64,000 bases of DNA from positions 1,471,697 to 1,535,696 of the forward strand of contig NZ_FMIY01000002.1 of the NCBI RefSeq assembly GCF_900095855.1, given 5' to 3'. The notes beneath the pieces were generated by a model. It ran no database searches, was not told the DNA's origin, and saw only the letters and a list, made by a program, of their open reading frames with translations. A program made the translations under genes and the position numbers. Source of the DNA: Megasphaera coli (GTDB lineage Bacteria > Bacillota > Negativicutes > Veillonellales > Megasphaeraceae). Below are positions 1 through 64,000 of this stretch, one piece after another. Position 1 is the first letter of the stretch; each line of letters opens with the position of its first letter.

Positions 1-78
1 ATTCTCCTTTGCGCCATACATAACAGGTTGAGCATAGTTAAAGCCGGATTAAGCAACGGTTTTGTCTTACTGAGAGAA

Positions 79-109
79 AGTATACAATGCGGTAGTAACT
101 ACCTGTCAA
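79..109 (-). promoter_or_regulatory. Promoter with 19-bp spacer, MerR-regulator style, reading out of the window
   Basis: On the minus strand TTGACA (104-109) and TATACT (79-84) are separated by 19 bp rather than 17. The palindrome GGTAGTtACTACC fills the first part of the spacer (91-103), and a second dyad, ACCTGTcaACAGGT (101-114), overlaps the -35 box. Long spacers holding a dyad are the hallmark of promoters activated by MerR-family regulators. A Shine-Dalgarno AAAGGAG lies on the minus strand at about 4-10, so the controlled gene begins just left of the window and its identity is unknown. Confidence 0.5.
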
Positions 110-161
110 CAGGTAAATTATATGATGTCGTAATAGTTGTATCGTGTCGGCCGCTTCGGCA

Positions 162-216
162 CCGAATAATAAAAACGGTAAGAGCTCTTCGGGCTCTTAC
201 CGTTTTTATTATTCGG
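162..216 (-). terminator. Very strong hairpin terminator after rpsR
   Basis: A perfect 24-bp stem (162-185 with 193-216) closes over a 7-base loop that can form a C(UUCG)G cap. The stem includes A and T runs on both sides, so it can act on either strand. It overlaps the rpsR stop codon and last codon, and should end the rpsF-ssb-rpsR transcript. Confidence 0.85.
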
Positions 217-439
217 CCGTATACGGCAATAATGCGATTGCTCTTGCGCGTTTAATGGCAACGGTCAACTTACGTTGATGTTTTGCGCAAACACCGGATA
301 CGCGGCGCGGTAAGATTTTACCGCGTTCCGTCGTGAAGCGACGGAGTTTTGCCGTATCTTTATAATCGATTTCATCAAGATGGTCTACACAGAAATTGCA
401 GACTTTTCTTCTCGGTCTTCTGGAACGATCTCTTCTCAT
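209..439 (-). CDS. rpsR: 30S ribosomal protein bS18
   Basis: This 76-residue protein has the usual length and basic character of bS18. It has the N-terminal [16 protein letters not shown] stretch and the central [18 protein letters not shown] core that contacts 16S rRNA and S6 in the platform of the small subunit. The start was placed at ATG 439, which has a GGGAGGAATT ribosome site (447-455); an in-frame extension to 529 would have no ribosome site and would run into ssb. It is the last gene of rpsF-ssb-rpsR, 46 bases after ssb. A small Cys motif (CNFC) near the start recalls zinc-binding S18 forms but is incomplete. Confidence 0.97.
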
Positions 440-485
440 TGATATAATTCCTCCCTCTGTTGAATTTGAAGGGATGTATTTGACG

Positions 486-917
486 TTAGAATGGGATTTC
501 TTCGTCAGATTCGCTGCCCAGGCCGTCAAAGCCTGTTCCGGCTGCGGATGGACCGGGGCGTCCCGCGGACATATCCGCAGCAGGTCTGGAATCTGAACCC
601 AACGGTTGCGCTACAAAATCGGCGACTACTTCCGTGCGATAGCGTTTTTGGCCGTCTGCACCTTCATAGGAACGAACGGAAATGCGGCCTTCAACGAAAA
701 CACGTTTGCCTTTGGCCAAATTATTGCCACAACTTTCTGCCAAATTACCCCATGCGACACAAGGAATAAAATCAGTCAGTTCGCGCTGCTCCGTGCTTCC
801 TGCAGGAACGTACGTACGTGTGCAGGCTACGGTAAACATTGCTACGGCTCTACCTGTCTTGGTAAAACGGATTTCCGGGTCACGAGCTAAGTTACCCATT
901 AATTGTACTGAATTCAT
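486..917 (-). CDS. ssb: Single-stranded DNA-binding protein
   Basis: The 143-residue protein opens with [19 protein letters not shown], the classic start of the SSB OB-fold, which fills residues 1 to about 105. A Gly/Pro/Ser-rich flexible linker follows, and the acidic tip SDEEIPF is the conserved peptide that docks replication and repair partners. It binds single-stranded DNA as a tetramer during replication, recombination and repair. The gene lies between rpsF (17 bases upstream) and rpsR, the standard arrangement in bacteria, and is cotranscribed with them. No oddities were seen. Confidence 0.97.
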
Positions 918-934
918 ATCCTTTGCGCCTCCGG

Positions 935-1219
935 TTATTCGCCGATCTTAACGATTAAATGTTTTAAAATCTCTTCACGAATTTTGATGACACGGTCAAT
1001 TTCGAAAATCGCCGCCGGTTCAATTTCAAAGTTAATGAGGACATAGTAGCCGTCATTTTGCTTTTTAACGGGATATGCCAAGCGGCGCTTGCCCCAAACA
1101 TCAACTTTTTCAATTTTGCCGCCGTTCTTGGTAAGAAGATTGCTGACAAACTCTACAATCGGAGCTGCTTCAGCCTCTTCTAACGGCTTTGCGATAAACA
1201 TGACTTCGTACTTTTTCAC
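935..1219 (-). CDS. rpsF: 30S ribosomal protein bS6
   Basis: This 94-residue protein matches bS6: KKYEVMFIAKP at the N terminus, WGKRRLAYPVKKQNDGYYVLINFE in the middle and the RVIKIREEILKHLIVKI C-terminal strand. It binds S18 on the 30S platform. I chose the GTG at 1219 because a strong GGAGGTG lies five bases ahead of it; the longer in-frame ATG starts upstream lack a ribosome site. It is the first gene of rpsF-ssb-rpsR. Its leader contains a GCCCTT/AAGGGC hairpin just before the ribosome site, which could serve translational autocontrol, but I could not recognise the known S6:S18 binding motif. Confidence 0.96.
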   Translation of the reverse strand: MKKYEVMFIAKPLEEAEAAPIVEFVSNLLTKNGGKIEKVDVWGKRRLAYPVKKQNDGYYVLINFEIEPAAIFEIDRVIKIREEILKHLIVKIGE

Positions 1220-1297
1220 GAAATCACCTCCTCTTTTGGACATATGGCCCTTCACGAAAAAAGGGCAGGAAGATACTTGATGGAATCAAGCTTTTAT

Positions 1298-1326
1298 ATT
1301 TTAGCACAGGTGCAGGCAAAATACAA
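1298..1326 (-). promoter_or_regulatory. Candidate promoter of rpsF-ssb-rpsR
   Basis: TTGTAT (1321-1326) and TAAAAT (1298-1303) on the minus strand are 17 bp apart, about 75 bases ahead of the rpsF start, in the only intergenic space upstream of the operon. The -35 box abuts the terminator of the upstream CoA-transferase gene. Confidence 0.55.
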
Positions 1327-1360
1327 GAAAAAGGCCTCTCCCGCAGGAGCAGGCCTTTTC
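1327..1360 (-). terminator. Terminator of CoA-transferase 1
   Basis: AAAAGGCCT (1329-1337) pairs with AGGCCTTTT (1351-1359). An inner CTCC/GGAG stem extends it, and a T run follows on the minus strand. It lies directly after the stop of the CoA-transferase gene. Confidence 0.8.
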
Positions 1361-1366
1361 GTGTGG

Positions 1367-2707
1367 TTACCGTTTGTTGCTGTAGCGCCAAATCTTCATA
1401 TTTTCCGCTTCCTTTATCAAGTCTTCGCGGAAGTCGGGATGGGCGAGGCCGATTAATTTTTCCGCCCGTTCCCAGGTAGAGGCGCCCATGAGGTTTTCAA
1501 GGCCGTATTCCGTTGCGACATAATGTACTTGAGAGCGCGGATCCGTTACAATCGTGCCGGGCGACAGGGTCGGCCGTACACGGGAATGTGTTTTGCCGTT
1601 TTTATCCGTAAAGGTCGAGCGGAAGGCGATGATACTCTTGCCGCCTCGAGAACGGTAAGCGCCGTCGGCGAAGTCGAGCTGTCCGCCGCTGCCGCTGATT
1701 TGCTTGGTGCCCGAGGATTCGGACGACACTTGCCCGAACAAATCGAGTTCGATACAGTTGTTTATGGAAATAAAGTTGTCGATTTGAGCGATCACGAAAG
1801 GGTCATTGACATACGATACGGGATAAGCCGCAAGGAAAGGATTGTCATCAAGCCAATCATAAAGTTCCTGCGAGCCGGCGGCAAAGGACCAGACGGCCTT
1901 GTCGCGGTCGAGGGATTTCAATTTATTCGTAAGACGGCCTTTTTTATACATTAAGTAAAAGGCATCGACGAGCATTTCCGTATGCATGCCCAAGTCCTTC
2001 AGATCCGAATCGGCGATCATGGAGCCGACAGCGTTGGGCAGGCCGCCAACACCGAGCTGCAGCGTAGCGCCGTCGGGGATTTCCTTTAAAATAAGTTTGG
2101 CAATAACTTTATCCGTATCATCTCCTTCGACAAAGGGGATGACGGGCATGGGAATATTGCCGGCTTCAACGATAAAATCGACGTCCCTGACATGAATCGC
2201 TTCGCCGCGGCCTCCGAGTACGCGCGGTGCCGCTTCATTTACTTCGACGATTACTCTTTTCGCTTTTTTTGTGATCTCTTCCGTTGCCGATACGGTCGGA
2301 CCGAAAGAGAAGAAGCCGTGCTTGTCCATGGGACTGACCGTTATCATGGCGACGTCCACGTCAAGGATATCCCTGTACATGGACGGCTTGTTGCGGTAGC
2401 ACATGGGAATAAAATTATTTAATCCTTCGGCACAGAGCTTGCGATCATAGCCGCTCATATGCCAGTTCATCATGGTAAAGGTCTTGCGTGTGCGGTCATT
2501 TTCAACAATTTGCCGCGGAGCCAACGAGAAAGCCGTACGGACCTTTATGTCCTCCAGTTCGTCACGGCGGGCGGCCAAAGCCTTATCCAAAACTATGGGT
2601 TGCGACGTGGCCATACCATAGTCGACCCAATCTCCGTTTTTAACGATTTTTACCGCTTCTTCGGGAGTGCGCAGTTTCTCTTTATAGAGTGCAGACCAAT
2701 CCGACAT
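1367..2707 (-). CDS. Acetyl-CoA hydrolase/transferase-family CoA-transferase 1
   Basis: This 446-residue protein belongs to the butyryl-CoA:acetate / 4-hydroxybutyrate CoA-transferase family (usual length about 440). It has the GVGGLPNAVGS loop followed by LGMHTEM, whose Glu244 aligns with the glutamate that forms the CoA-thioester intermediate, and the SSESSGTKQISGSGGQLDF segment that lines the CoA site. It exchanges CoA between short acyl-CoAs and free acids in the cytoplasm. The start is ATG 2707, which has AAGGTGA upstream; an ATG 21 bases earlier lacks a site. It stands alone between its own promoter and terminator, unlike paralogs 2 and 3, so its substrate (butyrate, propionate or other) cannot be told from context. 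Confidence 0.88.
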   Translation of the reverse strand: MSDWSALYKEKLRTPEEAVKIVKNGDWVDYGMATSQPIVLDKALAARRDELEDIKVRTAFSLAPRQIVENDRTRKTFTMMNWHMSGYDRKLCAEGLNNFIPMCYRNKPSMYRDILDVDVAMITVSPMDKHGFFSFGPTVSATEEITKKAKRVIVEVNEAAPRVLGGRGEAIHVRDVDFIVEAGNIPMPVIPFVEGDDTDKVIAKLILKEIPDGATLQLGVGGLPNAVGSMIADSDLKDLGMHTEMLVDAFYLMYKKGRLTNKLKSLDRDKAVWSFAAGSQELYDWLDDNPFLAAYPVSYVNDPFVIAQIDNFISINNCIELDLFGQVSSESSGTKQISGSGGQLDFADGAYRSRGGKSIIAFRSTFTDKNGKTHSRVRPTLSPGTIVTDPRSQVHYVATEYGLENLMGASTWERAEKLIGLAHPDFREDLIKEAENMKIWRYSNKR

Positions 2708-2773
2708 TTTCTTCACCTTACCCTTCATTTATTATGCTGTTCGTGCAATTTGAGGTTGCGATTATCTAAAGCA

Positions 2774-2802
2774 ATTATACAAAATTTAACGTATTGTAAC
2801 AA
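2774..2802 (-). promoter_or_regulatory. Candidate promoter of CoA-transferase 1
   Basis: TTGTTA (2797-2802), 17 bp, TATAAT (2774-2779) on the minus strand, about 65 bases before the start codon. No terminator is visible after the upstream EF-G-like gene, so readthrough may add to this promoter. Confidence 0.55.
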
Positions 2803-2824
2803 GTGGGAAGGAAAATGTCGGTTG

Positions 2825-4897
2825 TCAATCTTTAGCAGCAGTCTTGGCGGCAATAATTTGTTCCGTTATTTTCTGGGGTGCTTCTTCGTAATCGAAAAAT
2901 TCCATGTTGAATGTTCCCTTGCCTTGTGTCATGGAGCGGAGGGACGTCACATAACCCGTCATTTCGGCAAGCGGTACCTGTGCCTTGACGACAATAATAC
3001 CGCTGCGGTTGCGGTGGTGTTCCATGCCGAGGATGCGGCCGCGGCGGCCGCTGAAATCGCCCATGATATCGCCCATAAATTCTTCGGGAATGACGACATC
3101 TACATTGTAAATCGGTTCCAGAATAACCGGCTTTGCATCGGGGACGCCTTTCTTTAGTGCTAAGGCGGCAGCCGTCTTGAAGGCCATTTCCGACGAGTCT
3201 ACAGGGTGATAGGAGCCGTCTTTTAAGGTGACCTTGACGTTTATCATGGGATAGCCGGCGAGGAGGCCGCCTTCGAGTGTTTCGCGTACCCCTTTTTCAA
3301 CGGCCGGAATATATTGACGCGGGACGGCGCCGCCGAAGATGGCGTCGACGAATTCAAAGGGTTCACCGTTTGTGGCGGGCCCGATTTCCAGGAAGACATG
3401 GCCGAATTGACCGTGGCCGCCGCTTTGCTTTTTGTGCTTTCCTTCAGCCGTGACGGCAGCACGAATCGTTTCGCGGTAAGGAATGTATAAGTCTTCCTGC
3501 ACCGCTTTGACGCCGTATTTTCGTTCCATTTTGGAAAGAATGTGATCCAAGTGGACGTCGCCCATGCAGCGCAAGATGATTTGATGGCCTTCCGCATTCT
3601 TTTCAATTTGGCAGGTCGGATCTTCCTCGCTGATTTTTACGAGAGCGCCGGTCAACTTTTCTTCTTCCCCCTTTTTTGCAGGTACGAGGGCAACCGTGTG
3701 AAGGGGGTGAGGAAAACGAATACTTTCGTAGGCCACGGCAAAATCGGCGGCCGCAAAGGTGTCTCCCGTCTTTGCATTGGCCAGCTTCGGCAGGACAATG
3801 ATATCGCCTGCACCGGCCTTGTCGACGGGAATCTGCTCCTTGCCGACAAGGGTGAAAATCTTGCCGATTTTTTCTTCTTTATTCTGCGTTACATTCAGGA
3901 CTTTATCGCCCTCTTTGAGCTCACCCGAAAAGACGCGTACGTAGCTGAGTTTACCGGAGAAAGGATCGATAAGTGTTTTGAAGACAAAGCCCGTAAAAGG
4001 CTTGTGCGGGTATACCATGACCGGTTCGCCCGTCTTTTTATCCGTACCCATCATTACTTTTTGTGATGCGTCGGGCATGTAGCGGATGAGGCGATTCAAG
4101 AGTTCCGCCGTGCCGATGTGCTTCATTGCGCTGCCGCACATAACAGGGCAAACACGGCCGGTAAGCATGCCTTGGCGCAGACCGAAACGAAGTTCGTCGA
4201 GCGTGAGCTCATCGCCGTTCAAGTATTTTTCCAGGAGAGTATCGTCCCCTTCGGCAGCCGCTTCCATGCACATTTCGCGGACTTCACGCGCCTTGGCCAT
4301 ATACTGAGGGGGTACTTTTATTTCATTTATTTTATTGCCGTCCCATTCCCAGGCAACCATTTTGCAGACGTCGATAATACCGCGGAAGTCGGCTCCTTCG
4401 CCGATGGGAATCTGCAGGGGCATAATGGATTTTCCGAAAACGGAGCGCATCTTTTCAAGGGTACCGAAGAAGTCCGCATGTTCCACGTCCATCTTGTTGA
4501 TGTAGATCATGCGCGGCAGCTGTAACTCCACTCCGTAATCCCAAGCCCGTTCCGTATCCATTTCAATACCCGTTTCAGCGGAGACGACGAGGAGAATCCC
4601 GTCGCAGGCGCGAAGAGCCGCCCGAACTTCACCGCAAAATTCGGAGTATCCCGGCGTGTCGAGAAAATTCAACTTATGGCCGTCCCATTCGCACGGAGCG
4701 ATGCCGAGTTGAATCGTTACATTCCGTTTGATTTCTTCCGGCTCGAAGTCCATGATATGCTTATTGTCTTTGCCTACGCCTACTGCGGGAACGGCACCGC
4801 AGGCCAACAGCAAGGATTCGACGACGGCCGTTTTGCCGGCGCCGTCGTGAGAAAGTACGGCTATATTACGAATCTTATCGCTTGCATATTCTTTCAT
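2825..4897 (-). CDS. EF-G-like translational GTPase (second EF-G type)
   Basis: The 690-residue protein has the full EF-G domain plan. The G domain carries a variant P-loop SHDGAGKTA near residue 16 (canonical EF-G has GHIDAGKTT), then DTPG and NKMD motifs. Domain II follows, and domain IV has the GGHGQFGHV segment and a typical EF-G C-terminal end. The divergent P-loop and the absence of neighbouring rpsL/rpsG/tuf genes show that it is not the main fusA but an EF-G-2-type paralog found in many Firmicutes. The role of such paralogs is not settled; resistance to ribosome blockers and ribosome recycling have been proposed. The ribosome site GGAGGCG lies just before the start at 4897. Confidence 0.88.
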   Translation of the reverse strand: MKEYASDKIRNIAVLSHDGAGKTAVVESLLLACGAVPAVGVGKDNKHIMDFEPEEIKRNVTIQLGIAPCEWDGHKLNFLDTPGYSEFCGEVRAALRACDGILLVVSAETGIEMDTERAWDYGVELQLPRMIYINKMDVEHADFFGTLEKMRSVFGKSIMPLQIPIGEGADFRGIIDVCKMVAWEWDGNKINEIKVPPQYMAKAREVREMCMEAAAEGDDTLLEKYLNGDELTLDELRFGLRQGMLTGRVCPVMCGSAMKHIGTAELLNRLIRYMPDASQKVMMGTDKKTGEPVMVYPHKPFTGFVFKTLIDPFSGKLSYVRVFSGELKEGDKVLNVTQNKEEKIGKIFTLVGKEQIPVDKAGAGDIIVLPKLANAKTGDTFAAADFAVAYESIRFPHPLHTVALVPAKKGEEEKLTGALVKISEEDPTCQIEKNAEGHQIILRCMGDVHLDHILSKMERKYGVKAVQEDLYIPYRETIRAAVTAEGKHKKQSGGHGQFGHVFLEIGPATNGEPFEFVDAIFGGAVPRQYIPAVEKGVRETLEGGLLAGYPMINVKVTLKDGSYHPVDSSEMAFKTAAALALKKGVPDAKPVILEPIYNVDVVIPEEFMGDIMGDFSGRRGRILGMEHHRNRSGIIVVKAQVPLAEMTGYVTSLRSMTQGKGTFNMEFFDYEEAPQKITEQIIAAKTAAKD

Positions 4898-5001
4898 AGA
4901 TCAATCGCCTCCTGAAAATCATAATTACTTATATGATTCGCTGTAAAAAGGAAAATCCCTTTCCTGCATATATAAAATAATTCTCCCTGTGTATACTATT
5001 T

Positions 5002-5032
5002 TTGAACAAATATTTTTGCATTAGTGTATAAT
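5002..5032 (+). promoter_or_regulatory. Candidate promoter of M18 aminopeptidase gene
   Basis: TTGAAC (5002-5007) and TATAAT (5027-5032) with a 19-bp spacer, 48 bases before the start codon. The -10 box is perfect, while the spacing is long. No dyad is evident in this spacer. Confidence 0.5.
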
Positions 5033-5079
5033 AGGCATAGAAAAAAATATTGGTTCATTCGTATGTTTAGGGAGGAACG

Positions 5080-6447
5080 ATGAAAGCATTCGATAAAGAA
5101 AATAACGCTTGGGCCCGCTTCGGTGAAGCGCAGCGCGGTAAAATGGAAGAATACTGCAGGAACTATCGCCTCTTTTTAGATACGGCCCGCACGGAACGAC
5201 TGGCTGTAAAAGAGATTTTAGGACAAGCCGAAAGCGCCGGCTTTCGGCCTCTTGAAGCGTATACATCTCTGCAGGCGGGCGATAAGGTATATTGGAATCA
5301 AAAGGATAAGTCCGTCGTTCTGGCCGTTATGGGCGAAGAACCGCTGGAACGGGGCGCTAAAATCGTGGGCTCTCATATTGACTGCCCGCATTTGGATTTA
5401 AAAGCCGTGCCGGTTTTGGAAAAAAATAAAATTGTCTATTTCAAAACCCATTATTACGGCGGCATTTTAAAATATCAATGGGTCTGCCGTCCTCTCAGTC
5501 TTATAGGAATTGTATATACGACGGACGGACGCAAGGTGGAAATTTCCGTCGGTGACGGCCCGGACGATCCTGTATTCTATATTAATGACCTGCTGCCCCA
5601 TTTGGGCAAAGACCAGGCTGCTAAAAAATTGAGCGAAGCCATTGAAGGTGAAATGCTCATGCCCGTCATCGGCATACACGGTGAGGGAGAAAAGACGAAG
5701 CCCGCCGTTTTGCAGCTTTTGAAGGAAAAGTACGGTATTGAGGAAGAGGATTTTGCCAGTGCGGAGCTGGAAATTATTCCGACACAGAAAAGCCGCGACG
5801 TCGGTTTTGACCGTTCCATGATTATGGCGCACGGCCACGACGATCGTGTCTGCTCTTATGCCAATCTGGCCGGCATTCTCGACGCTGAAGCGGGAACAAA
5901 GACGCAGATAGCGCTCTTTGCGGATAAGGAAGAAATCGGCTCTGTCGGCAATACGGGCGTTCAGTCGTCATACTTCCTCGATTTTATGGCTGAACTCCTG
6001 GCTTTGCAGGGAAAGCGGGAAGAGCTGTATTTACGGCGTATGTTGCGGCATAGTCAGGTTTTATCGGCCGACGTGTGCGCCGCCTTCGATCCGGTATTTC
6101 CCGGTGCTTATGAAGAAAGTAATGCCGCTCAACTCGGCTACGGTATTTGCCTTTGCAAGTATACCGGTGCCAGAGGCAAAGCCGGCAGCAACGATGCGAA
6201 TGCGGAATTTTTGGCGAAAGTACGGCATGTCTTTAACGAAAATGATGTGCCCTGGCAGACGGGTGAACTGGGCAAGGTTGACCAGGGAGGCGGAGGCACA
6301 ATTGCTTATATTATGGCTGATTGGGGGTGCGATGTCGTCGATTGCGGCGTAGCCATGCTCAGTATGCATGCGCCCTTAGAGCTTGTTGCCAAGGCCGATG
6401 TATATTCGGCATATTTGGCATATAAGGCTTTTTTTGAAAGCAATTAG
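5080..6447 (+). CDS. M18-family aminopeptidase
   Basis: The 455-residue protein is a zinc aminopeptidase of the M18 (aspartyl/leucine aminopeptidase) family, near the usual length. Visible metal and catalytic elements are GSHIDCPHLD near residue 95, the long MAHGHDDR stretch near 248, the ADKEEIGSVGNTG glutamate pair near 285, and the C-terminal AMLSMHAPLE histidine. It removes N-terminal residues from peptides in the cytoplasm, as expected in an amino-acid-fermenting cell. GGGAGGAACG precedes the ATG. It is a single-gene unit, convergent with CoA-transferase 2, with a shared terminator. Confidence 0.92.
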   Translation: MKAFDKENNAWARFGEAQRGKMEEYCRNYRLFLDTARTERLAVKEILGQAESAGFRPLEAYTSLQAGDKVYWNQKDKSVVLAVMGEEPLERGAKIVGSHIDCPHLDLKAVPVLEKNKIVYFKTHYYGGILKYQWVCRPLSLIGIVYTTDGRKVEISVGDGPDDPVFYINDLLPHLGKDQAAKKLSEAIEGEMLMPVIGIHGEGEKTKPAVLQLLKEKYGIEEEDFASAELEIIPTQKSRDVGFDRSMIMAHGHDDRVCSYANLAGILDAEAGTKTQIALFADKEEIGSVGNTGVQSSYFLDFMAELLALQGKREELYLRRMLRHSQVLSADVCAAFDPVFPGAYEESNAAQLGYGICLCKYTGARGKAGSNDANAEFLAKVRHVFNENDVPWQTGELGKVDQGGGGTIAYIMADWGCDVVDCGVAMLSMHAPLELVAKADVYSAYLAYKAFFESN

Positions 6448-6458
6448 GGTAAAATGTA

Positions 6459-6496
6459 AAAAGGCTTTGACGGAATCCGCTTCGTCAAAGCCTTTT
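6459..6496. terminator. Bidirectional terminator between convergent genes
   Basis: AAAAGGCTTTGACG (6459-6472) pairs perfectly with CGTCAAAGCCTTTT (6483-6496). A and T runs on both flanks allow it to stop the M18 gene on plus and the CoA-transferase operon on minus. Confidence 0.85.
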
Positions 6497-6507
6497 ACTG
6501 TTATTGC

Positions 6508-7845
6508 TCAGCGTTTATTGCTCTTGCGCCAAATACGTTGTTTTTCGGCAGCTTTAATCAAGTCGTCGCGGAATTCCGGATGGGCGAGAGAAATGATTTT
6601 TTCCGCCCGCTGCCAGGTAGTGAGGCCTGAGAGATTGGCAATGCCGTACTCCGTGACGATGTAAGGCGCCTGTGTGCGCGGCGTCGTAATGATATCTCCT
6701 TGTGTAAAATACGGGAAAATGTTGGAATGGCGCACGCCCTGTTTATCAACATACATGGAGGGCATGGCGAGGAAGGCCCTGCCGTGCTCGGCCATATAAG
6801 CGCCCGTGACGAAGTCGAGTTGGCCGCCCGTGCCGCTGATGTGACGCGTGCCGACGGACTCGGAAGAAATTTGTCCGTACAAGTCGATGGACAGGCAGCC
6901 GTTAATGGAAATGAAATCATCGAGCTGTGCCATGACATACGGGTTGTTTACGTAGGACATGGGGGCCGAGAGGATGTCGGCGTTGCCGTCCAGAAACTCG
7001 TATAACTCGGCCGAGCCCATGCAAATGGAGAAAACGCCCTTGCCGCGGTGGAGCGTTTTCTTTTTATTCGTAATCTTGCCAGCTTTATAAAGAGCAAGGT
7101 AGCCGTCGCTCATAAGCTCCGTGTGCATGCCAAGGTCCTTTAAGTCGGAAGATGCGATAAGGGAACCCAAGGCATTGGGTGTACCGCCGATGCCCAGCTG
7201 TAAAGTCATGCCGTCATGAAGATAAGGGAAAATATGCTCGGCAATTTTCTTGTCAATCTCACCGGCAGGCCGGTTTGGAATAACCGGTAAGGGAGAGTTC
7301 CCTTCGACAATGTAGTCTACGTCGCCGATATGGATGTGGTCGTCCGCCGTGCCGGCAATGACGGGCATTTCACTGTTGACCTCCACAATGACCGTGTCGG
7401 CGGCGTTGAGCATTTCCTGCTGGCAACAGTTGGTCAGGCCGTAGCTGAAGTTGCCGTTTTTGTCCATAGGCGCGACGGTTATCATGGCTACGTTTACGGG
7501 CGCCTGCTTTTGGTTGTAATAAGAACCGCAGTTGCGGAAGAGCATCGGCTCGTAATAGGCACGGCCTTTATCAAGATAACTTCTATCCAGACCGGAGCAG
7601 TGCCAAAGATTGTACGTGAAGGCTTTTTGCTCCGGATCGTGCTCAACAATTTGCACTTTTTTGACGGAAAGCGCGTGGCGCACGTTGACGTTCCGCAATT
7701 CATCTTTCCGTTGTGCCAAGGCCGTGTCCAAGGCTTCAGGGAAGGAGCAGCATTGGCTGTAATCAACCCAGTCTCCCGATTTTACAACTTTTACGGCTTC
7801 TTCGGGCGCAACGAATTTCTTCGTATATTCGGCGTAAATATCCAT
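6508..7845 (-). CDS. Acetyl-CoA hydrolase/transferase-family CoA-transferase 2, last gene of the ior operon
   Basis: At 445 residues it is a clear paralog of the proteins at 1367-2707 and 58179-59516, with GIGGTPNALGS, LGMHTEL (Glu243 as the likely thioester-forming residue) and SSESVGTRHISGTGGQLDF. It begins 34 bases after the aminotransferase stop and closes the minus-strand operon iorA-iorB-aminotransferase-CoA-transferase. In that setting its most likely job is moving CoA from an arylacetyl-CoA made by the indolepyruvate oxidoreductase to acetate or another acid, freeing arylacetate and keeping the thioester energy. The substrate is inferred from neighbours only. AAAGGG lies 7 bases before the ATG. 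Confidence 0.88.
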   Translation of the reverse strand: MDIYAEYTKKFVAPEEAVKVVKSGDWVDYSQCCSFPEALDTALAQRKDELRNVNVRHALSVKKVQIVEHDPEQKAFTYNLWHCSGLDRSYLDKGRAYYEPMLFRNCGSYYNQKQAPVNVAMITVAPMDKNGNFSYGLTNCCQQEMLNAADTVIVEVNSEMPVIAGTADDHIHIGDVDYIVEGNSPLPVIPNRPAGEIDKKIAEHIFPYLHDGMTLQLGIGGTPNALGSLIASSDLKDLGMHTELMSDGYLALYKAGKITNKKKTLHRGKGVFSICMGSAELYEFLDGNADILSAPMSYVNNPYVMAQLDDFISINGCLSIDLYGQISSESVGTRHISGTGGQLDFVTGAYMAEHGRAFLAMPSMYVDKQGVRHSNIFPYFTQGDIITTPRTQAPYIVTEYGIANLSGLTTWQRAEKIISLAHPEFRDDLIKAAEKQRIWRKSNKR

Positions 7846-7879
7846 GAGAATCCCTTTCTTGCAATAGCAGTTTATTTTT

Positions 7880-9076
7880 CTAAAGAGGCTGTTTGTATTG
7901 CTCTATTAACTTAGCGAATGCCGGCAGGGAGCGTTTAATCATTTCCGGATTTACGCAGTACGAAACGCGAACATAGCCGGGGCAGCCGAAGCTGTCGGCC
8001 GGAACGATGAGGAGATTAAGAGCCTTCGCCTTGTTGGAAAAGGCGGCCGCATCCGGTTCGGGTGATTTTACGAAGAGATAAAAAGCACCGCTCGGATATA
8101 CACAGTTATAGCCGAGCTCTTTCAATCCGGTATAAATAAGTTTTCTGTTTTCGTCGTATACGGAAATGTCGGAAGTCTTGCCCAGGCATTTCAGCACGAC
8201 ATCCTGAAAGAGATGGGGTGCACAGACAAAGCCCATAATGCGGCCGGCACCGCAGACTGCCGTGTACACTTCCTTGCTGTCCGCCGCAGTCGGGGGAACG
8301 AGGATATAGCCGATGCGTTCACCGGGAAGAGAGAGGGACTTGCTGTACGAATAGCAGATAATCGTATTTTCATAGTATTTTGGTACATAGAGGATGGGCA
8401 GGCCGTCGTAAATGATTTCCCGATAAGGCTCGTCGGCAATGAGATAAATAGCATGACCGACAGCCGCCGATTTTTCTTTAAGCAGAGTGCTTAGTTTTTT
8501 GTATGTTTCTTCCGAATAGACGACACCCGACGGATTGTTGGGTGAATTGATGATGACGGCGCGCGTGTGCGGCGTTATGGCCTTTTCCAAATCGGCAAAG
8601 GGAATTTGAAAGTGCTCCAAATCGGGCGGAACGACGACTTTATCAGCGCCTGCATTTTCGATAAATGCCGTGTATTCCGGGAAATACGGTGCAATGACGA
8701 TGATTTCGTCGTCAGCCGACTCGACGAGGGCTTTTAAAGTAATCGTCAAGGAAGCTGCGGCGCCGCAGGTCATGTAGAAGTTTTCCGGATTTACATCGGC
8801 ATCATAGGCGGCATTCATGTAGTCGGCCAATCCTTGGCGAACGGCCGTGTCGCCGGCAGCCGCCGTATAACCGTGCACGGCTACGGCTTCACGCGTGTTT
8901 ATGATTTCTTCAATCGCTTCTTTGATACATGCCGGCGCAGGCACGGTCGGATTGCCGATGCTGAAATCAAATACGTTTTCGGCGCCGATTTTAGCGGCCT
9001 GTTCCTGACCGTACGTGAACAGGTCACGAATAACGGATGCCTTGGCACCCCAGGCATACATTTCTTTTGAAGCCAA
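7880..9076 (-). CDS. PLP-dependent class I/II aminotransferase of the ior operon
   Basis: The 398-residue protein is a fold-type I aminotransferase: DFSIGNPTVPAP near the start, INSPNNPSG in the middle, and SYSKSLSLPGERIGY with the PLP-binding lysine. I placed the start at TTG 9076, eight bases after GGAG; the in-frame GTG at 9085 overlaps that ribosome site. It lies 39 bases after iorB and 34 before the CoA-transferase. The context predicts transamination of Phe, Tyr or Trp to the arylpyruvates used by IorAB. The sequence alone does not fix the substrate. Confidence 0.88.
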   Translation of the reverse strand: MASKEMYAWGAKASVIRDLFTYGQEQAAKIGAENVFDFSIGNPTVPAPACIKEAIEEIINTREAVAVHGYTAAAGDTAVRQGLADYMNAAYDADVNPENFYMTCGAAASLTITLKALVESADDEIIVIAPYFPEYTAFIENAGADKVVVPPDLEHFQIPFADLEKAITPHTRAVIINSPNNPSGVVYSEETYKKLSTLLKEKSAAVGHAIYLIADEPYREIIYDGLPILYVPKYYENTIICYSYSKSLSLPGERIGYILVPPTAADSKEVYTAVCGAGRIMGFVCAPHLFQDVVLKCLGKTSDISVYDENRKLIYTGLKELGYNCVYPSGAFYLFVKSPEPDAAAFSNKAKALNLLIVPADSFGCPGYVRVSYCVNPEMIKRSLPAFAKLIEQYKQPL

Positions 9077-9115
9077 AATAATCACTCCTTTATAAGATAC
9101 GCCGACCGCCTTGTT

Positions 9116-9691
9116 TTATGTAGCGGTCATACCTGCCTCGAAGGCTTTTAAGTTGATGTCTATGAATTTGGGCTTAACCGTTTTGCTGATAATACTTTTC
9201 CAATCGAAATCCGTCAAGCCGAGGGCTTTGACGAGAGCTCCGAAGAGAACGACGTTGGCGCTTTTGGGGTTGCCCATATCCGTCGCGATTTGTGTGGCGT
9301 TAAGGGGCAGGACAGTCGCCTTTTTTTGCAGTTCCTCCATAATGCCTTGAGGATATTTCTTTTTTCCCGACAGGATTGGCATTGACGGCAGCTGCAGCGT
9401 GTTGACGACGATTTTTCCGCCGGGCTTTAAATATTTCAGGTAACGGGCGGCTTCCATTTCTTCAAAAGAGACAAGGAGATCTGCCTGGCCGTTGCCGATG
9501 ATGGGTGAATATACCTTAGGGCCGAAGCGGACTTGTGTGCTGACACTGCCGCCGCGTTGACTCATGCCGTGCACTTCCGACATTTTTACATCATAGCCGC
9601 TTTCAATTAAACCGATAGTGAGGATTTTACTTGCCAGTATGGTGCCCTGTCCGCCGACGCCGACGAACAATACGCTTTTTACGCTATCCAT
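9116..9691 (-). CDS. iorB: Indolepyruvate:ferredoxin oxidoreductase beta subunit
   Basis: The 191-residue protein matches IorB, the gamma-domain-type subunit: VLFVGVGGQGTILASKIL at residues 6-23 and SEVHGMSQRGGSVSTQVRFG around 39-57. With IorA it oxidatively decarboxylates arylpyruvates to arylacetyl-CoA, reducing ferredoxin. Its start lies one base after the iorA stop, which implies translational coupling. The aminotransferase gene follows. Confidence 0.95.
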   Translation of the reverse strand: MDSVKSVLFVGVGGQGTILASKILTIGLIESGYDVKMSEVHGMSQRGGSVSTQVRFGPKVYSPIIGNGQADLLVSFEEMEAARYLKYLKPGGKIVVNTLQLPSMPILSGKKKYPQGIMEELQKKATVLPLNATQIATDMGNPKSANVVLFGALVKALGLTDFDWKSIISKTVKPKFIDINLKAFEAGMTAT

Positions 9692-9692
9692 A

Positions 9693-11471
9693 TTAATGAG
9701 CCTCCTTCCGGGAAATTGCCTTTACCGGGCATACTTGCGCGCAAACGCCGCAACCGACGCAGTCGACGGAAATCATGGACTTTCTCTTTTCGTCGGCGAA
9801 ACGAAGGGCCGGGCAGCCTGTGGAGAGACATTTTTTACAACCGATGCACTTGTCCTCCGCCACTTCGAAGGCCGTTACGTTAATATCAAACTGCTCGCGG
9901 TCTTCCTTTGAGAATTTCTTCAGGACACACGGCCACTTGGTGATGATCACGGACGGTCCGTCCGTAATGGCGTAGGCCCAGTCGAGGGTTTCTTTCATGG
10001 CCTTTAAATCCAGGGGATTGACGGTGCGCACATTGGTCAGACCTAAGGCGCGAACGACCGTTTCAATGTCGATCAGAGTTGCCGTATCGCCTTTTATATT
10101 GTAGCCCGTGCCGGGATTCTCCTGATGCCCCGTCATGCCGGTAATGCGGTTATCCAGAATGACATTGATCGTCGTCGAACCGTTATAGGCCACTTCCGTC
10201 AGGGAGTTGATGCCCGTGTGGAAGAATGTCGAATCGCCCATGACGCTGACGACGCGCTTGTTTTGTCCGCTCTTTTCAAAGGCGTGGAACATGCCGTGGC
10301 CGACGGCAAAAGCACTGCCCATACATACGGCAAGGTCGATGGCATTGAGCGGTTCGGCGCCGCCTAAGGCATAACAGCCGATATCGCCGATCATGACCGT
10401 ATCCTTGCGTTTGCCCAATTCGTAGAAGAAGCCGCGATGAGGACAGCCGGCACAGAAGGTTGGCGGTCTGGGAACGAGGAGTTCGGCCGGTACATCGCTG
10501 TATTCAAACTCTTTGCCGAGAATGGCCTCTGCGATGATATTCGGATTGAGTTCATCGATTTTCGGAATGACATCCTTGCCGTGACAGTCGATGCCGGCGG
10601 AGCGGATAAGTTCTTCCATAAAGGGATCCAGCTCTTCGATGACGTACATTTCATTGACGGCATCGCGAAATTCTCTGATTTTTTTTAAAGGCATGGGGTA
10701 AGTCAGGCCTACTTTAAAATAAGAGGCATTGTCGCCGAAGACTTCCTTTGCGTAGGTGTATGCGGCGCCGGCAGCGACAATGCCGATTTTCGTGTCGTGC
10801 ATTTCGCTGTAATTCCAAGGACAGTCATTTGTATAGGACTTCAGTTTCTCTTCCCGTTCTTCTACGACGTAACGGCGAACTTTGGAGACTGCCGGAATGG
10901 CGTCGTTCCGCTCGGGATGCTTTTCGTAGAGAACGGGCGGCTCTTCATGCCGCACGCCCTCCTGCACGAGGCTTTTGGAATGACAGACCCGCGTGGTCAT
11001 GCGAATCATGACGGGCACTTCAAATTCCCGGCTCAACCGATAGGCCTCTTTTGTCATATCGAGGCATTCTTGAGAGTCCGACGGCTCGACCATGGCGATT
11101 TTCATGAATTTTGCATAGTTGCGGTTATCCTGCTCATTTTGGGACGAGTGCATGCCCGGATCGTCTGCGGAGACAAAGGCGAAGCCGCCGTTTACGGCGA
11201 GATAGGCGAAGGTGAACAGCGGGTCCGCCGCCACATTGACACCGACCATTTTCATAGCCGCAAAAGAGCGGACACCTGCCATGGATGCCCCGACAGCCGC
11301 TTCCATGGCGACCTTTTCATTAGGGGCCCATTCGGTATAGATTTCATCGTATTGCGAAGCATTTTCCAGTATTTCCGTACTGGGCGTACCGGGATAAGCG
11401 GAAGCGAAGGAGACGCCCGCCTCGTATAGGCCTCTGGCTACGGCTTCGTCACCGGTCATTAATTTTTTCAT
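9693..11471 (-). CDS. iorA: Indolepyruvate:ferredoxin oxidoreductase alpha subunit
   Basis: The 592-residue protein is a full IorA. The N-terminal pyrimidine-binding domain (AYPGTPSTEILE near residue 24) is followed by the TPP-binding region (MGDSTFFHTGINS and DNRITGMTGHQ, about residues 405-445) and a C-terminal ferredoxin domain with CIGCKKCLSTGCP and CVGCGVCAQVCPVKAI, giving two [4Fe-4S] clusters. It converts aryl-2-oxoacids plus CoA to aryl-acyl-CoA, CO2 and reduced ferredoxin. It heads the operon, with a Shine-Dalgarno AAAGGAGG and a sigma-54-like promoter about 75 bases upstream, facing the activator gene at 11688. Confidence 0.96.
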   Translation of the reverse strand: MKKLMTGDEAVARGLYEAGVSFASAYPGTPSTEILENASQYDEIYTEWAPNEKVAMEAAVGASMAGVRSFAAMKMVGVNVAADPLFTFAYLAVNGGFAFVSADDPGMHSSQNEQDNRNYAKFMKIAMVEPSDSQECLDMTKEAYRLSREFEVPVMIRMTTRVCHSKSLVQEGVRHEEPPVLYEKHPERNDAIPAVSKVRRYVVEEREEKLKSYTNDCPWNYSEMHDTKIGIVAAGAAYTYAKEVFGDNASYFKVGLTYPMPLKKIREFRDAVNEMYVIEELDPFMEELIRSAGIDCHGKDVIPKIDELNPNIIAEAILGKEFEYSDVPAELLVPRPPTFCAGCPHRGFFYELGKRKDTVMIGDIGCYALGGAEPLNAIDLAVCMGSAFAVGHGMFHAFEKSGQNKRVVSVMGDSTFFHTGINSLTEVAYNGSTTINVILDNRITGMTGHQENPGTGYNIKGDTATLIDIETVVRALGLTNVRTVNPLDLKAMKETLDWAYAITDGPSVIITKWPCVLKKFSKEDREQFDINVTAFEVAEDKCIGCKKCLSTGCPALRFADEKRKSMISVDCVGCGVCAQVCPVKAISRKEAH

Positions 11472-11544
11472 AATAAACCTCCTTTATACGGTGTAGATAA
11501 GTAAAGCTCTGTTGATAAAACATACTGCTCTTATTGACATACAA

Positions 11545-11561
11545 TGAAATTAGTATGCCAA
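11545..11561 (-). promoter_or_regulatory. Candidate sigma-54 (-24/-12) promoter of the ior operon
   Basis: On the minus strand TTGGCA (11556-11561) and TTTCA (11545-11549) have the 10-base GG-to-(G)C spacing of sigma-54 promoters (consensus TGGCAC-N5-TTGCW). The -24 half is nearly perfect; the -12 half has T where G is expected. It sits about 75 bases before iorA and opposite a gene encoding a sigma-54 activator, which raises its credibility. Confidence 0.55.
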
Positions 11562-11633
11562 TTTTTTGATTAAGGCCGGTCATGGCTTTAAGGCATATGA
11601 AGGATGAGGAAAAACGATTGCCGTGTAAAAAAA

Positions 11634-11662
11634 TTGGACATGAATTTACAATTTGCTAAAAT
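11634..11662 (+). promoter_or_regulatory. Promoter of the sigma-54 activator gene
   Basis: TTGGAC (11634-11639), 17 bp, TAAAAT (11657-11662), ending 25 bases before the ATG. This is a housekeeping-type promoter with a very short leader. Confidence 0.6.
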
Positions 11663-11687
11663 AGAAGTAACTTGGGAGGTGAGGCGA

Positions 11688-13583
11688 ATGGAACGAATAG
11701 CGTTTCTTCTTGCCGATGAGTTGTTAAAGCGGGAAGTGGAACAGATTTTATGGATTTACAGGCCGGAGCGGAAAATTGAAACGGAAATAGAAATTATCGA
11801 CATTGAACACGTCGTGCGGCAAGCGAGGAGCTTAATAAAAAAGGGAGCCCAGGTTATTATTACGAACAGCGGCTCCTATCAGATACTGAGTCAAGCCGTT
11901 ACGGAAGTGCCCGTTCTTTGCCTTTACAGCTCGACGAGTGATACGATTTACACACTCAATCAGGTAGAAAACTATAAGCTTATTCACTTATTATTGAACA
12001 AGAATTTTCTTTTTAATGTAGACGCCTGTTCGGAGCGATTGAAAAAGAAGCTGAAAATACACAGCGCTTATGAGTTGGATACGACCTATCAGGAACTGCG
12101 AACCATGGTTAACCGCATCCCCGTCACTCCGGACACGGTAATCGTGGGCTGCACTTTGTTGCCGCAAATTGCCAATACGACCTTGCCCATCATGCCCATT
12201 CGGCCGAGTGAATCCGCTATTTTATCGGTATATCAATATGCGTGTGAGCTCATTAATTTTCGGCGCCAAGGGCAAAATTGGGGCGCCATGATCAGCGCCG
12301 TGCTGGAGAATTTTAATGACGGTATTATTATTTGTGATGCTGCGGGAGAGATTTACCACATTAACAAGCGGGCACAGCGGTTTTTGCGTATTGACGGTCG
12401 CGTGCGCCGTCTCGGTGATATTTTTGCGGACTTCTCGAAAGACGGTATCGCCATGTTCGGTGAAAAGGAAAAGCTGATTACTGTCGGGCCGTATACACTG
12501 ATCCTTACGACGACGACATTTCGCGTAAATCAGGATATGCACTATGCCGTGAATATTCGTGACGTAACGGAGTTGCAGCATTTGGAGAAAAGTATTCGTT
12601 ACAAAATGGCGAAAACGGGACTTCGGGCACAGCATCATTTTTCGGATATTAAGACGACGGCGCCGGGAATGAAAAAGCTGATTAAGACGGCTGAGCGGAT
12701 GGCGACCTTTGATGCGCCCGTTCTGATTCAGGGGCAGAGCGGCACGGGAAAGGAGCTTTTTGCACAAAGTATCCACAACCACAGTTCGCGCCGTAACGGT
12801 CCCTTTGTGGCCGTCAACTGTGCAGCCTTGCCGGCGGACTTATTGGAAAGTGAGCTTTTCGGTTATGTGGGCGGCGCTTTTACAGGCGCTCGGAAAGAAG
12901 GAAAGGCCGGCCTTTTTGAGCTGGCTCATAAGGGTACTATTTTTCTCGATGAAATAAACAGCATGTCGCCCAATATACAGTCAAAACTGCTGCGCGTCCT
13001 GGAGACGCAGGAGGTTATGCGTATCGGCTCGGACTATGTTATCCCCTTGGATATTCGCATTATTTCAGCGGGCAATACGGAACTCATAAAAGAAGTGGGA
13101 ACTCAAACATTTCGAAACGACCTCTTTTTCCGCCTCAATACGTTAATTTTGAATTTGCCGCCCTTAGATGAGCGAAAAGAAGATATTGCCTATCTTTTTG
13201 CGGAATTCATGACAGAACTGGACGGTCGGGCATGGACTGCAAATGATATTCCCGTAAAGCTGCGCACGGCTTTGGAGGAGCACAATTGGTGGGGGAATAT
13301 TAGAGAACTGCGCAGTGTGGCCGTGCGCTATCATATTTTCGGCCGGGCGACGCAGGGAGATTATGCTTTTCTCTTTGACACCATACGGGAAACACCGAAG
13401 AGAAAAGGCAGGGATTTGCCGGATATGGACATGAAGAAGTTGCAGCAGTCCTTCCAGCAAACCGTAATTCACGATTTGCTGAATCAGGGATATACGCAAA
13501 GCCAGATCGCTAAAATTTTGCATCTCAGTCGGCAGACCGTTTTCAGCCGTCTGAAAGAAGAAGTACGGGATAAAACGGACTAG
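11688..13583 (+). CDS. Sigma-54-dependent transcriptional activator with PrpR-N-type sensor
   Basis: The 631-residue protein has four parts: an N-terminal PrpR-N-like sensor (about 1-165), a PAS domain (about 200-300), an AAA+ domain with Walker A GQSGTGKE (349-356), GAFTGA (396-401, the sigma-54 contact loop) and Walker B TIFLDEI (417-423), and a C-terminal Fis-type helix-turn-helix (about 590-625). It should bind upstream of a sigma-54 promoter and use ATP to open it. GGGAGGTGAGG precedes ATG 11688, which I prefer to upstream starts. It is divergent from iorA and very probably controls that operon; the ligand may be an aromatic 2-oxoacid or amino acid (inference). Confidence 0.92.
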   Translation: MERIAFLLADELLKREVEQILWIYRPERKIETEIEIIDIEHVVRQARSLIKKGAQVIITNSGSYQILSQAVTEVPVLCLYSSTSDTIYTLNQVENYKLIHLLLNKNFLFNVDACSERLKKKLKIHSAYELDTTYQELRTMVNRIPVTPDTVIVGCTLLPQIANTTLPIMPIRPSESAILSVYQYACELINFRRQGQNWGAMISAVLENFNDGIIICDAAGEIYHINKRAQRFLRIDGRVRRLGDIFADFSKDGIAMFGEKEKLITVGPYTLILTTTTFRVNQDMHYAVNIRDVTELQHLEKSIRYKMAKTGLRAQHHFSDIKTTAPGMKKLIKTAERMATFDAPVLIQGQSGTGKELFAQSIHNHSSRRNGPFVAVNCAALPADLLESELFGYVGGAFTGARKEGKAGLFELAHKGTIFLDEINSMSPNIQSKLLRVLETQEVMRIGSDYVIPLDIRIISAGNTELIKEVGTQTFRNDLFFRLNTLILNLPPLDERKEDIAYLFAEFMTELDGRAWTANDIPVKLRTALEEHNWWGNIRELRSVAVRYHIFGRATQGDYAFLFDTIRETPKRKGRDLPDMDMKKLQQSFQQTVIHDLLNQGYTQSQIAKILHLSRQTVFSRLKEEVRDKTD

Positions 13584-13638
13584 CTTCGGAGCTTTTCCGG
13601 CCGGCCGGATTCCTGTTGCCCGGAAAAATCGGGTATAT

Positions 13639-13666
13639 AAAAATTGAGGCTGCCTGAGAGGCAGCC
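13639..13666 (-). terminator. Terminator of the 2-hydroxyacid dehydrogenase gene
   Basis: GGCTGCCT (13648-13655) pairs with AGGCAGCC (13659-13666) over a 3-base loop, and on the minus strand is followed by a T run (complement of 13638-13643). It lies just past the stop of the minus-strand gene. Confidence 0.75.
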
Positions 13667-13674
13667 CCGGAGAA

Positions 13675-14622
13675 TTACAGGATTATGTTTTGTTGTTTTC
13701 CCCGGAGGAAGGCGTGGATATTATCGAAAACGATAGCTGCCCGCTTGCGCATGGATTCTTCCGTAGCGAAGGCGGCGTGGGGAGTTACAATTGTATTTTT
13801 TGCGTGAAGGAGCGGATGGTCCGTAGGGATTGGCGGCTCCGTTTCAAAGACGTCAATGCCGGCGCCGGCAATTTTTCCTTCGTTCAGGGCCTTTGCCAGA
13901 GCCGTGGAATCGACAACCGGTCCGCGTGCTTCGTTAATGAGATACGCCGTCGGTTTCATATAAGACAGGCTTTCGGCATTAATGATATGGCGTGATTCTT
14001 CCGTTACGGGACAATGGAGGGAGACTATGTCCGCCCGGGAAAGGAGTTCTTTTAAGGGCAAGTACGTAATCAGGTCGGTGTCGGCTTTTTCCGAAAAGCC
14101 GTTGTATGCCGTTACGGTTGCGCCGAAGGCATGTACCAGCTGTGCTACCTTGGAGCCGATGGCACCGGTTCCGAAAAGAGCGACGGTCTTGCCTTCCAGC
14201 TCGGTACCGATAAGGCCCGCCTTGGTCTTGCCGGCACGGCAGGCGGCATCCGCCTGGGGGATATGGCGGAGGAGATCCAGCATCATGGCGACGGTTAATT
14301 CGGCGACGGCGACGGTAGAATAGCCGGACGCGTTGCTTACTTTTATGCCCCTTGCCTTGGCGGCCGCAAGATCTACATGGTCTACGCCTGTAAAGGCTAT
14401 ATTAATGTATTTAAGCTTTGTGCACGCGTTGATCACTTCCGCCTTTAAGGGCATATTGGCGATGCAGAGAATATCTGCATCCTTGGCTTCCTTAATTTGT
14501 TCGTCCGTATCGTCGGTCCGTTCGCAGGCCGCAAATTCATGACCGTATTTTTCCAAGGATGCCGCATAGGTTCGGAGCTCTTCGGCCGGTATTCCCAGCG
14601 ATTCGAGTAAAACGACTTTCAT
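13675..14622 (-). CDS. D-isomer-specific 2-hydroxyacid dehydrogenase (NAD)
   Basis: The 315-residue protein has the two-domain fold of the D-2-hydroxyacid dehydrogenases. The Rossmann motif is ALFGTGAIGSKV (about 148-159), and the catalytic triad positions are the Arg in INEARGPVVD, the Glu in GIDVFETEPP and the His in TPHAAF. It interconverts a 2-oxoacid and a D-2-hydroxyacid with NAD(H). The substrate cannot be told: phosphoglycerate, hydroxypyruvate, or an arylpyruvate/branched 2-oxoacid for redox disposal are all open. AGGAGG precedes the start. Confidence 0.88.
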   Translation of the reverse strand: MKVVLLESLGIPAEELRTYAASLEKYGHEFAACERTDDTDEQIKEAKDADILCIANMPLKAEVINACTKLKYINIAFTGVDHVDLAAAKARGIKVSNASGYSTVAVAELTVAMMLDLLRHIPQADAACRAGKTKAGLIGTELEGKTVALFGTGAIGSKVAQLVHAFGATVTAYNGFSEKADTDLITYLPLKELLSRADIVSLHCPVTEESRHIINAESLSYMKPTAYLINEARGPVVDSTALAKALNEGKIAGAGIDVFETEPPIPTDHPLLHAKNTIVTPHAAFATEESMRKRAAIVFDNIHAFLRGKQQNIIL

Positions 14623-14663
14623 GGTACTGTACCTCCTATGGTGAATGTAGTTCTATGACATAT

Positions 14664-14691
14664 ATTATAGATTTTTTAAAGATAAATTCAA
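14664..14691 (-). promoter_or_regulatory. Candidate promoter of the 2-hydroxyacid dehydrogenase gene
   Basis: TTGAAT (14686-14691), 16 bp, TATAAT (14664-14669) on the minus strand, with the -35 inside the last codons of the upstream exonuclease gene and about 40 bases before the start codon. Confidence 0.5.
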
Positions 14692-15219
14692 TCGGTCGAG
14701 CAACTCCTCTACAGACTCGGCACCGACTTTTGACGCTGCCGCCTGAACGATGAAGGCGCAGGCACGGGCATCGTCGAGGGCTTGATGATGGTGAAAGGGA
14801 TAGTCAAGATAAGCAGCGACCGTGTCAAGCTTATGATTCTTCAGCTCCGGCCATACTTTGCGGGAAATTTCGACAGAACAGGTGTATGTTGCATGCGGCG
14901 CCTGTAATCGGTATGTTTTGATCAGACTGCGCAGGACGCGCGTATCGAAGACGGCGTAATGGGCGATTAGAACCGCTCCGTCGAGGCGTTTTTTTATGGA
15001 CGGCCAGAGACTTGCAAAATCAGGCTTCTCCCGTACCATTTGCGGTGTAATGCCGTGGATGCGGACATTTTCCTCGTCAAAGGTTAAAAAGGGCGGTCTG
15101 ATTAGAGCGTAACCCTCGTGAATCGTTCGGTTGCCTTCAACGGATACGGCCGCCAGAGAGCAGGCGCTGTTGGCATATTTGTTTGCCGTTTCAAAATCAA
15201 AGGCTGTAAATTTCAGCAT
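14665..15219 (-). CDS. DnaQ-like 3'-5' exonuclease (DEDDh)
   Basis: The 184-residue protein is a stand-alone DEDDh exonuclease: AFDFET at residues 7-12 (Exo I, Asp and Glu), AHYAVFD near residue 90 (Exo II) and HHHQALDDARA near 145 (Exo III, His and Asp). Such short proteins resemble the exonuclease domain of DNA polymerase III epsilon or RNase T-like trimming enzymes. No polymerase or helicase domain is attached. GAGGAG lies ahead of the ATG. The neighbours give no hint of a specific role. Confidence 0.85.
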   Translation of the reverse strand: MLKFTAFDFETANKYANSACSLAAVSVEGNRTIHEGYALIRPPFLTFDEENVRIHGITPQMVREKPDFASLWPSIKKRLDGAVLIAHYAVFDTRVLRSLIKTYRLQAPHATYTCSVEISRKVWPELKNHKLDTVAAYLDYPFHHHQALDDARACAFIVQAAASKVGAESVEELLDRLNLSLKNL

Positions 15220-15342
15220 GGCTTACTCCTCAAATACAATGATAAATGACGAATCGGCTTTTCTGGCCCAATCACATGCGTCGGGGACGGGCGTTCATGC
15301 CTGATTGGCATCAGCGGCAAGGAACTGTGAAAATATATGTGT

Positions 15343-16485
15343 CTATTGTTTATGAGAAATGGTCTGCCTGTCCGAGAGGGCCGGCTCGCCCTGCCAGAAG
15401 GAGAGTATATGCACGGCTCTGTCAATGCCGTGATCGCTGCACACGGTCATGACACCGGCCGCACCGGGAAGATTGCGTACGGATGCCAACGCCGCTGCGA
15501 CGGCGCTGCTGTTGACAGAACCGGCCGTTTTTATGGCGGCGGCGATGAGGACGCCCGCATCGTAACCGAGAGCTGCGTATTTATCGGGCAGAAGTCCGTA
15601 TTTCTCGTAATATCGTTCGGCAAAAGTTTCACCTGCCGTGTAGAGCGGGTCGTTGGCGTATTGGTCCGAATAGAAGAGATTGGTCAGGCAGGCCGGCGGC
15701 AAGAGCGCCGTAAGATCGTCCGTCGTCCAAAGGGAAGACCCTAAAACGGGGAGATCATGATGTCCCCTGCGCAAGTTTGTAATATAGGCGGCCGCCGTTT
15801 TTCCCGGTACGGGTAAGTAAATGACATCAGGCTTTTCGTTCTCCAGGAGGGTAAAAACGTCTTCACATGATACCGCCTTTATATCCGTAACGCTGCCGGG
15901 TGCGGATTCGTTATAGGCGAGGGCCGCTGCGGCAGAGGCCTCGTTGCGGCTGTCATAGATAATGAGCGGATGTTTTTTGTGCAGCTTTGCTTGAGCGTAT
16001 GCGGCCATGGCCCGGCCTTCCTGTACCGGCGTAAGGGCAAGCTGGAATACGTGCGGGTACGGGCGCGGCGACTCTGCGCCGCGCCAAGAGGCCGGCGTAA
16101 CGGCAGGGCTGATGAGCGCCAGTTTTTCAGCCTCCGCTACGGGAACGGCAGAATCGGCAAGGGCTTTTTCATTCGGTCCGATAACGGCCGATACGTGGCG
16201 CAGGGATAAGACTTCCATTGCCGTCTCTGCCATGGCGGCGGAGTTCTTATTGTCGATGGTAATCAGTTTGACCGGTTTGCCGAGGAGTCCGCCCGACTCG
16301 TTTATCATGTCGGCGGCCAGTTCAATGCCCTGCTCCGTGTGAACGGCCGCCGTCGCGTCGGTAAAGTTCAGGTTTATGCCGATGCGGACCGTCGCATGGG
16401 TTTGCTCATAGTGGAAATAGGTGCTTGCGGCAAGCAGGGCGAGAAATGAAAATAAAAGAAGAACCGTTCTTTTAGTACAGTTCAT
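15343..16485 (-). CDS. Branched-chain-amino-acid-type ABC transporter substrate-binding protein (orphan)
   Basis: The 380-residue protein begins with a hydrophobic N-terminal signal/anchor (about residues 7-22), then RIGINLNFTDATAAVHTEQGIELAADMIN and VIGPNEKALADSAVPVAE, the type I periplasmic-binding fold of the LivJ/amide-binding family. It should bind an amino acid or related amide in the periplasm. No permease or ATPase genes lie beside it, so either it shares a transporter encoded elsewhere or serves as a sensor partner. AAGGAG precedes the ATG. Confidence 0.85.
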   Translation of the reverse strand: MNCTKRTVLLLFSFLALLAASTYFHYEQTHATVRIGINLNFTDATAAVHTEQGIELAADMINESGGLLGKPVKLITIDNKNSAAMAETAMEVLSLRHVSAVIGPNEKALADSAVPVAEAEKLALISPAVTPASWRGAESPRPYPHVFQLALTPVQEGRAMAAYAQAKLHKKHPLIIYDSRNEASAAAALAYNESAPGSVTDIKAVSCEDVFTLLENEKPDVIYLPVPGKTAAAYITNLRRGHHDLPVLGSSLWTTDDLTALLPPACLTNLFYSDQYANDPLYTAGETFAERYYEKYGLLPDKYAALGYDAGVLIAAAIKTAGSVNSSAVAAALASVRNLPGAAGVMTVCSDHGIDRAVHILSFWQGEPALSDRQTISHKQ

Positions 16486-16524
16486 AAAAACTCCTTACGG
16501 ACTTGAGCAAAAAGGAATAAATAA

Positions 16525-17151
16525 TCAAATGGACACGGCGCTGTAAGGAGATTTATAAATTCTGGCTCCTCCTTCTGTCGTGTGAAGTTGTAAATTCGGC
16601 GTGTCCGGATTGGTGTAGCGCCGTTCTTTAGGAATACGTTTATAGGGTATCTTTTCCAAGAGGCGCGCTAAAGCGGGGCGAAGGACGTCGTCCGGATCGT
16701 GGAGCACAATGGCTTCGTCGCGTCCCCTTCCGGAGACTTCATAAGATTCCATCTCTTTCGTATTGTGATTGTATATATAGATGCTGAAGCGGTAGCTGTA
16801 TTCCGTGTACAGTTCATCGTTAAAGCGGAAAAAAGTGTGATATGTCCGCCAATACCAGTGGTTTACGAAGGGGACAATAACGAGGTCACCGTCATAGCGG
16901 GTTGCCAACGCTTCCAAACCGTCGAGGGTAATATCCTTCGAAGACAGTACTTCGGCGGCGTCAATACGATTCCAATAAGGGATGCGAAAGGGCTCACGGA
17001 TGCCGCGCCGCAAGTAACGGGCAGCATAATTATCCTGTGTCGTCGTCACGATAACGACGTTGAGGCTGTCGTCAAAGGTAACTGCGTCGGCAGCGAAGGC
17101 GGAAAATATCAGGCATTGTATCATGACTATGGAGAGCAGCAGCTTTTTCAT
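16525..17151 (-). CDS. Secreted protein of unknown function
   Basis: I do not recognise this 208-residue protein with confidence. It starts MKKLLLSIVMIQCLIFSAFA, a clean signal peptide likely cut after FAADA. The mature part has alternating beta-type segments with many Tyr/Trp residues (NHWYWRTYHTFFRFNDELYTEYSYRFSIYIYN), suggesting an outer-membrane-associated or periplasmic protein of the kind that carries stress-associated lipoprotein folds. No cysteine lipobox is present. ATG 17151 with AAGGTAAG upstream was chosen over a longer start. The radical SAM gene lies 28 bases upstream, so the two may be cotranscribed. Confidence 0.7.
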   Translation of the reverse strand: MKKLLLSIVMIQCLIFSAFAADAVTFDDSLNVVIVTTTQDNYAARYLRRGIREPFRIPYWNRIDAAEVLSSKDITLDGLEALATRYDGDLVIVPFVNHWYWRTYHTFFRFNDELYTEYSYRFSIYIYNHNTKEMESYEVSGRGRDEAIVLHDPDDVLRPALARLLEKIPYKRIPKERRYTNPDTPNLQLHTTEGGARIYKSPYSAVSI

Positions 17152-17179
17152 TGACTTACCTTCTTCCGTTAACAATGTA

Positions 17180-18067
17180 TTAGAAGTTTCCCGTATTATT
17201 ACGTAAGGGCAGTGCGTTGTCCAAACGCGGAATGGCCGATCTTAATTGAGCCAGAAGGGCTTCTTTGTCTTTGGGTAAGGTGCCGGCAAGGGCGAGCAGG
17301 TTAGACACGTGATTACTGCGGAAAATACAGGGCGCGCTTACATGGATGTGTTCCAGCATCAGCTGCAATTCCGCCAAGAAACCGCGTGCCGTCAAAGGCA
17401 GAAACTCTCTCTTATTTACGGCGGCTGCCAGCGGTGCGTCATCGGGAATCATAAGTGTCAGGGCGCTGAGCATGGTCGGGTTGACGGCGGAAATGACTTC
17501 CGCCGTTTCCAAGGCATGAACGTGCGAATACGTTTGGCCGCCCAGGCCGAGGAGTACCATGACGGACAACTTCATGTCCGCTGTCAATATGTTGTGACAG
17601 GCCCGTATAGTTTCTTCTTTTGTTACTCCCTTGTTGATATACGAAAGGACCGCATTGCTGCCGCTTTCAATGCCGACATAGACAATTTTCAGGCCGCCCT
17701 TTTTTAAGGCGGTCAATTCTTCCGCCGTTTTTCGGTTGATGTCGGCAGTTGTCGCATATGTACCGACGCGCGTCAAGTTCGGAAAGGCGGTGTAACATTC
17801 CTTAAGAATGCGCAAAAGGAACGGCGTCGGCAGGACGAGAGCATCACCGTCGGCTAAGAAAACGCGGCGTATATAAGGCATAGCGGCTTTTGCACGGTGA
17901 ATGATTCCCTTTATTTCATCCCAGCTGCGAATGCGAAACTTTGAATCTTTGTACATCGTGCAAAAGAGGCATGAATTATGAGAGCAGCCGATGGTCACGC
18001 GCAAAATGAAGCTGCGGGCCTCGCTGGGCGGCCGGAAGACCATGCCGCCGGCATCGTCGATTATCAT
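17180..18067 (-). CDS. Radical SAM protein
   Basis: The 295-residue protein has a CX4CX2C variant of the radical SAM cluster motif (CSHNSCLFC, about residues 27-35), FLADGDALVLP and VYVGIESGSNAVL segments, and an Elp3/HemN-like TIM-barrel order. It belongs to a broad B12-free radical SAM group of unknown reaction common in Firmicutes. The CX4C spacing, rather than CX3C, is a noticeable variant. I chose ATG 18067, preceded by AGGTGAT; the longer start is a TTG without a site. Confidence 0.82.
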   Translation of the reverse strand: MIIDDAGGMVFRPPSEARSFILRVTIGCSHNSCLFCTMYKDSKFRIRSWDEIKGIIHRAKAAMPYIRRVFLADGDALVLPTPFLLRILKECYTAFPNLTRVGTYATTADINRKTAEELTALKKGGLKIVYVGIESGSNAVLSYINKGVTKEETIRACHNILTADMKLSVMVLLGLGGQTYSHVHALETAEVISAVNPTMLSALTLMIPDDAPLAAAVNKREFLPLTARGFLAELQLMLEHIHVSAPCIFRSNHVSNLLALAGTLPKDKEALLAQLRSAIPRLDNALPLRNNTGNF

Positions 18068-18151
18068 GGCATCACCTGTCAATACGTTTAATTAAGTATA
18101 GTATAGACAAATTATACCATTACGACATAAAAAAGACAGACTTATCAAATC

Positions 18152-18865
18152 CTATGTATTGCTCGGAGCGGTGAGAGCTTTCATCCAGGCGGAAAAATTT
18201 TCTTTGAATGTATTGCCGCCGCCGTTGGCGGGATGGCGCATGGCCGTAGCATTCAGGCCTGCCGCTTGCAGCGTTTCTGCCGACTTGCGGCCGACTGCGG
18301 CAATATGAACATTCTTTTTACAGAGAGTCAGCAGATCTTTTGTATAGGCCAGTCCGACAACGAGTTCCTTTTCCGTCGGCGTTCGGTTGGAAAAGGGTGA
18401 AGTCTTTTTGTACGGATGGAAGGGAAAAATATTCCAGAGCAAAAAGCGATGTGTATCTAAACCGGTTGCTATAAGGGCGTTCCAAACATATGTGTCCGTC
18501 GGTTCGTTCATGCCTTTGTGCCGTTGGGCGTCTGATGTCATGTAAGGGCCGTTCGGACGGCTTGTACGTATGCCGGCACGGTCCAGGACGGCCGAGGCGG
18601 CGACGGTTTTATGAAAGCCCAGGAGCATTCGTTCACATGTAAGGGCAATACCTGTAAAACGGCAGCCCTGGTAGCCTGCAGCTTCGGCAATGATGAGAAA
18701 GTCCGCCTCTTCCAACCGTGACGATAAGTAGCTTGTCAGTTGGTCGCGTCTGATTTGCGGCGCTTGCGGACTTATGTCGCAGACCGGGTCATAATTCCGC
18801 CACGGATTAAAGACGTTTGTTCCCGTATAGTCGGCAAGGGAGCGGATAAAAGCGGCCGGTGTCAT
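18152..18865 (-). CDS. Uracil-DNA-glycosylase superfamily protein
   Basis: The 237-residue protein has the UDG-superfamily core: FLIIAEAAGYQGCRFTGIALT near residue 56 (the motif-1 region that carries the water-activating residue), a central WNIFPFHP near 145, AAVGRKSAETL near 190 and a C-terminal RHPANGG (the HP loop position). It should excise uracil or a related base, or bind DNA in an associated role. The start codon overlaps the stop of the upstream glycosyltransferase gene by four bases (ATGA), so it is translated with a membrane glycosyltransferase operon, an unexpected partner. Confidence 0.8.
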   Translation of the reverse strand: MTPAAFIRSLADYTGTNVFNPWRNYDPVCDISPQAPQIRRDQLTSYLSSRLEEADFLIIAEAAGYQGCRFTGIALTCERMLLGFHKTVAASAVLDRAGIRTSRPNGPYMTSDAQRHKGMNEPTDTYVWNALIATGLDTHRFLLWNIFPFHPYKKTSPFSNRTPTEKELVVGLAYTKDLLTLCKKNVHIAAVGRKSAETLQAAGLNATAMRHPANGGGNTFKENFSAWMKALTAPSNT

Positions 18866-20490
18866 ATGGTGTCCTTTCGCGGTACATATATGGAGAAGGT
18901 ACCGTATATGTTTTGCAAAGTCATGTTTTCGTAAAACTCGCTGTTCTTAAAATCGTCAAGTCGGCTTTTCGGCACGATGAGCAGGAGTTTTTCCCGTGCT
19001 TTTACGAGTTCGGAGAAGGTTTGCTCATTTTCTTCTTTGAAAAGGTGTTTTTGCGTCCATACGGGGTCGCGTTTTAAACGCTTGCTTTCGTCATATCCTG
19101 ACGGTGTAACGAGAAGCGCGGGTATGCCTGTATAGTAAACGAAGGACGTGCGAAATTCTTCAAAGAAATAGACTTTATACATCCCGAAGGAGGCGGCGTT
19201 TGCGGCCAGGGGAACGGTGGAGCGGTAGGAATAAAACGGGATGAGCACTTGCCACGTGAGAAGAACATACATCGTCGCCGTAGCGAAGCAGACGAGAACG
19301 GGCAGGACGATATAAGCTTTCATGCGTTGGGCGAAGAGCGTGAGTACTATGGCACAGGGCAGGAAGATAAAAAGGGGCCACAGGCTGTTCAGCCGTACAT
19401 AGTCGACATGAATGAAGAGAGCTGCAAGCCAGAAAAGAAGCCAGTAGAAGATTGCCGGGCCGGTCAGGATAAAATGGATTTTCCGCGTATTCGCTTCACG
19501 GAGGCAACGGACCCCCAACATGGCGAAGTAGAAAAAGGGAATATGGGAGATATACGTATATGTCGGATATTTTGTTGCCATGACGGTATAGAAGAGAAGC
19601 GGTACAAACGCCCATACTGCAAGAAAGAGAGGAAATCCGTTTTTGCGAAAAAAGCGGCGCATGCCGTAAAAGGCGGCGCCCGTCCACGGCAGGAGAGCGA
19701 CGGGAAGAAGCAGGAAATAGTAGTAAATAACATTTTCCTGCGGGTGTTCCGAGACGAGGGCACGTGTCATTGTATTGAAACCGAGAAGGCCGTCAATAAA
19801 AGCCGTCCCATAGAGGCGATACATGTAAACGTACCAGGGCAGGGCAAGAAGGAAAAAGAGAAGTATGCCTTCCGGCCGAAAGAGGCGGCGTAAATATACA
19901 CTTTTTTGCTCACAAACGATATAAAGAAGAATGATAAGGCCCGGTAAGATGATGCCGACAGGTCCTTTAGTCAGTACGGCACAAGCGGCGGCGCCATAAG
20001 CTATACATGTGTGGAGACGACTGTTCTCGTTCATGCCGATGTAAATGCTGAAAAGAGAAATCTCCGTAAAAAGAAGAAGATACTGATCGGTCAATACGGA
20101 GTGCGTAACGGCCCAAAAGAGAAGCGATGTCGCCGCTATTGCCGCAATGAGGCAGGATAAGGCAATGCCGTTTTGCCGCCGCCGCGTATAATAGGCGAGA
20201 ACCGTGACAGAGAGGGCGCCGCACAAGGCAAAGGGCAAGCGCGTTGCGAAATCGGAGAAACCGAAGAGGGTATAAGCGATATAGAGAACCCAGTAGGTGA
20301 ATATAGGTTTGTCAAACCAGACAGTATCATAAATTCGCGGCGACAGAGGAGCGCCGGAAAGGACCATTTCTTTTGCCGTCAGGGCGTAGTTCGACTCGAC
20401 CGGATCCGTTACGGCCAAATAACTGTTGCCGACGGTTAAAAAGATAAATGTCGTTATAAATAGCGGCAGCAGAAAGCGATACTGTTTCAT
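18862..20490 (-). CDS. ArnT-like family 39 glycosyltransferase, second copy
   Basis: This 542-residue multi-spanning membrane protein has about 11-12 hydrophobic segments. It has the N-terminal DPVESNYALTAKEM motif, whose acidic residue is the expected catalytic site of GT-C enzymes such as ArnT, followed by WFDKPIFTYW. ArnT-type enzymes move a sugar from undecaprenyl phosphate onto lipid A at the periplasmic face. It is a paralog of the neighbour at 20487-22064 and overlaps it by four bases, and it overlaps the UDG gene by four. It supports a diderm envelope. The sugar and acceptor are not known. Confidence 0.85.
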   Translation of the reverse strand: MKQYRFLLPLFITTFIFLTVGNSYLAVTDPVESNYALTAKEMVLSGAPLSPRIYDTVWFDKPIFTYWVLYIAYTLFGFSDFATRLPFALCGALSVTVLAYYTRRRQNGIALSCLIAAIAATSLLFWAVTHSVLTDQYLLLFTEISLFSIYIGMNENSRLHTCIAYGAAACAVLTKGPVGIILPGLIILLYIVCEQKSVYLRRLFRPEGILLFFLLALPWYVYMYRLYGTAFIDGLLGFNTMTRALVSEHPQENVIYYYFLLLPVALLPWTGAAFYGMRRFFRKNGFPLFLAVWAFVPLLFYTVMATKYPTYTYISHIPFFYFAMLGVRCLREANTRKIHFILTGPAIFYWLLFWLAALFIHVDYVRLNSLWPLFIFLPCAIVLTLFAQRMKAYIVLPVLVCFATATMYVLLTWQVLIPFYSYRSTVPLAANAASFGMYKVYFFEEFRTSFVYYTGIPALLVTPSGYDESKRLKRDPVWTQKHLFKEENEQTFSELVKAREKLLLIVPKSRLDDFKNSEFYENMTLQNIYGTFSIYVPRKDTI

Positions 20491-22064
20491 AAATCCTCCG
20501 GATGATTGACGAGAATTATGTGCCCCGCTTCAGTTGTAACGGAATAATAGTTCTGCAGGGCGGGCTGCGTTTTCAGCAGTTTCCTGTACGTCGATTGAAG
20601 CATGACGATATACGTTTTCTGCGGCATGGTGCGCAGACCGGTAAAGTCCGGTGTTTGCGGCATTTCCCAACTGTCGCCGACAGTATTGCCGTAAAACGCC
20701 ATGGCCGGGCAGAGGAATTTTTCAATATAAACAGGATTCTCCTGCGTATGGAGCTGCGCATAAACAAGAGCAATGTCTTTTCCCGAAATATATTTTTCCA
20801 GTTGAGGCAGGACCTGTGTAAAGGCGACCGTCATGAGGGCAAACATGGAAACAACAGCCCCTATGAGGGCGGCGCGCCAGTATTTAAGCTGCATGCAGAC
20901 GGCAGGAATAATAAGCGCCGCCGAAAGGAGGAGCGAACCCCATAAAATAGGCGCTTTGTAAAAAAGGGCCGTATCATGTAAGGGAATGGCATTACAGGCG
21001 AGAAGGATGACGGAACCGGCGTAAGACGAGGCTATCCACAGGCGCGGCAGGCTGCCGAGGCGTTTAAGGGCGTATGTGTACCAGCCGAGAATAACCGCCA
21101 GCGGCGGAAATAGAGGTGCAATATAGGTAACGAGCTGTGTTTTTGAAGCGGAAAAAAAGGCAAATATAAAAAGAGCCCAAATGAGACAGAAAAGAAGTCC
21201 GTCCTTATAGGGGCTGTTATTTCGCAAAATACGGTACATAGCTTGGAAGAGCGCGCCTGTCCAAGGCATCATGGAGCCGAGGACAACGGGTATAAAAAAG
21301 AAAAAACTGTTTTTGCCGGGATGCTCCGGTGCGGCAAAACGGATAATATTGTGATAGCCGATGAACGTATCGAGAAAATCAGAGCCGTGAACGGCATACA
21401 TGGCGACGTACCAAGGCAGCCCGACGAGGAAGGCCAGAAGAATGCCCCTCGGAATTTTCATCTCTTTCAGCAGGCGGAGCTGCTTCGTCAGGATAATATA
21501 AAGCAGCATGATAAGTGCCGGAAAGGCGTAACCGACGGGGCCCTTTGCCAAGAGAGACAAGCCGCAGCCCAGATAGGCCGTATAATATTGCTTGCGATAA
21601 AATGCAAACATCGTCAAGGTCAGCGTAAAGAGGAGGGTCATATCCGTAATGGCGGCCTTACCGATGTACATAAAACCGAGAGACGTTATTAAGACGACAG
21701 CGGCGCGAAAGGCGATATGCTTATTGAAAATAGCGCGGCACTGTATGTAAACCGTGCCGACAGTCGCCAAGCCCATAACGGCGCTGGGCAGGCGTGATGA
21801 GTATTCGCTAATGCCGAAAAGAGAATAAGAAATCATTTCGAGCCAGTAAAATAAAGGCGGCTTATCATACCAAAACCGCCCGTAAATGCGGGGAGAAAGC
21901 CAGTCCGAAGCTAGGAGCATTTCTCGGGCAGTTTGGCCGTATACGGGTTCGTCCGGGTCAATGAGAGGGAACATGCCGAGAAAGGGCAATAAAAAAATTG
22001 CCCCTAAAAAGATGACGGCCAAGCCGTAACGGTTTTTATGAATGAAGTTGAAGAGCGGGTTCAT
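20487..22064 (-). CDS. ArnT-like family 39 glycosyltransferase, first copy
   Basis: The 525-residue protein is a polytopic GT-C enzyme like its downstream neighbour: IDPDEPVYGQTAREM near residue 35 (expected catalytic Asp/Glu), WYDKPPLFYWLEM, then about ten more membrane helices and a soluble C-terminal part. I start it at ATG 22064, which overlaps the dedA stop as ATGA and has GGAG nine bases upstream, giving translational coupling. A longer reading to 22121 would lie wholly inside dedA. The role is probably sugar transfer from a polyprenyl phosphate to lipid A or another envelope acceptor. Confidence 0.85.
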   Translation of the reverse strand: MNPLFNFIHKNRYGLAVIFLGAIFLLPFLGMFPLIDPDEPVYGQTAREMLLASDWLSPRIYGRFWYDKPPLFYWLEMISYSLFGISEYSSRLPSAVMGLATVGTVYIQCRAIFNKHIAFRAAVVLITSLGFMYIGKAAITDMTLLFTLTLTMFAFYRKQYYTAYLGCGLSLLAKGPVGYAFPALIMLLYIILTKQLRLLKEMKIPRGILLAFLVGLPWYVAMYAVHGSDFLDTFIGYHNIIRFAAPEHPGKNSFFFFIPVVLGSMMPWTGALFQAMYRILRNNSPYKDGLLFCLIWALFIFAFFSASKTQLVTYIAPLFPPLAVILGWYTYALKRLGSLPRLWIASSYAGSVILLACNAIPLHDTALFYKAPILWGSLLLSAALIIPAVCMQLKYWRAALIGAVVSMFALMTVAFTQVLPQLEKYISGKDIALVYAQLHTQENPVYIEKFLCPAMAFYGNTVGDSWEMPQTPDFTGLRTMPQKTYIVMLQSTYRKLLKTQPALQNYYSVTTEAGHIILVNHPEDL

Positions 22065-22654
22065 TTGTTTTTTCTCCGCATATAGCGCCTTGTAAAGAAG
22101 AAAGCCGCCATGAGCGCACAAATCAGAACGAGCGCAATGGTAAAGATATGATTGTACTGGATGAGATCATGCCAGCGGCTGCCTAAAACGGAACCGGCCC
22201 AGACGAGGAGAAAGGTCCACGGAATGGTGCCGATAATCGTTAAAATGAGAAACTTTACAAAGGGATAGCGGGCGACACCGGCAGGAAAAGAAATGAATGT
22301 GCGTACGCCGGGAAGACAACGGCAAATGAGGACGGCCAGGCCGCCGTACTTGGTGAATAAGCGCTCCGCCAGAGCAAATTTTTTTTCATTGAAAAAAATG
22401 TATTTTCCGTATTTCAATAAAAGCGGTCTGCCGCCGTAAGAACCGAGCCAATAACTGATGACGGAACCGAAAACGCCGGCAATACAGGCGATAATGAAGG
22501 TCGGCCAAAATGAAAATATTTGTTGGGAGATTAAAAAGCCGGCGAAGCCCAAGATGATTTCGCTGGGAATAGGAATATTGGCATTTTCTGCTGCCATAGC
22601 CAAGAACATGGCGGCATACCCGTAGGTTTCCATTAACTGTAATAGCGTGTCCAA
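22061..22654 (-). CDS. DedA-family membrane protein
   Basis: The 197-residue membrane protein has the DedA/SNARE-associated (VTT) pattern: ENANIPIPSEIILGFAGFL near residue 23, the long loop with F-(x)-R-C-L-P-G-V-R-T-F-I-S-F-P-A-G, and four to five hydrophobic spans. Members flip phospholipids or undecaprenyl phosphate. That fits its place as first gene of a chain with two polyprenyl-phosphate-dependent glycosyltransferases, since it could recycle their lipid carrier. Confidence 0.88.
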   Translation of the reverse strand: MDTLLQLMETYGYAAMFLAMAAENANIPIPSEIILGFAGFLISQQIFSFWPTFIIACIAGVFGSVISYWLGSYGGRPLLLKYGKYIFFNEKKFALAERLFTKYGGLAVLICRCLPGVRTFISFPAGVARYPFVKFLILTIIGTIPWTFLLVWAGSVLGSRWHDLIQYNHIFTIALVLICALMAAFFFTRRYMRRKNK

Positions 22655-22748
22655 AATGTCAACTCTCTTCCTGCAGGGTGATAGTGTTTAAGGAATTAAA
22701 ATTGCTTTTATCATATCATATGACCGGAAGCCTTGCCAAACCGGCCGG

Positions 22749-23813
22749 CTATTGACGCTTAAAGGATGGCAGGCGCAAGAGAATATGAGTGTTTAAGAAA
22801 TAAGCATATATACCGCCCGGGATAAGCAGAACGGCAATGGCGACAAGAGTTGGAACCTGCAGGTATTTGAGAAAATAGGCGCCGTTGAAAAAGAGGAAGG
22901 AACAGGTAAAATAGGCGCCGTAGGCATGGTCTGATGCCGTTCGCCAAACTTTTGCCGCCTTGCTCCGATAGGCGGCGAAAAAAGATAAGACTGCAAACAC
23001 GCCGCTTGTCGTTATAAGGAAGGAAAAGTTCCACATAAAATAATGGATATCCGTGAAGAGAAATAAGAGGGAGACAATTACAAAAAAATATAGCCAGCGA
23101 CGGGAGGGGATATAGCCGTCATGAACGAACCATTTACGTTTGAATGCATAGATGCCGATGAAGAAATAGAGAGTCCAGCCGCTTATAAGGAACAAATCAA
23201 AAGGATAGATGAATTTGCCGAATATGTAAATAATATAAAAAAGCAGAAATGATACGACGCCGTGAAGCATCGTTATAAGAACAAAGAATAATATTGTCGG
23301 AGAAGACTTATTTTGACGAAAAAACTTCGGCCGGAGTTTTTTTATGAGGAGGGAAAATACGGACAGGGTCAAGGCTGCAGTTATAAAAATGTAGGTGCCC
23401 TCCGTGTAATACTTATAAAAAAGAGCTGACGTGAAAAACGAGATGACCGACGCCGTGCCGCCGTTGCTTAGGTAGTTGAGATAGGACATTTCCGGTGCCG
23501 CTATTAAGCCGCCGATGAGACAGGGACCGGCAAGACGGATGAATTTATGACGCAAAAAGTATGCATCGCTGCGAATGCGCAAGGTGGCTGCAGTGCAGTA
23601 GCCGCAAATAAAGAACACCACTTCCGGTGTAAATGAATAGAGCCAGTTGCTGAGGCGGTTCAGCCCGTCCGATAAGAAAAGCCCGCCCGAATGAGCCAGC
23701 GGCGGAACCATGACGGTGCCGGGGAATGCGTAAAGGGTACAAAGTGAGGCCAAAAGTGCCGCATAGACGGAGAAGGTGCGGGCATTGTCGAGAAAGGGAA
23801 TACGTTTATTCAC
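22749..23813 (-). CDS. Acyltransferase-3 family integral membrane protein
   Basis: The 354-residue protein has about ten membrane spans and the N-terminal RIPFLDNARTFSVYAALLAS segment typical of the OafA/acyltransferase-3 family, which O-acylates surface sugars using acyl donors from the cytoplasm. The usual Arg-X10-His pair is not intact: after the arginine in NARTF no histidine follows at the expected distance. The activity is therefore uncertain and a shifted or lost catalytic site is possible. It lies alone between a terminator upstream and a 94-base gap before dedA. Confidence 0.72.
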   Translation of the reverse strand: MNKRIPFLDNARTFSVYAALLASLCTLYAFPGTVMVPPLAHSGGLFLSDGLNRLSNWLYSFTPEVVFFICGYCTAATLRIRSDAYFLRHKFIRLAGPCLIGGLIAAPEMSYLNYLSNGGTASVISFFTSALFYKYYTEGTYIFITAALTLSVFSLLIKKLRPKFFRQNKSSPTILFFVLITMLHGVVSFLLFYIIYIFGKFIYPFDLFLISGWTLYFFIGIYAFKRKWFVHDGYIPSRRWLYFFVIVSLLFLFTDIHYFMWNFSFLITTSGVFAVLSFFAAYRSKAAKVWRTASDHAYGAYFTCSFLFFNGAYFLKYLQVPTLVAIAVLLIPGGIYAYFLNTHILLRLPSFKRQ

Positions 23814-23831
23814 GGTACCAGTCCTTTCATA

Positions 23832-23879
23832 TAAAAAAACTTCCGTTTACACGGCTATTATAGCACGGGTAAACGGAAG
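23832..23879 (-). terminator. Terminator of the M20 peptidase gene
   Basis: CTTCCGTTTAC (23840-23850) pairs with GTAAACGGAAG (23869-23879), and on the minus strand seven T residues follow. The loop contains a minus-strand TATAAT that could serve as -10 for the downstream acyltransferase gene, but no good -35 was seen. Confidence 0.7.
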
Positions 23880-23893
23880 AAAAAGGGCTTGGA

Positions 23894-25081
23894 TTATATT
23901 GTTTTTTCCTGTTTTACATAAGAGGGCAAGTAGTAAACTAAGAGTGCCAATGCTTCGCAGGCGTACTTCAGTAAACTGCTGTCCCAGAGGAATCCGGAAT
24001 AATGACTGGGCAAGGGAATGTTCTCCGCTATGCCGGCAAAGCAGGAGAGCGTAGGCAGAAACTCGGCAAAACGGGAAAAATCATCGGCACGAAAATCGGG
24101 AACCAGCGGAACCGGCGTGATTCGATCTCCGCCGTAGGCGCGGAGAATTTCTTCGCCTGCCGCGCACAAGGCTTCGTTGTTTCTGCCGACAGGCGATACA
24201 AAGCAGTGCTGCCACCGGCAATCTTCATCGCACAGATCCCTGAGTCGGGCTAGAATGCGTTGCCGCAGGTCATCGTCATAGGTACGGACGGTCCCTTTTA
24301 TTTCCGCTGTTTCGGGAATCGTTGTGGACAAGTTGCCGCATTGGAATTGTCCGAAGGAGACGAGAGCGACAGGTCGCTCTTTATTTACTTGCTCCATGTA
24401 GGCGTTGACGGTATTCAGGAAAATTACCCCTTTTTGCAAAACGCTGTCCGTTGCCGACACTTGTGTGCAATGGCCGCCCTTGCCGACAAAGGTAATTGTA
24501 AAATCATCACGGGAAGCAAGGCAGACGTCCGAACCAAAGCCGATTCTCCCTTTGCCGAGTGTACTGTCCAGTTTTAAGTTTACGGCGTAGTCGCAGCGCG
24601 GCTGCGCTAAAATACCGTTGTCAATCAGCTTGGTTACACTGCCGTATTTTTCCGATTCCGGTTCAAAAACGAGGCGAATTGTCCCGCGAAGACAATCCTT
24701 GTGACGCAGCAGCAGCTTTGCCAAACCGAGCAGTGTCGCCGTGTCGCCGTCATGACCGGAAGCGTGCATGATTCCGGGAAAGAGGGACGCATAAGGGCAA
24801 GCGTCTGCTTCGTTGACGGGTAGGGCATCTATTTTTGCCGGAAGCAGCACCGTCGGACCGGGTAAATTCCCGCGGATGATGCCGGTGACACCGGTACCGG
24901 CAATTATTTTTATATCCGTAACGCCCATAAGGGACAGTTCACGGAAAATTGTTCTGCACGTATCAAATTCATTGCCGCTTAGTTCAGGCCGCGCATGGAA
25001 GTATTCCCGCATTTCCATCATATAAGGGAGTACCTTGCGAACGGCTTCGCGAATAGTGAAGTCAGGCATAAAAGTTGTCAT
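23894..25081 (-). CDS. M20D-like amidohydrolase with degenerate metal site
   Basis: This 395-residue protein has the two-domain M20D (HipO/amidohydrolase) layout: FHARPELSGNEFDT near residue 29, MHASGHDGDTATLLGLAKLL near 104, FEPESEKYGS, the lid-domain GKGGHCTQVSATDSV, and PSHYSGFLWD near the C terminus. Key ligands differ from the family: MHACGHDxH has become MHASGHDGD and PAEE has become PESE. Catalysis as an ordinary zinc aminoacylase is therefore doubtful. The start ATG 25081 has GAGGTGG upstream. The gene is divergent from the ClC gene, with a double palindrome between them. Confidence 0.75.
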   Translation of the reverse strand: MTTFMPDFTIREAVRKVLPYMMEMREYFHARPELSGNEFDTCRTIFRELSLMGVTDIKIIAGTGVTGIIRGNLPGPTVLLPAKIDALPVNEADACPYASLFPGIMHASGHDGDTATLLGLAKLLLRHKDCLRGTIRLVFEPESEKYGSVTKLIDNGILAQPRCDYAVNLKLDSTLGKGRIGFGSDVCLASRDDFTITFVGKGGHCTQVSATDSVLQKGVIFLNTVNAYMEQVNKERPVALVSFGQFQCGNLSTTIPETAEIKGTVRTYDDDLRQRILARLRDLCDEDCRWQHCFVSPVGRNNEALCAAGEEILRAYGGDRITPVPLVPDFRADDFSRFAEFLPTLSCFAGIAENIPLPSHYSGFLWDSSLLKYACEALALLVYYLPSYVKQEKTI

Positions 25082-25127
25082 GTATACCACCTCGTCAGGA
25101 GGCTCTTCGCAGGGAAGCCTCTGTCAG

Positions 25128-25156
25128 TGTATATACAATTCTTGATTGTATATACA
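25128..25156. promoter_or_regulatory. Double palindromic operator candidate
   Basis: TGTATATACAAT (25128-25139) and its exact inverse ATTGTATATACA (25145-25156) flank a 5-base spacer. Each arm contains the self-complementary TGTATATACA. It lies in the shared upstream region of the M20-like gene (47 bases from its start) and the ClC gene. The symmetry suggests binding of two dimers of a regulator; the family is not identifiable. Confidence 0.55.
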
Positions 25157-25309
25157 AAATCCTGCTGCAGCAAAAAAAGATATAAGGACGGTTTACGCAT
25201 ATGGTATACTGGGGACAGTGAGTGCATAAATATATTTTCAATTTTTTGCACGCCCGCGAGTGCTCGGATAATAGATGTAACGGCAAATTATGGTATGAGG
25301 AGACGGATT

Positions 25310-26878
25310 ATGCATATTTCAGGGCAATTACTTCCGACAGTGAGACAACTTAACGGCTGGCCGCGGTTTCGCCTGCGCCTTTTTGCGGAAGGCGCCTGCG
25401 TCGGCATATTGTCCGGCTCGGCAGCGGGATTTTTCCGCTGGGCTTTGGAAAAAGGTACTGTAGGACGTGAATATGTATATAGCTTGCTGACACAGGCGAA
25501 CCTTTTGTGGAATTGTCTCTGGTTTTTAGTGCTAGCCCTTGCCGGCTATATTCTTTATAAGTGCGTGTCCTACGAACCCGACGCGGCAGGCAGCGGTATT
25601 CCCCAGGTAAAGGGCGCCATATCCTGTTCTCTCCATATGCGCTGGTTTCGTGTTTTCTGGGTGAAGCTTTTCAGCGGTATCCTGGGCATCGGCCTGGGCC
25701 TTTCACTCGGGCGGGAAGGTCCGTCCATTCAGCTCGGAGCCGTCACGGCACAGGGATTCAGTGAAGCGCTGAAGCGGACGCGCATGGAAGAGCGGTATCT
25801 GATTACGGCCGGCGCCAGCGCCGGGTTGGCTATGGCTTTTAACGCGCCCCTGGCAGGCGTCCTCTTCGCATTGGAAGAACTGCACCGTAATTTCTCCGGT
25901 GTCGTTTTGGCGCCGGCCATGGCGGCAGCTCTGATTGCCACCGTCATTTGCCGGCTTATGTTCGGCGCTCAGTCGGTATTTCAATTCGGCGTATTGTCTG
26001 CTTTTCCCGTGACCTATACATGGCTTGCCGTACTGCTGGGAGTCGTTCTCGGATTTTGCGGGCTTATTTTTAATAAAGGGCTTCTGTTGTCAAGCCGCTT
26101 TTATAGACTGCCTATTTTTACAAAATCCTGGATGCCCGTCGTATTTGCTCTTTTTACGGCAGGTATTTTAGGATATGTGTTTCCGCAGATTCTCGGCGGC
26201 GGCAATGAGTTGATTAACTCTCTGCATACGCTGCCGTTGTCACTTAAACTGTTTGCCGCCTTGCTGGTCGGCAAATTCGTCTTTACTCTTGTCAGTTATG
26301 GTTGCGGTGTACCCGGCGGTTTCTTCCTGCCCATACTGGTCATCGGCGCTTTATTGGGAAGTGTTATCGGCATTTGTCTTATTGACGCGGGACTGGTAGA
26401 AGAACAGTACTTATCCGATATTGTAGTCATTGCCATGGCCGCTTTTTTTACGGCTGCCGTTCATTCACCCATTACGGGAACCGTCCTGATTATGGAAATG
26501 ACCGGATCTTACGAGCATCTTCTCGTCTTGTGCACGGCGGCGCTCATCGCCTTGGTAACGGCAAAACTTTGCGGCGGCAGACCTGTATATGACATGTTGC
26601 TGGAACGATTGCTGCAGAAGGGCCGGGACGGAGCGGCAGATAAAAAGCGCAATATTATTGAACTTACCGTCGGCAGCGGCTGCTTATTGGACGGCAAATC
26701 GACGCGGGAAATCCCCTGGCCCGAACACGTAGCTTTGATTGACGTCAAACGGGGTGATGGGGAAATCATTCCCGATACGAATACAGTGCTGGCCGCGGGA
26801 GATTATATTTATATATTGACCGATGATGCGGCTGCGGCGGAGGCCGTGAGACATATGACAGAAAAAGAAAATGTATAA
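25310..26878 (+). CDS. ClC-type chloride transporter with C-terminal RCK_C/TrkA-C domain
   Basis: The 522-residue protein carries the ClC selectivity motifs GSGIPQVKG (about residue 92), GREGPSIQLG (about 133, with the gating glutamate that marks proton-coupled exchangers) and GVPGGFFLPIL (about 340), spread through a polytopic membrane domain. A C-terminal TrkA-C-like ligand-binding domain (about 445-520, AVGDYIYILTDD-type end) may bind a nucleotide or ion. The start ATG 25310 follows GAGGAGA; a longer frame runs antisense through the M20-like gene and is not used. It probably exchanges chloride (or fluoride/nitrate) for protons, for acid or osmotic stress. Confidence 0.9.
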   Translation: MHISGQLLPTVRQLNGWPRFRLRLFAEGACVGILSGSAAGFFRWALEKGTVGREYVYSLLTQANLLWNCLWFLVLALAGYILYKCVSYEPDAAGSGIPQVKGAISCSLHMRWFRVFWVKLFSGILGIGLGLSLGREGPSIQLGAVTAQGFSEALKRTRMEERYLITAGASAGLAMAFNAPLAGVLFALEELHRNFSGVVLAPAMAAALIATVICRLMFGAQSVFQFGVLSAFPVTYTWLAVLLGVVLGFCGLIFNKGLLLSSRFYRLPIFTKSWMPVVFALFTAGILGYVFPQILGGGNELINSLHTLPLSLKLFAALLVGKFVFTLVSYGCGVPGGFFLPILVIGALLGSVIGICLIDAGLVEEQYLSDIVVIAMAAFFTAAVHSPITGTVLIMEMTGSYEHLLVLCTAALIALVTAKLCGGRPVYDMLLERLLQKGRDGAADKKRNIIELTVGSGCLLDGKSTREIPWPEHVALIDVKRGDGEIIPDTNTVLAAGDYIYILTDDAAAAEAVRHMTEKENV

Positions 26879-27008
26879 TAATAGCAATGCATACAAAGAA
26901 AATAAAAAGATAGCCGCGGAAATTGCGTAATATAGAGACAAGGTATATAAAAATGAGAATAAACAAACGCATAAAACAAGAAAAAACGATGCATAAACCT
27001 GTAAAATT

Positions 27009-27037
27009 TTGACTTGCTATGATTTTTTTGCTATACT
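27009..27037 (+). promoter_or_regulatory. Promoter of the 3D-domain protein gene
   Basis: TTGACT (27009-27014), 17 bp, TATACT (27032-27037). The start codon is about 43 bases downstream. Confidence 0.7.
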
Positions 27038-27079
27038 GACCATGAGCAGAGCTTCACAATCATAATGTGAGGTGGTTTT

Positions 27080-27643
27080 TTGAAGAAGTATATTACTCTT
27101 TTATTTACCCTTTTGTTTACCTTAGCATGTTCGGTCATGGTAATGGCCAATGTATCTTTAGGAATGATAGGCACTCGTGTAGAGAGTGTTCAAAATATGT
27201 TGATCGGCACGGGATATCTGACCGGCGGGGCGGATGGTGTGTTTGGAAGCGGTACACAGTCAGCTGTACAACGGTTCCAAGCAGATCATGGGTTGGCAGC
27301 CGACGGAATCGTCGGCACGCAAACGATGAATGCGTTGTCAACTGCCAGCGGCCAGCCGATACCTGTTGATAATACTATTGTAATGGAAGCTACTGCTTAT
27401 ACTGCCGACGATCCCGGAAATAGCGGTTATACCGCGACAGGACAGCCGTTGGCGTATGGTGTCGTATCGGTTGACCCCGATGTAATTCCCTTGGGAAGTC
27501 AGCTGTATATTGAAGGATACGGCTATGCCGTTGCTGCCGATACAGGCGGCAGCATTGTCGGAAACAGAATTGATTTGGCAATGGATTCTGTTGATGACGC
27601 GTTGAACTTCGGTCGTCGGAACGTAGTTGTTCACGTGTTGTAA
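27080..27643 (+). CDS. Secreted peptidoglycan-binding 3D-domain protein
   Basis: The 187-residue protein starts at TTG 27080, five bases after GAGGTGG. It has a signal peptide (1 to about 23, KKYITLLFTLLFTLACSVMVMA), then a peptidoglycan-binding repeat (about 25-90: GMIGTRVESVQNMLIGTGYL, DGVFGSGTQSAVQRFQADHGL). The C-terminal 3D domain (about 103-187) has the family aspartates in VSVDPDVIPLGSQLYIEGYG, AADTGG and NRIDLAMDS. This architecture is typical of cell-wall lytic proteins that cut glycan strands. It is a monocistronic unit with its own promoter and terminator. Confidence 0.9.
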   Translation: MKKYITLLFTLLFTLACSVMVMANVSLGMIGTRVESVQNMLIGTGYLTGGADGVFGSGTQSAVQRFQADHGLAADGIVGTQTMNALSTASGQPIPVDNTIVMEATAYTADDPGNSGYTATGQPLAYGVVSVDPDVIPLGSQLYIEGYGYAVAADTGGSIVGNRIDLAMDSVDDALNFGRRNVVVHVL

Positions 27644-27650
27644 GAAGAAG

Positions 27651-27677
27651 ACGAGGAGACGAAAGTCGCCTCGTTTT
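27651..27677 (+). terminator. Terminator of the 3D-domain protein gene
   Basis: ACGAGGAGAC pairs with GTCGCCTCGT (one A-G mismatch) over a GAAA loop, followed by TTTTTT, eight bases after the stop codon. Confidence 0.8.
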
Positions 27678-27764
27678 TTGTTTGCAAAGTATGTATTTCC
27701 CTTGTGTTTTGTGGTATCCTAAACAAGGATTTGAAAGTAATTCAGTGCAGGAGGCTCTTTGTAT

Positions 27765-29138
27765 ATGGAAGATGTAACAGCATTAGTCTTAGCTGCCGGT
27801 AAAGGGACGAGAATGAAGTCGGCCTTGCCCAAGGTGTTGCACAAAGTCGGCGGGATTCCCATGATCGGACAGGTTTTGCAGGCCGTGAAAGCGATCGGTA
27901 CGCGACGGGAAGCGGTTGTTGTCGGCTTCGGTGCCGATGCGGTAAAAGAATACCTTGCCGGCAGGGCGGAGTCAATTGTCCAGACGGAGCAGTTGGGTAC
28001 GGGTCATGCGGTTATGCAGGCGGAAAGTCTGTTGGCCGGCGAAAAGGGAACATTGCTGGTTACTTGCGGCGATACGCCTCTTGTGACGACAGAGACCTTT
28101 GCGGCACTTCTTGACTGTCATCGAAAGACCGGTGCTGCAGCCACCGTGTTGACTGCAAAAATGCCGGACCCGACGGGATACGGCAGGGTTATTCGAGATA
28201 CTGCCGGCCGTGTAGCGAAGATCGTAGAACAAAAGGACGGTACGCCTGATGAGTTGGCCGTTAACGAAGTGAATGCTGGCATATACTGTTTTGAACTGCC
28301 ATCCCTTTGGAATTTATTACACCGCCTCGGCAATGATAATCGGCAGGGCGAATATTATTTGACCGACGTCATCGGTATGTTTGTTGCGGAAGGCGCAACG
28401 GTCAGTGCGTTGTCGGCTCCAGATTACAGAGAAACGCTCGGCGTTAATTCGCGTCTTCAGTTGGCGGCAGCTGAAAAAATCTTACGAGAACGCAAACTGG
28501 AAGAGTTGATGACGGCAGGCGTAACGATTATAGATCCGGCCGGCACATATGTAGACACGACCGTATGTATCGGCAGCGATACGGTTCTTTATCCGGGAAC
28601 AATATTGGAAGGCCGTACGGTTATCGGGAAAAACTGTGAAATAGGACCGTATACGCGTCTGACGAATGTACATATAGGTGACGGTAACCGTTTGCAATTT
28701 ACCTGTGCCGATGACTGCGAAATAAAAGATGGCACGCAAGTCGGCCCGTTCGTCCATTTTAGGCCGCAAACAGTCATCGGTGCGGGCGTTAAAGTGGGCA
28801 ATTTTATGGAAGTGAAAAACTCTCATATCGGCGACGGCACCAAACTGCCTCATCTCAGCTATATCGGCGACAGCGATGTAGGCGCAGGCGTAAATATCGG
28901 CTGCGGTGTCATAACGGTCAATTATGACGGCAGGGAGAAACACAGGACCAGGATTGACGACCATGCCTTTGTAGGCTGCAACAGCAATCTCGTTGCGCCT
29001 GTTGAAATCGGCGAATATGCGTATGTCGCCGCCGGTTCGACAGTGACGAAACGGGTGCCGTCCGGGGCCTTGGCCGTCGGTCGAACGAAACAGCGAAATA
29101 TAGAAGATTGGGTAAAAGACGATACATATAAAAAATAA
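27765..29138 (+). CDS. glmU: Bifunctional UDP-GlcNAc pyrophosphorylase / glucosamine-1-phosphate acetyltransferase
   Basis: The 457-residue protein is full-length GlmU. The N-terminal uridylyltransferase has LAAGKGTRMKS (about 9-19) and the QTEQLGTGHAV and TCGDTPL segments. The C-terminal left-handed beta-helix carries hexapeptide repeats (from about residue 250) and the acetyltransferase NYDGREKHRT segment. It makes UDP-GlcNAc for peptidoglycan and lipid A. An ATG at 27765 follows AGGAGG; an in-frame TTG six bases earlier is the alternative start. It leads glmU-prs-pth, the usual Firmicute order. Confidence 0.96.
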   Translation: MEDVTALVLAAGKGTRMKSALPKVLHKVGGIPMIGQVLQAVKAIGTRREAVVVGFGADAVKEYLAGRAESIVQTEQLGTGHAVMQAESLLAGEKGTLLVTCGDTPLVTTETFAALLDCHRKTGAAATVLTAKMPDPTGYGRVIRDTAGRVAKIVEQKDGTPDELAVNEVNAGIYCFELPSLWNLLHRLGNDNRQGEYYLTDVIGMFVAEGATVSALSAPDYRETLGVNSRLQLAAAEKILRERKLEELMTAGVTIIDPAGTYVDTTVCIGSDTVLYPGTILEGRTVIGKNCEIGPYTRLTNVHIGDGNRLQFTCADDCEIKDGTQVGPFVHFRPQTVIGAGVKVGNFMEVKNSHIGDGTKLPHLSYIGDSDVGAGVNIGCGVITVNYDGREKHRTRIDDHAFVGCNSNLVAPVEIGEYAYVAAGSTVTKRVPSGALAVGRTKQRNIEDWVKDDTYKK

Positions 29139-29200
29139 GCATTATAATATGAAGAGTGCGGCAAAGTAATTTACTATATTAACCCGGCAGGAGGGGCATA

Positions 29201-30166
29201 ATGAGCTACGAAGACGGTAAAAAGCTTAAAATTTTTACGGGAAATGCCAACCCGAAGTTGGCAAAAGAAATTGCCGATTATTTGGGATTGGAATTGGGGA
29301 AAGCCTTTGTAGGTAAATTTAATAACGGTGAAGTACAGGTTATGATCGATGAAAGCGTTCGCGGCAAAGACGTTTTTCTCATTCAGCCGACAAGCCAGCC
29401 GGCCAATGATAATTTGATGGAGTTGCTGATTATGGCGGATGCCTTAAAACGTGCTTCGGCCAATCATATTACGGCAGTTGTTCCTTACTACGGCTATGCC
29501 CGCCAAGATCGCAAGACCCGCGGTCGGGAACCGATTACATCCAAACTCGTTGCCGATTTGATGACTACGTCCGGTATTACGCGTGTTGTGACGGTTGACC
29601 TGCATGCCGGCCAAATTCAGGGCTTTTTTGACGTCCCTGTCGATCATTTGGGTTCCGCTTCAATTATTGCGCGGTATATTAATGAAAAAAAGGAAAAGAC
29701 GGATTTAGGCGAAATCGTTGTCGTCTCACCCGACTTGGGGGGCGTTACGCGCGCTCGTGATTTGGCCGATCGGGTCAACGCACCCATTGCGATTATTGAA
29801 AAACGGAGGCCCCGACCGGGTGTTGCGGAAGTGATGAATATTATCGGTGATGTAGACGGGAAAACCTGTATTATCGTTGATGATATTGTCGATACGGCCG
29901 GCTCCCTGTGCGGCGGCGCAAAAGCCCTTAAAGAAAGGGGCGCGTCCAAAATTATTGCGGCCTGTGCTCATGCGGTCCTGACGGATCCGGCAGTAGAACG
30001 TATTCAGAAATCGGATATAGCGGAATTGGTCATTACCAATACCATTCCCTTGCCGGCAGAAAAGGCGATTGACAAGATTAAAGTTCTTTCCGTCGCGCCC
30101 TTGTTGGGTGAAGCGATTATGCGTATATTTCACCAAGTATCGGTGAGCAAGTTGTTTGAGAAGTAA
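29201..30166 (+). CDS. prs: Ribose-phosphate pyrophosphokinase
   Basis: The 321-residue protein is a class I PRPP synthetase: [21 protein letters not shown] near 45, [17 protein letters not shown] near 100 (the catalytic flexible loop), [19 protein letters not shown] near 130, and the PRPP-binding [10 protein letters not shown] near 225. It turns ribose-5-phosphate and ATP into PRPP for purines, pyrimidines, NAD and histidine, linking it to the his operon 4 kb away. GGAGGGG precedes the ATG. pth begins 15 bases downstream. Confidence 0.97.
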
Positions 30167-30181
30167 GAGGAGTTTTATTTC

Positions 30182-30754
30182 GTGCACATGATTGTCGGTT
30201 TGGGTAATCCCGGACCTGAATATGAGGGCTCAAAACATAATGCGGGATTTTCCGTTGTCGACAAGCTGGCCCGGAAGTGGGAAACGGACTTTCAGAAAAA
30301 ACAAATGGACGCACTTATCGCCACGTCAACCGTTCAGGACGAGACGGTATTGCTCGTAAAACCGCAGACCTATATGAATGAAAGCGGTCGAGCCGTTGGA
30401 CCGCTTATGCGTTGGTATAAAATTGCCGAAGAAGATGTATTTGTCATTTATGATGACATGGATTTACCTGTCGGCAAGCTGCGGATTCGCGAAAACGGCA
30501 GTGACGGCGGTCATAACGGTATAAAGAGCCTTTTTGCCAACGGCTGCCGTAACTTTGTGCGCTTTCGCCTCGGCATAGGCCGGCCTTTGGGGCATGACGA
30601 TGTTATTGCTCACGTACTCACGCCTTTTCCGGAAGATTTGCGTGAGCGCTTTGAAGAAGGTACAGCGTATGCGGCGGAAGCTGTAGAAGGGTGTCTGGAA
30701 CTGGGTATTTCCAAGGGAATGAATAGATTCAATCCGAAGCGGCACGGTTCATAA
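30182..30754 (+). CDS. pth: Peptidyl-tRNA hydrolase
   Basis: The 190-residue protein matches Pth: IVGLGNPGPEYEGSKHNAGF at the start (the catalytic His is residue 19 with this start, close to His20 in E. coli), KPQTYMNESG near 60 and DDMDLPVGKLRIRENGSDGGHNGIKS near 95. It frees tRNA from prematurely released peptides. The GTG at 30182 lies nine bases after GAGGAG and was preferred to an ATG two codons later, which is too far from the site. It follows prs by 15 bases. Confidence 0.95.
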   Translation: MHMIVGLGNPGPEYEGSKHNAGFSVVDKLARKWETDFQKKQMDALIATSTVQDETVLLVKPQTYMNESGRAVGPLMRWYKIAEEDVFVIYDDMDLPVGKLRIRENGSDGGHNGIKSLFANGCRNFVRFRLGIGRPLGHDDVIAHVLTPFPEDLRERFEEGTAYAAEAVEGCLELGISKGMNRFNPKRHGS

Positions 30755-30802
30755 GCCGCGCCGTAACTGTTAGTTGTACAGTATGTGCAGAGGAGCGGTC
30801 TC

Positions 30803-31630
30803 ATGATAGGTATTTATAAAAAAATTTTGGCGATCTTTGCTCTTGTCACCGTCCTTGCGGCCGGAACAGCCGGTGCTTACGTACCGCCTACAAGTGCCGA
30901 ATCGGCGTGCATGATTGAGGTGGATACGGGAAAAATTTTATATCAAGTCAATCCGAATAAGTGGATTCATCCGGCGAGTACGACGAAAATCGTAACCTTT
31001 TTGACGGCTCTGGATAAGGGAAGGGACAAACTGGATGAGCCCATAAAAATATCGGCGGCTGCGGCCAACACGGAGCCGTCCGTATTGGGAATCGCACCGG
31101 GGGATAAGCTGTCACTGCGTGAAGCGATGCGCGGTATGATGGTCGTTTCCGGTAATGATGTGGCCGTTGCCGTTGCTGAAACCTTGGGCGGTTCCGTCGC
31201 GAAGTATGCGGAAATGATGAACGCCGAAGCCGTGAAGATGGGAGCAACACATACTCACTTTGTCAACCCCAACGGCCTGACAGCTGTACGTCATTACTCA
31301 ACGGCCGTCGATATGGCCCGCATGACCGCATACGGCATAAAGCATTATCCCGAATTTCGCTATACCGTAAGTTTACCGACATATATGGTAAAGTATTTGG
31401 ACGGACATACGAAATACGTAGAAACGACAAATAATTTTTTGAAGAGCGGATATAACGGTGCAAACGGCGTAAAAACCGGTTATACCGATGCGGCAGGTGT
31501 CTGCCTTGTCGCATCGGCGACACGCGACGGACATACGTTGGTTGTAGCTCTTTTTAATGACGACAATCGCTGGACAGATGCTCCTGCTATCCTGGATTAC
31601 GGATTCAGACGATTGCAAACGGGAAAATAG
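30803..31630 (+). CDS. D-alanyl-D-alanine carboxypeptidase (S11)
   Basis: The 275-residue protein has an N-terminal signal peptide (about 1-24) and the three active-site motifs of S11 penicillin-binding proteins: HPASTTKI (SxxK, about residue 56), VSGND (SxN, about 115) and GVKTGYT (KTG, about 225). It trims the terminal D-Ala of peptidoglycan stems. It lacks the C-terminal domain and membrane anchor of the larger DacA/DacF proteins, ending soon after the transpeptidase domain (275 residues against about 390), so it is likely soluble in the periplasm. ATG 30803 follows AGAGGAG and closes the glmU-prs-pth unit before a strong terminator. Confidence 0.92.
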   Translation: MIGIYKKILAIFALVTVLAAGTAGAYVPPTSAESACMIEVDTGKILYQVNPNKWIHPASTTKIVTFLTALDKGRDKLDEPIKISAAAANTEPSVLGIAPGDKLSLREAMRGMMVVSGNDVAVAVAETLGGSVAKYAEMMNAEAVKMGATHTHFVNPNGLTAVRHYSTAVDMARMTAYGIKHYPEFRYTVSLPTYMVKYLDGHTKYVETTNNFLKSGYNGANGVKTGYTDAAGVCLVASATRDGHTLVVALFNDDNRWTDAPAILDYGFRRLQTGK

Positions 31631-31644
31631 AAATAATTTGCAAT

Positions 31645-31673
31645 AAAAAACGAGGCATTAGGCCTCGTTTTTT
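31645..31673. terminator. Bidirectional terminator between the carboxypeptidase and rubrerythrin genes
   Basis: AAAAAACGAGGC (31645-31656) pairs with GCCTCGTTTTTT (31662-31673) over five bases. It suits both convergent genes. Confidence 0.88.
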
Positions 31674-31699
31674 ATGTGTCAGTATGATGGAGATTATAC

Positions 31700-32236
31700 T
31701 TAGAAATTTTCCGAGAGAAGTTCGAAGAATGCCTGCGGATGAGCGCAAACAGGACATACTTTCGGAGCTTCGTCGGCTTCTGCGATGAAACCGCAGTTAC
31801 GACAGATCCAGGTGCGCTTTTCAGTACGTTTAAAAGCCGTACCGTTCTTAACGTTTGCCAAGAGAGCGCGATACCGTTCTTCATGGTGTTTTTCGATAGC
31901 GCCGACGCGTTCGAAGAGCTCCGCAATTTTATCGAAGCCTTCTTCACGGGCAACTTTGGCAAACTCCGGATACATTTCCGTGTTTTCATAGTTTTCGCCG
32001 TCTGCAGCATCGTTCAAAGCGCCGTCCAAATCGGGCATACCGCTGTGCAACAGCTTGAACCAGATTTTTGCATGCTCTTTTTCATTGTGCGATGTTTCGT
32101 TGAAGAAGCCGCTAATCTGTTCATAGCCCGCTTTTTTGGCAACACTTGCATAGTATTCGTACTTCGTATGTGCCTGAGATTCACCGGCAAATGCGGCCTG
32201 TAAATTTTGTTCCGTTTTGCTTCCTTTTAAATTCAT
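31700..32236 (-). CDS. rbr: Rubrerythrin
   Basis: The 178-residue protein has the diiron four-helix domain with ligands in [19 protein letters not shown] and NEKEHAKIW on one half and [15 protein letters not shown] on the other. A C-terminal rubredoxin domain follows with CRNCG and CPVC as the Fe(Cys)4 site. It reduces hydrogen peroxide with NAD(P)H-derived electrons in anaerobes. ATG 32236 follows GAGGAGG. It has its own promoter (32286-32313) and shares a terminator with the facing gene, so it forms one unit. Confidence 0.97.
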
Positions 32237-32285
32237 TATAAGAATCCTCCTCAATAATCAATAATCAATATTTGTTACTGACTAT

Positions 32286-32313
32286 ATTATATAACTTATT
32301 TTTCCTAAGTCAA
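32286..32313 (-). promoter_or_regulatory. Rubrerythrin promoter
   Basis: TTGACT (32308-32313), 16 bp, TATAAT (32286-32291) on the minus strand, about 50 bases before the start codon. Confidence 0.7.
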
Positions 32314-32410
32314 GAAGAATCATTACTTGTTATTTATGAATTATACATAATATTAATATGCTTAAACGCTATATATAGGCTGCTGCGGCCTCATCAATTG
32401 ATGATAACAT

Positions 32411-32459
32411 AAAAAAGGAACTATAAGAGATTTCGGTAAATCTGTCTTATAGCTCCTTC
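32411..32459 (-). terminator. Terminator of the DUF1700 gene
   Basis: On the minus strand AAGGAGCTATAAGA pairs with a facing CTTATAGTTCCTT arm (one G-T pair), with an inner AGATTT/AAATCT stem and a tail of six T. It begins at the stop codon of the gene. Confidence 0.75.
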
Positions 32460-33048
32460 AACGGGGATAGCCATGCTGCCGCTTAACCTTCTTTTTTGTA
32501 TTGGTGCGGCAGATATGGGCAATGTACCTGGCAATACACATGATTAGAAAAATGGCAACTGTTAGAAAGGAGGCCGATTCCGGGCCTAAGGTCGGAACCG
32601 GAAGGAGGCTCAGGTAGTCGGGCAGCTTGTAGAGCAGAGCCGTATACAGGCCGGCTATAAGGAACAATAGAGAAAAAACCTTGCCGATTAAGGTAAAGAC
32701 GATACCGATGAGTATATAAAAGGATCGCTCTATCGGCCCGATATGCCTTTTTTCTCTATTTACATCCGGTTCGGTATGTACGTCATATGGATTTTGCTGC
32801 CGCTTATAGCTTTTTTGCCGATAGGGTGAAATGGCGGGATTTTCTTCAGGAATGACCGGCTTTCCTATGTAGTAGCGATAAATATTTTTCGGTGAGCCCA
32901 ATTGACGGCAAATTTCATCTTCCGACAGGCCTTGGCGCATGCCTTTACGGAAGAGCGTTTCGCAATCCGATAAAATTTCCTGTAAATCATCTTTGTTACT
33001 GTGCCGAAAATAGTAACGTAACAGATCCATAAACTCCGTTTTTCTCAC
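32458..33048 (-). CDS. DUF1700-like membrane protein
   Basis: The 196-residue protein starts with the short helix-rich HAAS/DUF1700 module (about 1-60: FMDLLRYYFRHSNKDDLQEILSDCE, then EDEICRQLGSPKNI), a linker, and two membrane helices in the C-terminal half (about 108-135 and 155-175). Such proteins often accompany PadR-type regulators, but here the partner is the 93-residue membrane protein upstream. Its start overlaps that gene by four bases, so the two are coupled. Its role is unknown; a complex of the two membrane proteins is a reasonable guess. Confidence 0.72.
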   Translation of the reverse strand: MRKTEFMDLLRYYFRHSNKDDLQEILSDCETLFRKGMRQGLSEDEICRQLGSPKNIYRYYIGKPVIPEENPAISPYRQKSYKRQQNPYDVHTEPDVNREKRHIGPIERSFYILIGIVFTLIGKVFSLLFLIAGLYTALLYKLPDYLSLLPVPTLGPESASFLTVAIFLIMCIARYIAHICRTNTKKKVKRQHGYPR

Positions 33049-33326
33049 ATTTTTACCTTCTGTCGTTGTAAAGTTTCCAATCGTTCCTGTAATTGAGCGC
33101 CCTTATTCCATGAAACTGCGCCGAGGATCATGATGATCACGAGGAGCGGCACGGCAAAGGGGCGAACGGGCTGCGGTAAAAAATCCAAAGCTGCAAGCGG
33201 TTCGGCATTAATAAGGATAAAATAAGCGATTCGAAAGAGTGCGGCCACAGTCAGGAGGAGAGCCGTAAATCCGCACATATATAACAATATATAGAGGCGA
33301 CGCCATGTCGCTGGTGATTGAAACAT
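33045..33326 (-). CDS. Small membrane protein of unknown function
   Basis: I do not recognise the 93-residue protein. It has two strong membrane helices (about 10-32 and 52-70), then a polar helix ending KVKM that could form a coiled coil (GAQLQERLETLQRQ). ATG 33326 has AAAGGAG nine bases upstream; a longer frame exists but has no ribosome site. It overlaps the DUF1700 gene by four bases and is probably its partner. It is divergent from the MscS gene with 124 bases between their starts. Confidence 0.65.
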   Translation of the reverse strand: MFQSPATWRRLYILLYMCGFTALLLTVAALFRIAYFILINAEPLAALDFLPQPVRPFAVPLLVIIMILGAVSWNKGAQLQERLETLQRQKVKM

Positions 33327-33450
33327 AAAGAGAACTCCTTTATAATAAATTGAAATTGATTTTATATTAGCACAAAATAAAATCTTCGGCCAACCGATAC
33401 CGACAGAATACACATTATGTATGAATGATAGGGGAAAGGCGGTGAACGTA

Positions 33451-34290
33451 ATGCTGACGACAATAAATTTGCAGGATATAGTGCGAAATTACGGGGAAAT
33501 ACTTGTAGTTAAGGGTATTCGCATAGCTCTCATATTTGTGTGCGCTTTTCTTGCATATAAAGCTGTTGAATTTATCTTGGGGCGACTGGTTGGCTTTCCC
33601 GTTAACCGCATGAGTGACGCCGGGCGGCAGAGAGGAATGACGCTTCTGTCCATTACGCAACATATCCTTTTCAGTATTTTTTGTTTTTTTGTCCTCATAG
33701 CGGTACTGAAAGAATTGGCTATTGATACGACCTCCCTTCTTGCAGGCATAAGTATTATCGGACTGTCTATCGGTGTCGGCGCACAGAGTCTTGTCAAGGA
33801 TTTCACGGCAGGCTTTTTTATTCTTGTAGAAAACCAATATGCCTTAGGCGATATTGTGAAAGTTAAAGGTATTACGGGGAGAGTAACGGAACTTACCTTG
33901 CGCACGACAAAAATTGAGTCGGCCGACCATGTTGTGAACATCATACCTAACGGCCTTATCGATACGGTAACGAACTATACGAGAGGCGTTTATTCCGGCG
34001 CCGTACGCATTGCCGTTGCACAGGACTTTGGCCCCGATATAATCATCCCCGTATTGGAAGAGGCCTTAAAAGCTGTTTCAAAAATTCCGGCTTTGAAGAA
34101 CGGTGCGGTTGTCGGCGGGCTTTCAGGGATGGAAGGAGACGCGTATATATATGACGTAATATTGCCGTCGGACTGGTCGGATTCATACTCGCTCTGTACG
34201 GCTTATCGCTGTGAAGTGGCTAAGCGGTTCAGAGAAAAAGGCATTGTTCTGCGGAGTTTACGTATAGACAATGTTACAACCGGGAAATAA
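33451..34290 (+). CDS. MscS-family mechanosensitive channel
   Basis: The 279-residue protein has three membrane helices, with the pore-lining TM3 region ISIIGLSIGVGAQSLVKDFTAGFFILVENQYALGD (Gly/Ala pattern and the QSLVKDF hinge), then the MscS beta domain IVKVKGITGRVTELTLRTTKI and an alpha/beta C-terminal domain. It releases solutes on hypo-osmotic shock. The ATG at 33451 was chosen because AAGGCGGTGA lies just ahead of it; earlier in-frame ATG and GTG codons have weaker sites. The DUF951 gene follows 32 bases on. Confidence 0.9.
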   Translation: MLTTINLQDIVRNYGEILVVKGIRIALIFVCAFLAYKAVEFILGRLVGFPVNRMSDAGRQRGMTLLSITQHILFSIFCFFVLIAVLKELAIDTTSLLAGISIIGLSIGVGAQSLVKDFTAGFFILVENQYALGDIVKVKGITGRVTELTLRTTKIESADHVVNIIPNGLIDTVTNYTRGVYSGAVRIAVAQDFGPDIIIPVLEEALKAVSKIPALKNGAVVGGLSGMEGDAYIYDVILPSDWSDSYSLCTAYRCEVAKRFREKGIVLRSLRIDNVTTGK

Positions 34291-34322
34291 CACAATGATT
34301 TTCTGGAATAAAGGGGCTTGCT

Positions 34323-34535
34323 ATGAGCGATTTTGTACGTTACCGCGTCGGTGATGTCGTGCAGTTAAAAAAGGTTCATCCTTGCGGTATGAATGAATGG
34401 GAAATAATGCGTATCGGTATTGATTTTATCATTATATGCCGTGGCTGCGGTCATCGCGTAATGATACCGCGGCAAAAGTTTGAAAAAGCGGTTAAAAAAA
34501 TTTTGCGATCGGCCGAAGCGGAGACGGAATTATAA
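34323..34535 (+). CDS. DUF951 family small protein
   Basis: The 70-residue protein matches the DUF951 family: YRVGDVVQLKKVHPCG, then NEWEIMRIGIDFIIICRGCGHRVMIPR, with a Cys-Gly-Cys-like CRGCGH element that may bind metal or nucleic acid. The function is unknown. In Firmicutes it commonly follows an MscS gene, as here (32 bases), so cotranscription is expected. A terminator lies right after it. Confidence 0.85.
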   Translation: MSDFVRYRVGDVVQLKKVHPCGMNEWEIMRIGIDFIIICRGCGHRVMIPRQKFEKAVKKILRSAEAETEL

Positions 34536-34555
34536 TTTCTCTGAATAAACTGTAG

Positions 34556-34590
34556 AACCCGAAAAAAATCAGTTGTTTTTTTCGGGTTTT
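34556..34590 (+). terminator. Terminator of the mscS-DUF951 unit
   Basis: AACCCGAAAAAAA (34556-34568) pairs with TTTTTTTCGGGTT (34576-34588) over seven bases, 21 bases past the DUF951 stop. It lies just before the his leader. Confidence 0.8.
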
Positions 34591-34611
34591 ATGATATGAT
34601 AAATACAATAT

Positions 34612-34633
34612 TTACTTTATCGAATTAAAGTAA
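34612..34633. promoter_or_regulatory. Operator candidate upstream of the his operon
   Basis: TTACTTTA (34612-34619) and its exact inverse TAAAGTAA (34626-34633) flank six bases. The dyad lies 24 bases before the hisZ start, about 12 bases after a possible -10 box (TATGAT at 34595-34600), and could block transcription initiation. No T-box or histidine-rich leader peptide is visible. Confidence 0.45.
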
Positions 34634-34657
34634 TAAAGAAAGAAGGGAATATACTCA

Positions 34658-35902
34658 ATGAGCCGGGCCCGCTTGGACGGAGTAAAGATGCTGCATCATG
34701 ATGAAATGCGCAATTATGCTCGTATACAAAGTAAGATGCTGGAAGTTTTGATGAAACACGGCTGTAAGATCGTAGAACCGCCGAGTTTTGCGGATTACGA
34801 TATATATGGACAATTTTTTCCGCATTTGCGCAGAGAAATGGTTAAGACCATAGATGCCGACGGTTCTGTCCTTGTTCTGCGTCCCGATGCGACACTGCCT
34901 ATCGTTGAAACGGCGGCTCGCGAATTCCCCCGAACAAATCAGCTTTTAAAGTTCGGTTATGTAAGTACGGTTTTCCGCAAATATTCCGGGAGAAGCACGT
35001 ACGGTAAAGATTTCCTTCAGGGCGGGGCTGAAATTCTGGGAGACCCCGAGCCTGAATGTGACGGTGAGATCATTGCCATGGCTGCAGCGGTACTGGCGGC
35101 TGTAGGTATTTGTAATATTCATATCGATATCGGGACGGCAGCATACGCGTACGCGCTTTTTGACGAGTTGTCTCTGGATAAAGAAGCTAAACAAGTGCTG
35201 CGCCGCTATTTGGGAGAACGTAATCTTGTTGCCTACCGCGGCTATACGGCTCTTTTGCCGCTGCGATCCGACTGCCGCCGGGCTCTTGACGCCTTGCCCG
35301 TCCTTTTCGGACCGTATGCGGAAACATTGACGGCAGCCCGGACTTATTGTCTTAACAGCGGTATGAGAAATGCGTTGGCACGACTGGAAAAAACTCATCA
35401 ATATCTCGGCTGTGCCGGATATACGTCGCATATCCGGCTTGATTTGGGGGTTACGGATCCGTTAGGGTATTATACGGACATGATGTTTAAAATATATGCG
35501 GACGAAGCGCTTTGCGAACTGGTAAGCGGCGGCAGATACGATCGGCTTTCAACCGCTTTCGGCATAGAACGGCCGGCTTGCGGGTTCGGTATGAATCTTA
35601 ATTTATTATATGAGTTTATGAGTGATGCAGGTCTGCTGAAAGATGCTGAACCGTCATTGCAGCTGGCCGTTTCTTATTCGACTTATGATCGGCAGCTTCT
35701 CATTGACCTCTTCAATTGGCGCCGCCGGGGATTTCGCGTAGCGGCCTATCCGGATACGGCCTATATTGATGCCGGAGACTGCAGGTTATGTTGCCGTTAC
35801 GGGGACGGAGTATATCATAAAGACGGAAACATACTGACTGCCCGGGAATTGGAAGAATTTATGAGGAGGTGTGATGATGGCTCTTCATATTGCCCTAGCT
35901 AA
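34658..35902 (+). CDS. hisZ: ATP phosphoribosyltransferase regulatory subunit
   Basis: The 414-residue protein is a histidyl-tRNA-synthetase-like protein without the tRNA-binding end: YARIQSKMLEVLMKHGCKIVEPPSFADYD at the start, VLRPDATLPI (motif 2 region) and VSGGRYDRLSTAFG near 285. HisZ pairs with the short form of HisG to make the histidine-sensitive first enzyme of the pathway. It heads the operon, and its end overlaps hisG. GAAGGG precedes the ATG at 34658. Confidence 0.93.
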   Translation: MSRARLDGVKMLHHDEMRNYARIQSKMLEVLMKHGCKIVEPPSFADYDIYGQFFPHLRREMVKTIDADGSVLVLRPDATLPIVETAAREFPRTNQLLKFGYVSTVFRKYSGRSTYGKDFLQGGAEILGDPEPECDGEIIAMAAAVLAAVGICNIHIDIGTAAYAYALFDELSLDKEAKQVLRRYLGERNLVAYRGYTALLPLRSDCRRALDALPVLFGPYAETLTAARTYCLNSGMRNALARLEKTHQYLGCAGYTSHIRLDLGVTDPLGYYTDMMFKIYADEALCELVSGGRYDRLSTAFGIERPACGFGMNLNLLYEFMSDAGLLKDAEPSLQLAVSYSTYDRQLLIDLFNWRRRGFRVAAYPDTAYIDAGDCRLCCRYGDGVYHKDGNILTARELEEFMRRCDDGSSYCPS

Positions 35903-36545
35903 AGGACGTATACATAAAGTTGTTATGAAATATTTACAGGCCGGCGGTTATAACTTTTCATCCTATTCGGAAGACAGCCGCAAACTTATTTTTGAAGATA
36001 TACAGGGACGTATAAAAGTGACGCTCGTCAAATCGCCGGATGTTGCTGTCTATGTAGAAAGAGGCGCTGCCGATATAGGCATCGTCGGTAAGGATATACT
36101 GATTGAAGAATGTAGTGAAGCGGCAGTCTATGAAATTTTCGATCTCAACATCGGCTGCTGCCGTATGGCTGTTGCCACTATTGCCGGGCGGAAGATAGAA
36201 ATGAGTCGGCGCCTTACTGTCGGTACAAAATACCCGCTTATTGCACGGCAGTATTTTGAAGCGCATCATCACAGCGTCGATATTATTAAGCTCAACGGCT
36301 CCGTCGAATTGGCACCGCTTATCGGCCTGGCCGATGTTATCGTCGATATTGTCGAGACGGGCAATACGCTAAAAGCCAACGGGCTGGAAGTAGTGCGGTA
36401 TTTTATGGATTTCAGTGCTCGTATGATTTGTAACCCGGTTTCTTTTAAATTAAAGTACGGAGAGATACAGGCTTTGATCCGAAATATCGAGGAACGGAGA
36501 AAGGCGGAGGGGGAGCATAATGGAGAGAATAGAAGTACCGGATAA
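35877..36545 (+). CDS. hisG: ATP phosphoribosyltransferase, short form
   Basis: The 222-residue protein lacks the C-terminal regulatory domain of long HisG and so needs HisZ, which is present upstream. Recognised segments are IALAKGRI at the start, GAADIGIVGKDIL near 60 and the PRPP loop DVIVDIVETGNTLKANGL near 160. It joins ATP and PRPP as the first step of histidine synthesis. The ATG at 35877 has GAGGAGG six bases ahead and overlaps the end of hisZ; the two codons before it (GTG and ATG) are too near the site. Confidence 0.95.
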   Translation: MALHIALAKGRIHKVVMKYLQAGGYNFSSYSEDSRKLIFEDIQGRIKVTLVKSPDVAVYVERGAADIGIVGKDILIEECSEAAVYEIFDLNIGCCRMAVATIAGRKIEMSRRLTVGTKYPLIARQYFEAHHHSVDIIKLNGSVELAPLIGLADVIVDIVETGNTLKANGLEVVRYFMDFSARMICNPVSFKLKYGEIQALIRNIEERRKAEGEHNGENRSTG

Positions 36546-37809
36546 AGGATTTACATTAAAGGAGATCAGGGAGATCACAGAGCGGGAGCAGGCCGGTGAC
36601 TCCAAAATACGGGAACGGGTAGAAATGATCCTGGCAGCCGTTCGACAGGATGGAGATCGGGCGGTTCGAAATTTTACAATATGCTTTGACGGCGTAGATG
36701 TGCCGGAGTTTCGGATCACCGAGGAAGAAATTGAGGCAGCGGTGAAAGCGGTCGGCCCCGAATTTATGGAGATACTTGCGGAAGCGCGTAGTAATATTCG
36801 TACTTATCATGAGCGGCAGATAGAAGGATCGTGGTTTAAAGAAGTTCGTGACGGCGTTCATCTCGGTACTCGATTTACCCCCATTCGGCGTGTCGGTGTC
36901 TATGTTCCCGGCGGTACGGCGGCATATCCGTCTACTGTCCTTATGGATACGGTGCCGGCGCAGGTCGCGGGCGTACCGTCCATTGCCGTTTTTACTCCGC
37001 CCGGCCGGGACGGCGGTGTCAGCCCGTATATATTGGCGGCCGCTTATGTTGCAGGTGTAAAGGAACTTTATAAGGTGGGCGGCGCCCAGAGCATTGCGGC
37101 TGCCGCTTTCGGCACGGAAAGTATTGAGCCGGTTTTTAAAATTGTAGGTCCCGGTAATGCGTATGTGGCTATGGCCAAACGTCTTGTCTTCGGTGTCGTC
37201 GGCATCGATATGATTGCCGGACCCAGCGAGGTAGGTGTTTTGGCTGATGATTCGGCCGATCCTGCCTGGATTGCCGCGGACATGCTGGCACAGGCGGAGC
37301 ATGATGTGCGGGCTGCAGCTTTTTTGGCAACGCCCAGCGAAAATATAGCCCGTTTTGTAGAGTCGGAAATATCCAGGCAGCTGCAAGACTTGGGGCGCTG
37401 CGAAATTGCCGAGGCCGCTCTTCGGGATTATGGCAAGATTTTTATTACAAAAAGTAAAGAACAGGCTGTAGAAATTATGAATCTCATTGCGCCGGAACAC
37501 TTGGAAATACTGTTTGATCGGCCTGAAACATATGTTTCGCAGATTCTGAACGCCGGTGCAATTTTTGTGGGTCCGTACACACCCGAGCCGATAGGAGATT
37601 ATTTTGCCGGTCCCAATCATACTCTCCCGACTATGGGAACGGCCGCCTTTTCGTCTCCTTTGGGCGTATATGATTTTATGAAAAGGAGCAGTCTCTTACA
37701 ATATGATCGGACTGCTTTTACGGCTGTAGCGGCAAAGGTGGAACGCTTTGCCGCCGTGGAAGGGCTGCAGGCCCATGGACTGGCTGTGAGGAGGAGACTG
37801 GATGAATAA
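36520..37809 (+). CDS. hisD: Histidinol dehydrogenase
   Basis: The 429-residue protein has the family signature region GGAQSIAAAAFGTESIEPVFKIVGPGNAYV near 187-216, the zinc/catalytic part with QAEHD near 255 and NLIAPEHLEI near 320, and GPYTPEPIGDY. It oxidises L-histidinol to histidine with two NAD. It starts inside hisG (26-base overlap) and overlaps hisC by eight bases, showing tight coupling. Confidence 0.97.
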   Translation: MERIEVPDKGFTLKEIREITEREQAGDSKIRERVEMILAAVRQDGDRAVRNFTICFDGVDVPEFRITEEEIEAAVKAVGPEFMEILAEARSNIRTYHERQIEGSWFKEVRDGVHLGTRFTPIRRVGVYVPGGTAAYPSTVLMDTVPAQVAGVPSIAVFTPPGRDGGVSPYILAAAYVAGVKELYKVGGAQSIAAAAFGTESIEPVFKIVGPGNAYVAMAKRLVFGVVGIDMIAGPSEVGVLADDSADPAWIAADMLAQAEHDVRAAAFLATPSENIARFVESEISRQLQDLGRCEIAEAALRDYGKIFITKSKEQAVEIMNLIAPEHLEILFDRPETYVSQILNAGAIFVGPYTPEPIGDYFAGPNHTLPTMGTAAFSSPLGVYDFMKRSSLLQYDRTAFTAVAAKVERFAAVEGLQAHGLAVRRRLDE

Positions 37810-38875
37810 GGAATGGATTCGCACGACCTTGCGGCAGGTTGAGCCCTACAAGGTGCCGGTTATTTCGGAATCGACGGTTATCAATGCCAATGAAAGCCCG
37901 TACAGTATATTTGACTTTCCCGCTGTTAAAAGCGATTTCTTGCAGCGGCTGGAAAGACTGCCGTCATATCGCTATCCGAAACCTTATGCCGATGACTTGC
38001 GGAAGGCCCTTGGCGAATATGTCGGCTGCACTCCCGAAGAAATTCTCGTGGGCAACGGAGGCGATGAAATTATCGGCCTTGTGTGCAGCACCTTTCTGGA
38101 GCCGGGCGATACGATTCTGACGCACTGGCCGACCTTTGACATTTACGGCATTGACGCATCCATGACGGGCGCAAGGGAGGAGCGCGTTCCCGATAAAGAC
38201 GGATTTGTGCGCAGCGCCGAAGCGTACGGGCAGGCCGTGAAAGAAAAAAAGCCGAAGGTCACGGTTATTTGCAATCCCAACAATCCGACAGGGCACCTGT
38301 GGAGTACGGACGAAGTGGAATCGATTGTGGCGGCTTCGGATCGGCCCGTTCTCGTCGATGAGGCCTATCTGGAATTTTCCGGGCTTGAAAGCAGTATTCC
38401 TCTCATTCGCCGATACGACAACCTCATCGTCCTGCGGACACTGTCCAAGGCCTTCGGACTGGCCGGTTACCGCATAGGCTATGCGGTCGGGCAAAAGGAG
38501 ATGATTGACGCCCTGGCTCTGACCAAGGCGACGTATAACGTCAATGCCGTTTCTCAAACGGCCGGCCTTGTCGCCATGGCGCACAGGGATGAAATCTTGG
38601 GCTTTACGATTCCGCGCATTGTACGGACGCGGGATTTTCTTGCCCGAGAGCTTAAAGAGATAGACGGGATTAGGGTATATCCGAGCGCTGCCAACTTTAT
38701 CCTTTGCCGCGTTCCCGATGGGGCGGCGGCGGTCAAGGCTTTGAGCGCTGCGGACATTGCCGTTCGCAGCTATAAGGCGAGTGCCTTGCGCGATTGCCTG
38801 CGTCTCACGGCGACGACGAAAGATACGGCGGAGCGGATTGTTGCCGCTCTTAGAAAGGAGTTTAGTCATGCGTAA
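37802..38875 (+). CDS. hisC: Histidinol-phosphate aminotransferase
   Basis: The 357-residue fold-type I aminotransferase has LVGNGGDEIIGL near 80, ICNPNNPTGHLW near 155, VDEAYLEFSG and RTLSKAFGLAGYRIGY with the PLP-binding lysine near 218. It transaminates imidazole-acetol phosphate. It overlaps hisD by eight bases, and hisB begins within its last codons. Confidence 0.95.
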   Translation: MNKEWIRTTLRQVEPYKVPVISESTVINANESPYSIFDFPAVKSDFLQRLERLPSYRYPKPYADDLRKALGEYVGCTPEEILVGNGGDEIIGLVCSTFLEPGDTILTHWPTFDIYGIDASMTGAREERVPDKDGFVRSAEAYGQAVKEKKPKVTVICNPNNPTGHLWSTDEVESIVAASDRPVLVDEAYLEFSGLESSIPLIRRYDNLIVLRTLSKAFGLAGYRIGYAVGQKEMIDALALTKATYNVNAVSQTAGLVAMAHRDEILGFTIPRIVRTRDFLARELKEIDGIRVYPSAANFILCRVPDGAAAVKALSAADIAVRSYKASALRDCLRLTATTKDTAERIVAALRKEFSHA

Positions 38876-39452
38876 AGCGCAGGTTGAGCGAAATACGAAA
38901 GAAACGCAGATTGTCCTTTCCCTGAATCTCGACGGCAAGGGAAGCTTTGCGGGAACGACGGGTGTGGGCTTTTTTGATCACATGCTGAATCTTTTTGCCT
39001 GCCACGGCAGTTTCGATATGGTACTGGACGTGCACGGCGACCTTGCGGTGGACTCTCATCATACTCTGGAGGATTTGGCTATTGTCCTGGGCGATGCGCT
39101 GGATCGGGCCTTGGGAAACAGAATCGGCATCAGGCGGTACGGTATTTTTTATTGTCCCATGGATGAAGCCTTGTCCCGCGTCGTCATCGACTTGAGCGGA
39201 CGTCCGTATCTGGTCTATGACGTAGAGCTTAAGGCGGAACGTATCGGCGATTTTGAAACGGAAATGTTGCGTGAATTTTTATATGCCCTGTCCGTGCACG
39301 GCCGGATGAATTTGCACGTCACCAACTTGTACGGCATCAATTCGCACCACATAGCGGAATCCGTATTTAAGGCCTTGGGGCATGCTTTAAAAGGAGCCGT
39401 TTATGTGGAAGCGGATTCGGATAAGGTCTTGTCGACTAAGGGAGTGCTGTAA
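38868..39452 (+). CDS. hisB: Imidazoleglycerol-phosphate dehydratase
   Basis: The 194-residue monofunctional HisB has the metal-binding DSHHTLEDLAIVLGDAL near 61 and the later INSHHIAESVFKALG near 160, with GVGFFDHMLN near 38. It has no N-terminal phosphatase domain, so histidinol-phosphate phosphatase must come from another protein. The start at ATG 38868 follows AAAGGAG and overlaps hisC by eight bases. Confidence 0.96.
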   Translation: MRKAQVERNTKETQIVLSLNLDGKGSFAGTTGVGFFDHMLNLFACHGSFDMVLDVHGDLAVDSHHTLEDLAIVLGDALDRALGNRIGIRRYGIFYCPMDEALSRVVIDLSGRPYLVYDVELKAERIGDFETEMLREFLYALSVHGRMNLHVTNLYGINSHHIAESVFKALGHALKGAVYVEADSDKVLSTKGVL

Positions 39453-39453
39453 G

Positions 39454-40068
39454 ATGAGAGTCGTCATTATTGATTACGGTGTCGGGAATTTGGCAAATGT
39501 CGCCTACGCATGGCAGCGGCTCGGCGTAGACCCGATTATAACAAATGCCCCCCGCCTTATCAGGCAGGCCGACTTGATTGAGCTGCCCGGCGTCGGAGCC
39601 ATGCGCGATGCCATGGAAAACTTGAGAAAACGCGATTTAATTCCCGTCCTGGAGGAGGAAGTAAAAAAGGGTACTTTCTTTCTCGGCGTGTGCCTCGGCA
39701 TGCAGGCGCTTTTTGAAGCGTCTCATGAAGACGGCCTTCACAAGACGCTGGGATTTTTGCCGGGTGAAGTGATGCCCTTGAAGAGGACACTTAAAGTGCC
39801 GCACATGGGGTGGAACCGGCTGGATTTCCGGCAATCCCATTGGTTGCAGGAAGGCTTACCGGCCCGACCGTATGTGTATTTCGTCCATTCATACTATAAA
39901 ACGCCGACGGATACGCCCGATGTCATTGCCACTGCCGATTATGACGGGCCCGTACCGGCCGTCTGCTGTAGCGGTAACGTGGTCGGCATGCAGTTTCATC
40001 CCGAAAAGAGCGGTCCTGTCGGGGCGCGGCTCTTGCAGAATATGGCGGACTATGTCCGAAAGGAGTAG
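39454..40068 (+). CDS. hisH: Imidazole glycerol phosphate synthase, glutamine amidotransferase subunit
   Basis: The 204-residue protein is a class I glutaminase: VVIIDYGVGNLANV at the start, FLGVCLGMQALFE with the nucleophilic Cys near 79, and MQFHPEKSG with the His-Glu pair near 186. It feeds ammonia to HisF. ATG 39454 follows AAGGGAG, one base after the hisB stop. Confidence 0.96.
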   Translation: MRVVIIDYGVGNLANVAYAWQRLGVDPIITNAPRLIRQADLIELPGVGAMRDAMENLRKRDLIPVLEEEVKKGTFFLGVCLGMQALFEASHEDGLHKTLGFLPGEVMPLKRTLKVPHMGWNRLDFRQSHWLQEGLPARPYVYFVHSYYKTPTDTPDVIATADYDGPVPAVCCSGNVVGMQFHPEKSGPVGARLLQNMADYVRKE

Positions 40069-40072
40069 GCTC

Positions 40073-40792
40073 ATGATTGTATTTCCTGCCATTGATATAC
40101 AAAAAGGACTTGTTGTCCGTTTGCGCCAAGGCGTTGAAAACGATAGTGTCACGTATTTTGAAGACCCCGTGAAAACAGCCGTAAAATGGTATGAAGAAGG
40201 AGCGGCATATTTACATGTTGTCGACCTGGACGGCGCTTTTGCCGGAACGCCGCAAAACGGTGTCATAATCCGGCAGATTTGTGAAGCCGTGCCGATTCCC
40301 GTTGAAGTGGGCGGCGGCATCCGCTCGGCAGCGACGATTGAAGACTATTTGGAAAAAGGCGTTGCCCGCATCATCATCGGTTCCTTGGTCGTAGAAGACG
40401 AAGGCTTTTTGCAGGAAACGGCGCGGCAATACGCAAAACATCTGGCCGTTTCCATTGACGCGAAGAACGACGTCGTCGCCACGCACGGCTGGGTGGACGG
40501 CAGCGACAAGACGGTCCTGCCCTTTGCCGAGCGGGTTCTGGAGGCACGAATAAGCACGATTATTTATACGGACATCGGCCGTGACGGCATGCTCAGCGGG
40601 CCCAATTTACCCATGCTGCAAAAGTTGCAGTGCCTGCCGGGGATTCGGCTTATCGCGTCCGGCGGCATCGGTACCGTGGACGATTTGAGGAACTTACGAA
40701 CTCTGGGCGTATACGGCGCCATTACGGGAAAGGCCCTGTACGAAGGAAGAATTACGATGGCCGAGATTTGCGAACTCGCGGGAGGCGCATAA
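40073..40792 (+). CDS. hisA: Phosphoribosylformimino-5-aminoimidazole carboxamide ribotide isomerase
   Basis: The 239-residue beta/alpha-barrel has [17 protein letters not shown] at the start (first catalytic Asp), [18 protein letters not shown] near 81, the second catalytic Asp in [12 protein letters not shown] near 169, and [11 protein letters not shown]. It isomerises ProFAR to PRFAR. ATG 40073 follows AAGGAG and lies four bases after the hisH stop. hisF starts one base after it. Confidence 0.96.
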
Positions 40793-40793
40793 A

Positions 40794-41558
40794 ATGCTTG
40801 CAAAACGGATTATACCCTGTCTGGACGTGCGCGACGGTCGCGTTGTCAAAGGGCGGCAGTTTAAAGATATTCGCGATGTGGACGATCCCGTACGGTTGGG
40901 TGCGTTTTATTCCGCCCAAATGGCGGATGAATTGGTATTCTATGACATTACGGCCACCTACGAGGGGCGCGCCCTTTTTTTGGATGTCGTCCGCGGCGTG
41001 GCGAAGACCTTGGATATTCCCTTTACGGTCGGCGGCGGCATCCGGACGATAGATGATTTTCGCCAAGTCCTCTTGGCCGGGGCCGACAAAGTTTCCGTTA
41101 ATTCCGCGGCCGTCAGGCGCCCCGAGCTGATTCGTGAAGCTGCTGAGCGCTTCGGCAGTCAGTGCGTGGTTCTTTCCATTGATGCCAAGCGCGGCCGGCA
41201 GGGGAATTGGGAGGTATACGTTTCGGGCGGCAGAGAAAACACGGGAACGGATGCCTTTACCTGGGCGCGGCAGGGCGTTGCTCTGGGAGCCGGTGAAATC
41301 TGTATCAACTCGATTGATGCGGACGGCGCAAGATCAGGCTTCGATTTGGAATTGAACAGTTTATTGGCACGGCAGTTGCCGGTTCCCGTCATCGCGTCGG
41401 GAGGGGCCGGAAAAATGAGCGATTTTAAGGATGTCCTCAATGTCGGCGCCGACGCGGCTTTGGCAGCTTCCGTTTTTCATTACGGACAGATTGCCATTCC
41501 GGAGTTGAAGCGCTATTTGTGTCATGAAGGCATTGCGATGAGGGGAGCTGAAGAATAA
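40794..41558 (+). CDS. hisF: Imidazole glycerol phosphate synthase, cyclase subunit
   Basis: The 254-residue beta/alpha-barrel has [17 protein letters not shown] at the start (catalytic Asp11 position), [23 protein letters not shown] near 130 and [11 protein letters not shown]. With HisH it makes imidazole glycerol phosphate and AICAR. It lies one base after hisA, and its TAA is followed directly by the hisIE ATG. Confidence 0.97.
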
Positions 41559-42266
41559 ATGGATCGTGTCAGCGTTGAAGAGATTCGATTCGATGGGCGC
41601 GGGTTGGTACCGGCGGTTATTCAGGAAGCAAATAGCGGCAGGGTGCTGATGGTAGCGTATATGAATGCCGAATCCCTGCAAAAGACACTGGAAACGGGAC
41701 AAACTTGGTTTTACAGCCGGAGCCGGCAGGAACTCTGGCATAAAGGCGAAACGTCGGGACATTTCCAGAAAGTTGTTTCTGCTGCCGTAGACTGTGATGC
41801 CGACACGCTGCTTTTTCAGGTGGAACAGACCGGAGCGGCATGCCATACAGGCAGTAAATCCTGCTTCTTTCGCGGTCTCGATACGATAGAGAGCTGCGTT
41901 ACGGGCAGCCTTGCCGTCCTTGCCGATTTGGGAGAAAGAATTCGGGAAAAACGATTGCACCCGACGGAAAAATCCTATACTGCATATTTACTGAATGCCG
42001 GGATGGATAAGATCTGCAAGAAGATTGGTGAAGAGGCGGCAGAAGTAATTATTGCGGCCAAAAATGTAAATGGCTGCACTGCGGCGGAAAACTTACCGGA
42101 AATGCGGGCGGAAACGGCAAAAGAATCGGCAGATATCCTTTATCATCTGTCCGTTCTTTGGGAGGCGGCCGGGATTACGGTAAACGATGTCATGACAGTA
42201 CTGGAGGAGCGTTCACGTACGCAGGGAAACAAAAAGACGGCAGGTCATGGGGACAGGACTTTTTGA
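41559..42266 (+). CDS. hisIE: Bifunctional phosphoribosyl-AMP cyclohydrolase / phosphoribosyl-ATP pyrophosphatase
   Basis: The 235-residue protein fuses HisI (about 1-115, with [21 protein letters not shown] and [26 protein letters not shown] binding zinc and magnesium) to HisE (about 120-215, with [26 protein letters not shown] and [12 protein letters not shown]). It does steps two and three of the pathway. It completes all enzyme functions except histidinol-phosphatase. Confidence 0.96.
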
Positions 42267-42274
42267 GGTGACTT

Positions 42275-43399
42275 ATGAAAACCGTAATCTTCGATGTAGA
42301 TGGCGTGCTGCTTAGCGAAAAGCGCTATTTTGATGTATCCGGGCTGACCCTTTGGGAATGGTATAACAGCCCTCTCTATTTAGGCCTCGGGGAAGAGCGT
42401 TTTACATCGGCTCCGTCGGAGGAACGCATCATTGCTTTGCGCCGATATTATTGGGCAGATGACATGCTGCTGCGTAAATTTAAGTCACATGGTATTAACA
42501 GTAACTGGGATATGGTGTATCTCCACGTTCTTTTGGCTTTCCTTCTGCGGAGCAGAGAAAATAAAGAGCTCTTTGCCGGCTGGACTGCCGGTTTTACGAA
42601 AATCGAAGGAGTGCGGGCTGCCGGTGCTTTGCTGAAAAAAAGAGGCTTTACCGTAGCGCCCGGAACGGACTTGTTTCGGCTTTTTACGGCAATTGTTCCG
42701 GAAGATACCTGTAAGGATGAAGTATTTCCTTGTATGGAAAAAGCTCTGTCCGATGAAGGCGGCTTGGCGCTTCAACGCGGGTTGAGCCTGCACGGTCCCT
42801 TGTGGTGCCGCCTTTTTGAGTGCTTTCAGAACTGGTATTTGGGTGATGTTTTTTACAGGGATACATATCATGATGAACCGTATAATGTCGGCAAAAAGGG
42901 GTTTTTGCAGTGTGAAGTGCCTCTCGGCGGGGCTGCTGAAACAAAGGCTATGTTTAGAGAATTGAAGCGGCGCGGCTATCGGTTGGCCATCGGTACGGGC
43001 AGGGCGGCCAAAGAGGTGGAAGTCCCGTTTAAGACTTACGATTGGCTTACTGAATTTGATGCTGACCATATTGCTACGGAAACGGATGTAAAAAAAGCGG
43101 AAAAGCAGCTTGGCATACCGCTTGATAAGCCGAACCCCTTCGTCTATTACGCCGGTGCCTTCGGCAGATATGAAGCACGTTATCGGGATTACCTTCTACA
43201 TCCCGAAGTATATAAGCAGGGAGAATACATTATTGTCGGTGATTCCCCGGCTGACGTCCGGTGTGCCAAAGCCATGGGAGCCGTAATGATTGCCGTCCTT
43301 ACCGGCTTGGACGGTGAACAGGCAAGAACAGTATTTGAACGGGAAAATGCAGACTATATTGTCGGTTCGGTTTTGGATATTCCGGAAATACTGCTATAA
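42275..43399 (+). CDS. HAD-superfamily phosphatase, last gene of the his operon
   Basis: The 374-residue protein has HAD motif I FDVDGVLLS (residues 6-14, Asp7 and Asp9), a very large insert (about 15-205), motif II AIGTGRA near 245 and motif IV VGDSPADVRCAK near 327. It lies eight bases after hisIE with no terminator between. The operon has no histidinol-phosphate phosphatase (hisN, hisJ or a HisB fusion), so this enzyme is a good candidate for that step. This is inference from position and chemistry; the family is not otherwise assigned. Other small phosphorylated substrates are possible. Confidence 0.8.
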   Translation: MKTVIFDVDGVLLSEKRYFDVSGLTLWEWYNSPLYLGLGEERFTSAPSEERIIALRRYYWADDMLLRKFKSHGINSNWDMVYLHVLLAFLLRSRENKELFAGWTAGFTKIEGVRAAGALLKKRGFTVAPGTDLFRLFTAIVPEDTCKDEVFPCMEKALSDEGGLALQRGLSLHGPLWCRLFECFQNWYLGDVFYRDTYHDEPYNVGKKGFLQCEVPLGGAAETKAMFRELKRRGYRLAIGTGRAAKEVEVPFKTYDWLTEFDADHIATETDVKKAEKQLGIPLDKPNPFVYYAGAFGRYEARYRDYLLHPEVYKQGEYIIVGDSPADVRCAKAMGAVMIAVLTGLDGEQARTVFERENADYIVGSVLDIPEILL

Positions 43400-43460
43400 T
43401 TTTTATTGCTTTCGTCATATTTCGATAAGCTCAAAAAAGTGCGCGTAATGTACGGTGCCA

Positions 43461-43489
43461 TTGACAGTGTCCCCTTCATTACCTATAAT
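43461..43489 (+). promoter_or_regulatory. Consensus promoter ahead of trmB leader
   Basis: A perfect TTGACA (43461-43466), 17-bp spacer and TATAAT (43484-43489). Transcription should start near 43496 and yield a leader of about 115 bases before trmB. Confidence 0.88.
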
Positions 43490-43495
43490 TAAATA

Positions 43496-43598
43496 ACTGA
43501 ATAAGAGAAATCGGGAATGTAGAGAGATGTGAACCGGGTTTCTCCGCCCGGATAATGGAAACGAGGGGCGGCTGTGTTATGAACAGCCGCCTTTTTTT
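43496..43598 (+). ncRNA. Structured attenuator-like leader RNA upstream of trmB
   Basis: Between the consensus promoter and the trmB ribosome site the transcript ends in an intrinsic terminator: GGCGGCTGT (43567-43575) pairs with ACAGCCGCC (43583-43591), followed by seven T. Upstream, CCGGG (43534-43538) and CCCGG (43547-43551) make a hairpin, and CCGCCC (43544-43549) can instead pair with GGGCGG (43566-43571) of the terminator arm. These exclusive pairings are the logic of an attenuator or riboswitch, or the unit could release a short RNA of about 100 bases. No known riboswitch class was recognised. Confidence 0.55.
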
Positions 43599-43611
43599 AC
43601 AGGAGGGAAGC

Positions 43612-44283
43612 ATGCGTTTGCGAAGAAAGCCTTGGATTGACGAGGCTATTAAGGCGTATACGTCTTTTGTCCGTCTTCATCCGGGTGAAGAATGCAAAGG
43701 GCATTGGCGAGAATTATTTGAAAATCCGAATGTACCGCTTTGGGTGGAGCTGGGAACGGGGAAAGGCGATTTTATTTCCCGTATGGCCGAACTTCATAAG
43801 GACGTGAACTTTATTGGCATTGAAATTCAACTGGGCGTACTCTATTATGCCGCTAAAAAATGTGCTGCCGCCGAATTGACCAATGTCCGGCTATTGCAAT
43901 TTGACGTCTCCCTTTTAGAGACACTCTTTTCCGCAGGCGAAACAGATAGATTTTTTATTAATTTTTGTGATCCGTGGCCCAAAAAACGCCATGCCAAACG
44001 GCGGCTGACGCATCGGGCTTTTTTGGACCGTTATGCGCGGCTGCTGGCAACAGGCGGAGAAATTCATTTTAAATCCGATAATGAGGGACTCTTCAATTTT
44101 ACGCTACAAGAATTTAAAGAGAGAAATTGGGAGTTATCCGAAGTAACATATGATTTACATCACAGCGATATTATCAATGAAGCGCTGACTGAATATGAAA
44201 CTAAATTCAGCGCTAAAGGGCAACCTATTTTTCACTGTGTCGCCAAACGGCCTATGGAGGTGCATTGTCATCAAGAAGGTTAA
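43612..44283 (+). CDS. trmB: tRNA (guanine-N7-)-methyltransferase
   Basis: The 223-residue protein is TrmB: VELGTGKGDFISRMAELHKDVNFIGIEIQ near 45 (the SAM-binding loop), FINFCDPWPKKRHAKRRLTHRAFLDRYA near 120 and IHFKSDNEGLFNFT near 155. It methylates G46 in the tRNA variable loop. The ATG at 43612 follows AGGAGGGAAG, which begins right after the leader terminator. The SEDS gene starts four bases after its stop. Confidence 0.93.
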   Translation: MRLRRKPWIDEAIKAYTSFVRLHPGEECKGHWRELFENPNVPLWVELGTGKGDFISRMAELHKDVNFIGIEIQLGVLYYAAKKCAAAELTNVRLLQFDVSLLETLFSAGETDRFFINFCDPWPKKRHAKRRLTHRAFLDRYARLLATGGEIHFKSDNEGLFNFTLQEFKERNWELSEVTYDLHHSDIINEALTEYETKFSAKGQPIFHCVAKRPMEVHCHQEG

Positions 44284-44287
44284 AAGA

Positions 44288-45517
44288 ATGAATCGGCCCA
44301 TGTTTGCCCTCTTAACGGCCTTTGTCCTGCTCTGGGTAATCGGTACGGTAAACGTCTTCAGCGCGACCTTTGCAGAAGATATGTCATCGGGCAGTGCTTA
44401 CGGTCATCTTGTACGCCAGTTGGTGTTTTCCGCTCTCGGTCTGGTTCCGGCAATTTATATCTTTAAGCGCGGTTACATACATTTACGGAAATATGTAAAG
44501 ACGCTGTATATTTTAAACCTGGTCTTATTGCTCCTGGTGCCGCTTGCGGGCATTACCGTTAACGGTGCCAGACGGTGGATCGGCTTCGGCGGATTTACGT
44601 TTCAACCGTCGGAACTGGCGAAATTAACGATTATTTTGTGTGCCGCCCACATCTTGGCGCTGCTTTTGGAAAAACATAAACCGGTTGAGTTTTTGATGCC
44701 CTTACGGACGGACAGTAAAGCATCGGTGTGGCAACGGGCCAACTTGTATCCGCATCCTGTCTTGGCTTTGGCCTTGGTCTTGGCTGTTCCCGTTATGCGT
44801 CAGCCCGATGCGGGTACAGCCATCATTATTCTGCTCATTCCCGTGTTAATGCTTTGGATCAGCGGTGCCCGCATAAAGCATGTGAAATACCAGATCCTTG
44901 TCGCGCTGGTCGCAGCCGGGATATATCTCGGGTCCGCGCCATATCGGGTGGATAGAATCATTGCCTGGTGGTATCCGTGGGAATATGAAAAAACCTTGGG
45001 CTACCAGACCGTTCAGGGACTTATCGCCATCGGCTCCGGAGGCATTATGGGCCAGGGATTGGGCGAGGGGATCAGTAAATTCAGCTACCTTCCTGAAGCG
45101 CATACGGACTTTGCCTTTGCCGTACTTGCCCAGGAATGGGGCTTGCGCGGATCTTTTATAATGCTTATCTTATTCAGCATTATTATTTATTACGGCTGCA
45201 TTTGTGCCGGTCATTGCAAAGATCGTTTCGGTATGCTTACGGCTTTCGGCATTACCATGTATTTCGGCGTACAGGGGTTTATTAATATCGGTATGGTCAG
45301 CGGCGCCCTGCCGGTTGTCGGTGTACCGTTGCCTTTTATCAGTTACGGCGGGACGTCATTAATTGTAAATATTGTGACGGCGGCTGTTTTGCTTACTATA
45401 TGTAAGGCCAATTACGACGAAGCGCGCAGGCGCGCGGCCGTATTGTACGAGCGGCCCGTTACGTCCATGCGTGATGAGACGCGCAGCGTTTTTCGTCCCG
45501 GCAATGTAAAAAAATAG
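44288..45517 (+). CDS. SEDS-family peptidoglycan polymerase (FtsW/RodA/SpoVE type)
   Basis: The 409-residue protein has ten predicted membrane helices, VNGARRWIGFGGFTFQPSELAKL near residue 95, the loop-4 region GYQTVQGLIAIGSGGIMGQGLGEG with LPEAHTDFAFAVLAQEWG, and PVVGVPLPFISYGGTSL near 340, as in FtsW/RodA glycosyltransferases that polymerise lipid II. FtsW and RodA are hard to separate here; the context is no dcw or mre cluster. The ATG at 44288 follows AGAAGG. trmB ends four bases upstream. Confidence 0.92.
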   Translation: MNRPMFALLTAFVLLWVIGTVNVFSATFAEDMSSGSAYGHLVRQLVFSALGLVPAIYIFKRGYIHLRKYVKTLYILNLVLLLLVPLAGITVNGARRWIGFGGFTFQPSELAKLTIILCAAHILALLLEKHKPVEFLMPLRTDSKASVWQRANLYPHPVLALALVLAVPVMRQPDAGTAIIILLIPVLMLWISGARIKHVKYQILVALVAAGIYLGSAPYRVDRIIAWWYPWEYEKTLGYQTVQGLIAIGSGGIMGQGLGEGISKFSYLPEAHTDFAFAVLAQEWGLRGSFIMLILFSIIIYYGCICAGHCKDRFGMLTAFGITMYFGVQGFINIGMVSGALPVVGVPLPFISYGGTSLIVNIVTAAVLLTICKANYDEARRRAAVLYERPVTSMRDETRSVFRPGNVKK

Positions 45518-45527
45518 GAGAGTAAAG

Positions 45528-46796
45528 ATGGAACAAAGACGCATTATTCAGGTTGATGAACGGCTGCCCTTATTGCAGACCTTGCCGCTCAGCTTACAGC
45601 ACTTATTTGCCATGTTCGGATCAACCGTCCTGGTCCCGTTTTTGCTGAAAGTGGATCCGGCGACGGCTCTCTTTATGAACGGCATCGGCACTATTTTATA
45701 TCTCGTCATTTGCAAAGGGCGGCTGCCGGCCTATCTAGGTTCCAGCTTTGCCTTCATTTCGCCGGTCCTTGCCGTTTGCGCCACGCCGGGCATGTCATAC
45801 GGTGATGCACAGGGCGGCTTTATCGTCTTCGGCCTGTCCTTCGTCGTCTTAGCGGTGCTCGTCAATAAAGTGGGCACGCGCTGGATTGATATTCTCTTTC
45901 CGCCGGCGGCCATGGGTGCCGTAGTTGCCATTATCGGTTTAGAACTGGCCCCTCTTGCTATGACCATGTCCGGCTACTTGGGTGAAGCTCAGGATATGCC
46001 GAATGAGATGGCCATCATTATTTCCACGTTTACATTGGCGGTTACGTTATTGGCAACCGTGCTGGGGCGCGGATTTATCGGCATCATCCCCATTCTTATC
46101 GGTGTTATTTCCGGCTATGTCCTGTCATGGTGCCTGGGTGTCGTCGACTTTGCCAAAGTGGCGGCAACACCGTGGTTTTCCGTACCGACTTTCTACGAAC
46201 CGAAGTTTAACCTCAGCGCCATTATGATGATTATGCCGGCTCTCTTCGTAGTTTTTGCGGAACATTTGGGCCATCTCTTTGTAACCAGCGATATTGTAGG
46301 CCATGATCTCATTAAAGACCCGGGGCTGCATCGGTCTCTTTTCGCCGACGGCCTGTCCAATATCCTCTCCGGTTTTGCGGGTTCTACGCCGAATACGACG
46401 TACGGTGAAAATATGGGTGTCCTCGCCATTACGGGTGTGTACAGTACATGGGTAATCGGCGGCGCCGCCGTGTTGGCCGTTATCTTTTCTTTTGTCGGAA
46501 AAATTGCCGCCCTGATTCACGGCATTCCTGTTCCCGTCATGGGCGGTGTCTGCATTCTCCTCTTCGGCTTTATTGCGGCATCGGGCATTCGCATTCTCGT
46601 TGAGAAGCATGTCAATTACACGCGCTCGAAAAACCTCATCTTAACGGCCGTAACCATGATTTGCGGCTTGTCGGGTGCGACCGTTGTCATCGGCCCCGTT
46701 CAACTGAAGGGGATGGGATTGGCAACGGTTGTTGCCATGATTTTAAGTCTGGCCTTTCTCGCTTTTGAAAAATTGCACATTGACAATTATCATTAA
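45528..46796 (+). CDS. uraA: Uracil/xanthine permease (NCS2 family)
   Basis: The 422-residue protein has about 12-14 membrane segments and NCS2 motifs: LQHLFAMFGSTVLVPFLL near 22, AYLGSSFAFISP near 66, FAEHLGHLFVTSDIVGHDL near 243 and GSTPNTTYGENMGV near 284 (family signature). It imports uracil with protons. AGGAGAG precedes the ATG, and it begins ten bases after the SEDS gene, so the trmB transcript may include it. Confidence 0.93.
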   Translation: MEQRRIIQVDERLPLLQTLPLSLQHLFAMFGSTVLVPFLLKVDPATALFMNGIGTILYLVICKGRLPAYLGSSFAFISPVLAVCATPGMSYGDAQGGFIVFGLSFVVLAVLVNKVGTRWIDILFPPAAMGAVVAIIGLELAPLAMTMSGYLGEAQDMPNEMAIIISTFTLAVTLLATVLGRGFIGIIPILIGVISGYVLSWCLGVVDFAKVAATPWFSVPTFYEPKFNLSAIMMIMPALFVVFAEHLGHLFVTSDIVGHDLIKDPGLHRSLFADGLSNILSGFAGSTPNTTYGENMGVLAITGVYSTWVIGGAAVLAVIFSFVGKIAALIHGIPVPVMGGVCILLFGFIAASGIRILVEKHVNYTRSKNLILTAVTMICGLSGATVVIGPVQLKGMGLATVVAMILSLAFLAFEKLHIDNYH

Positions 46797-46824
46797 ACGT
46801 AAAAAAGGGCTGTAACAAAATAAG

Positions 46825-46862
46825 AATCCGGTATCACAGAATGATGTGGTGCCGGATTTTTG
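46825..46862 (+). terminator. Terminator after uraA
   Basis: AATCCGGTATCACA (46825-46838) pairs with TGTGGTGCCGGATT (46845-46858) with two wobble pairs, followed by a T run. The remaining stretch to 47018 holds no gene I can see. Confidence 0.8.
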
Positions 46863-47018
46863 GGCTATACCGTTTTCAGTCCTCTTTCAAGGAAAAGTCC
46901 TCCGGCGTTATGCCCGAAGGTGCGGCCGTTACCGACCATTTCGACCTGAGTATGCCTTCTGAATAACCGGTTTTGAAAGCATTGAAATTATTTAGTTGTT
47001 AAGCCGTTAAAAATAAAA

Positions 47019-47064
47019 GAAAAGCTCGAACTCCGACAAAGAACTGTCAAAGTTCGAGCTTTTC
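47019..47064 (-). terminator. Hairpin terminator after tRNA-Thr
   Basis: GAAAAGCTCGAACT (47019-47032) and AGTTCGAGCTTTTC (47051-47064) form a perfect 14-bp stem, with an inner GACA/TGTC. On the minus strand a T-rich tract follows, just past the tRNA 3' end. Confidence 0.8.
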
Positions 47065-47067
47065 TAT

Positions 47068-47143
47068 TGGAGCCACTTATCGGATTTGAACCAACGACCC
47101 TCTCATTACGAATGAGATGCTCTACCAGCTGAGCTAAAGTGGC
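47068..47143 (-). tRNA. tRNA-Thr (anticodon CGT)
   Basis: On the minus strand the cloverleaf is complete: acceptor GCCACTT with AAGTGGC, D-arm with AGCTCAGCTGGTAGAGC, anticodon stem TCTCA/TGAGA around loop TTCGTAA (anticodon CGT, reads ACG), T-arm with GGTTCAAATCC, and an encoded CCA. Total length is 76 bases. Confidence 0.96.
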
Positions 47144-47325
47144 AAGTACAACACTAATTATATGAAAATAAATGCAATCTTGTCAAGCTTTTACATAAAA
47201 AGGAAAGGCGGGATGTCCCGTGTAAGCACATAAATTTTTAAAAAATACAGAAATCGGAGAAAGCGTAAAATTCATACACAAATAAAACGGCTTAAAACAA
47301 GAAAGAAGATAAAACTGAAATGTCT

Positions 47326-48033
47326 CTATGTAATGGAAAGCATATTGTAAAGTTTCATGAGACGAATATCTTCCTTTGAAATTTTAAGAGATTTTTGGAA
47401 TTCTTCCGTTTCCTTTTGCTTCTTTTTCGACAGGCATACCTTGGTGGCAATAGGCATGAGCGGCCGCGTAGAGATACCGCCGAGAAGCCCCCACTTCGTA
47501 GGAACGTCGAGGAAGGTCGACAAAATAGTAATCGTCAGCTGTTCTGTCGGTGTATTCTGATTTTTCAATGTTATTGCCGAAAGGGAATCGTAATGGGTAA
47601 GTGTGCCCCAATAGGTGTTTTCGCAGTCCTGATAGGTCTCATACGCGTTGATGTTGGCGAAGAGCATGATTTTATAGGAGTTCATACCCGTCTTGGCCAA
47701 TATGTCAATGACACCGCGGCTGATCTCATTGCAGCGCCCGTCATAGAAATACATATAGAGCTGTGACGTATCACGGAAAAAGGCGGGCAGGCGCGGGGCG
47801 GAAATATTCATGGCCTCGTCCTGAACGGGGTAGAGGAGCTGCTCTACATGAATACCCAGGACGCGGGCAATATCGTAGAGTGTCATGATGTCTAAAGAGA
47901 TTTGCCCGTTTTCATATTTACTGACTGTAGCCTTACTTTTACAAATGGCTTCGGACAATTCTAATAATGTTAAATTCTTCTTTTTTCGGTAAATTTTAAT
48001 CTTATTACCGATTTCTTGCGGGATATTTACCAT
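47326..48033 (-). CDS. XRE-family transcriptional regulator
   Basis: The 235-residue protein has an N-terminal Cro/C1-type helix-turn-helix (about 8-65: KIKIYRKKKNLTLLELSEAICKSKATVSKYENGQ). A larger C-terminal domain (about 70-235) has no family I recognise; it contains a Tyr-rich part (SQLYMYFYDGRCNEISRG) that could sense a metabolite. It is divergent from the amino acid permease gene, 380 bases apart, and probably controls it, with a small ORF between. Confidence 0.88.
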   Translation of the reverse strand: MVNIPQEIGNKIKIYRKKKNLTLLELSEAICKSKATVSKYENGQISLDIMTLYDIARVLGIHVEQLLYPVQDEAMNISAPRLPAFFRDTSQLYMYFYDGRCNEISRGVIDILAKTGMNSYKIMLFANINAYETYQDCENTYWGTLTHYDSLSAITLKNQNTPTEQLTITILSTFLDVPTKWGLLGGISTRPLMPIATKVCLSKKKQKETEEFQKSLKISKEDIRLMKLYNMLSIT

Positions 48034-48187
48034 GGGATACCTAAAAACGTTTCGTACAAATATGTTTTTTCACGAAGAACCGTAAAATTGTTTTCCCTTT
48101 TTGAGATTATACCATGAAGGACGTAAAAAATCCACTTAAAAGAAACAAAAATAGTGAAAAGTTTCTTTACATGAGAAATGTGAATTC

Positions 48188-48216
48188 TTGAGAGAAACGG
48201 CCGACAATGATATCAT
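48188..48216 (+). promoter_or_regulatory. Candidate promoter of the permease unit
   Basis: TTGAGA (48188-48193), 17 bp, TATCAT (48211-48216). The -10 lies in a 12-base palindrome AATGATATCATT (48206-48217), a possible binding site for the divergent XRE regulator. Confidence 0.45.
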
Positions 48217-48296
48217 TTATACATAAACGAAATAGGTTTGCGTCATAACAAACCGTTTCAGGATTCCGTGGATTTTTAGAGAAAGGAGTCATACTT

Positions 48297-48368
48297 ATGA
48301 TTCGGATGGGTACATTTTTCGTGTTGGCTTTTTCTGTCCATGTGTTGCAAGGATTGTATATGGTGTAA
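48297..48368 (+). CDS. Possible 23-residue leader peptide upstream of the permease
   Basis: A short frame encodes MIRMGTFFVLAFSVHVLQGL plus three residues. GAAAGGAG lies eight bases before its ATG, a strong ribosome site in an otherwise empty 380-base region. The peptide is hydrophobic enough to be a single membrane segment. It ends 45 bases before the permease start. It may be a leader peptide or small membrane protein, or noise; conservation is unknown. Confidence 0.3.
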   Translation: MIRMGTFFVLAFSVHVLQGLYMV

Positions 48369-48413
48369 TGAATAATCTTAGTGTAAAAAATGTTGAGTTC
48401 GGAGGGATATTGT

Positions 48414-49706
48414 ATGTCAATGAGCAGTTTGGCGAGACAGGCCGGCATGTCCGAGACGGAGTGGAAGCAGGCCGTAAAATTTGACAGCACCGACTGGGGC
48501 TGGATTGTCATGAGTATCGGTATGGCCATCGGTGCGGGAATCGTGTTTTTGCCCGTACAGGTCGGGTTGGTAGGTGTTTGGGTATTCTTATTATCGGCTC
48601 TTATTGCGTATCCGTCTATTTATTTGCTGCAACGCCTTTTTATCAATACCTTGGCCGATTCGCCGGATTGTAATGACTATCCGAGTGTTATCAGCGGCTA
48701 TTTAGGAAAAAACTGGGGCTTCCTCCTTGGTATTTTATACTTCATGATGAGCCTTATTTGCGTCTTCATGTACTCGACGGCTCTTACCAATGACAGCGCG
48801 TCCTTCCTTCAATCCTTCGGCGTAACGGACGGCCTTCTGTCGGACAGTCCGTGGTACGGCCTGGCCGTCATCTGTTTTATGGTCGTCATCGCGTCGCGCG
48901 GTGAAAAACTGCTCTTCAAAGTATCGACACTCATGGTGCTCACGAAGCTCTGCGTCGTCGCTTGCCTGGGCCTGCTCATGGTGCAGTCATGGGATTTGGC
49001 GAACATAGGTGCTTTCCCCGATTTCGGTTACATCTTAAAGCAGACGATCATTATGCTGCCTTACACGCTTACGTCGATTATCTTCATTCCCAGCTTGAGT
49101 CCCATGGTTATTTCTTACCGGTCTCATCACAAGTCTATTTACGTAGCTCGCTATAAAGCGCTGCGAGCTATGAAAATCGCCTTTCTTGTCCTCTTTGTCA
49201 CGATCTTTTCGTATGCCTTGTCCTTTAACCTGGCTATGGGACACGAACAGGCGGTGGAAGCATATACGCATAATATTTCCGCCCTTGCTATGGTTGCGAA
49301 AGGTGCCGACGGTGATGTGGTGAAGATTTTCAGCCTCGTCTTGAACATCTTTGCCGTCGTTACGGCGTATTTCAGTGTATTCCTCGGCTTTAAGGAAGCG
49401 TGTACGGGCATTGCCATCAATCTCTTGTCCCGCGCCCTGCCGGCGGAGAAAATCAATAGAGAACGCGTGGCAACGGGGATTCTTGTCTTTGCGGTCGCCG
49501 TTTCCTGGGGGGCTATCGTTCTCAACGCGCCGATTTTAAAACTCCTCTCGTTCTTGGGTCCCATTTTGGGCTGTATCGGCTGCCTCATCCCTGCATACCT
49601 CGTGTACAAGGTGGCATCGCTGCGGCAGTACAAGGGAGCAGTCCTGAACCTCATCGTCTTTTCCGGCGTCCTCCTCGTCGTTTCCCCCTTTATTGCCATG
49701 ATTTAA
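48414..49706 (+). CDS. HAAAP-family amino acid permease (serine/threonine transporter type)
   Basis: The 430-residue protein has about 11 membrane helices and resembles SdaC/TdcC-type HAAAP transporters: WIVMSIGMAIGAGIVFLPVQVGLVG near residue 30, then LPYTLTSIIFIPSLSPMVISYRSHHKS near 221, and VFLGFKEACTGIAINLL near 320. It imports serine, threonine or a similar amino acid with protons or sodium. ATG 48414 follows GGAGGG. The XRE regulator is divergent. No metabolic gene follows, so the substrate is a guess from family. Confidence 0.88.
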   Translation: MSMSSLARQAGMSETEWKQAVKFDSTDWGWIVMSIGMAIGAGIVFLPVQVGLVGVWVFLLSALIAYPSIYLLQRLFINTLADSPDCNDYPSVISGYLGKNWGFLLGILYFMMSLICVFMYSTALTNDSASFLQSFGVTDGLLSDSPWYGLAVICFMVVIASRGEKLLFKVSTLMVLTKLCVVACLGLLMVQSWDLANIGAFPDFGYILKQTIIMLPYTLTSIIFIPSLSPMVISYRSHHKSIYVARYKALRAMKIAFLVLFVTIFSYALSFNLAMGHEQAVEAYTHNISALAMVAKGADGDVVKIFSLVLNIFAVVTAYFSVFLGFKEACTGIAINLLSRALPAEKINRERVATGILVFAVAVSWGAIVLNAPILKLLSFLGPILGCIGCLIPAYLVYKVASLRQYKGAVLNLIVFSGVLLVVSPFIAMI

Positions 49707-49721
49707 TTATCTTGATTTATG

Positions 49722-49753
49722 AGAAGGTTTTCCTGCGGGAGAACCTTCTTTTT
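49722..49753 (+). terminator. Terminator after the permease
   Basis: AGAAGGTT (49722-49729) pairs with AACCTTCT (49742-49749), then a T run. Confidence 0.78.
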
Positions 49754-49860
49754 GTTTACCCTGTTTTTGGATGTTCGTTCCGGCGGGTAGTGTACACGGA
49801 CTTATAAGACGGCCGGCACTCGTATAGACGAGGCAATTATAAAAATAATTGTCGAATAGG

Positions 49861-49904
49861 AATATGTGAAACTATTTTCACATATTCCTTCTTTATGGTA
49901 TACT
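49861..49904 (+). promoter_or_regulatory. Promoter with overlapping palindrome ahead of the 116-residue protein gene
   Basis: TTCACA (49877-49882), 16 bp, TATACT (49899-49904) with an extended TGG. The palindrome AATATGTGAAA (49861-49871) / TTTCACATATT (49876-49886) covers the -35 box with a 4-base spacer. Its TGTGA/TCACA halves recall Crp/Fnr sites but the N8 spacing differs from the usual N6. Confidence 0.5.
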
Positions 49905-49949
49905 AAAACTGTAGAGATGTATTTACTATGTATAAAGGGGGATATGATC

Positions 49950-50300
49950 ATGGATAAAAAAGGTCTCGTCCAAGTCGTAAAGGAAATGATTGCTGCTCCG
50001 TCCTGCTATAAAGACTTGCAAAAAATCGGACAGGAATGGGTTGATGCTGTCGGTACGGATAAGGAAAAGGCCGCTGCCGAAAAGCTCTTGGCAGAAGTCA
50101 AAGCGGATATCAATACGGTTGACGACCTCATTGAATTTGCCGCATCGTCCGAAGCGGTGAAAATCTTCGGGGAAAAAGGTGCTGAAGATTTGGAAGCACA
50201 CGGCAGACAAATTAAAGCCGAAGGTGCGACCTATTGCGACTGCGGTGCTTGTGCAGGTGCCGAAAAGATATTGAAAAATGAAAGTGTTCTCTTGAGTTAA
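49950..50300 (+). CDS. Small cysteine-containing protein of unknown function
   Basis: I do not recognise this 116-residue protein as a characterised family. It is predicted mostly helical and acidic, with repeated Lys/Glu/Ala-rich stretches (EKAAAEKLLAEVKADINTVDDL), a Cys near residue 19 and a C-terminal cluster CDCGACAGAEKIL that could hold a metal or make a disulfide. There is no signal peptide, so it is cytoplasmic. ATG 49950 follows GGGGGAT; a start two codons earlier is too near the site. It has its own promoter with a palindrome, so it is individually regulated. Confidence 0.7.
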   Translation: MDKKGLVQVVKEMIAAPSCYKDLQKIGQEWVDAVGTDKEKAAAEKLLAEVKADINTVDDLIEFAASSEAVKIFGEKGAEDLEAHGRQIKAEGATYCDCGACAGAEKILKNESVLLS

Positions 50301-50304
50301 TAAA

Positions 50305-50339
50305 TAAAGGCGCCATCTCAAAGCGAGGTGACGCCTTTA
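50305..50339 (+). terminator. Hairpin after the 116-residue protein gene
   Basis: TAAAGGCGCCATCTC pairs with GAGGTGACGCCTTTA (one mismatch, one wobble) over five bases. The T tract is weak, so its efficiency is uncertain. Confidence 0.6.
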
Positions 50340-50410
50340 CACGTATTGCTTTCTAAAACTTAATGTATAATTGGGAATGTATTTAAATAGTAAGAGAGGA
50401 AGTGACCTTA

Positions 50411-51091
50411 ATGTTTTGTACAAAATGTGGAGCACAAGTGGATGATAATCAGCGGTTTTGCAGTAGTTGCGGCGCACCTACGTCAGGTGATATGCAAAAT
50501 GCCGGCGGTTCCGCAGCCGGAAGCAATCCGGACGGCTGCGCGGATCCGTCAAATCTGTCCGACGCGGAGTTGGAAATCGTACGTGCCAAGGGTTTTATTG
50601 AAAATTTCCGGTATATACTCACGGAGAAATATGTGACTGTTAAGGGACGTGCTTCACGCGGTGAATATTGGAAATTTGTCGGCGTGGCGGTTATATGTAA
50701 TGCGATTCTTATCTGCCTGGGTCTGGTTATACCGTTTATAGGCACTATCTTATCGAATATTTTCGGGCTTGCCGTACTTCTGCCCGGCCTGTGCCTGGCA
50801 ATTCGCCGTCTTCATGATGTTCGTAAAAGCGGATGGTGGCTCTTAGGCGGCTTTATCCCGTTTGTTAACTTTTATATCCTTTTCCTTCTTCTTTCGGAAG
50901 GACCGGAAGAATATAATGAGTACGGCAGAAAGACGAACTTCGTTGCCCTGACGGCGGCTGAAGCGGCTCGTATCGGCAAGCCTGCCAGCCCGTCGAACGG
51001 AATGATTGTTGCAGTTGTTATTGTTTCGCTGATTTTATTTATGATTGTTAATTCTTTGACGGTTACGACGACATATTGGTATAAACTCTAA
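50411..51091 (+). CDS. Zinc-ribbon DUF805 membrane protein
   Basis: The 226-residue protein begins with a zinc ribbon, CTKCG and CSSCG at about residues 3-23, then a Gly/Ser-rich linker and a DUF805 membrane domain (about 75-180) with the family pieces RASRGEYWKF, RLHDVRKSGWW and GPEEYNEYGRK, plus a final membrane helix (about 198-218). The function of DUF805 proteins is unknown. ATG 50411 follows AGAGGAAGTG; a GTG three codons upstream overlaps that site. It is a one-gene unit. Confidence 0.85.
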   Translation: MFCTKCGAQVDDNQRFCSSCGAPTSGDMQNAGGSAAGSNPDGCADPSNLSDAELEIVRAKGFIENFRYILTEKYVTVKGRASRGEYWKFVGVAVICNAILICLGLVIPFIGTILSNIFGLAVLLPGLCLAIRRLHDVRKSGWWLLGGFIPFVNFYILFLLLSEGPEEYNEYGRKTNFVALTAAEAARIGKPASPSNGMIVAVVIVSLILFMIVNSLTVTTTYWYKL

Positions 51092-51109
51092 AAGGTATTA
51101 TATATAACG

Positions 51110-51145
51110 AATCGGGTTCGGACATACACTCCGAACCCGATTTTT
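51110..51145 (+). terminator. Strong terminator before the AT-rich catabolic island
   Basis: AATCGGGTTCGGA (51110-51122) pairs perfectly with TCCGAACCCGATT (51130-51142), followed by T5. It marks the left border of the island. Confidence 0.88.
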
Positions 51146-51235
51146 GTATGTCATCGATAAATATTATTTATAATTTATATAAATTATCGCTTATACAATT
51201 ATTTTTTACTTCTTATATTATTATTTCGAAAATTA

Positions 51236-51264
51236 TTTACTTGATTTAAAAAGTTTGATACAAT
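51236..51264 (+). promoter_or_regulatory. Candidate promoter of the 2-oxoacid island
   Basis: TTTACT (51236-51241), 17 bp, TACAAT (51259-51264), with an extended -10 TGA. Transcription should start near 51271, just ahead of the palindrome at 51284-51302. Confidence 0.55.
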
Positions 51265-51283
51265 TTAAGTGAAAACGAAACAA

Positions 51284-51302
51284 TGTTCTATTTAATAGAA
51301 CA
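51284..51302. promoter_or_regulatory. Operator candidate 1 of the island
   Basis: TGTTCTAT (51284-51291) and ATAGAACA (51295-51302) are exact inverses around TTA, 13-31 bases after the predicted start of transcription, where a repressor would block elongation or initiation. The 11-mer AACAATGTTCT (51279-51289) recurs at 56647-56657 ahead of the permease gene. Confidence 0.6.
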
Positions 51303-51324
51303 AGGACGAAAGGAGGGCAATTAT

Positions 51325-52611
51325 ATGTTTACAAGTAATGAAAATACTAGGTTAACATTAAAACAATTTATTATTATTTTCTTTCTCGGGCTGGGGTATA
51401 CCGTAGTTTATGCAACTCCCTTTATCCAATATGTTTTTTATGATTCCCTCGTATCAGCACTTGGCTGTTCTCAACAACAACTAGGTTATTTAATCACTAT
51501 CTTTGGCATCGGTAATATACTGGCGGCCTTTGGAGGAATATTAAGTGATAAATTTAATACTAAAACTATATATATGATAGGCATTGGATTAATTTGTATC
51601 TTGAATTTCTTATTTGTATTCAATATGAATTATGAATTTGCTCTTTTCACCTGGGCCGGATTTGCTTTCGCCGGCTTGTTCCTGTATTTTCCGGCACACA
51701 TTAAATTAAGCCGGCTTGTAGGCAGTGAACACCAACAGGGAACTATTTTTGGATTTGTTGAGGCTTTTTGTGGAGTAGGAAATGTCATCGTAAACTTTAT
51801 TGCATTATATTTTTTTACAAAATTTGCAACTGATGCATATGGAATAAACGGATTGAAAGCAGCAATTGTCTGTTATGCCGTCATCGGAGTTTTTACGTTA
51901 ATTGGATTATATTTTTTAATTCCCAAACCGGAACAACAAGGAAATAAAGATGAAGATACAGAAAAAATGACATTTTCTGACTGGATTCATGTAATGACAG
52001 ATATACGGACATGGATGTCCGGTATAGCTGTCTTCGCAACATATACAATGTATTGTACTTTGTCATATTATACCCCGTATTTTACAAATGTATTAGGCAC
52101 ATCTGTTGCTTTTACAGGAGGATTAGCTATCATCCGTATATACGGAACTCGCTTTGTCGGAGCGCCGCTTGGAGGATGGCTGGGTGATAAAATTCATTCA
52201 TTATCAGCTGTGGTCGGTTTTGCTTTATCAGGTGCTATTGTTTTTGTCATTGTATTTAAATTATTACCGGTAGGAATCGCTCCTGCTTTACTTATAGTGA
52301 TGACAATTCTGACAGCTGTTTTTACATATATGGCTAGAGGTTCCATGTTTGCTGTTCCGACAGAATTGCAAATTCCCAGAAAGTATGCAGGATCCACGTC
52401 CGGTTTAGTTTGTTGCATCGGATACTGTCCTGATTTATTTATATTTGTTCTTTATGGTTATTGGCTTGATACCTATGGGAATGCCGGATTTGACAAAATA
52501 TTTTTGTTTTCCACTGTGGTTATGGCAATCGGAGTCTTAAATTCTATATTGATTCAAATATACAAGAAGAAGCATAAGATTTCTAATTCTAAGGATGCCC
52601 CTATAGTATAA
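51325..52611 (+). CDS. MFS transporter 1 of the island
   Basis: The 428-residue protein has 12 membrane helices of the major facilitator type, with GFVEAFCGVGNVIVNFIALY near residue 145 and GRSMF-like cytosolic loops. It is a paralog of the protein at 55366-56622, sharing PFIQYVFYD, AGFAFAGLFLYFPAHIKLSR and the C-terminal GYCPDLFIFVLYGYWLDTYGNAGFD blocks, and both belong to an MFS branch whose substrates I cannot name. Neighbours suggest a 2-hydroxyacid, 2-oxoacid or carboxylate. ATG 51325 follows AAAGGAGGG. It is the first gene after the operator. Confidence 0.85.
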   Translation: MFTSNENTRLTLKQFIIIFFLGLGYTVVYATPFIQYVFYDSLVSALGCSQQQLGYLITIFGIGNILAAFGGILSDKFNTKTIYMIGIGLICILNFLFVFNMNYEFALFTWAGFAFAGLFLYFPAHIKLSRLVGSEHQQGTIFGFVEAFCGVGNVIVNFIALYFFTKFATDAYGINGLKAAIVCYAVIGVFTLIGLYFLIPKPEQQGNKDEDTEKMTFSDWIHVMTDIRTWMSGIAVFATYTMYCTLSYYTPYFTNVLGTSVAFTGGLAIIRIYGTRFVGAPLGGWLGDKIHSLSAVVGFALSGAIVFVIVFKLLPVGIAPALLIVMTILTAVFTYMARGSMFAVPTELQIPRKYAGSTSGLVCCIGYCPDLFIFVLYGYWLDTYGNAGFDKIFLFSTVVMAIGVLNSILIQIYKKKHKISNSKDAPIV

Positions 52612-52628
52612 AGAAAGGAGAATGCCTA

Positions 52629-54020
52629 ATGGAACAAAAAATCATTTGTCAATTGCAGAAGATTTGTGGGGAAAAATATGTCTACACCTTATCTGAAGAT
52701 GTAAAAAGATATTTGTACGATGAAACAGAAGAATTAATTAGACCACAGGCCAATACGGATTGTATTGTCGTCCGTCCATCAACAAATGAAGAAGTAGCTC
52801 AAATATTACAAACAGCAAATGAAATGAATTTTTATGTAATTCCTCGTGGTGGCGGTACCGGTGCCTGTGGTGCCGTCGTTCCGACAAAGCCAAGTGTCAT
52901 CTTATCAATGGAACGGTTTAAAAATATTATAGAAGTGGACCGTACAGGCATGATGATAACGGCACAATCCGGAGTTACCTTATATGAATTAAACGAATTC
53001 TTAGATAAAGAAGTACATGAACTTTATTTTCCTTGCCATCCTGGCGATGAGGGAGCACAACTTGGCGGCTTAGCCGTTGAAAATGCCGGTGGAGTCCGGG
53101 CCGTAAAACATGGTATTATGCGGAATTATGTTAAAGGCTTAAAAGTATGTCTTGCTTCCGGTGAAATTGTACAGCTTGGCGGAAAATTACTGAAAAACAA
53201 CATGGGTTATGATCTTATGCATTTAATTATTGGCTCTGAAGGAACATTGTGCGTTATTTTAGAAGTTACTTTTAAACTTCATCCACGATTAGAGCATACC
53301 GGAGCCATGGTTGTATCTTTTAATAATGCCAAGGATGCAATAGATTGTGTAGCTGCAGTACAGACATCAGGCATTATTCCTTTAGCAGTAGAATATATGG
53401 ATAGAGTTATAGCTTTAAAAACAGCGGAGGAAATCGGAAAACCTTGGCCACTCCATGATAGGGGTAATGTTGATATCATTTATATGCTGGAAGGGAAGTC
53501 GGAAGACGAGTTATATGAAATGGCAGAAAAAATAGATATGATTTCAGCTCAAACAGGAGCCTTAACTTGTATTATTGCAGAAGATGAAAAGAAGCAGAAG
53601 GTTATTTTAGATATTCGTTCTGCCATATATGAGGTATTTAAGCCGTATTTTGTTGATTCTCTTGATACGGCAGTGCCCATGTGCCATGTAAATGATTTAC
53701 TTACCGATTTTGATAATATTGCCTCAAAATATGGAACAACGACACCGCGAGTAGGACATGTAGCAGATGGGAATTTTCACAATTTTATTTTGAGGAATAA
53801 TGATGGTTCTGTCCCGGAATGGGCAGATGATATACGGCGGGAGTTTTATGAGGCGGCAATTACTTATGGCGGTACAATAACGGCAGAACACGGAACCGGG
53901 AAAACCCGAAAAGATTACATGACCATGCAATATTCCCCCGGAATATTATCAATTATGAAAGGCATTAAAAATATTTTCGACCCGAAAGGTATTTTAAATC
54001 CAAACTGCATATTAGATTAA
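52629..54020 (+). CDS. FAD-dependent 2-hydroxyacid dehydrogenase (GlcD/D-lactate dehydrogenase type)
   Basis: The 463-residue protein has an N-terminal FAD_binding_4 domain (about 38-180: VVRPSTNEEVAQIL, IPRGGGTGACGAVVP, GVRAVKHGIMRNYVKG) and a C-terminal FAD-oxidase domain (about 220-460) with the metal-binding GHVADGNFHNF and AEHGTGKTRKDY. It oxidises a 2-hydroxyacid to the 2-oxoacid; in anaerobes of this type the electrons usually pass to an electron-transfer flavoprotein, though no Etf genes lie here. In the island it would feed the same 2-oxoacid pool as the aminotransferase. Start ATG 52629, after AAAGGAG. Confidence 0.88.
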   Translation: MEQKIICQLQKICGEKYVYTLSEDVKRYLYDETEELIRPQANTDCIVVRPSTNEEVAQILQTANEMNFYVIPRGGGTGACGAVVPTKPSVILSMERFKNIIEVDRTGMMITAQSGVTLYELNEFLDKEVHELYFPCHPGDEGAQLGGLAVENAGGVRAVKHGIMRNYVKGLKVCLASGEIVQLGGKLLKNNMGYDLMHLIIGSEGTLCVILEVTFKLHPRLEHTGAMVVSFNNAKDAIDCVAAVQTSGIIPLAVEYMDRVIALKTAEEIGKPWPLHDRGNVDIIYMLEGKSEDELYEMAEKIDMISAQTGALTCIIAEDEKKQKVILDIRSAIYEVFKPYFVDSLDTAVPMCHVNDLLTDFDNIASKYGTTTPRVGHVADGNFHNFILRNNDGSVPEWADDIRREFYEAAITYGGTITAEHGTGKTRKDYMTMQYSPGILSIMKGIKNIFDPKGILNPNCILD

Positions 54021-54107
54021 GAAATAACTTCCGGTAAAAATAAAATCTGTAAAAAGTATTTTACTGTAAGCTTCATTAAGAATGCTGATAAAAGGAGTGT
54101 GAGTATA

Positions 54108-55289
54108 ATGAACTTTTCTGTAAGAATGTCCAGAATCAAACCGTCTGCTATTCGTGATGTGCAAAAGAAGATCTCGCAGCGTCCGGGTGTTATCTCTTTT
54201 GCAGCAGGGCTTCCGGATCCTGATTTGTTTCCGTTAGATGATTTATCTGCAGCGACAGAGGCAACAATTCATAAACATGGAAAAATTGCTTTTCAATACG
54301 GCTTGACAAAAGGGTACGGGCCTATGATTGATACCATTATTCACCGTATGAAATCTAAAGAAAACGTGGAGGCACTGCCGGAAAATATTATTATGACGAC
54401 GGGGTCGCAACAAGGGCTTGCTTTATGTGCAATGATGCTTCTTGAGGAAGGTGATATTGTTGTGGCGGAAAATCCCAGCTATTTGGGGGGAATTAATGCC
54501 TGCCGTCCTTATGGAGTATCGTTTATCGGTGTGGATACTGATGACGAAGGTATAGATACGGAGCTGTTGGATAAGAGTCTTCGTGAAAATCAGAAGGTTA
54601 AGCTGCTATATGTTATCCCGAATTTTCAAAATCCAACGGGAAAGGCTTGGTCTTTAAAGCGGCGAATAGCATTTATGGAAGTAATTAAAAAATATGATGT
54701 ATTAGTCGTTGAAGATAATCCTTATGGAGAAATTCGCTTTGAAGGAAGCCCGGTCCCGTCTTTAAAATCCATGGATACAGAAGGGAAGATTGTTTATTTG
54801 GGATCATTTTCAAAAGTTTTAGCTCCCGGCTTACGATTGGCTTGGATCTGCGCAACTTCTGAAATTATTCGTCAGGCGGAACTTATTAAAGAAGGCTGGG
54901 ACTTGCAGTGCAATCAATTCTGTCAGGTTCAGGCCGTGGAATATATTCAATCTTTTGACTTTGAAGCTCATATTAAAAAGATTCAACAACGATATAAAGG
55001 TAAATGCAATTTAATGTTAGAACAGATGAGCAAAGAATTTCCCGAAAACGTTTCCTTTACCCGGCCGGAGGGGGGCATGTTTATTTGGGTGACACTTCCG
55101 GAACATTTAGATGCCGGTACATTTTTGGATATTGCTTTAGAAAAAGGCGTAGCCTATGTACCCGGTGAATTTTTCTATGCCGATGAAGGACCTAAAAATA
55201 CATTGAGAATGAATTTTACAACCGTATCGGAAGAAAAAATCGCAGAAGGAATTAAACTGTTAGGGCAAGCACTGCATGGCGTTTGCTAA
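54108..55289 (+). CDS. PLP-dependent aminotransferase (2-aminoadipate/KAT-II type)
   Basis: The 393-residue fold-type I aminotransferase has GVISFAAGLPDPDLFP near 25, TTGSQQGLALCAMML near 92, VIPNFQNPTGKAW near 170, and YLGSFSKVLAPGLRLAW with the PLP-binding lysine near 233. These features match the LysN / kynurenine-aminotransferase-like group that acts on branched, aromatic or aminoadipate substrates. With the oxidoreductase it would turn an amino acid into a 2-oxoacid. ATG 54108 is ten bases after GGAG; the GTG nine bases upstream is too close to that site. Confidence 0.88.
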   Translation: MNFSVRMSRIKPSAIRDVQKKISQRPGVISFAAGLPDPDLFPLDDLSAATEATIHKHGKIAFQYGLTKGYGPMIDTIIHRMKSKENVEALPENIIMTTGSQQGLALCAMMLLEEGDIVVAENPSYLGGINACRPYGVSFIGVDTDDEGIDTELLDKSLRENQKVKLLYVIPNFQNPTGKAWSLKRRIAFMEVIKKYDVLVVEDNPYGEIRFEGSPVPSLKSMDTEGKIVYLGSFSKVLAPGLRLAWICATSEIIRQAELIKEGWDLQCNQFCQVQAVEYIQSFDFEAHIKKIQQRYKGKCNLMLEQMSKEFPENVSFTRPEGGMFIWVTLPEHLDAGTFLDIALEKGVAYVPGEFFYADEGPKNTLRMNFTTVSEEKIAEGIKLLGQALHGVC

Positions 55290-55365
55290 ATAAATCCTGT
55301 CGGTATACCTGCAGGTGCGGATATTCTTGTTTGAGTATAGCTGTGTTTTTTGAGGAGGTATTCAT

Positions 55366-56622
55366 ATGAGTTACAAGATAAGCCCCAAATTAGTATTTAC
55401 TATGCTTATTTTAGGTGCGTGTTGGTCCATTGTTTATATTATTCCCTTTATTCAGTATATTTGGTATGACCCTTTCAAAGAATTTATTCACGGTACAAAT
55501 ATGGAGATGGGGTTTCTTATCACGATTTACGGTTTCGGAAATGTTTGGGGCGCCCCTTTAGGCGGCTGGTTTGCCGACCGGTTCAATTATAAATATATTT
55601 ATGCCGGTTCTGTCATATTAAATGGATTAATTACCTTGGCTTTCGTTTTTAACCCGACTTATTCTTTTGCGGTAGCTATGTGGGTAGGCTTTGCATTTGC
55701 CAGTTTGTTTATGAATTATCCCGCTCATATCAAAATTATCAGGAGCCTGACTACTGATGAAAACCAGGGAAAAATCTTCGGTTTCAATGAAACCTTTATA
55801 GGTGTCTGGAATATTATTATCAATATGATGATGATGGCTATCTATGTGAAATTTATGGAAGGGATTGCCGGGCTTACGGCAGCAATGATTGGAGTTGCTA
55901 TATTATCTATCATATTAGGTGCTATTGTCTGTATCGTATTGGAAAGTCCCAAAAAACAGCTTATTCGGGAAGAACAGTCCAATATTGTCAAGGATTTTAT
56001 GCTTGTCGGTAAAAATCCGGCAACTTGGCTTGTTGCCATTCTTGTGTTTTCCATTTATTCTTTTTTAACGACCTTAACATATTTTACTCCTTATTTTACG
56101 AATGTTCTGGGAGTAACCATCGTTTTTACCGGATGGGTCGCGATTTTACGCCAACATGGCATGACATTGCTGGGGGCTCCGATCGGCGGTTTTCTGTCTG
56201 ATTGGATCAAATCTCCTTCGAAGGTTTTGGTAGGAGTGCAGGTCCTGGGCGTGCTGGGTTTCATTTTGTTATTGACAGTTCATGAAATGAGTGCCGCGTT
56301 TATTATTGCATTAACGCTTATTTTATCGGCAGCCGTTTATATTGGACGGGGCTCTTACTATGCGACTATTACAGAAGCCGGGATTCCGAGAGAATTGACG
56401 GCATCGACTATCGGCATTGCCGCGGCGGTCGGATTTTCACCGGATCTTTTCCAATTTACATTGTTCGGATATTGGCTGGATATTTACGGCAATGCTGCCT
56501 ATGCCTACATGTTTATTTTCCAAGGGATCGTTTTAATTATCGGTACATTCGCGGCTATAGGAATTTTGCGGCTCCGTAGAAAAAACAGGCCCTATATCGA
56601 AGAAGCACATACTGCTGAATAA
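55366..56622 (+). CDS. MFS transporter 2 of the island
   Basis: The 418-residue protein is a 12-helix MFS transporter and a clear paralog of the one at 51325-52611 (PFIQYIWYD, VGFAFASLFMNYPAHIKI, GFNETFIGVWNIIINMMM, and GFSPDLFQFTLFGYWLDIYGNAAY). Two paralogs in one operon suggest uptake and efflux or two related acids. TGAGGAGG precedes the start. It follows the aminotransferase by 76 bases. Confidence 0.86.
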   Translation: MSYKISPKLVFTMLILGACWSIVYIIPFIQYIWYDPFKEFIHGTNMEMGFLITIYGFGNVWGAPLGGWFADRFNYKYIYAGSVILNGLITLAFVFNPTYSFAVAMWVGFAFASLFMNYPAHIKIIRSLTTDENQGKIFGFNETFIGVWNIIINMMMMAIYVKFMEGIAGLTAAMIGVAILSIILGAIVCIVLESPKKQLIREEQSNIVKDFMLVGKNPATWLVAILVFSIYSFLTTLTYFTPYFTNVLGVTIVFTGWVAILRQHGMTLLGAPIGGFLSDWIKSPSKVLVGVQVLGVLGFILLLTVHEMSAAFIIALTLILSAAVYIGRGSYYATITEAGIPRELTASTIGIAAAVGFSPDLFQFTLFGYWLDIYGNAAYAYMFIFQGIVLIIGTFAAIGILRLRRKNRPYIEEAHTAE

Positions 56623-56644
56623 GACTTTTTTATGAAACAATAAT

Positions 56645-56657
56645 AGAACAATGTTCT
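56645..56657. promoter_or_regulatory. Operator candidate 2 of the island
   Basis: AGAACA (56645-56650) and TGTTCT (56652-56657) are inverse around one A, and share AACAATGTTCT with operator candidate 1. They are flanked by a wider dyad TTTATGAAA (56629-56637) / TTTCATAAA (56661-56669). This ends just before the ribosome site of the permease, so an internal promoter may exist here. Confidence 0.55.
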
Positions 56658-56682
56658 GTTTTTCATAAAGGAGGTGCTTTAT

Positions 56683-58146
56683 ATGAAGTCCGACAGCAGT
56701 GACAGTACTTTAAAACGCACTTTAAAAGGCCGCCATATTAATATGATCGCATTGGGCGGAACGATTGGTACCGGCCTTTTCGTAGCTATGGGAGGATCCC
56801 TCAGTACTGCCGGCGCCGGCGGAACTCTTGTTGCTTATAGTGCTATCGGTTGTATGGTTTATTTTCTTATGACCAGTTTGGGGGAAATGTCTACCTATAT
56901 CCCTGTATCCGGTTCATTTGAAACCTATGCTTCACGGTTTATTGATCCGGCGCTCGGATTTGCCCTGGGATGGAATTATTGGCTCAATTGGACTGTAACC
57001 GTTGCATCGGAACTCGTTGCGGCAGCCATGCTTATCCGCTTTTGGTTTCCTGATACAAGTTCTTTTTTATGGAGCGCCTTGTTTCTGACGATTTTAATTT
57101 TCCTTAATGTTTTATCGGCAAAATTGTACGGGGAATCGGAATTCTGGTTTGCCGGCATCAAGGTTATTACCGTTATTGTGTTTCTTATTGCCGGAGTAGG
57201 TCTTATTACAGGACTTATCGGCGACAAGCCGGTCGGTTTTGAGAATCTGACGGCAGGAGAAGGGCTGTTTCCCGGAGGAATTTATGCCGGCTTCAGTGTT
57301 TTTCTTATTGCAGGCTATTCTTTTATGGGAACTGAAGTTATCGGTGTTGCCGCCGGAGAATCGGAGCATCCGAAACGTGATGTCCCCAAGGCCATCCATG
57401 CGGTATTCTGGCGAATTTTTCTGTTTTATATAGGGACGATCGTCGTTGTCGGTTTGCTTATGCCATATAACGATCCCGAACTCTTGCACAGCGGTATTGA
57501 AGCTATCGGTGTCAGTCCCTTCGTTTTGGTATTTGAACGCTCGGGAATGGCAATGGCCGCGACCGTTATGAATTTTATTATATTAACGGCAGTGCTGTCC
57601 TGTGGAAATACGGGGATTTATGCCGGATCACGCATGCTTTATGCCATGGCTCGGGAAGGAAAAGCGCCTGCCCTATTGACTAAAACGAGCAGAAACGGCG
57701 TTCCTTATCTTGCGGTCCTTACTACGGCCGCTGTCGGAATGCTGTCTTTTCTTACTTCTTTTGCAGGAACCGGTACCGTTTATGTTTGGCTCGTCGATGG
57801 TGCCGGCCTGACCAGCTTTATTGCCTGGTTCGGTATTGCCTGGAGTCACTATCGCTTTCGACTGGCATATATAGCACAGGGGAAGAAGCTGGAAGAACTT
57901 CCTTACAGCAGCCGCGGGTTTCCCTTCGGGCCAATTTTAGGCATGGTTGTCTGTACCATTGTTATAGTGGGACAAGCCACATTCTTTATTACTGATGAAA
58001 GCATTGACTGGAGCGGGCTTATTGTAACATACAGCAGTGTTCCTTTATTCCTGTGTCTTTTTATGTGGTACAAAATAAAGTACCGTACGCACGGTATAAA
58101 AGCGGAAGAAGCCGATTTTTCTTCGATCAAAGAATCCCGTACATAA
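56683..58146 (+). CDS. Amino acid permease (APC family, LysP/GabP type)
   Basis: The 487-residue protein has 12 membrane helices and the APC signature GRHINMIALGGTIGTGLFVAMG near residue 16, a GWNYWLNWTVTVASELVAAA stretch near 96, GYSFMGTEVIGVAAGESEHPKRDVPKAI near 212 and SRMLYAMAREGKAPALLTKT near 323. It should import the amino acid used by the island's aminotransferase; the sequence resembles broad amino acid transporters and does not settle which. ATG 56683 follows AAGGAGGTG by six bases. An operator-like palindrome lies just before it. Confidence 0.9.
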   Translation: MKSDSSDSTLKRTLKGRHINMIALGGTIGTGLFVAMGGSLSTAGAGGTLVAYSAIGCMVYFLMTSLGEMSTYIPVSGSFETYASRFIDPALGFALGWNYWLNWTVTVASELVAAAMLIRFWFPDTSSFLWSALFLTILIFLNVLSAKLYGESEFWFAGIKVITVIVFLIAGVGLITGLIGDKPVGFENLTAGEGLFPGGIYAGFSVFLIAGYSFMGTEVIGVAAGESEHPKRDVPKAIHAVFWRIFLFYIGTIVVVGLLMPYNDPELLHSGIEAIGVSPFVLVFERSGMAMAATVMNFIILTAVLSCGNTGIYAGSRMLYAMAREGKAPALLTKTSRNGVPYLAVLTTAAVGMLSFLTSFAGTGTVYVWLVDGAGLTSFIAWFGIAWSHYRFRLAYIAQGKKLEELPYSSRGFPFGPILGMVVCTIVIVGQATFFITDESIDWSGLIVTYSSVPLFLCLFMWYKIKYRTHGIKAEEADFSSIKESRT

Positions 58147-58178
58147 TCAAAATAAGCGGGTTTAGAGGGAGATGAATT

Positions 58179-59516
58179 ATGAATTATCAAGAAGAATATA
58201 AGAAAAAACTGACAACGCCGGAAGAAGCGGTAAAAGTCATACAAAGCGGAGATTGGGTGGAATACGGCTCCTTCGGCAGCCCGCTTATCGCCTTGGACAG
58301 GGCCTTGGCAGCAAGACGGGATGAATTGCATGATGTTAAGATCCGTACCGATTTTGACCCTGTCATGCCCGCTGTAGTTGAAGCGGATCCGGAAGGAAAC
58401 GCTTTTACATATCACAGCTTTCAGTTTAGTGCCGTTGAACGCCATCTGATGAAGGAAGGCAAATGTTACTATATTCCAATGCTTTATCATGAGCTTCCTA
58501 CATATTTCAGCAAAATTTATGACTGTTCGGTAGCCATGGTTCCCGTATCTCCGATGGACGAATTCGGAAATTTCTATTTAGGGCCGCAGGTCTCTCATAA
58601 TAAAGAAATGATTGATCATGCCAAAATCGTCATTTTGGAAGTAAATGATCAGATGCCCCGCTGTTTGGGCGGTTACTACGAAACTGTCCATATTTCCGAA
58701 GCAGATCTTGTTGTTGAAACAAGCAATCCTCTTATAGAAGTACCGCCGGCAAAATCAGACGCTGTTGATGAACGGATTGCGCATCACGTTATGAATGAAC
58801 TTTGTGACGGCGCTACCATTCAGCTCGGAATCGGAGGTATTCCCAATGCAATTGGTGCGATGATCTCCGTATCCGATTTGACGGACTTGGGGATTCATAC
58901 GGAAATGTTTACCGATTCCATGGTGGATATGGTGCGTTCGGGGCGTGTTACAGGGAGAAAAAAGAAAATTAATTGCAGTAAACACGTTTATACTTTTGCA
59001 ATGGGAATGAAGGAATGCTACGAGTTTGTAAATAACAACTCTTCTTGTGCCGCCTTTCCCGTAAATTATGTCAATGATCCGTTTGTTATTGCTCAGCATG
59101 ATAATTTTATGGCTATTAACGGAGCCTTGGAGGTGGATTTGTATGGACAAGTATCGTCGGAGAGCTCCGGAATATTTCAGATTTCCGGTACCGGCGGACA
59201 AATCGATTTTATGCTCGGATCATATCGTTCTCAAGGCGGAAAAGGTTTTATCTGCCTGCCGTCGACATTTAAGAAAAAAGACGGTACAGTCATTAGCCGC
59301 ATCCGAAATTGTTTTGAGCCTTACACTGTTGTAACGATGCCTCGAACTATAACAAATTATATCGTTACGGAATACGGTGCAGTTCAACTGAAGGGAAAAT
59401 CAACCTGGGAAAGGGCGGAGTTGCTTATTTCTATTGCCCACCCGGATTTTAGAGAAAACTTAATCAGACAGGCAGAATATATGAAAATTTGGCGCAGAAG
59501 TCAAAAACGCATTTGA
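58179..59516 (+). CDS. Acetyl-CoA hydrolase/transferase-family CoA-transferase 3, of the island
   Basis: The 445-residue protein is the third CoA-transferase of this window, with GIGGIPNAIGA, LGIHTEMFTD (Glu242 as expected thioester residue) and SSESSGIFQISGTGGQIDF. It lies between the permease (32 bases) and the ferredoxin gene (43 bases) of the island. It should transfer CoA from the acyl-CoA made by the neighbouring oxidoreductase to acetate or another acid, releasing the end-product acid. The substrate is inferred from context. It is well separated in sequence from the other two. Confidence 0.88.
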   Translation: MNYQEEYKKKLTTPEEAVKVIQSGDWVEYGSFGSPLIALDRALAARRDELHDVKIRTDFDPVMPAVVEADPEGNAFTYHSFQFSAVERHLMKEGKCYYIPMLYHELPTYFSKIYDCSVAMVPVSPMDEFGNFYLGPQVSHNKEMIDHAKIVILEVNDQMPRCLGGYYETVHISEADLVVETSNPLIEVPPAKSDAVDERIAHHVMNELCDGATIQLGIGGIPNAIGAMISVSDLTDLGIHTEMFTDSMVDMVRSGRVTGRKKKINCSKHVYTFAMGMKECYEFVNNNSSCAAFPVNYVNDPFVIAQHDNFMAINGALEVDLYGQVSSESSGIFQISGTGGQIDFMLGSYRSQGGKGFICLPSTFKKKDGTVISRIRNCFEPYTVVTMPRTITNYIVTEYGAVQLKGKSTWERAELLISIAHPDFRENLIRQAEYMKIWRRSQKRI

Positions 59517-59559
59517 TCACCATAAATATATTCTTTGTAGCATCCGAGGAGGAGCCGGA

Positions 59560-59778
59560 ATGAATGAAACGATAAAAAGGAAAGTGTTGACACGTCTTGA
59601 GAGATGTAAACAATGTGAACTTTGTATTTTTTATTGTCCTAAAAAATGTATTTCATTCAGCGATGAAGTGAATGGCGGCGGCTATCATTATACCTGCATT
59701 GATGATACTGCATGCATCGGCTGCGGTACTTGTTATATTGTATGTCCGGACGGCGTATATGAAGTTTTGGGCAGTTAG
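59560..59778 (+). CDS. 2x[4Fe-4S] ferredoxin subunit of 2-oxoacid oxidoreductase
   Basis: The 72-residue protein has CKQCELCIFYCPKKC (about residues 16-30) and CIGCGTCYIVCPDGVYEV (about 51-68), the two [4Fe-4S] motifs of the delta subunit of KorDABC/VorDABC-type enzymes. It carries electrons from the TPP centre to the soluble ferredoxin. It comes 11 bases before the alpha-subunit gene. Confidence 0.93.
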   Translation: MNETIKRKVLTRLERCKQCELCIFYCPKKCISFSDEVNGGGYHYTCIDDTACIGCGTCYIVCPDGVYEVLGS

Positions 59779-59789
59779 GAGGCAGAAAA

Positions 59790-60851
59790 ATGAAACAATT
59801 TATGCAAGGAAATGAAGCCATTGCCGAGGCGGCAGTCCGAGCCGGAGCCAGAATGTTTGCCGGATATCCTATTACGCCGACAACAGAGATATTGGAATAT
59901 TTATCATGGCGTCTCCCTGAAGTCGGAGGGACCTTTGTACAAGCCGAATCAGAAGTTGCCAGCATCCATATGGTGGTGGGCGCCGCTACCTGCGGTGTCC
60001 GAGCACTTACGGCTTCCAGCGGGCCGGGGCTCAGCTTAAAGCAGGAAGGCATCTCGGTTTTGGCAGATGAACGGCTCCCGGCGCTTATTATTAATTCGGT
60101 ACGGTACGGCAACGGTATCGGAACGCTCGTATCATCCCAATGCGATTATCTTAGAGATACCCGCGGCGGAGGCAATGGCGACTACCGCCCGTTCGTACTC
60201 GCCCCTTCAAGTATTCAGGAGGCCGTTGATCTTGTAGGTATCGGTTTTGATTTGGCGGAAAAATATCGAATGGTTTGTATGCTGGAGACGGAAGCGGCAC
60301 TTAGCCATATGATGGAAGATTGTGAACTTCCGGAAATGCAGGATCCGCACCGATACGATTGGGGCATGGACGGGCATTATACGCATCCCCGAATCGGTAT
60401 ATTTGACCGCAACAGCGTGCAGGAGGCCAAGGAGTGGATGGTCGAAAAATATGCCCTTATCAAAGAAAATGAACAACGTTGGGAAGAAGGGTATCTAAAT
60501 GATGCCGAATATATTTTTGTTTCCTACGGGCTGCCGGGGCGCAGTACCGTCGGTGCCGTCGAGACTCTGCGCGCACGGGGAGAAAAAGCGGGTTTTATCC
60601 GTCCTATTACTTTATGGCCATTTCCCGAAAAGGCTTTTGAAAAGATAAGTGCTCATGTAAAGGGTATTATGACCATAGAAGCAAATGCGACAGGACAACT
60701 CATTGATGATGTCGCATTAACGGTAAAACGCCAAGGCAAGGGAATGATTCCGGTATATACACATCCTTATATTTGGGGAGTCGCGCCGCGCCGAACGATT
60801 ATTGACGACTATCAAAAAATGAAAGCAGGAGCCTTAAAGGAGGTATATTGA
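59790..60851 (+). CDS. 2-oxoacid:ferredoxin oxidoreductase alpha subunit (VorB/KorA type)
   Basis: The 353-residue protein matches the alpha subunits of 2-oxoacid:ferredoxin oxidoreductases: QGNEAIAEAAVRAGARMFAGYPITPTTEILEYL at the start and TASSGPGLSLKQEGISVLADERLPALIINSVR near 70. Such subunits of 2-oxoglutarate and of branched-chain (VorB) enzymes are similar, so the substrate stays open. It follows the ferredoxin gene and precedes the TPP-binding subunit by one base. Confidence 0.92.
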   Translation: MKQFMQGNEAIAEAAVRAGARMFAGYPITPTTEILEYLSWRLPEVGGTFVQAESEVASIHMVVGAATCGVRALTASSGPGLSLKQEGISVLADERLPALIINSVRYGNGIGTLVSSQCDYLRDTRGGGNGDYRPFVLAPSSIQEAVDLVGIGFDLAEKYRMVCMLETEAALSHMMEDCELPEMQDPHRYDWGMDGHYTHPRIGIFDRNSVQEAKEWMVEKYALIKENEQRWEEGYLNDAEYIFVSYGLPGRSTVGAVETLRARGEKAGFIRPITLWPFPEKAFEKISAHVKGIMTIEANATGQLIDDVALTVKRQGKGMIPVYTHPYIWGVAPRRTIIDDYQKMKAGALKEVY

Positions 60852-60852
60852 T

Positions 60853-61596
60853 ATGGCAGTTGCAAAGAAAATCCCGTACATTATCGACAAACCTATGGGG
60901 TTTTGCCCCGGCTGCGGCCATGGCGTCGTTATTCGATTGATTGCGGAGTCTTTAGAAGAATTGGGACAAGATAATAATATTATTTTTGGAATCGGTGTCG
61001 GCTGTTCCAGTCTTTTGGGCGGAGGCCTTAATGCCGATCGTCAGCATTGTCCTCACGGTCGTGCCGGAGCGGTGTGTACCGGAATGAAGCGGGTCAATCC
61101 GGAAAATATTATTATTTCTTATCAAGGAGACGGGGATGCTTACAGTATTGGTATCGGCGAAAGCACTACTGCCGCTTATCGTAATGAGCATTTTACAACG
61201 ATCGTAATTAATAATACGAATTATGGGATGACCGGCGGGCAGATGAGTCAAACGACGTTGCCCGGACAAAAGACCAGTACAACGGTCGGAGGACGAGATT
61301 GTGACATAACCGGTTTTCCCATGCGATTTCCGGAGATGATTGCTCACAGCTTTAATCCTGCATATGTTGCCCGTGGCAGTATTGCCAACATCAAAGATAT
61401 CCATCAGGCTAAAAAATTTATCAAGAAGGCTATTGAAGTCCAGATTTCCGGTGAAGGGTATTCCTTTGTGGAAATACTTTCTCCCTGTCCGACAAATTGG
61501 CATATGAGCCCGATACAGGCCATGAAGCATATTGAGAATGTTATTAAACCTTATTTTCCTATAGGGGAGTTTAAGTTACCCAAAGCTGATACATAA
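60853..61596 (+). CDS. 2-oxoacid:ferredoxin oxidoreductase beta subunit (TPP-binding)
   Basis: The 247-residue protein has GFCPGCGHGVVIRLI near 17, the TPP-magnesium motif YQGDGDAYSIGIGESTTA near 90 followed by NNTNYGMTGGQMSQTT near 116, and the conserved LSPCPTNW. It carries the thiamine diphosphate that attacks the 2-oxoacid. The beta gene starts one base after the alpha gene. Confidence 0.94.
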   Translation: MAVAKKIPYIIDKPMGFCPGCGHGVVIRLIAESLEELGQDNNIIFGIGVGCSSLLGGGLNADRQHCPHGRAGAVCTGMKRVNPENIIISYQGDGDAYSIGIGESTTAAYRNEHFTTIVINNTNYGMTGGQMSQTTLPGQKTSTTVGGRDCDITGFPMRFPEMIAHSFNPAYVARGSIANIKDIHQAKKFIKKAIEVQISGEGYSFVEILSPCPTNWHMSPIQAMKHIENVIKPYFPIGEFKLPKADT

Positions 61597-61611
61597 GAGG
61601 AGGATACGAAA

Positions 61612-62148
61612 ATGAAAGAAATACTCTTAGGAGGATTAGGCGGTCAAGGCGTTCTCACGGCGGGAACAATGCTTGCCGAAATGGCTATTTATAAAGGGTA
61701 TAGCGCGACCTGGAGTCCGGAATACGGATCGGCAATGCGCGGCGGCACGGCAAGTTGCGTTGTTAAATTCGGAGAAGGCCGTATTTACAGCCCGGAAAAA
61801 GAAGAGCCGGATATCCTTTTGGCAATGAATAAGGAAACGTTGAGTAAATTCGGGGATATTGTAAAAAAAGAAGGCGTAGTTATTATTAATTCCAATATGG
61901 TGTCCGTTCCTGAAGATTTTCGAAAAGACGTTCAGCTCATTGAAGTGCCATGTTTAAATTTGGCGGAAGAAATACATCATCCCAAAGGTGCCAATATTAT
62001 TATGAGCGGTGTTATTATTAAAAAAACGGGAAATTTTACTATGCAGGAAGCTATCGACGGAATGAACGATACGTTTCGGCGTAAGGGCAAAGAGAAATTT
62101 GAAGCATTGAACACTGCCGCTATGAAAACAGGGTTTACATTTACATAG
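61612..62148 (+). CDS. 2-oxoacid:ferredoxin oxidoreductase gamma subunit
   Basis: The 178-residue protein starts ILLGGLGGQGVLTAGTMLAE and has SPEYGSAMRGGTASCVVKFGEGRIYSP near 36, the usual gamma subunit (CoA-binding part). It completes a four-subunit delta-alpha-beta-gamma enzyme in the order seen for KorDABC/VorDABC. A strong hairpin follows its stop. Confidence 0.94.
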   Translation: MKEILLGGLGGQGVLTAGTMLAEMAIYKGYSATWSPEYGSAMRGGTASCVVKFGEGRIYSPEKEEPDILLAMNKETLSKFGDIVKKEGVVIINSNMVSVPEDFRKDVQLIEVPCLNLAEEIHHPKGANIIMSGVIIKKTGNFTMQEAIDGMNDTFRRKGKEKFEALNTAAMKTGFTFT

Positions 62149-62220
62149 TATCCGGTATTTAATACTGTATTACGATGTCCAATATTTATAATATAACGCA
62201 AAGAACGAACCCTCTCTTAA

Positions 62221-62266
62221 TTTTAAATCCACCCGGACAACTTCGTCGGTCCGGGTGGATTTAAAA
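62221..62266 (+). terminator. Terminator closing the island operon
   Basis: An 18-bp perfect stem (62221-62238 with 62249-62266) including CCACCCGGAC/GTCCGGGTGG closes over ten bases, and A/T runs sit at the base. It separates the operon from the IclR gene. Confidence 0.88.
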
Positions 62267-62284
62267 TGTTTTGGAAATTTATTA

Positions 62285-62332
62285 TAGTAATGATAAAATA
62301 TGAATGTATTTATTCATATTTTATCATTACTA
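62285..62332. repeat. Long inverted repeat just upstream of the IclR gene
   Basis: A perfect 21-bp inverted repeat (62285-62305 with 62312-62332; arms begin TAGTAATGATAAAATATGAA) has a 6-base spacer GTATTT. It ends three bases before the AGGAGGGG ribosome site and 14 bases before the IclR start. It lacks a downstream T tract, so it reads as an operator for autoregulation or an mRNA hairpin that hides the ribosome site, rather than a terminator. Confidence 0.6.
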
Positions 62333-62345
62333 AGGAGGGGCGGAG

Positions 62346-63119
62346 ATGAATAATAATATTGCATCTGTAGAAAGAGCTCTCGATATATTGCTTTTATTAT
62401 ACGGTGAAGGAAAAGAAATGGGAGTATCTCAAATTGCAGGGACATTGGGCATATATAAAAGTACAGTTTTCAGGACCTTATATACACTGCAGGAAAAGAA
62501 CTTTGTACAGAAAAACGAGCTTACAGATAAATATTGGCTGGGCCCCAGTTTATATACGATCGGAATGATGGTAGCCAATTCATACTCTTTAAGTGATATC
62601 GTTGCGCCGGAGGCCGAGGTGCTTTGCCAAAAAGTAAAAGAAGTTATTAATGTCTCCGTACTTCATGCAGATCCCATTAACGGATATCGCAGTGTCGTGG
62701 TCTTTAAGGCAAAAGGACCGCAGCAAATTTTGGGGGTCGATCCGCAAATCGGTTCCAGCACAGCCGCATATTCTTCCTCTGTCGGTAAATGTATGCTTGC
62801 TTTTAATAATATTGATTGGCAAATTATTAAGGGCACAAAATTTCAACAATTTACAGAGCATACTATTACGGATGTAGCCGAATTAAAGACGGAACTGGAG
62901 CGAATTCGTGCGCAAGGATATGCAATTGACAATGAGGAACGCGAAATAGGGTTGTTTTGTATAGGCGCACCTATTTTTAATAAACATGGGAAAGCAATTG
63001 CCGCAATTTCTGTTTCAGGACCCAAGGCACGCATTACTGACAGCCGATTTCATGAAAAAGTAAAGTTATTAAAAGAAGCGGCACGGCATATTTCTATAGC
63101 TACCAATGAATTAGCGTAA
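62346..63119 (+). CDS. IclR-family transcriptional regulator
   Basis: The 257-residue protein has the IclR winged helix (about 6-65: VERALDILLLLYGEGKEMGVSQIAGTLGIYKSTVFRTLYTLQEKNFV) and effector domain (about 80-250) with AYSSSVGKCMLAF near 141 and EEREIGLFCIGAPIFNKHGKAIAAISVSGP near 199. It is the only regulator in the island and the most likely controller of the upstream operon; the ligand may be a 2-oxoacid or hydroxyacid. AGGAGGGG precedes the ATG. Confidence 0.92.
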   Translation: MNNNIASVERALDILLLLYGEGKEMGVSQIAGTLGIYKSTVFRTLYTLQEKNFVQKNELTDKYWLGPSLYTIGMMVANSYSLSDIVAPEAEVLCQKVKEVINVSVLHADPINGYRSVVVFKAKGPQQILGVDPQIGSSTAAYSSSVGKCMLAFNNIDWQIIKGTKFQQFTEHTITDVAELKTELERIRAQGYAIDNEEREIGLFCIGAPIFNKHGKAIAAISVSGPKARITDSRFHEKVKLLKEAARHISIATNELA

Positions 63120-63130
63120 GAAGTCATTAT

Positions 63131-64000
63131 TTATCGCCTAAATAAATTATAATGCGATTTGGTTTGCGGATTCTTTACATAGTCGATTTTGACCTGCAAT
63201 GAAGAAATCGTGAAAATAATCAAGGAAACCCAAATAAAAGACAGCGCAATGAGCTTGCCGAAACCTAATTCTTCCTTAAAGAAGAAAACACTTAATAAAA
63301 AAGAAATCGTCGGACTGATATACTGAATGAAGCCGAGGACGTTCAACGGCAGGTTATTGGCGCCATAGGCAAAGAGCAGAAGCGGCACGGCCGTGACGGC
63401 GCCGCAGCCGATAAGCAGCAAAGCTGTCGGGACATCGGCTGTACTGAAGTGGCCGCCCGTACCTTGGCCCAAGTTGTAAATATAAATGACCGCCGGTGCC
63501 AGCACGATAAGTGTTTCCAGGGTAATGCCCGAGACCGGGTGCAGATGCAGACTTTTCTTTACAGCACCGTAAACGGCAAAGGATGAGGCGAGGAAAACGG
63601 ATATCCACGGGAAGCGGCTGTATTGCCAGGTCATGAGGATGATACCCGTTGCAGCGAGGATGAGGCTGGCCTTTTTCGGTGTATTGAGCTTTTCGGAAAA
63701 GCAGGTGATGCCGAGGAATACGGACATGAGCGGATTCAGGTAGTAACCGATACTCGTGTCGAGAACATGGTTGTGCGTGACGGCCCAAATGTAGGTGAGC
63801 CAGTTGGCCGTAATAAGCAAGGCCGCTGCAATTAAGAAGAAAAGCTTCTTCTTTTCCGCCCACAGACGGCGGCAGTCATCACGTAAGTGCTTTTGATTCG
63901 AAAAGATGAGAATGGCCGACATGAGGACGAAGGACCAGGCAATGCGGTGTGCCAAAATCTCGTTGGCGTTCACGTGAGTGAGCAAGTGCCAGTAGAGGGG
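63131..64000 (-). CDS. rarD: RarD-type EamA family transporter, partial
   Basis: The visible 289 codons are the C-terminal part of an EamA/RarD permease with about ten membrane helices. Frame reading to the window edge gives PLYWHLLTHVNANEILAHRIAWS, which matches the RarD start region (about residue 20), so the true start lies past 64000 and the gene is cut by the window, not damaged. RarD's substrate is unclear; chloramphenicol export was reported for related proteins. It converges with the IclR gene, with 11 bases between stops and no clear terminator. Confidence 0.9.
   Translation of the reverse strand, partial: PLYWHLLTHVNANEILAHRIAWSFVLMSAILIFSNQKHLRDDCRRLWAEKKKLFFLIAAALLITANWLTYIWAVTHNHVLDTSIGYYLNPLMSVFLGITCFSEKLNTPKKASLILAATGIILMTWQYSRFPWISVFLASSFAVYGAVKKSLHLHPVSGITLETLIVLAPAVIYIYNLGQGTGGHFSTADVPTALLLIGCGAVTAVPLLLFAYGANNLPLNVLGFIQYISPTISFLLSVFFFKEELGFGKLIALSFIWVSLIIFTISSLQVKIDYVKNPQTKSHYNLFRR

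What the first reader, a model, noticed from the sequence alone, without database searches (positions are those of the whole stretch)
51236..63119. AT-rich island encoding a self-contained amino/hydroxy acid oxidation system
Between two strong terminators lie an MFS pair, a FAD 2-hydroxyacid dehydrogenase, an aminotransferase, an amino acid permease, a CoA-transferase and a ferredoxin-linked four-subunit 2-oxoacid oxidoreductase, with an IclR regulator after the second terminator. This predicts: hydroxyacid or amino acid in, 2-oxoacid, acyl-CoA with reduced ferredoxin, then free acid out with a thioester kept. Two inputs (hydroxy and amino) feeding one 2-oxoacid pool is an unusual combination in one transcript, and is the best candidate for an undescribed pathway here.
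Basis: partly seen in the sequence, partly recalled or inferred. Interest (0 to 1): 0.7.

Follow-up and report, generated by a model that had tools for sequence, protein, structure and literature searches.

The report
Mobile two-input acid-oxidation gene island
A horizontally acquired gene set probably lets a small anaerobe take up a 2-hydroxy acid and its matching amino acid, turn both into one 2-oxo acid and oxidise that for energy; the core chemistry is known, and I found no description of this packaging with its control sites.

Summary
The set is real and horizontally acquired. In the order's other 60 genomes held, its OFOR reaches at most 52% identity. A genome of another family carries nearly the whole set at 44-82%. 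Among 33 named loci with the same OFOR clade, 28 have butyrate kinase; the entry enzyme is an aminotransferase, a FAD dehydrogenase (with Etf in three) or both (one). New evidence: IclR-type three-box operators stand before MFS1 and before the permease, and such sites are enriched in relatives carrying the IclR. So the parts look like one regulon, perhaps two transcripts. Dehydrogenase pocket residues argue against 2-hydroxyglutarate and for a hydrophobic side chain; the OFOR residue test is weaker. The chemistry is the known oxidative Stickland-type branch; dual entry, CoA-transferase ending and regulon are the new variant. The exact substrate is undetermined. A sister species keeps MFS1 and the dehydrogenase beside the same purine genes, with a different OFOR and CoA-transferase.

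The parts
51109..51143 (+). upstream intrinsic terminator
   Evidence: scan; fold z -6.1
51236..51264 (+). candidate promoter TTTACT-17-TACAAT with TG before the -10 (consensus match only)
51277..51301 (+). IclR-type three-box operator O1 (14 of 15 consensus positions), between candidate promoter and MFS1
   Evidence: best match in the 64-kb window, both strands; exact GTTCY-N7-RGAAC match at 51285
51325..52611 (+). MFS1, MFS transporter (the open frame has an earlier ATG at 51283, which would overlap O1; the ATG at 51325 follows a ribosome-binding-like AGGAGGG and is my choice)
   Evidence: 78% in sister G014 and 74% in G151
52629..54020 (+). FAD-linked D-2-hydroxyacid dehydrogenase, GlcD/LctD-like
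   Evidence: pocket residues
54099..55289 (+). class I/II aminotransferase, no HTH domain found (nearest solved: 1x0m/PH0207, 1wst, aminoadipate aminotransferase 2egy)
   Evidence: 65% in L035-L037
55366..56622 (+). MFS2, MFS transporter
   Evidence: 63-70% in L035-L037
56645..56657 (+). IclR-type operator O2 (exact RGAAC-N3-GTTCY; 13 of 15 of the three-box template), before the permease
56674..58146 (+). APC-family amino acid permease (in-frame ATG at 56683 is the more likely start)
58179..59516 (+). single-chain CoA-transferase (butyryl-CoA:acetate / 4-hydroxybutyrate CoA-T type, below the curated cutoff)
   Evidence: 71% in G151 against 52% for the best relatives in its own order
59560..59778 (+). 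OFOR delta subunit, 2x[4Fe-4S] ferredoxin
59790..60851 (+). OFOR alpha subunit (VorB/POR_N type)
60853..61596 (+). OFOR beta subunit (TPP-binding)
61612..62148 (+). OFOR gamma subunit
62220..62267 (+). downstream terminator hairpin
   Evidence: fold z -5.2
62285..62332 (.). 22-bp AT-rich inverted repeat just upstream of IclR
   Evidence: fold z -8.5
62346..63119 (+). IclR-family regulator (best NCBIfam hits BhcR and PcaR/PcaU models, below their cutoffs)

Best explanation
The island is a horizontally acquired, IclR-controlled catabolic regulon. MFS1 and the FAD dehydrogenase form one entry: a D-2-hydroxy acid with a hydrophobic side chain is imported and oxidised to the 2-oxoacid, electrons going to an Etf encoded elsewhere. 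The aminotransferase, with MFS2 and/or the permease, forms a second entry: the matching amino acid is transaminated to the same 2-oxoacid. The four-subunit OFOR makes acyl-CoA, CO2 and reduced ferredoxin. The CoA-transferase moves CoA to a carboxylate such as acetate, releasing the free acid and keeping the thioester. IclR at O1 and O2 represses until an intermediate is present. Shown: gene identities, operator-like sites, co-inheritance, exchangeable entry enzymes, pocket residues. Inferred: every flux, stereochemistry, Etf partner, CoA acceptor, IclR binding and sign of control, and the exact side chain (aliphatic preferred; aromatic not excluded).
For: Genes. Set in unnamed distant genome G151: MFS1 74, FAD enzyme 70, permease 67, CoA-T 71, IclR 53, aminotransferase 44, ferredoxin 69, OFOR alpha/beta/gamma 82/81/75%, with operators before MFS1 and CoA-T; its MFS2-like frame is only 205 aa, 46%. 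In 33 named clade loci (counted): Buk 28, Ptb 26, window-type aminotransferase (>=45%) 9, FAD dehydrogenase like the window's 5 (EtfBA beside it in L039, L042, L045), a longer GlcD-type relative 3, both entry types 1 (L039). Operators: 68 sites in 23 of 33 clade loci against a mean of 2.95 sites in 20 Markov copies (max 6), 60 of 68 outside predicted ORFs of >=120 aa, with a tolerance of 20-40 nt at ORF ends; sites in 20 of 23 loci with an IclR of >=35% and 3 of 10 without (Fisher p 0.0024). Three-box IclR sites are described in PMC8222616 (passages). O1 and O2 are the two best three-box matches in the window. Pocket: the D2HGDH C5-carboxylate residues T390, K401, Y432, N443 (mapped by me from the alignment) are Y, S, V, F here and Y, S, V/F, F in 6 orthologs (G014, G151, L042, L045, L051, L063); C1-carboxylate and metal residues are kept. 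OFOR alpha keeps the YPITP Thr and carboxylate Arg; beta has Leu at StOFOR Lys49.
Against: No expression, binding or enzyme data. The operator pattern was derived from these same loci before it was counted. Scores of 13 or more of 15 arise about 0.7 times, and 14 about 0.1 times, per window-length Markov copy. Two exact sites in the window lie inside genes, 28584 and 61651. The 47 more distant loci also have 12 sites in 9 loci against 3.55 expected. O1/O2 suggest two transcription units. Both entry types together are rare (1 of 33 named loci), and the CoA-transferase and permease are found in 0 of those 33. L039's 34% FAD enzyme has a different pocket (L, E, F, Y). The Lys49 test is weak: KorAB of H. 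thermophilus, specific for 2-oxoglutarate, lacks that residue, a K49R mutant preferred pyruvate, and only 1 of 49 outgroup VOR-type rows has K or R there. Two papers show VOR-like OFORs preferring aromatic acids. No Etf gene in the cluster. G151's 44% aminotransferase may not be orthologous; paralogs in the genus reach 50%. The genome is 89.9% complete, which limits statements of absence.
Confidence: 0.66

Rival explanations
1. Same architecture (so this overlaps the best explanation), but the pool is an aromatic 2-oxoacid, phenyl- or hydroxyphenylpyruvate from aryl-lactates and aromatic amino acids, giving arylacetates.
For: VOR-like four-subunit OFORs with aryl preference exist: HpdDEFG of C. 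scatologenes and two B. hydrogenotrophica enzymes. The FAD pocket is lined by Tyr and Phe.
Against: The same window already has an indolepyruvate-type OFOR (9696-11471, TIGR03336 above cutoff) with an aminotransferase and two CoA-transferases.
Confidence: 0.2
2. Lactate/alanine system: D-lactate and alanine feed pyruvate, and the OFOR is a pyruvate oxidoreductase.
For: The closest solved relative of the FAD enzyme is LctD of a lactate dehydrogenase (NAD+, ferredoxin). C. sporogenes VOR also acts on pyruvate.
Against: Two single-chain PFOR-like frames and five other GlcD-like genes lie elsewhere in the genome. The island's FAD enzyme has a pocket pattern not seen in those five. 28 of 33 related loci carry butyrate kinase; acetate kinase was not searched for.
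Confidence: 0.08
3. Glutamate/2-hydroxyglutarate system: a 2-oxoglutarate oxidoreductase giving succinyl-CoA.
For: Clade members include Acidaminobacter, and two of its loci hold a GltS-like transporter nearby (label by eye). A 2-oxoglutarate-specific KorAB lacks the Lys49 residue too.
Against: All four C5-carboxylate residues of D2HGDH are replaced, in the way reported for GlcD and D-lactate dehydrogenases. Beta has Leu where two solved relatives have Arg: 8ys5, named a 2-oxoglutarate enzyme, and 6n2n, recalled as one.
Confidence: 0.08
4. Independent genes that happen to lie together: the transporters, aminotransferase and FAD enzyme serve other pathways.
For: Gene order and partners vary between loci, and AT-MFS2 looks swapped as a unit.
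Against: The set recurs in G151 with the same operators, and MFS1-FAD dehydrogenase recurs beside a different OFOR in sister G014, also with operators.
Confidence: 0.08

Closest known systems
Oxidative branch clusters: aminotransferase + VOR-type OFOR + phosphate butyryltransferase + butyrate kinase (PMC13290082: abstract, section 35 and passages seen)
   Same: 2-oxoacid from an aminotransferase, four-subunit OFOR, acyl-CoA, free acid; most relatives of the window OFOR have Ptb and Buk
   Different: the window ends in a CoA-transferase, has a FAD 2-hydroxyacid dehydrogenase entry and IclR-type operators; the parts of the paper seen mention no hydroxyacid entry
Hpd cluster of Clostridium scatologenes, HpdDEFG-HpdJ-HpdK (PMC13285125: passages, sections 2.7 and 3 seen)
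   Same: four-subunit VOR-like OFOR plus a thioester-using ending; the abstract says similar trios are widespread in anaerobic Firmicutes
   Different: its endings are acyl kinase or ADP-forming ligase, and the substrate is tyrosine-derived
LctD of the lactate dehydrogenase (NAD+, ferredoxin) complex, 7qh2 (Etf coupling recalled)
   Same: the FAD enzyme's best solved match; EtfBA lies beside its relatives in L039, L042 and L045
   Different: no Etf in the island; pocket and cluster context differ
IclR family with three-box operators, PcaU/PobR/HmgR type (PMC8222616: passages seen)
   Same: regulator family and operator architecture; boxes resemble the two consensuses given there (GKTYCRYW3-4RYGRAMC and TGRAACAN1-2TGTTYCA)
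   Different: the named examples regulate protocatechuate and 4-hydroxybenzoate use; this regulon is a fermentative acid-oxidation set

Membership tests
VOR-type four-subunit 2-oxoacid:ferredoxin oxidoreductase | separate delta, alpha, beta, gamma genes with TPP and 2x[4Fe-4S] domains | tested here: met
VOR-type four-subunit 2-oxoacid:ferredoxin oxidoreductase | curated VorB model NF005507 | tested here: inconclusive
   best alpha hit, 364.9 bits against cutoff 399
VOR-type four-subunit 2-oxoacid:ferredoxin oxidoreductase | activity on branched-chain 2-oxoacids | not testable with these tools
   needs assay
2-oxoglutarate:ferredoxin oxidoreductase (KOR) | cationic residue at the StOFOR Lys49-beta position | tested here: inconclusive
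   Leu in the window, R in 6n2n and 8ys5; but a 2-oxoglutarate-specific KorAB lacks the residue
Stickland-type oxidative cluster with substrate-level phosphorylation | phosphotransacylase and acyl kinase in the cluster | tested here: not met
   CoA-transferase instead; the only Buk match in the genome is partial, 32%; Ptb not searched in the genome
D-2-hydroxyglutarate dehydrogenase | Thr390, Lys401, Tyr432, Asn443 for the C5 carboxylate | tested here: not met
   Y, S, V, F
D-2-hydroxyacid dehydrogenase (LDHD/GlcD/LctD superfamily) | Arg386, His434, His441, Glu475, His476 equivalents | tested here: met
Etf-coupled lactate dehydrogenase complex | etfBA in the operon | tested here: not met
   none in the island; EtfA homologs of 44% and 34% elsewhere
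Butyryl-CoA:acetate CoA-transferase | curated cutoff of TIGR03948 | tested here: not met
   539.4 bits against 674.8
IclR-family regulon | HTH_IclR and IclR_C domains plus palindromic/three-box sites before target genes | tested here: met
   binding itself not tested

The most novel reading that the evidence does not exclude
A mobile cross-feeding module, not yet described as far as I could search: fermenters that carry it scavenge both an amino acid and its D-2-hydroxy acid (a waste product of reductive Stickland fermenters and lactic acid bacteria; recalled) and oxidise both through one dedicated OFOR under one IclR switch. Entry enzymes (aminotransferase, FAD/Etf dehydrogenase) and exits (Ptb-Buk, single-chain or two-subunit CoA-transferase) are exchanged around a constant operator.
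Probability: 0.4. Interest if true: 0.65.

Novelty: new variant of a known kind. Interest (0 to 1): 0.5.

Why it matters
If right, gut and sediment anaerobes can re-oxidise the 2-hydroxy acids that other fermenters excrete, so branched-chain or aryl acid output would depend on hydroxy acid supply as well as on amino acids. The shared operator gives a simple genome signature for finding such regulons, and the inducer of the IclR would make the open question of OFOR substrate specificity testable.

Tried and rejected
Rejected: CoA-transferase recruited from the native genome (my note); G151 carries it at 71% against 52% for the best relatives in the own order. Rejected: OFOR as the genus's housekeeping enzyme; 6 of 14 other genus members have a 44-52% OFOR alpha, 5 of these in another gene context and in other tree branches. 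Considered: tRNA-Thr at 47068 as an integration site; nothing sought beyond its position.

Led nowhere: the promoter scan (56 found against 37.6 expected). Literature searches listed 4, 1, 0 and 0 papers; from titles and abstract starts none is about the combination with hydroxyacid entry, and those papers were not read. Only an open-access PMC library was searched. Structure prediction was not used. G151's family gave no second copy at E <= 1e-110 (1 of 13). Transporter substrates not resolved.

Limits of counts: loci came from six exact peptide patterns, the best 80 of 167 kept; the 33 'clade' loci are those of >=52% identity, several on short contigs. Besides the 9 window-type aminotransferases, L059-L061 have another type and L054, L056, L058 weak (25-26%) matches. 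Ptb in L032 is the best family hit but below the curated cutoffs; Buk is above; one representative each was scanned. The genus loci L011-L031 and most of L112-L153 were not analysed beyond their match, except L137-L143 and L145-L149.
Full report
What is there. The stretch 51236-63119 holds, on the + strand, MFS1, a GlcD-like FAD dehydrogenase, a class I/II aminotransferase without a DNA-binding domain, MFS2, an APC permease, a single-chain CoA-transferase, a 72-residue 2x[4Fe-4S] ferredoxin and the alpha, beta and gamma subunits of a 2-oxoacid:ferredoxin oxidoreductase (OFOR), then an IclR regulator. Hairpins at 51109-51143 and 62220-62267 fold far better than shuffles (z -6.1 and -5.2); the scan lists only the first. 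Gaps within the run are 1-78 bp. GC is lowest in the first four genes, 36-41%.

Where it comes from. In 61 genomes of the order, an OFOR alpha at E <= 1e-60 is found in 7, all of the same genus, and the six besides the window's own are 44-52% identical. In 398 genomes drawn from the phylum only two reach 1e-110: the window's own and G151, of another family, at 82%. A scan of named genomes gave 33 loci of 52-67% in scattered Clostridia, a Bacillus and Desulfovibrio-like bacteria. In a FastTree of alpha plus beta subunits (89 rows) the window lies inside this clade: a 28-row subclade has local support 0.99, a 10-row one 0.97 and a 7-row one 1.0; some nodes between are weak (0.33, 0.14) (G151 is not in that tree). 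The OFOR has travelled. G151 carries nearly the whole set in another order: MFS1 74%, FAD dehydrogenase 70%, permease 67%, IclR 53%, CoA-transferase 71%, aminotransferase 44%, a short MFS2-like frame of 205 residues, ferredoxin 69%, OFOR alpha/beta/gamma 82/81/75%. None of 12 other genomes of its family has the OFOR at E <= 1e-110.

What the relatives teach. Counted, of 33 clade loci 28 have butyrate kinase and 26 phosphotransbutyrylase (one representative each scanned: the kinase is above its cutoff, the transferase is the best hit but below), 9 a window-type aminotransferase, 5 a FAD dehydrogenase like the window's (three with EtfBA beside it), 3 a longer GlcD-type relative, and 1 (L039) both entry types. 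The CoA-transferase and the permease are found in 0 of 33. Many loci are cut by contig ends, so these are lower bounds. The nearest tree neighbours use different entries: aminotransferase in L032, L046 and L062, FAD dehydrogenase plus Etf in L042 and L045. So the entry enzymes are interchangeable around one OFOR, as expected if they make the same 2-oxoacid. MFS1 lies beside the FAD dehydrogenase in the window, G014, G151, L051 and L063; the window's aminotransferase and MFS2 are closest to those of L035-L037 (65% and 63-70%), where they share a cluster with an NhaC-type antiporter between them. The window thus looks like the G151-type island with an Anaerotignum-type aminotransferase-MFS2 pair in the middle (inference).

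A sister species tells the same story. G014 of the same genus has, beside a guanine deaminase and a xanthine-type permease as in the window's own genome (the permease of G014 labelled by eye), MFS1 (78%), the FAD dehydrogenase (75%) and an APC permease (50%), but with a different OFOR (alpha 43%), a two-subunit CoA-transferase and an IclR of 40%; no aminotransferase is in that cluster. Entry and control stayed, while the later enzymes differ.

Control. Intergenic regions of relatives showed a repeated GTTCY/RGAAC pattern. Written as RGAAC-N3-GTTCY-N7-RGAAC it is a three-box site of the kind described for IclR regulators (PMC8222616, passages). Exact two-box matches number 68 in 23 of 33 clade loci against a mean of 2.95 in 20 Markov copies, 60 of 68 outside predicted ORFs of 120 aa or more; in 47 more distant loci there are 12 in 9, against 3.55, including both that have an IclR of 47%. 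They occur in 20 of 23 clade loci with an IclR of >=35% identity and 3 of 10 without (p 0.0024). In the window the two best three-box matches on either strand are at 51277 (14 of 15), before MFS1, and at 56645 (13 of 15), before the permease. G151 has sites before MFS1 and the CoA-transferase, and G014 has two between its OFOR and IclR. Against this: the pattern was derived from the same loci; scores of 13 or more arise about 0.7 times per shuffled window; two exact matches in the window, 28584 and 61651, fall inside genes; three clade loci with IclR (L033, L046, L049) have no exact site. My reading is one regulon with possibly two promoters.

Which substrate. D2HGDH binds the second carboxylate with Thr390, Lys401, Tyr432 and Asn443; in GlcD and D-lactate dehydrogenases these are replaced by a large hydrophobic, two small and a hydrophobic residue (PMC7801405, passages). 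Here they are Tyr, Ser, Val and Phe, and in six orthologs Tyr, Ser, Val or Phe, and Phe, while the catalytic and first-carboxylate residues are kept; L039's 34% relative has L, E, F, Y (residue mapping mine, from the alignment). LDHD, active on hydrophobic D-2-hydroxyacids but not on D-malate or D-2-hydroxyglutarate, has a hydrophobic pocket at this end (PMC10589216, passages). In the OFOR beta subunit the residue at StOFOR Lys49, whose change to Ile abolished 2-oxoglutarate activity, is Leu; clade rows have L 17, N 13, H 3, I 1. This second test is weak: the same paper says a 2-oxoglutarate-specific KorAB lacks the residue and that a K49R mutant preferred pyruvate (PMC5020499, passages), and 48 of 49 outgroup rows lack K or R too. 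So the dehydrogenase argues against a dicarboxylate and for a hydrophobic side chain, and the OFOR is compatible. Neither separates aliphatic from aromatic: PMC13290082 and PMC13285125 report VOR-like OFORs that prefer aromatic acids. An indolepyruvate-type OFOR with its own aminotransferase and CoA-transferases in the same window makes an aliphatic role more likely.

How it probably works. Hydroxy acid and amino acid enter; the FAD enzyme and the aminotransferase make one 2-oxoacid; the OFOR makes acyl-CoA and reduced ferredoxin; the CoA-transferase releases the acid and keeps the thioester. The FAD enzyme probably hands electrons to an Etf from elsewhere: its nearest solved relative is LctD, EtfBA lies beside relatives in L039, L042 and L045, and the genome has EtfA homologs of 44% and 34%. 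The genome's only match to butyrate kinase is partial and 32% (genome 89.9% complete), which fits a CoA-transferase ending. All fluxes are inferred.

Novelty. The core is the known oxidative branch; the 2026 papers describe OFOR clusters with Ptb/Buk or ligase endings. Searches for the combination with hydroxyacid entry listed nothing on it, in an open-access library only. I file it as a new variant of a known kind.

Noticed in passing
window 1367-14622: A second, parallel cluster: indolepyruvate-type OFOR (alpha TIGR03336 above cutoff), aminotransferase, two CoA-transferases of the same family as 58179-59516, an NAD-type 2-hydroxyacid dehydrogenase at 13675 and a sigma-54 regulator with PrdR/PrpR similarity below cutoff.
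   Followed up: partly
window 62285-62332: A 22-bp AT-rich inverted repeat directly upstream of the IclR gene (fold z -8.5); it does not match the GTTCY/RGAAC operator, function unknown.
   Followed up: partly
window 48390-49706; L140 379-1671, L141 11240-12532, L142 11115-12407: The transporter upstream of the island resembles one that lies 0.6 kb (L141, L142) or about 6 kb (L140) from the genus's own OFOR in sister genomes (same first residues, by eye), while that OFOR was not found in the window's genome (89.9% complete); the island may sit near the place of a lost native OFOR.
   Followed up: no
L046 0.6-5 kb and L062 14-17 kb (Acidaminobacter): A GltS-like transporter and an M20-like peptidase (labels by eye) lie near the OFOR cluster.
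   Followed up: no
L054 4237-4692 (Desulfovibrio MAG): Three full three-box operators close together, about 5-6 kb from the OFOR, beside genes outside the cluster, suggesting a wider regulon.
   Followed up: no
L154/L155 (G151 contig 8, 66147-66761): MFS2-like frame of only 205 aa between the aminotransferase and the ferredoxin; perhaps a remnant.
   Followed up: no
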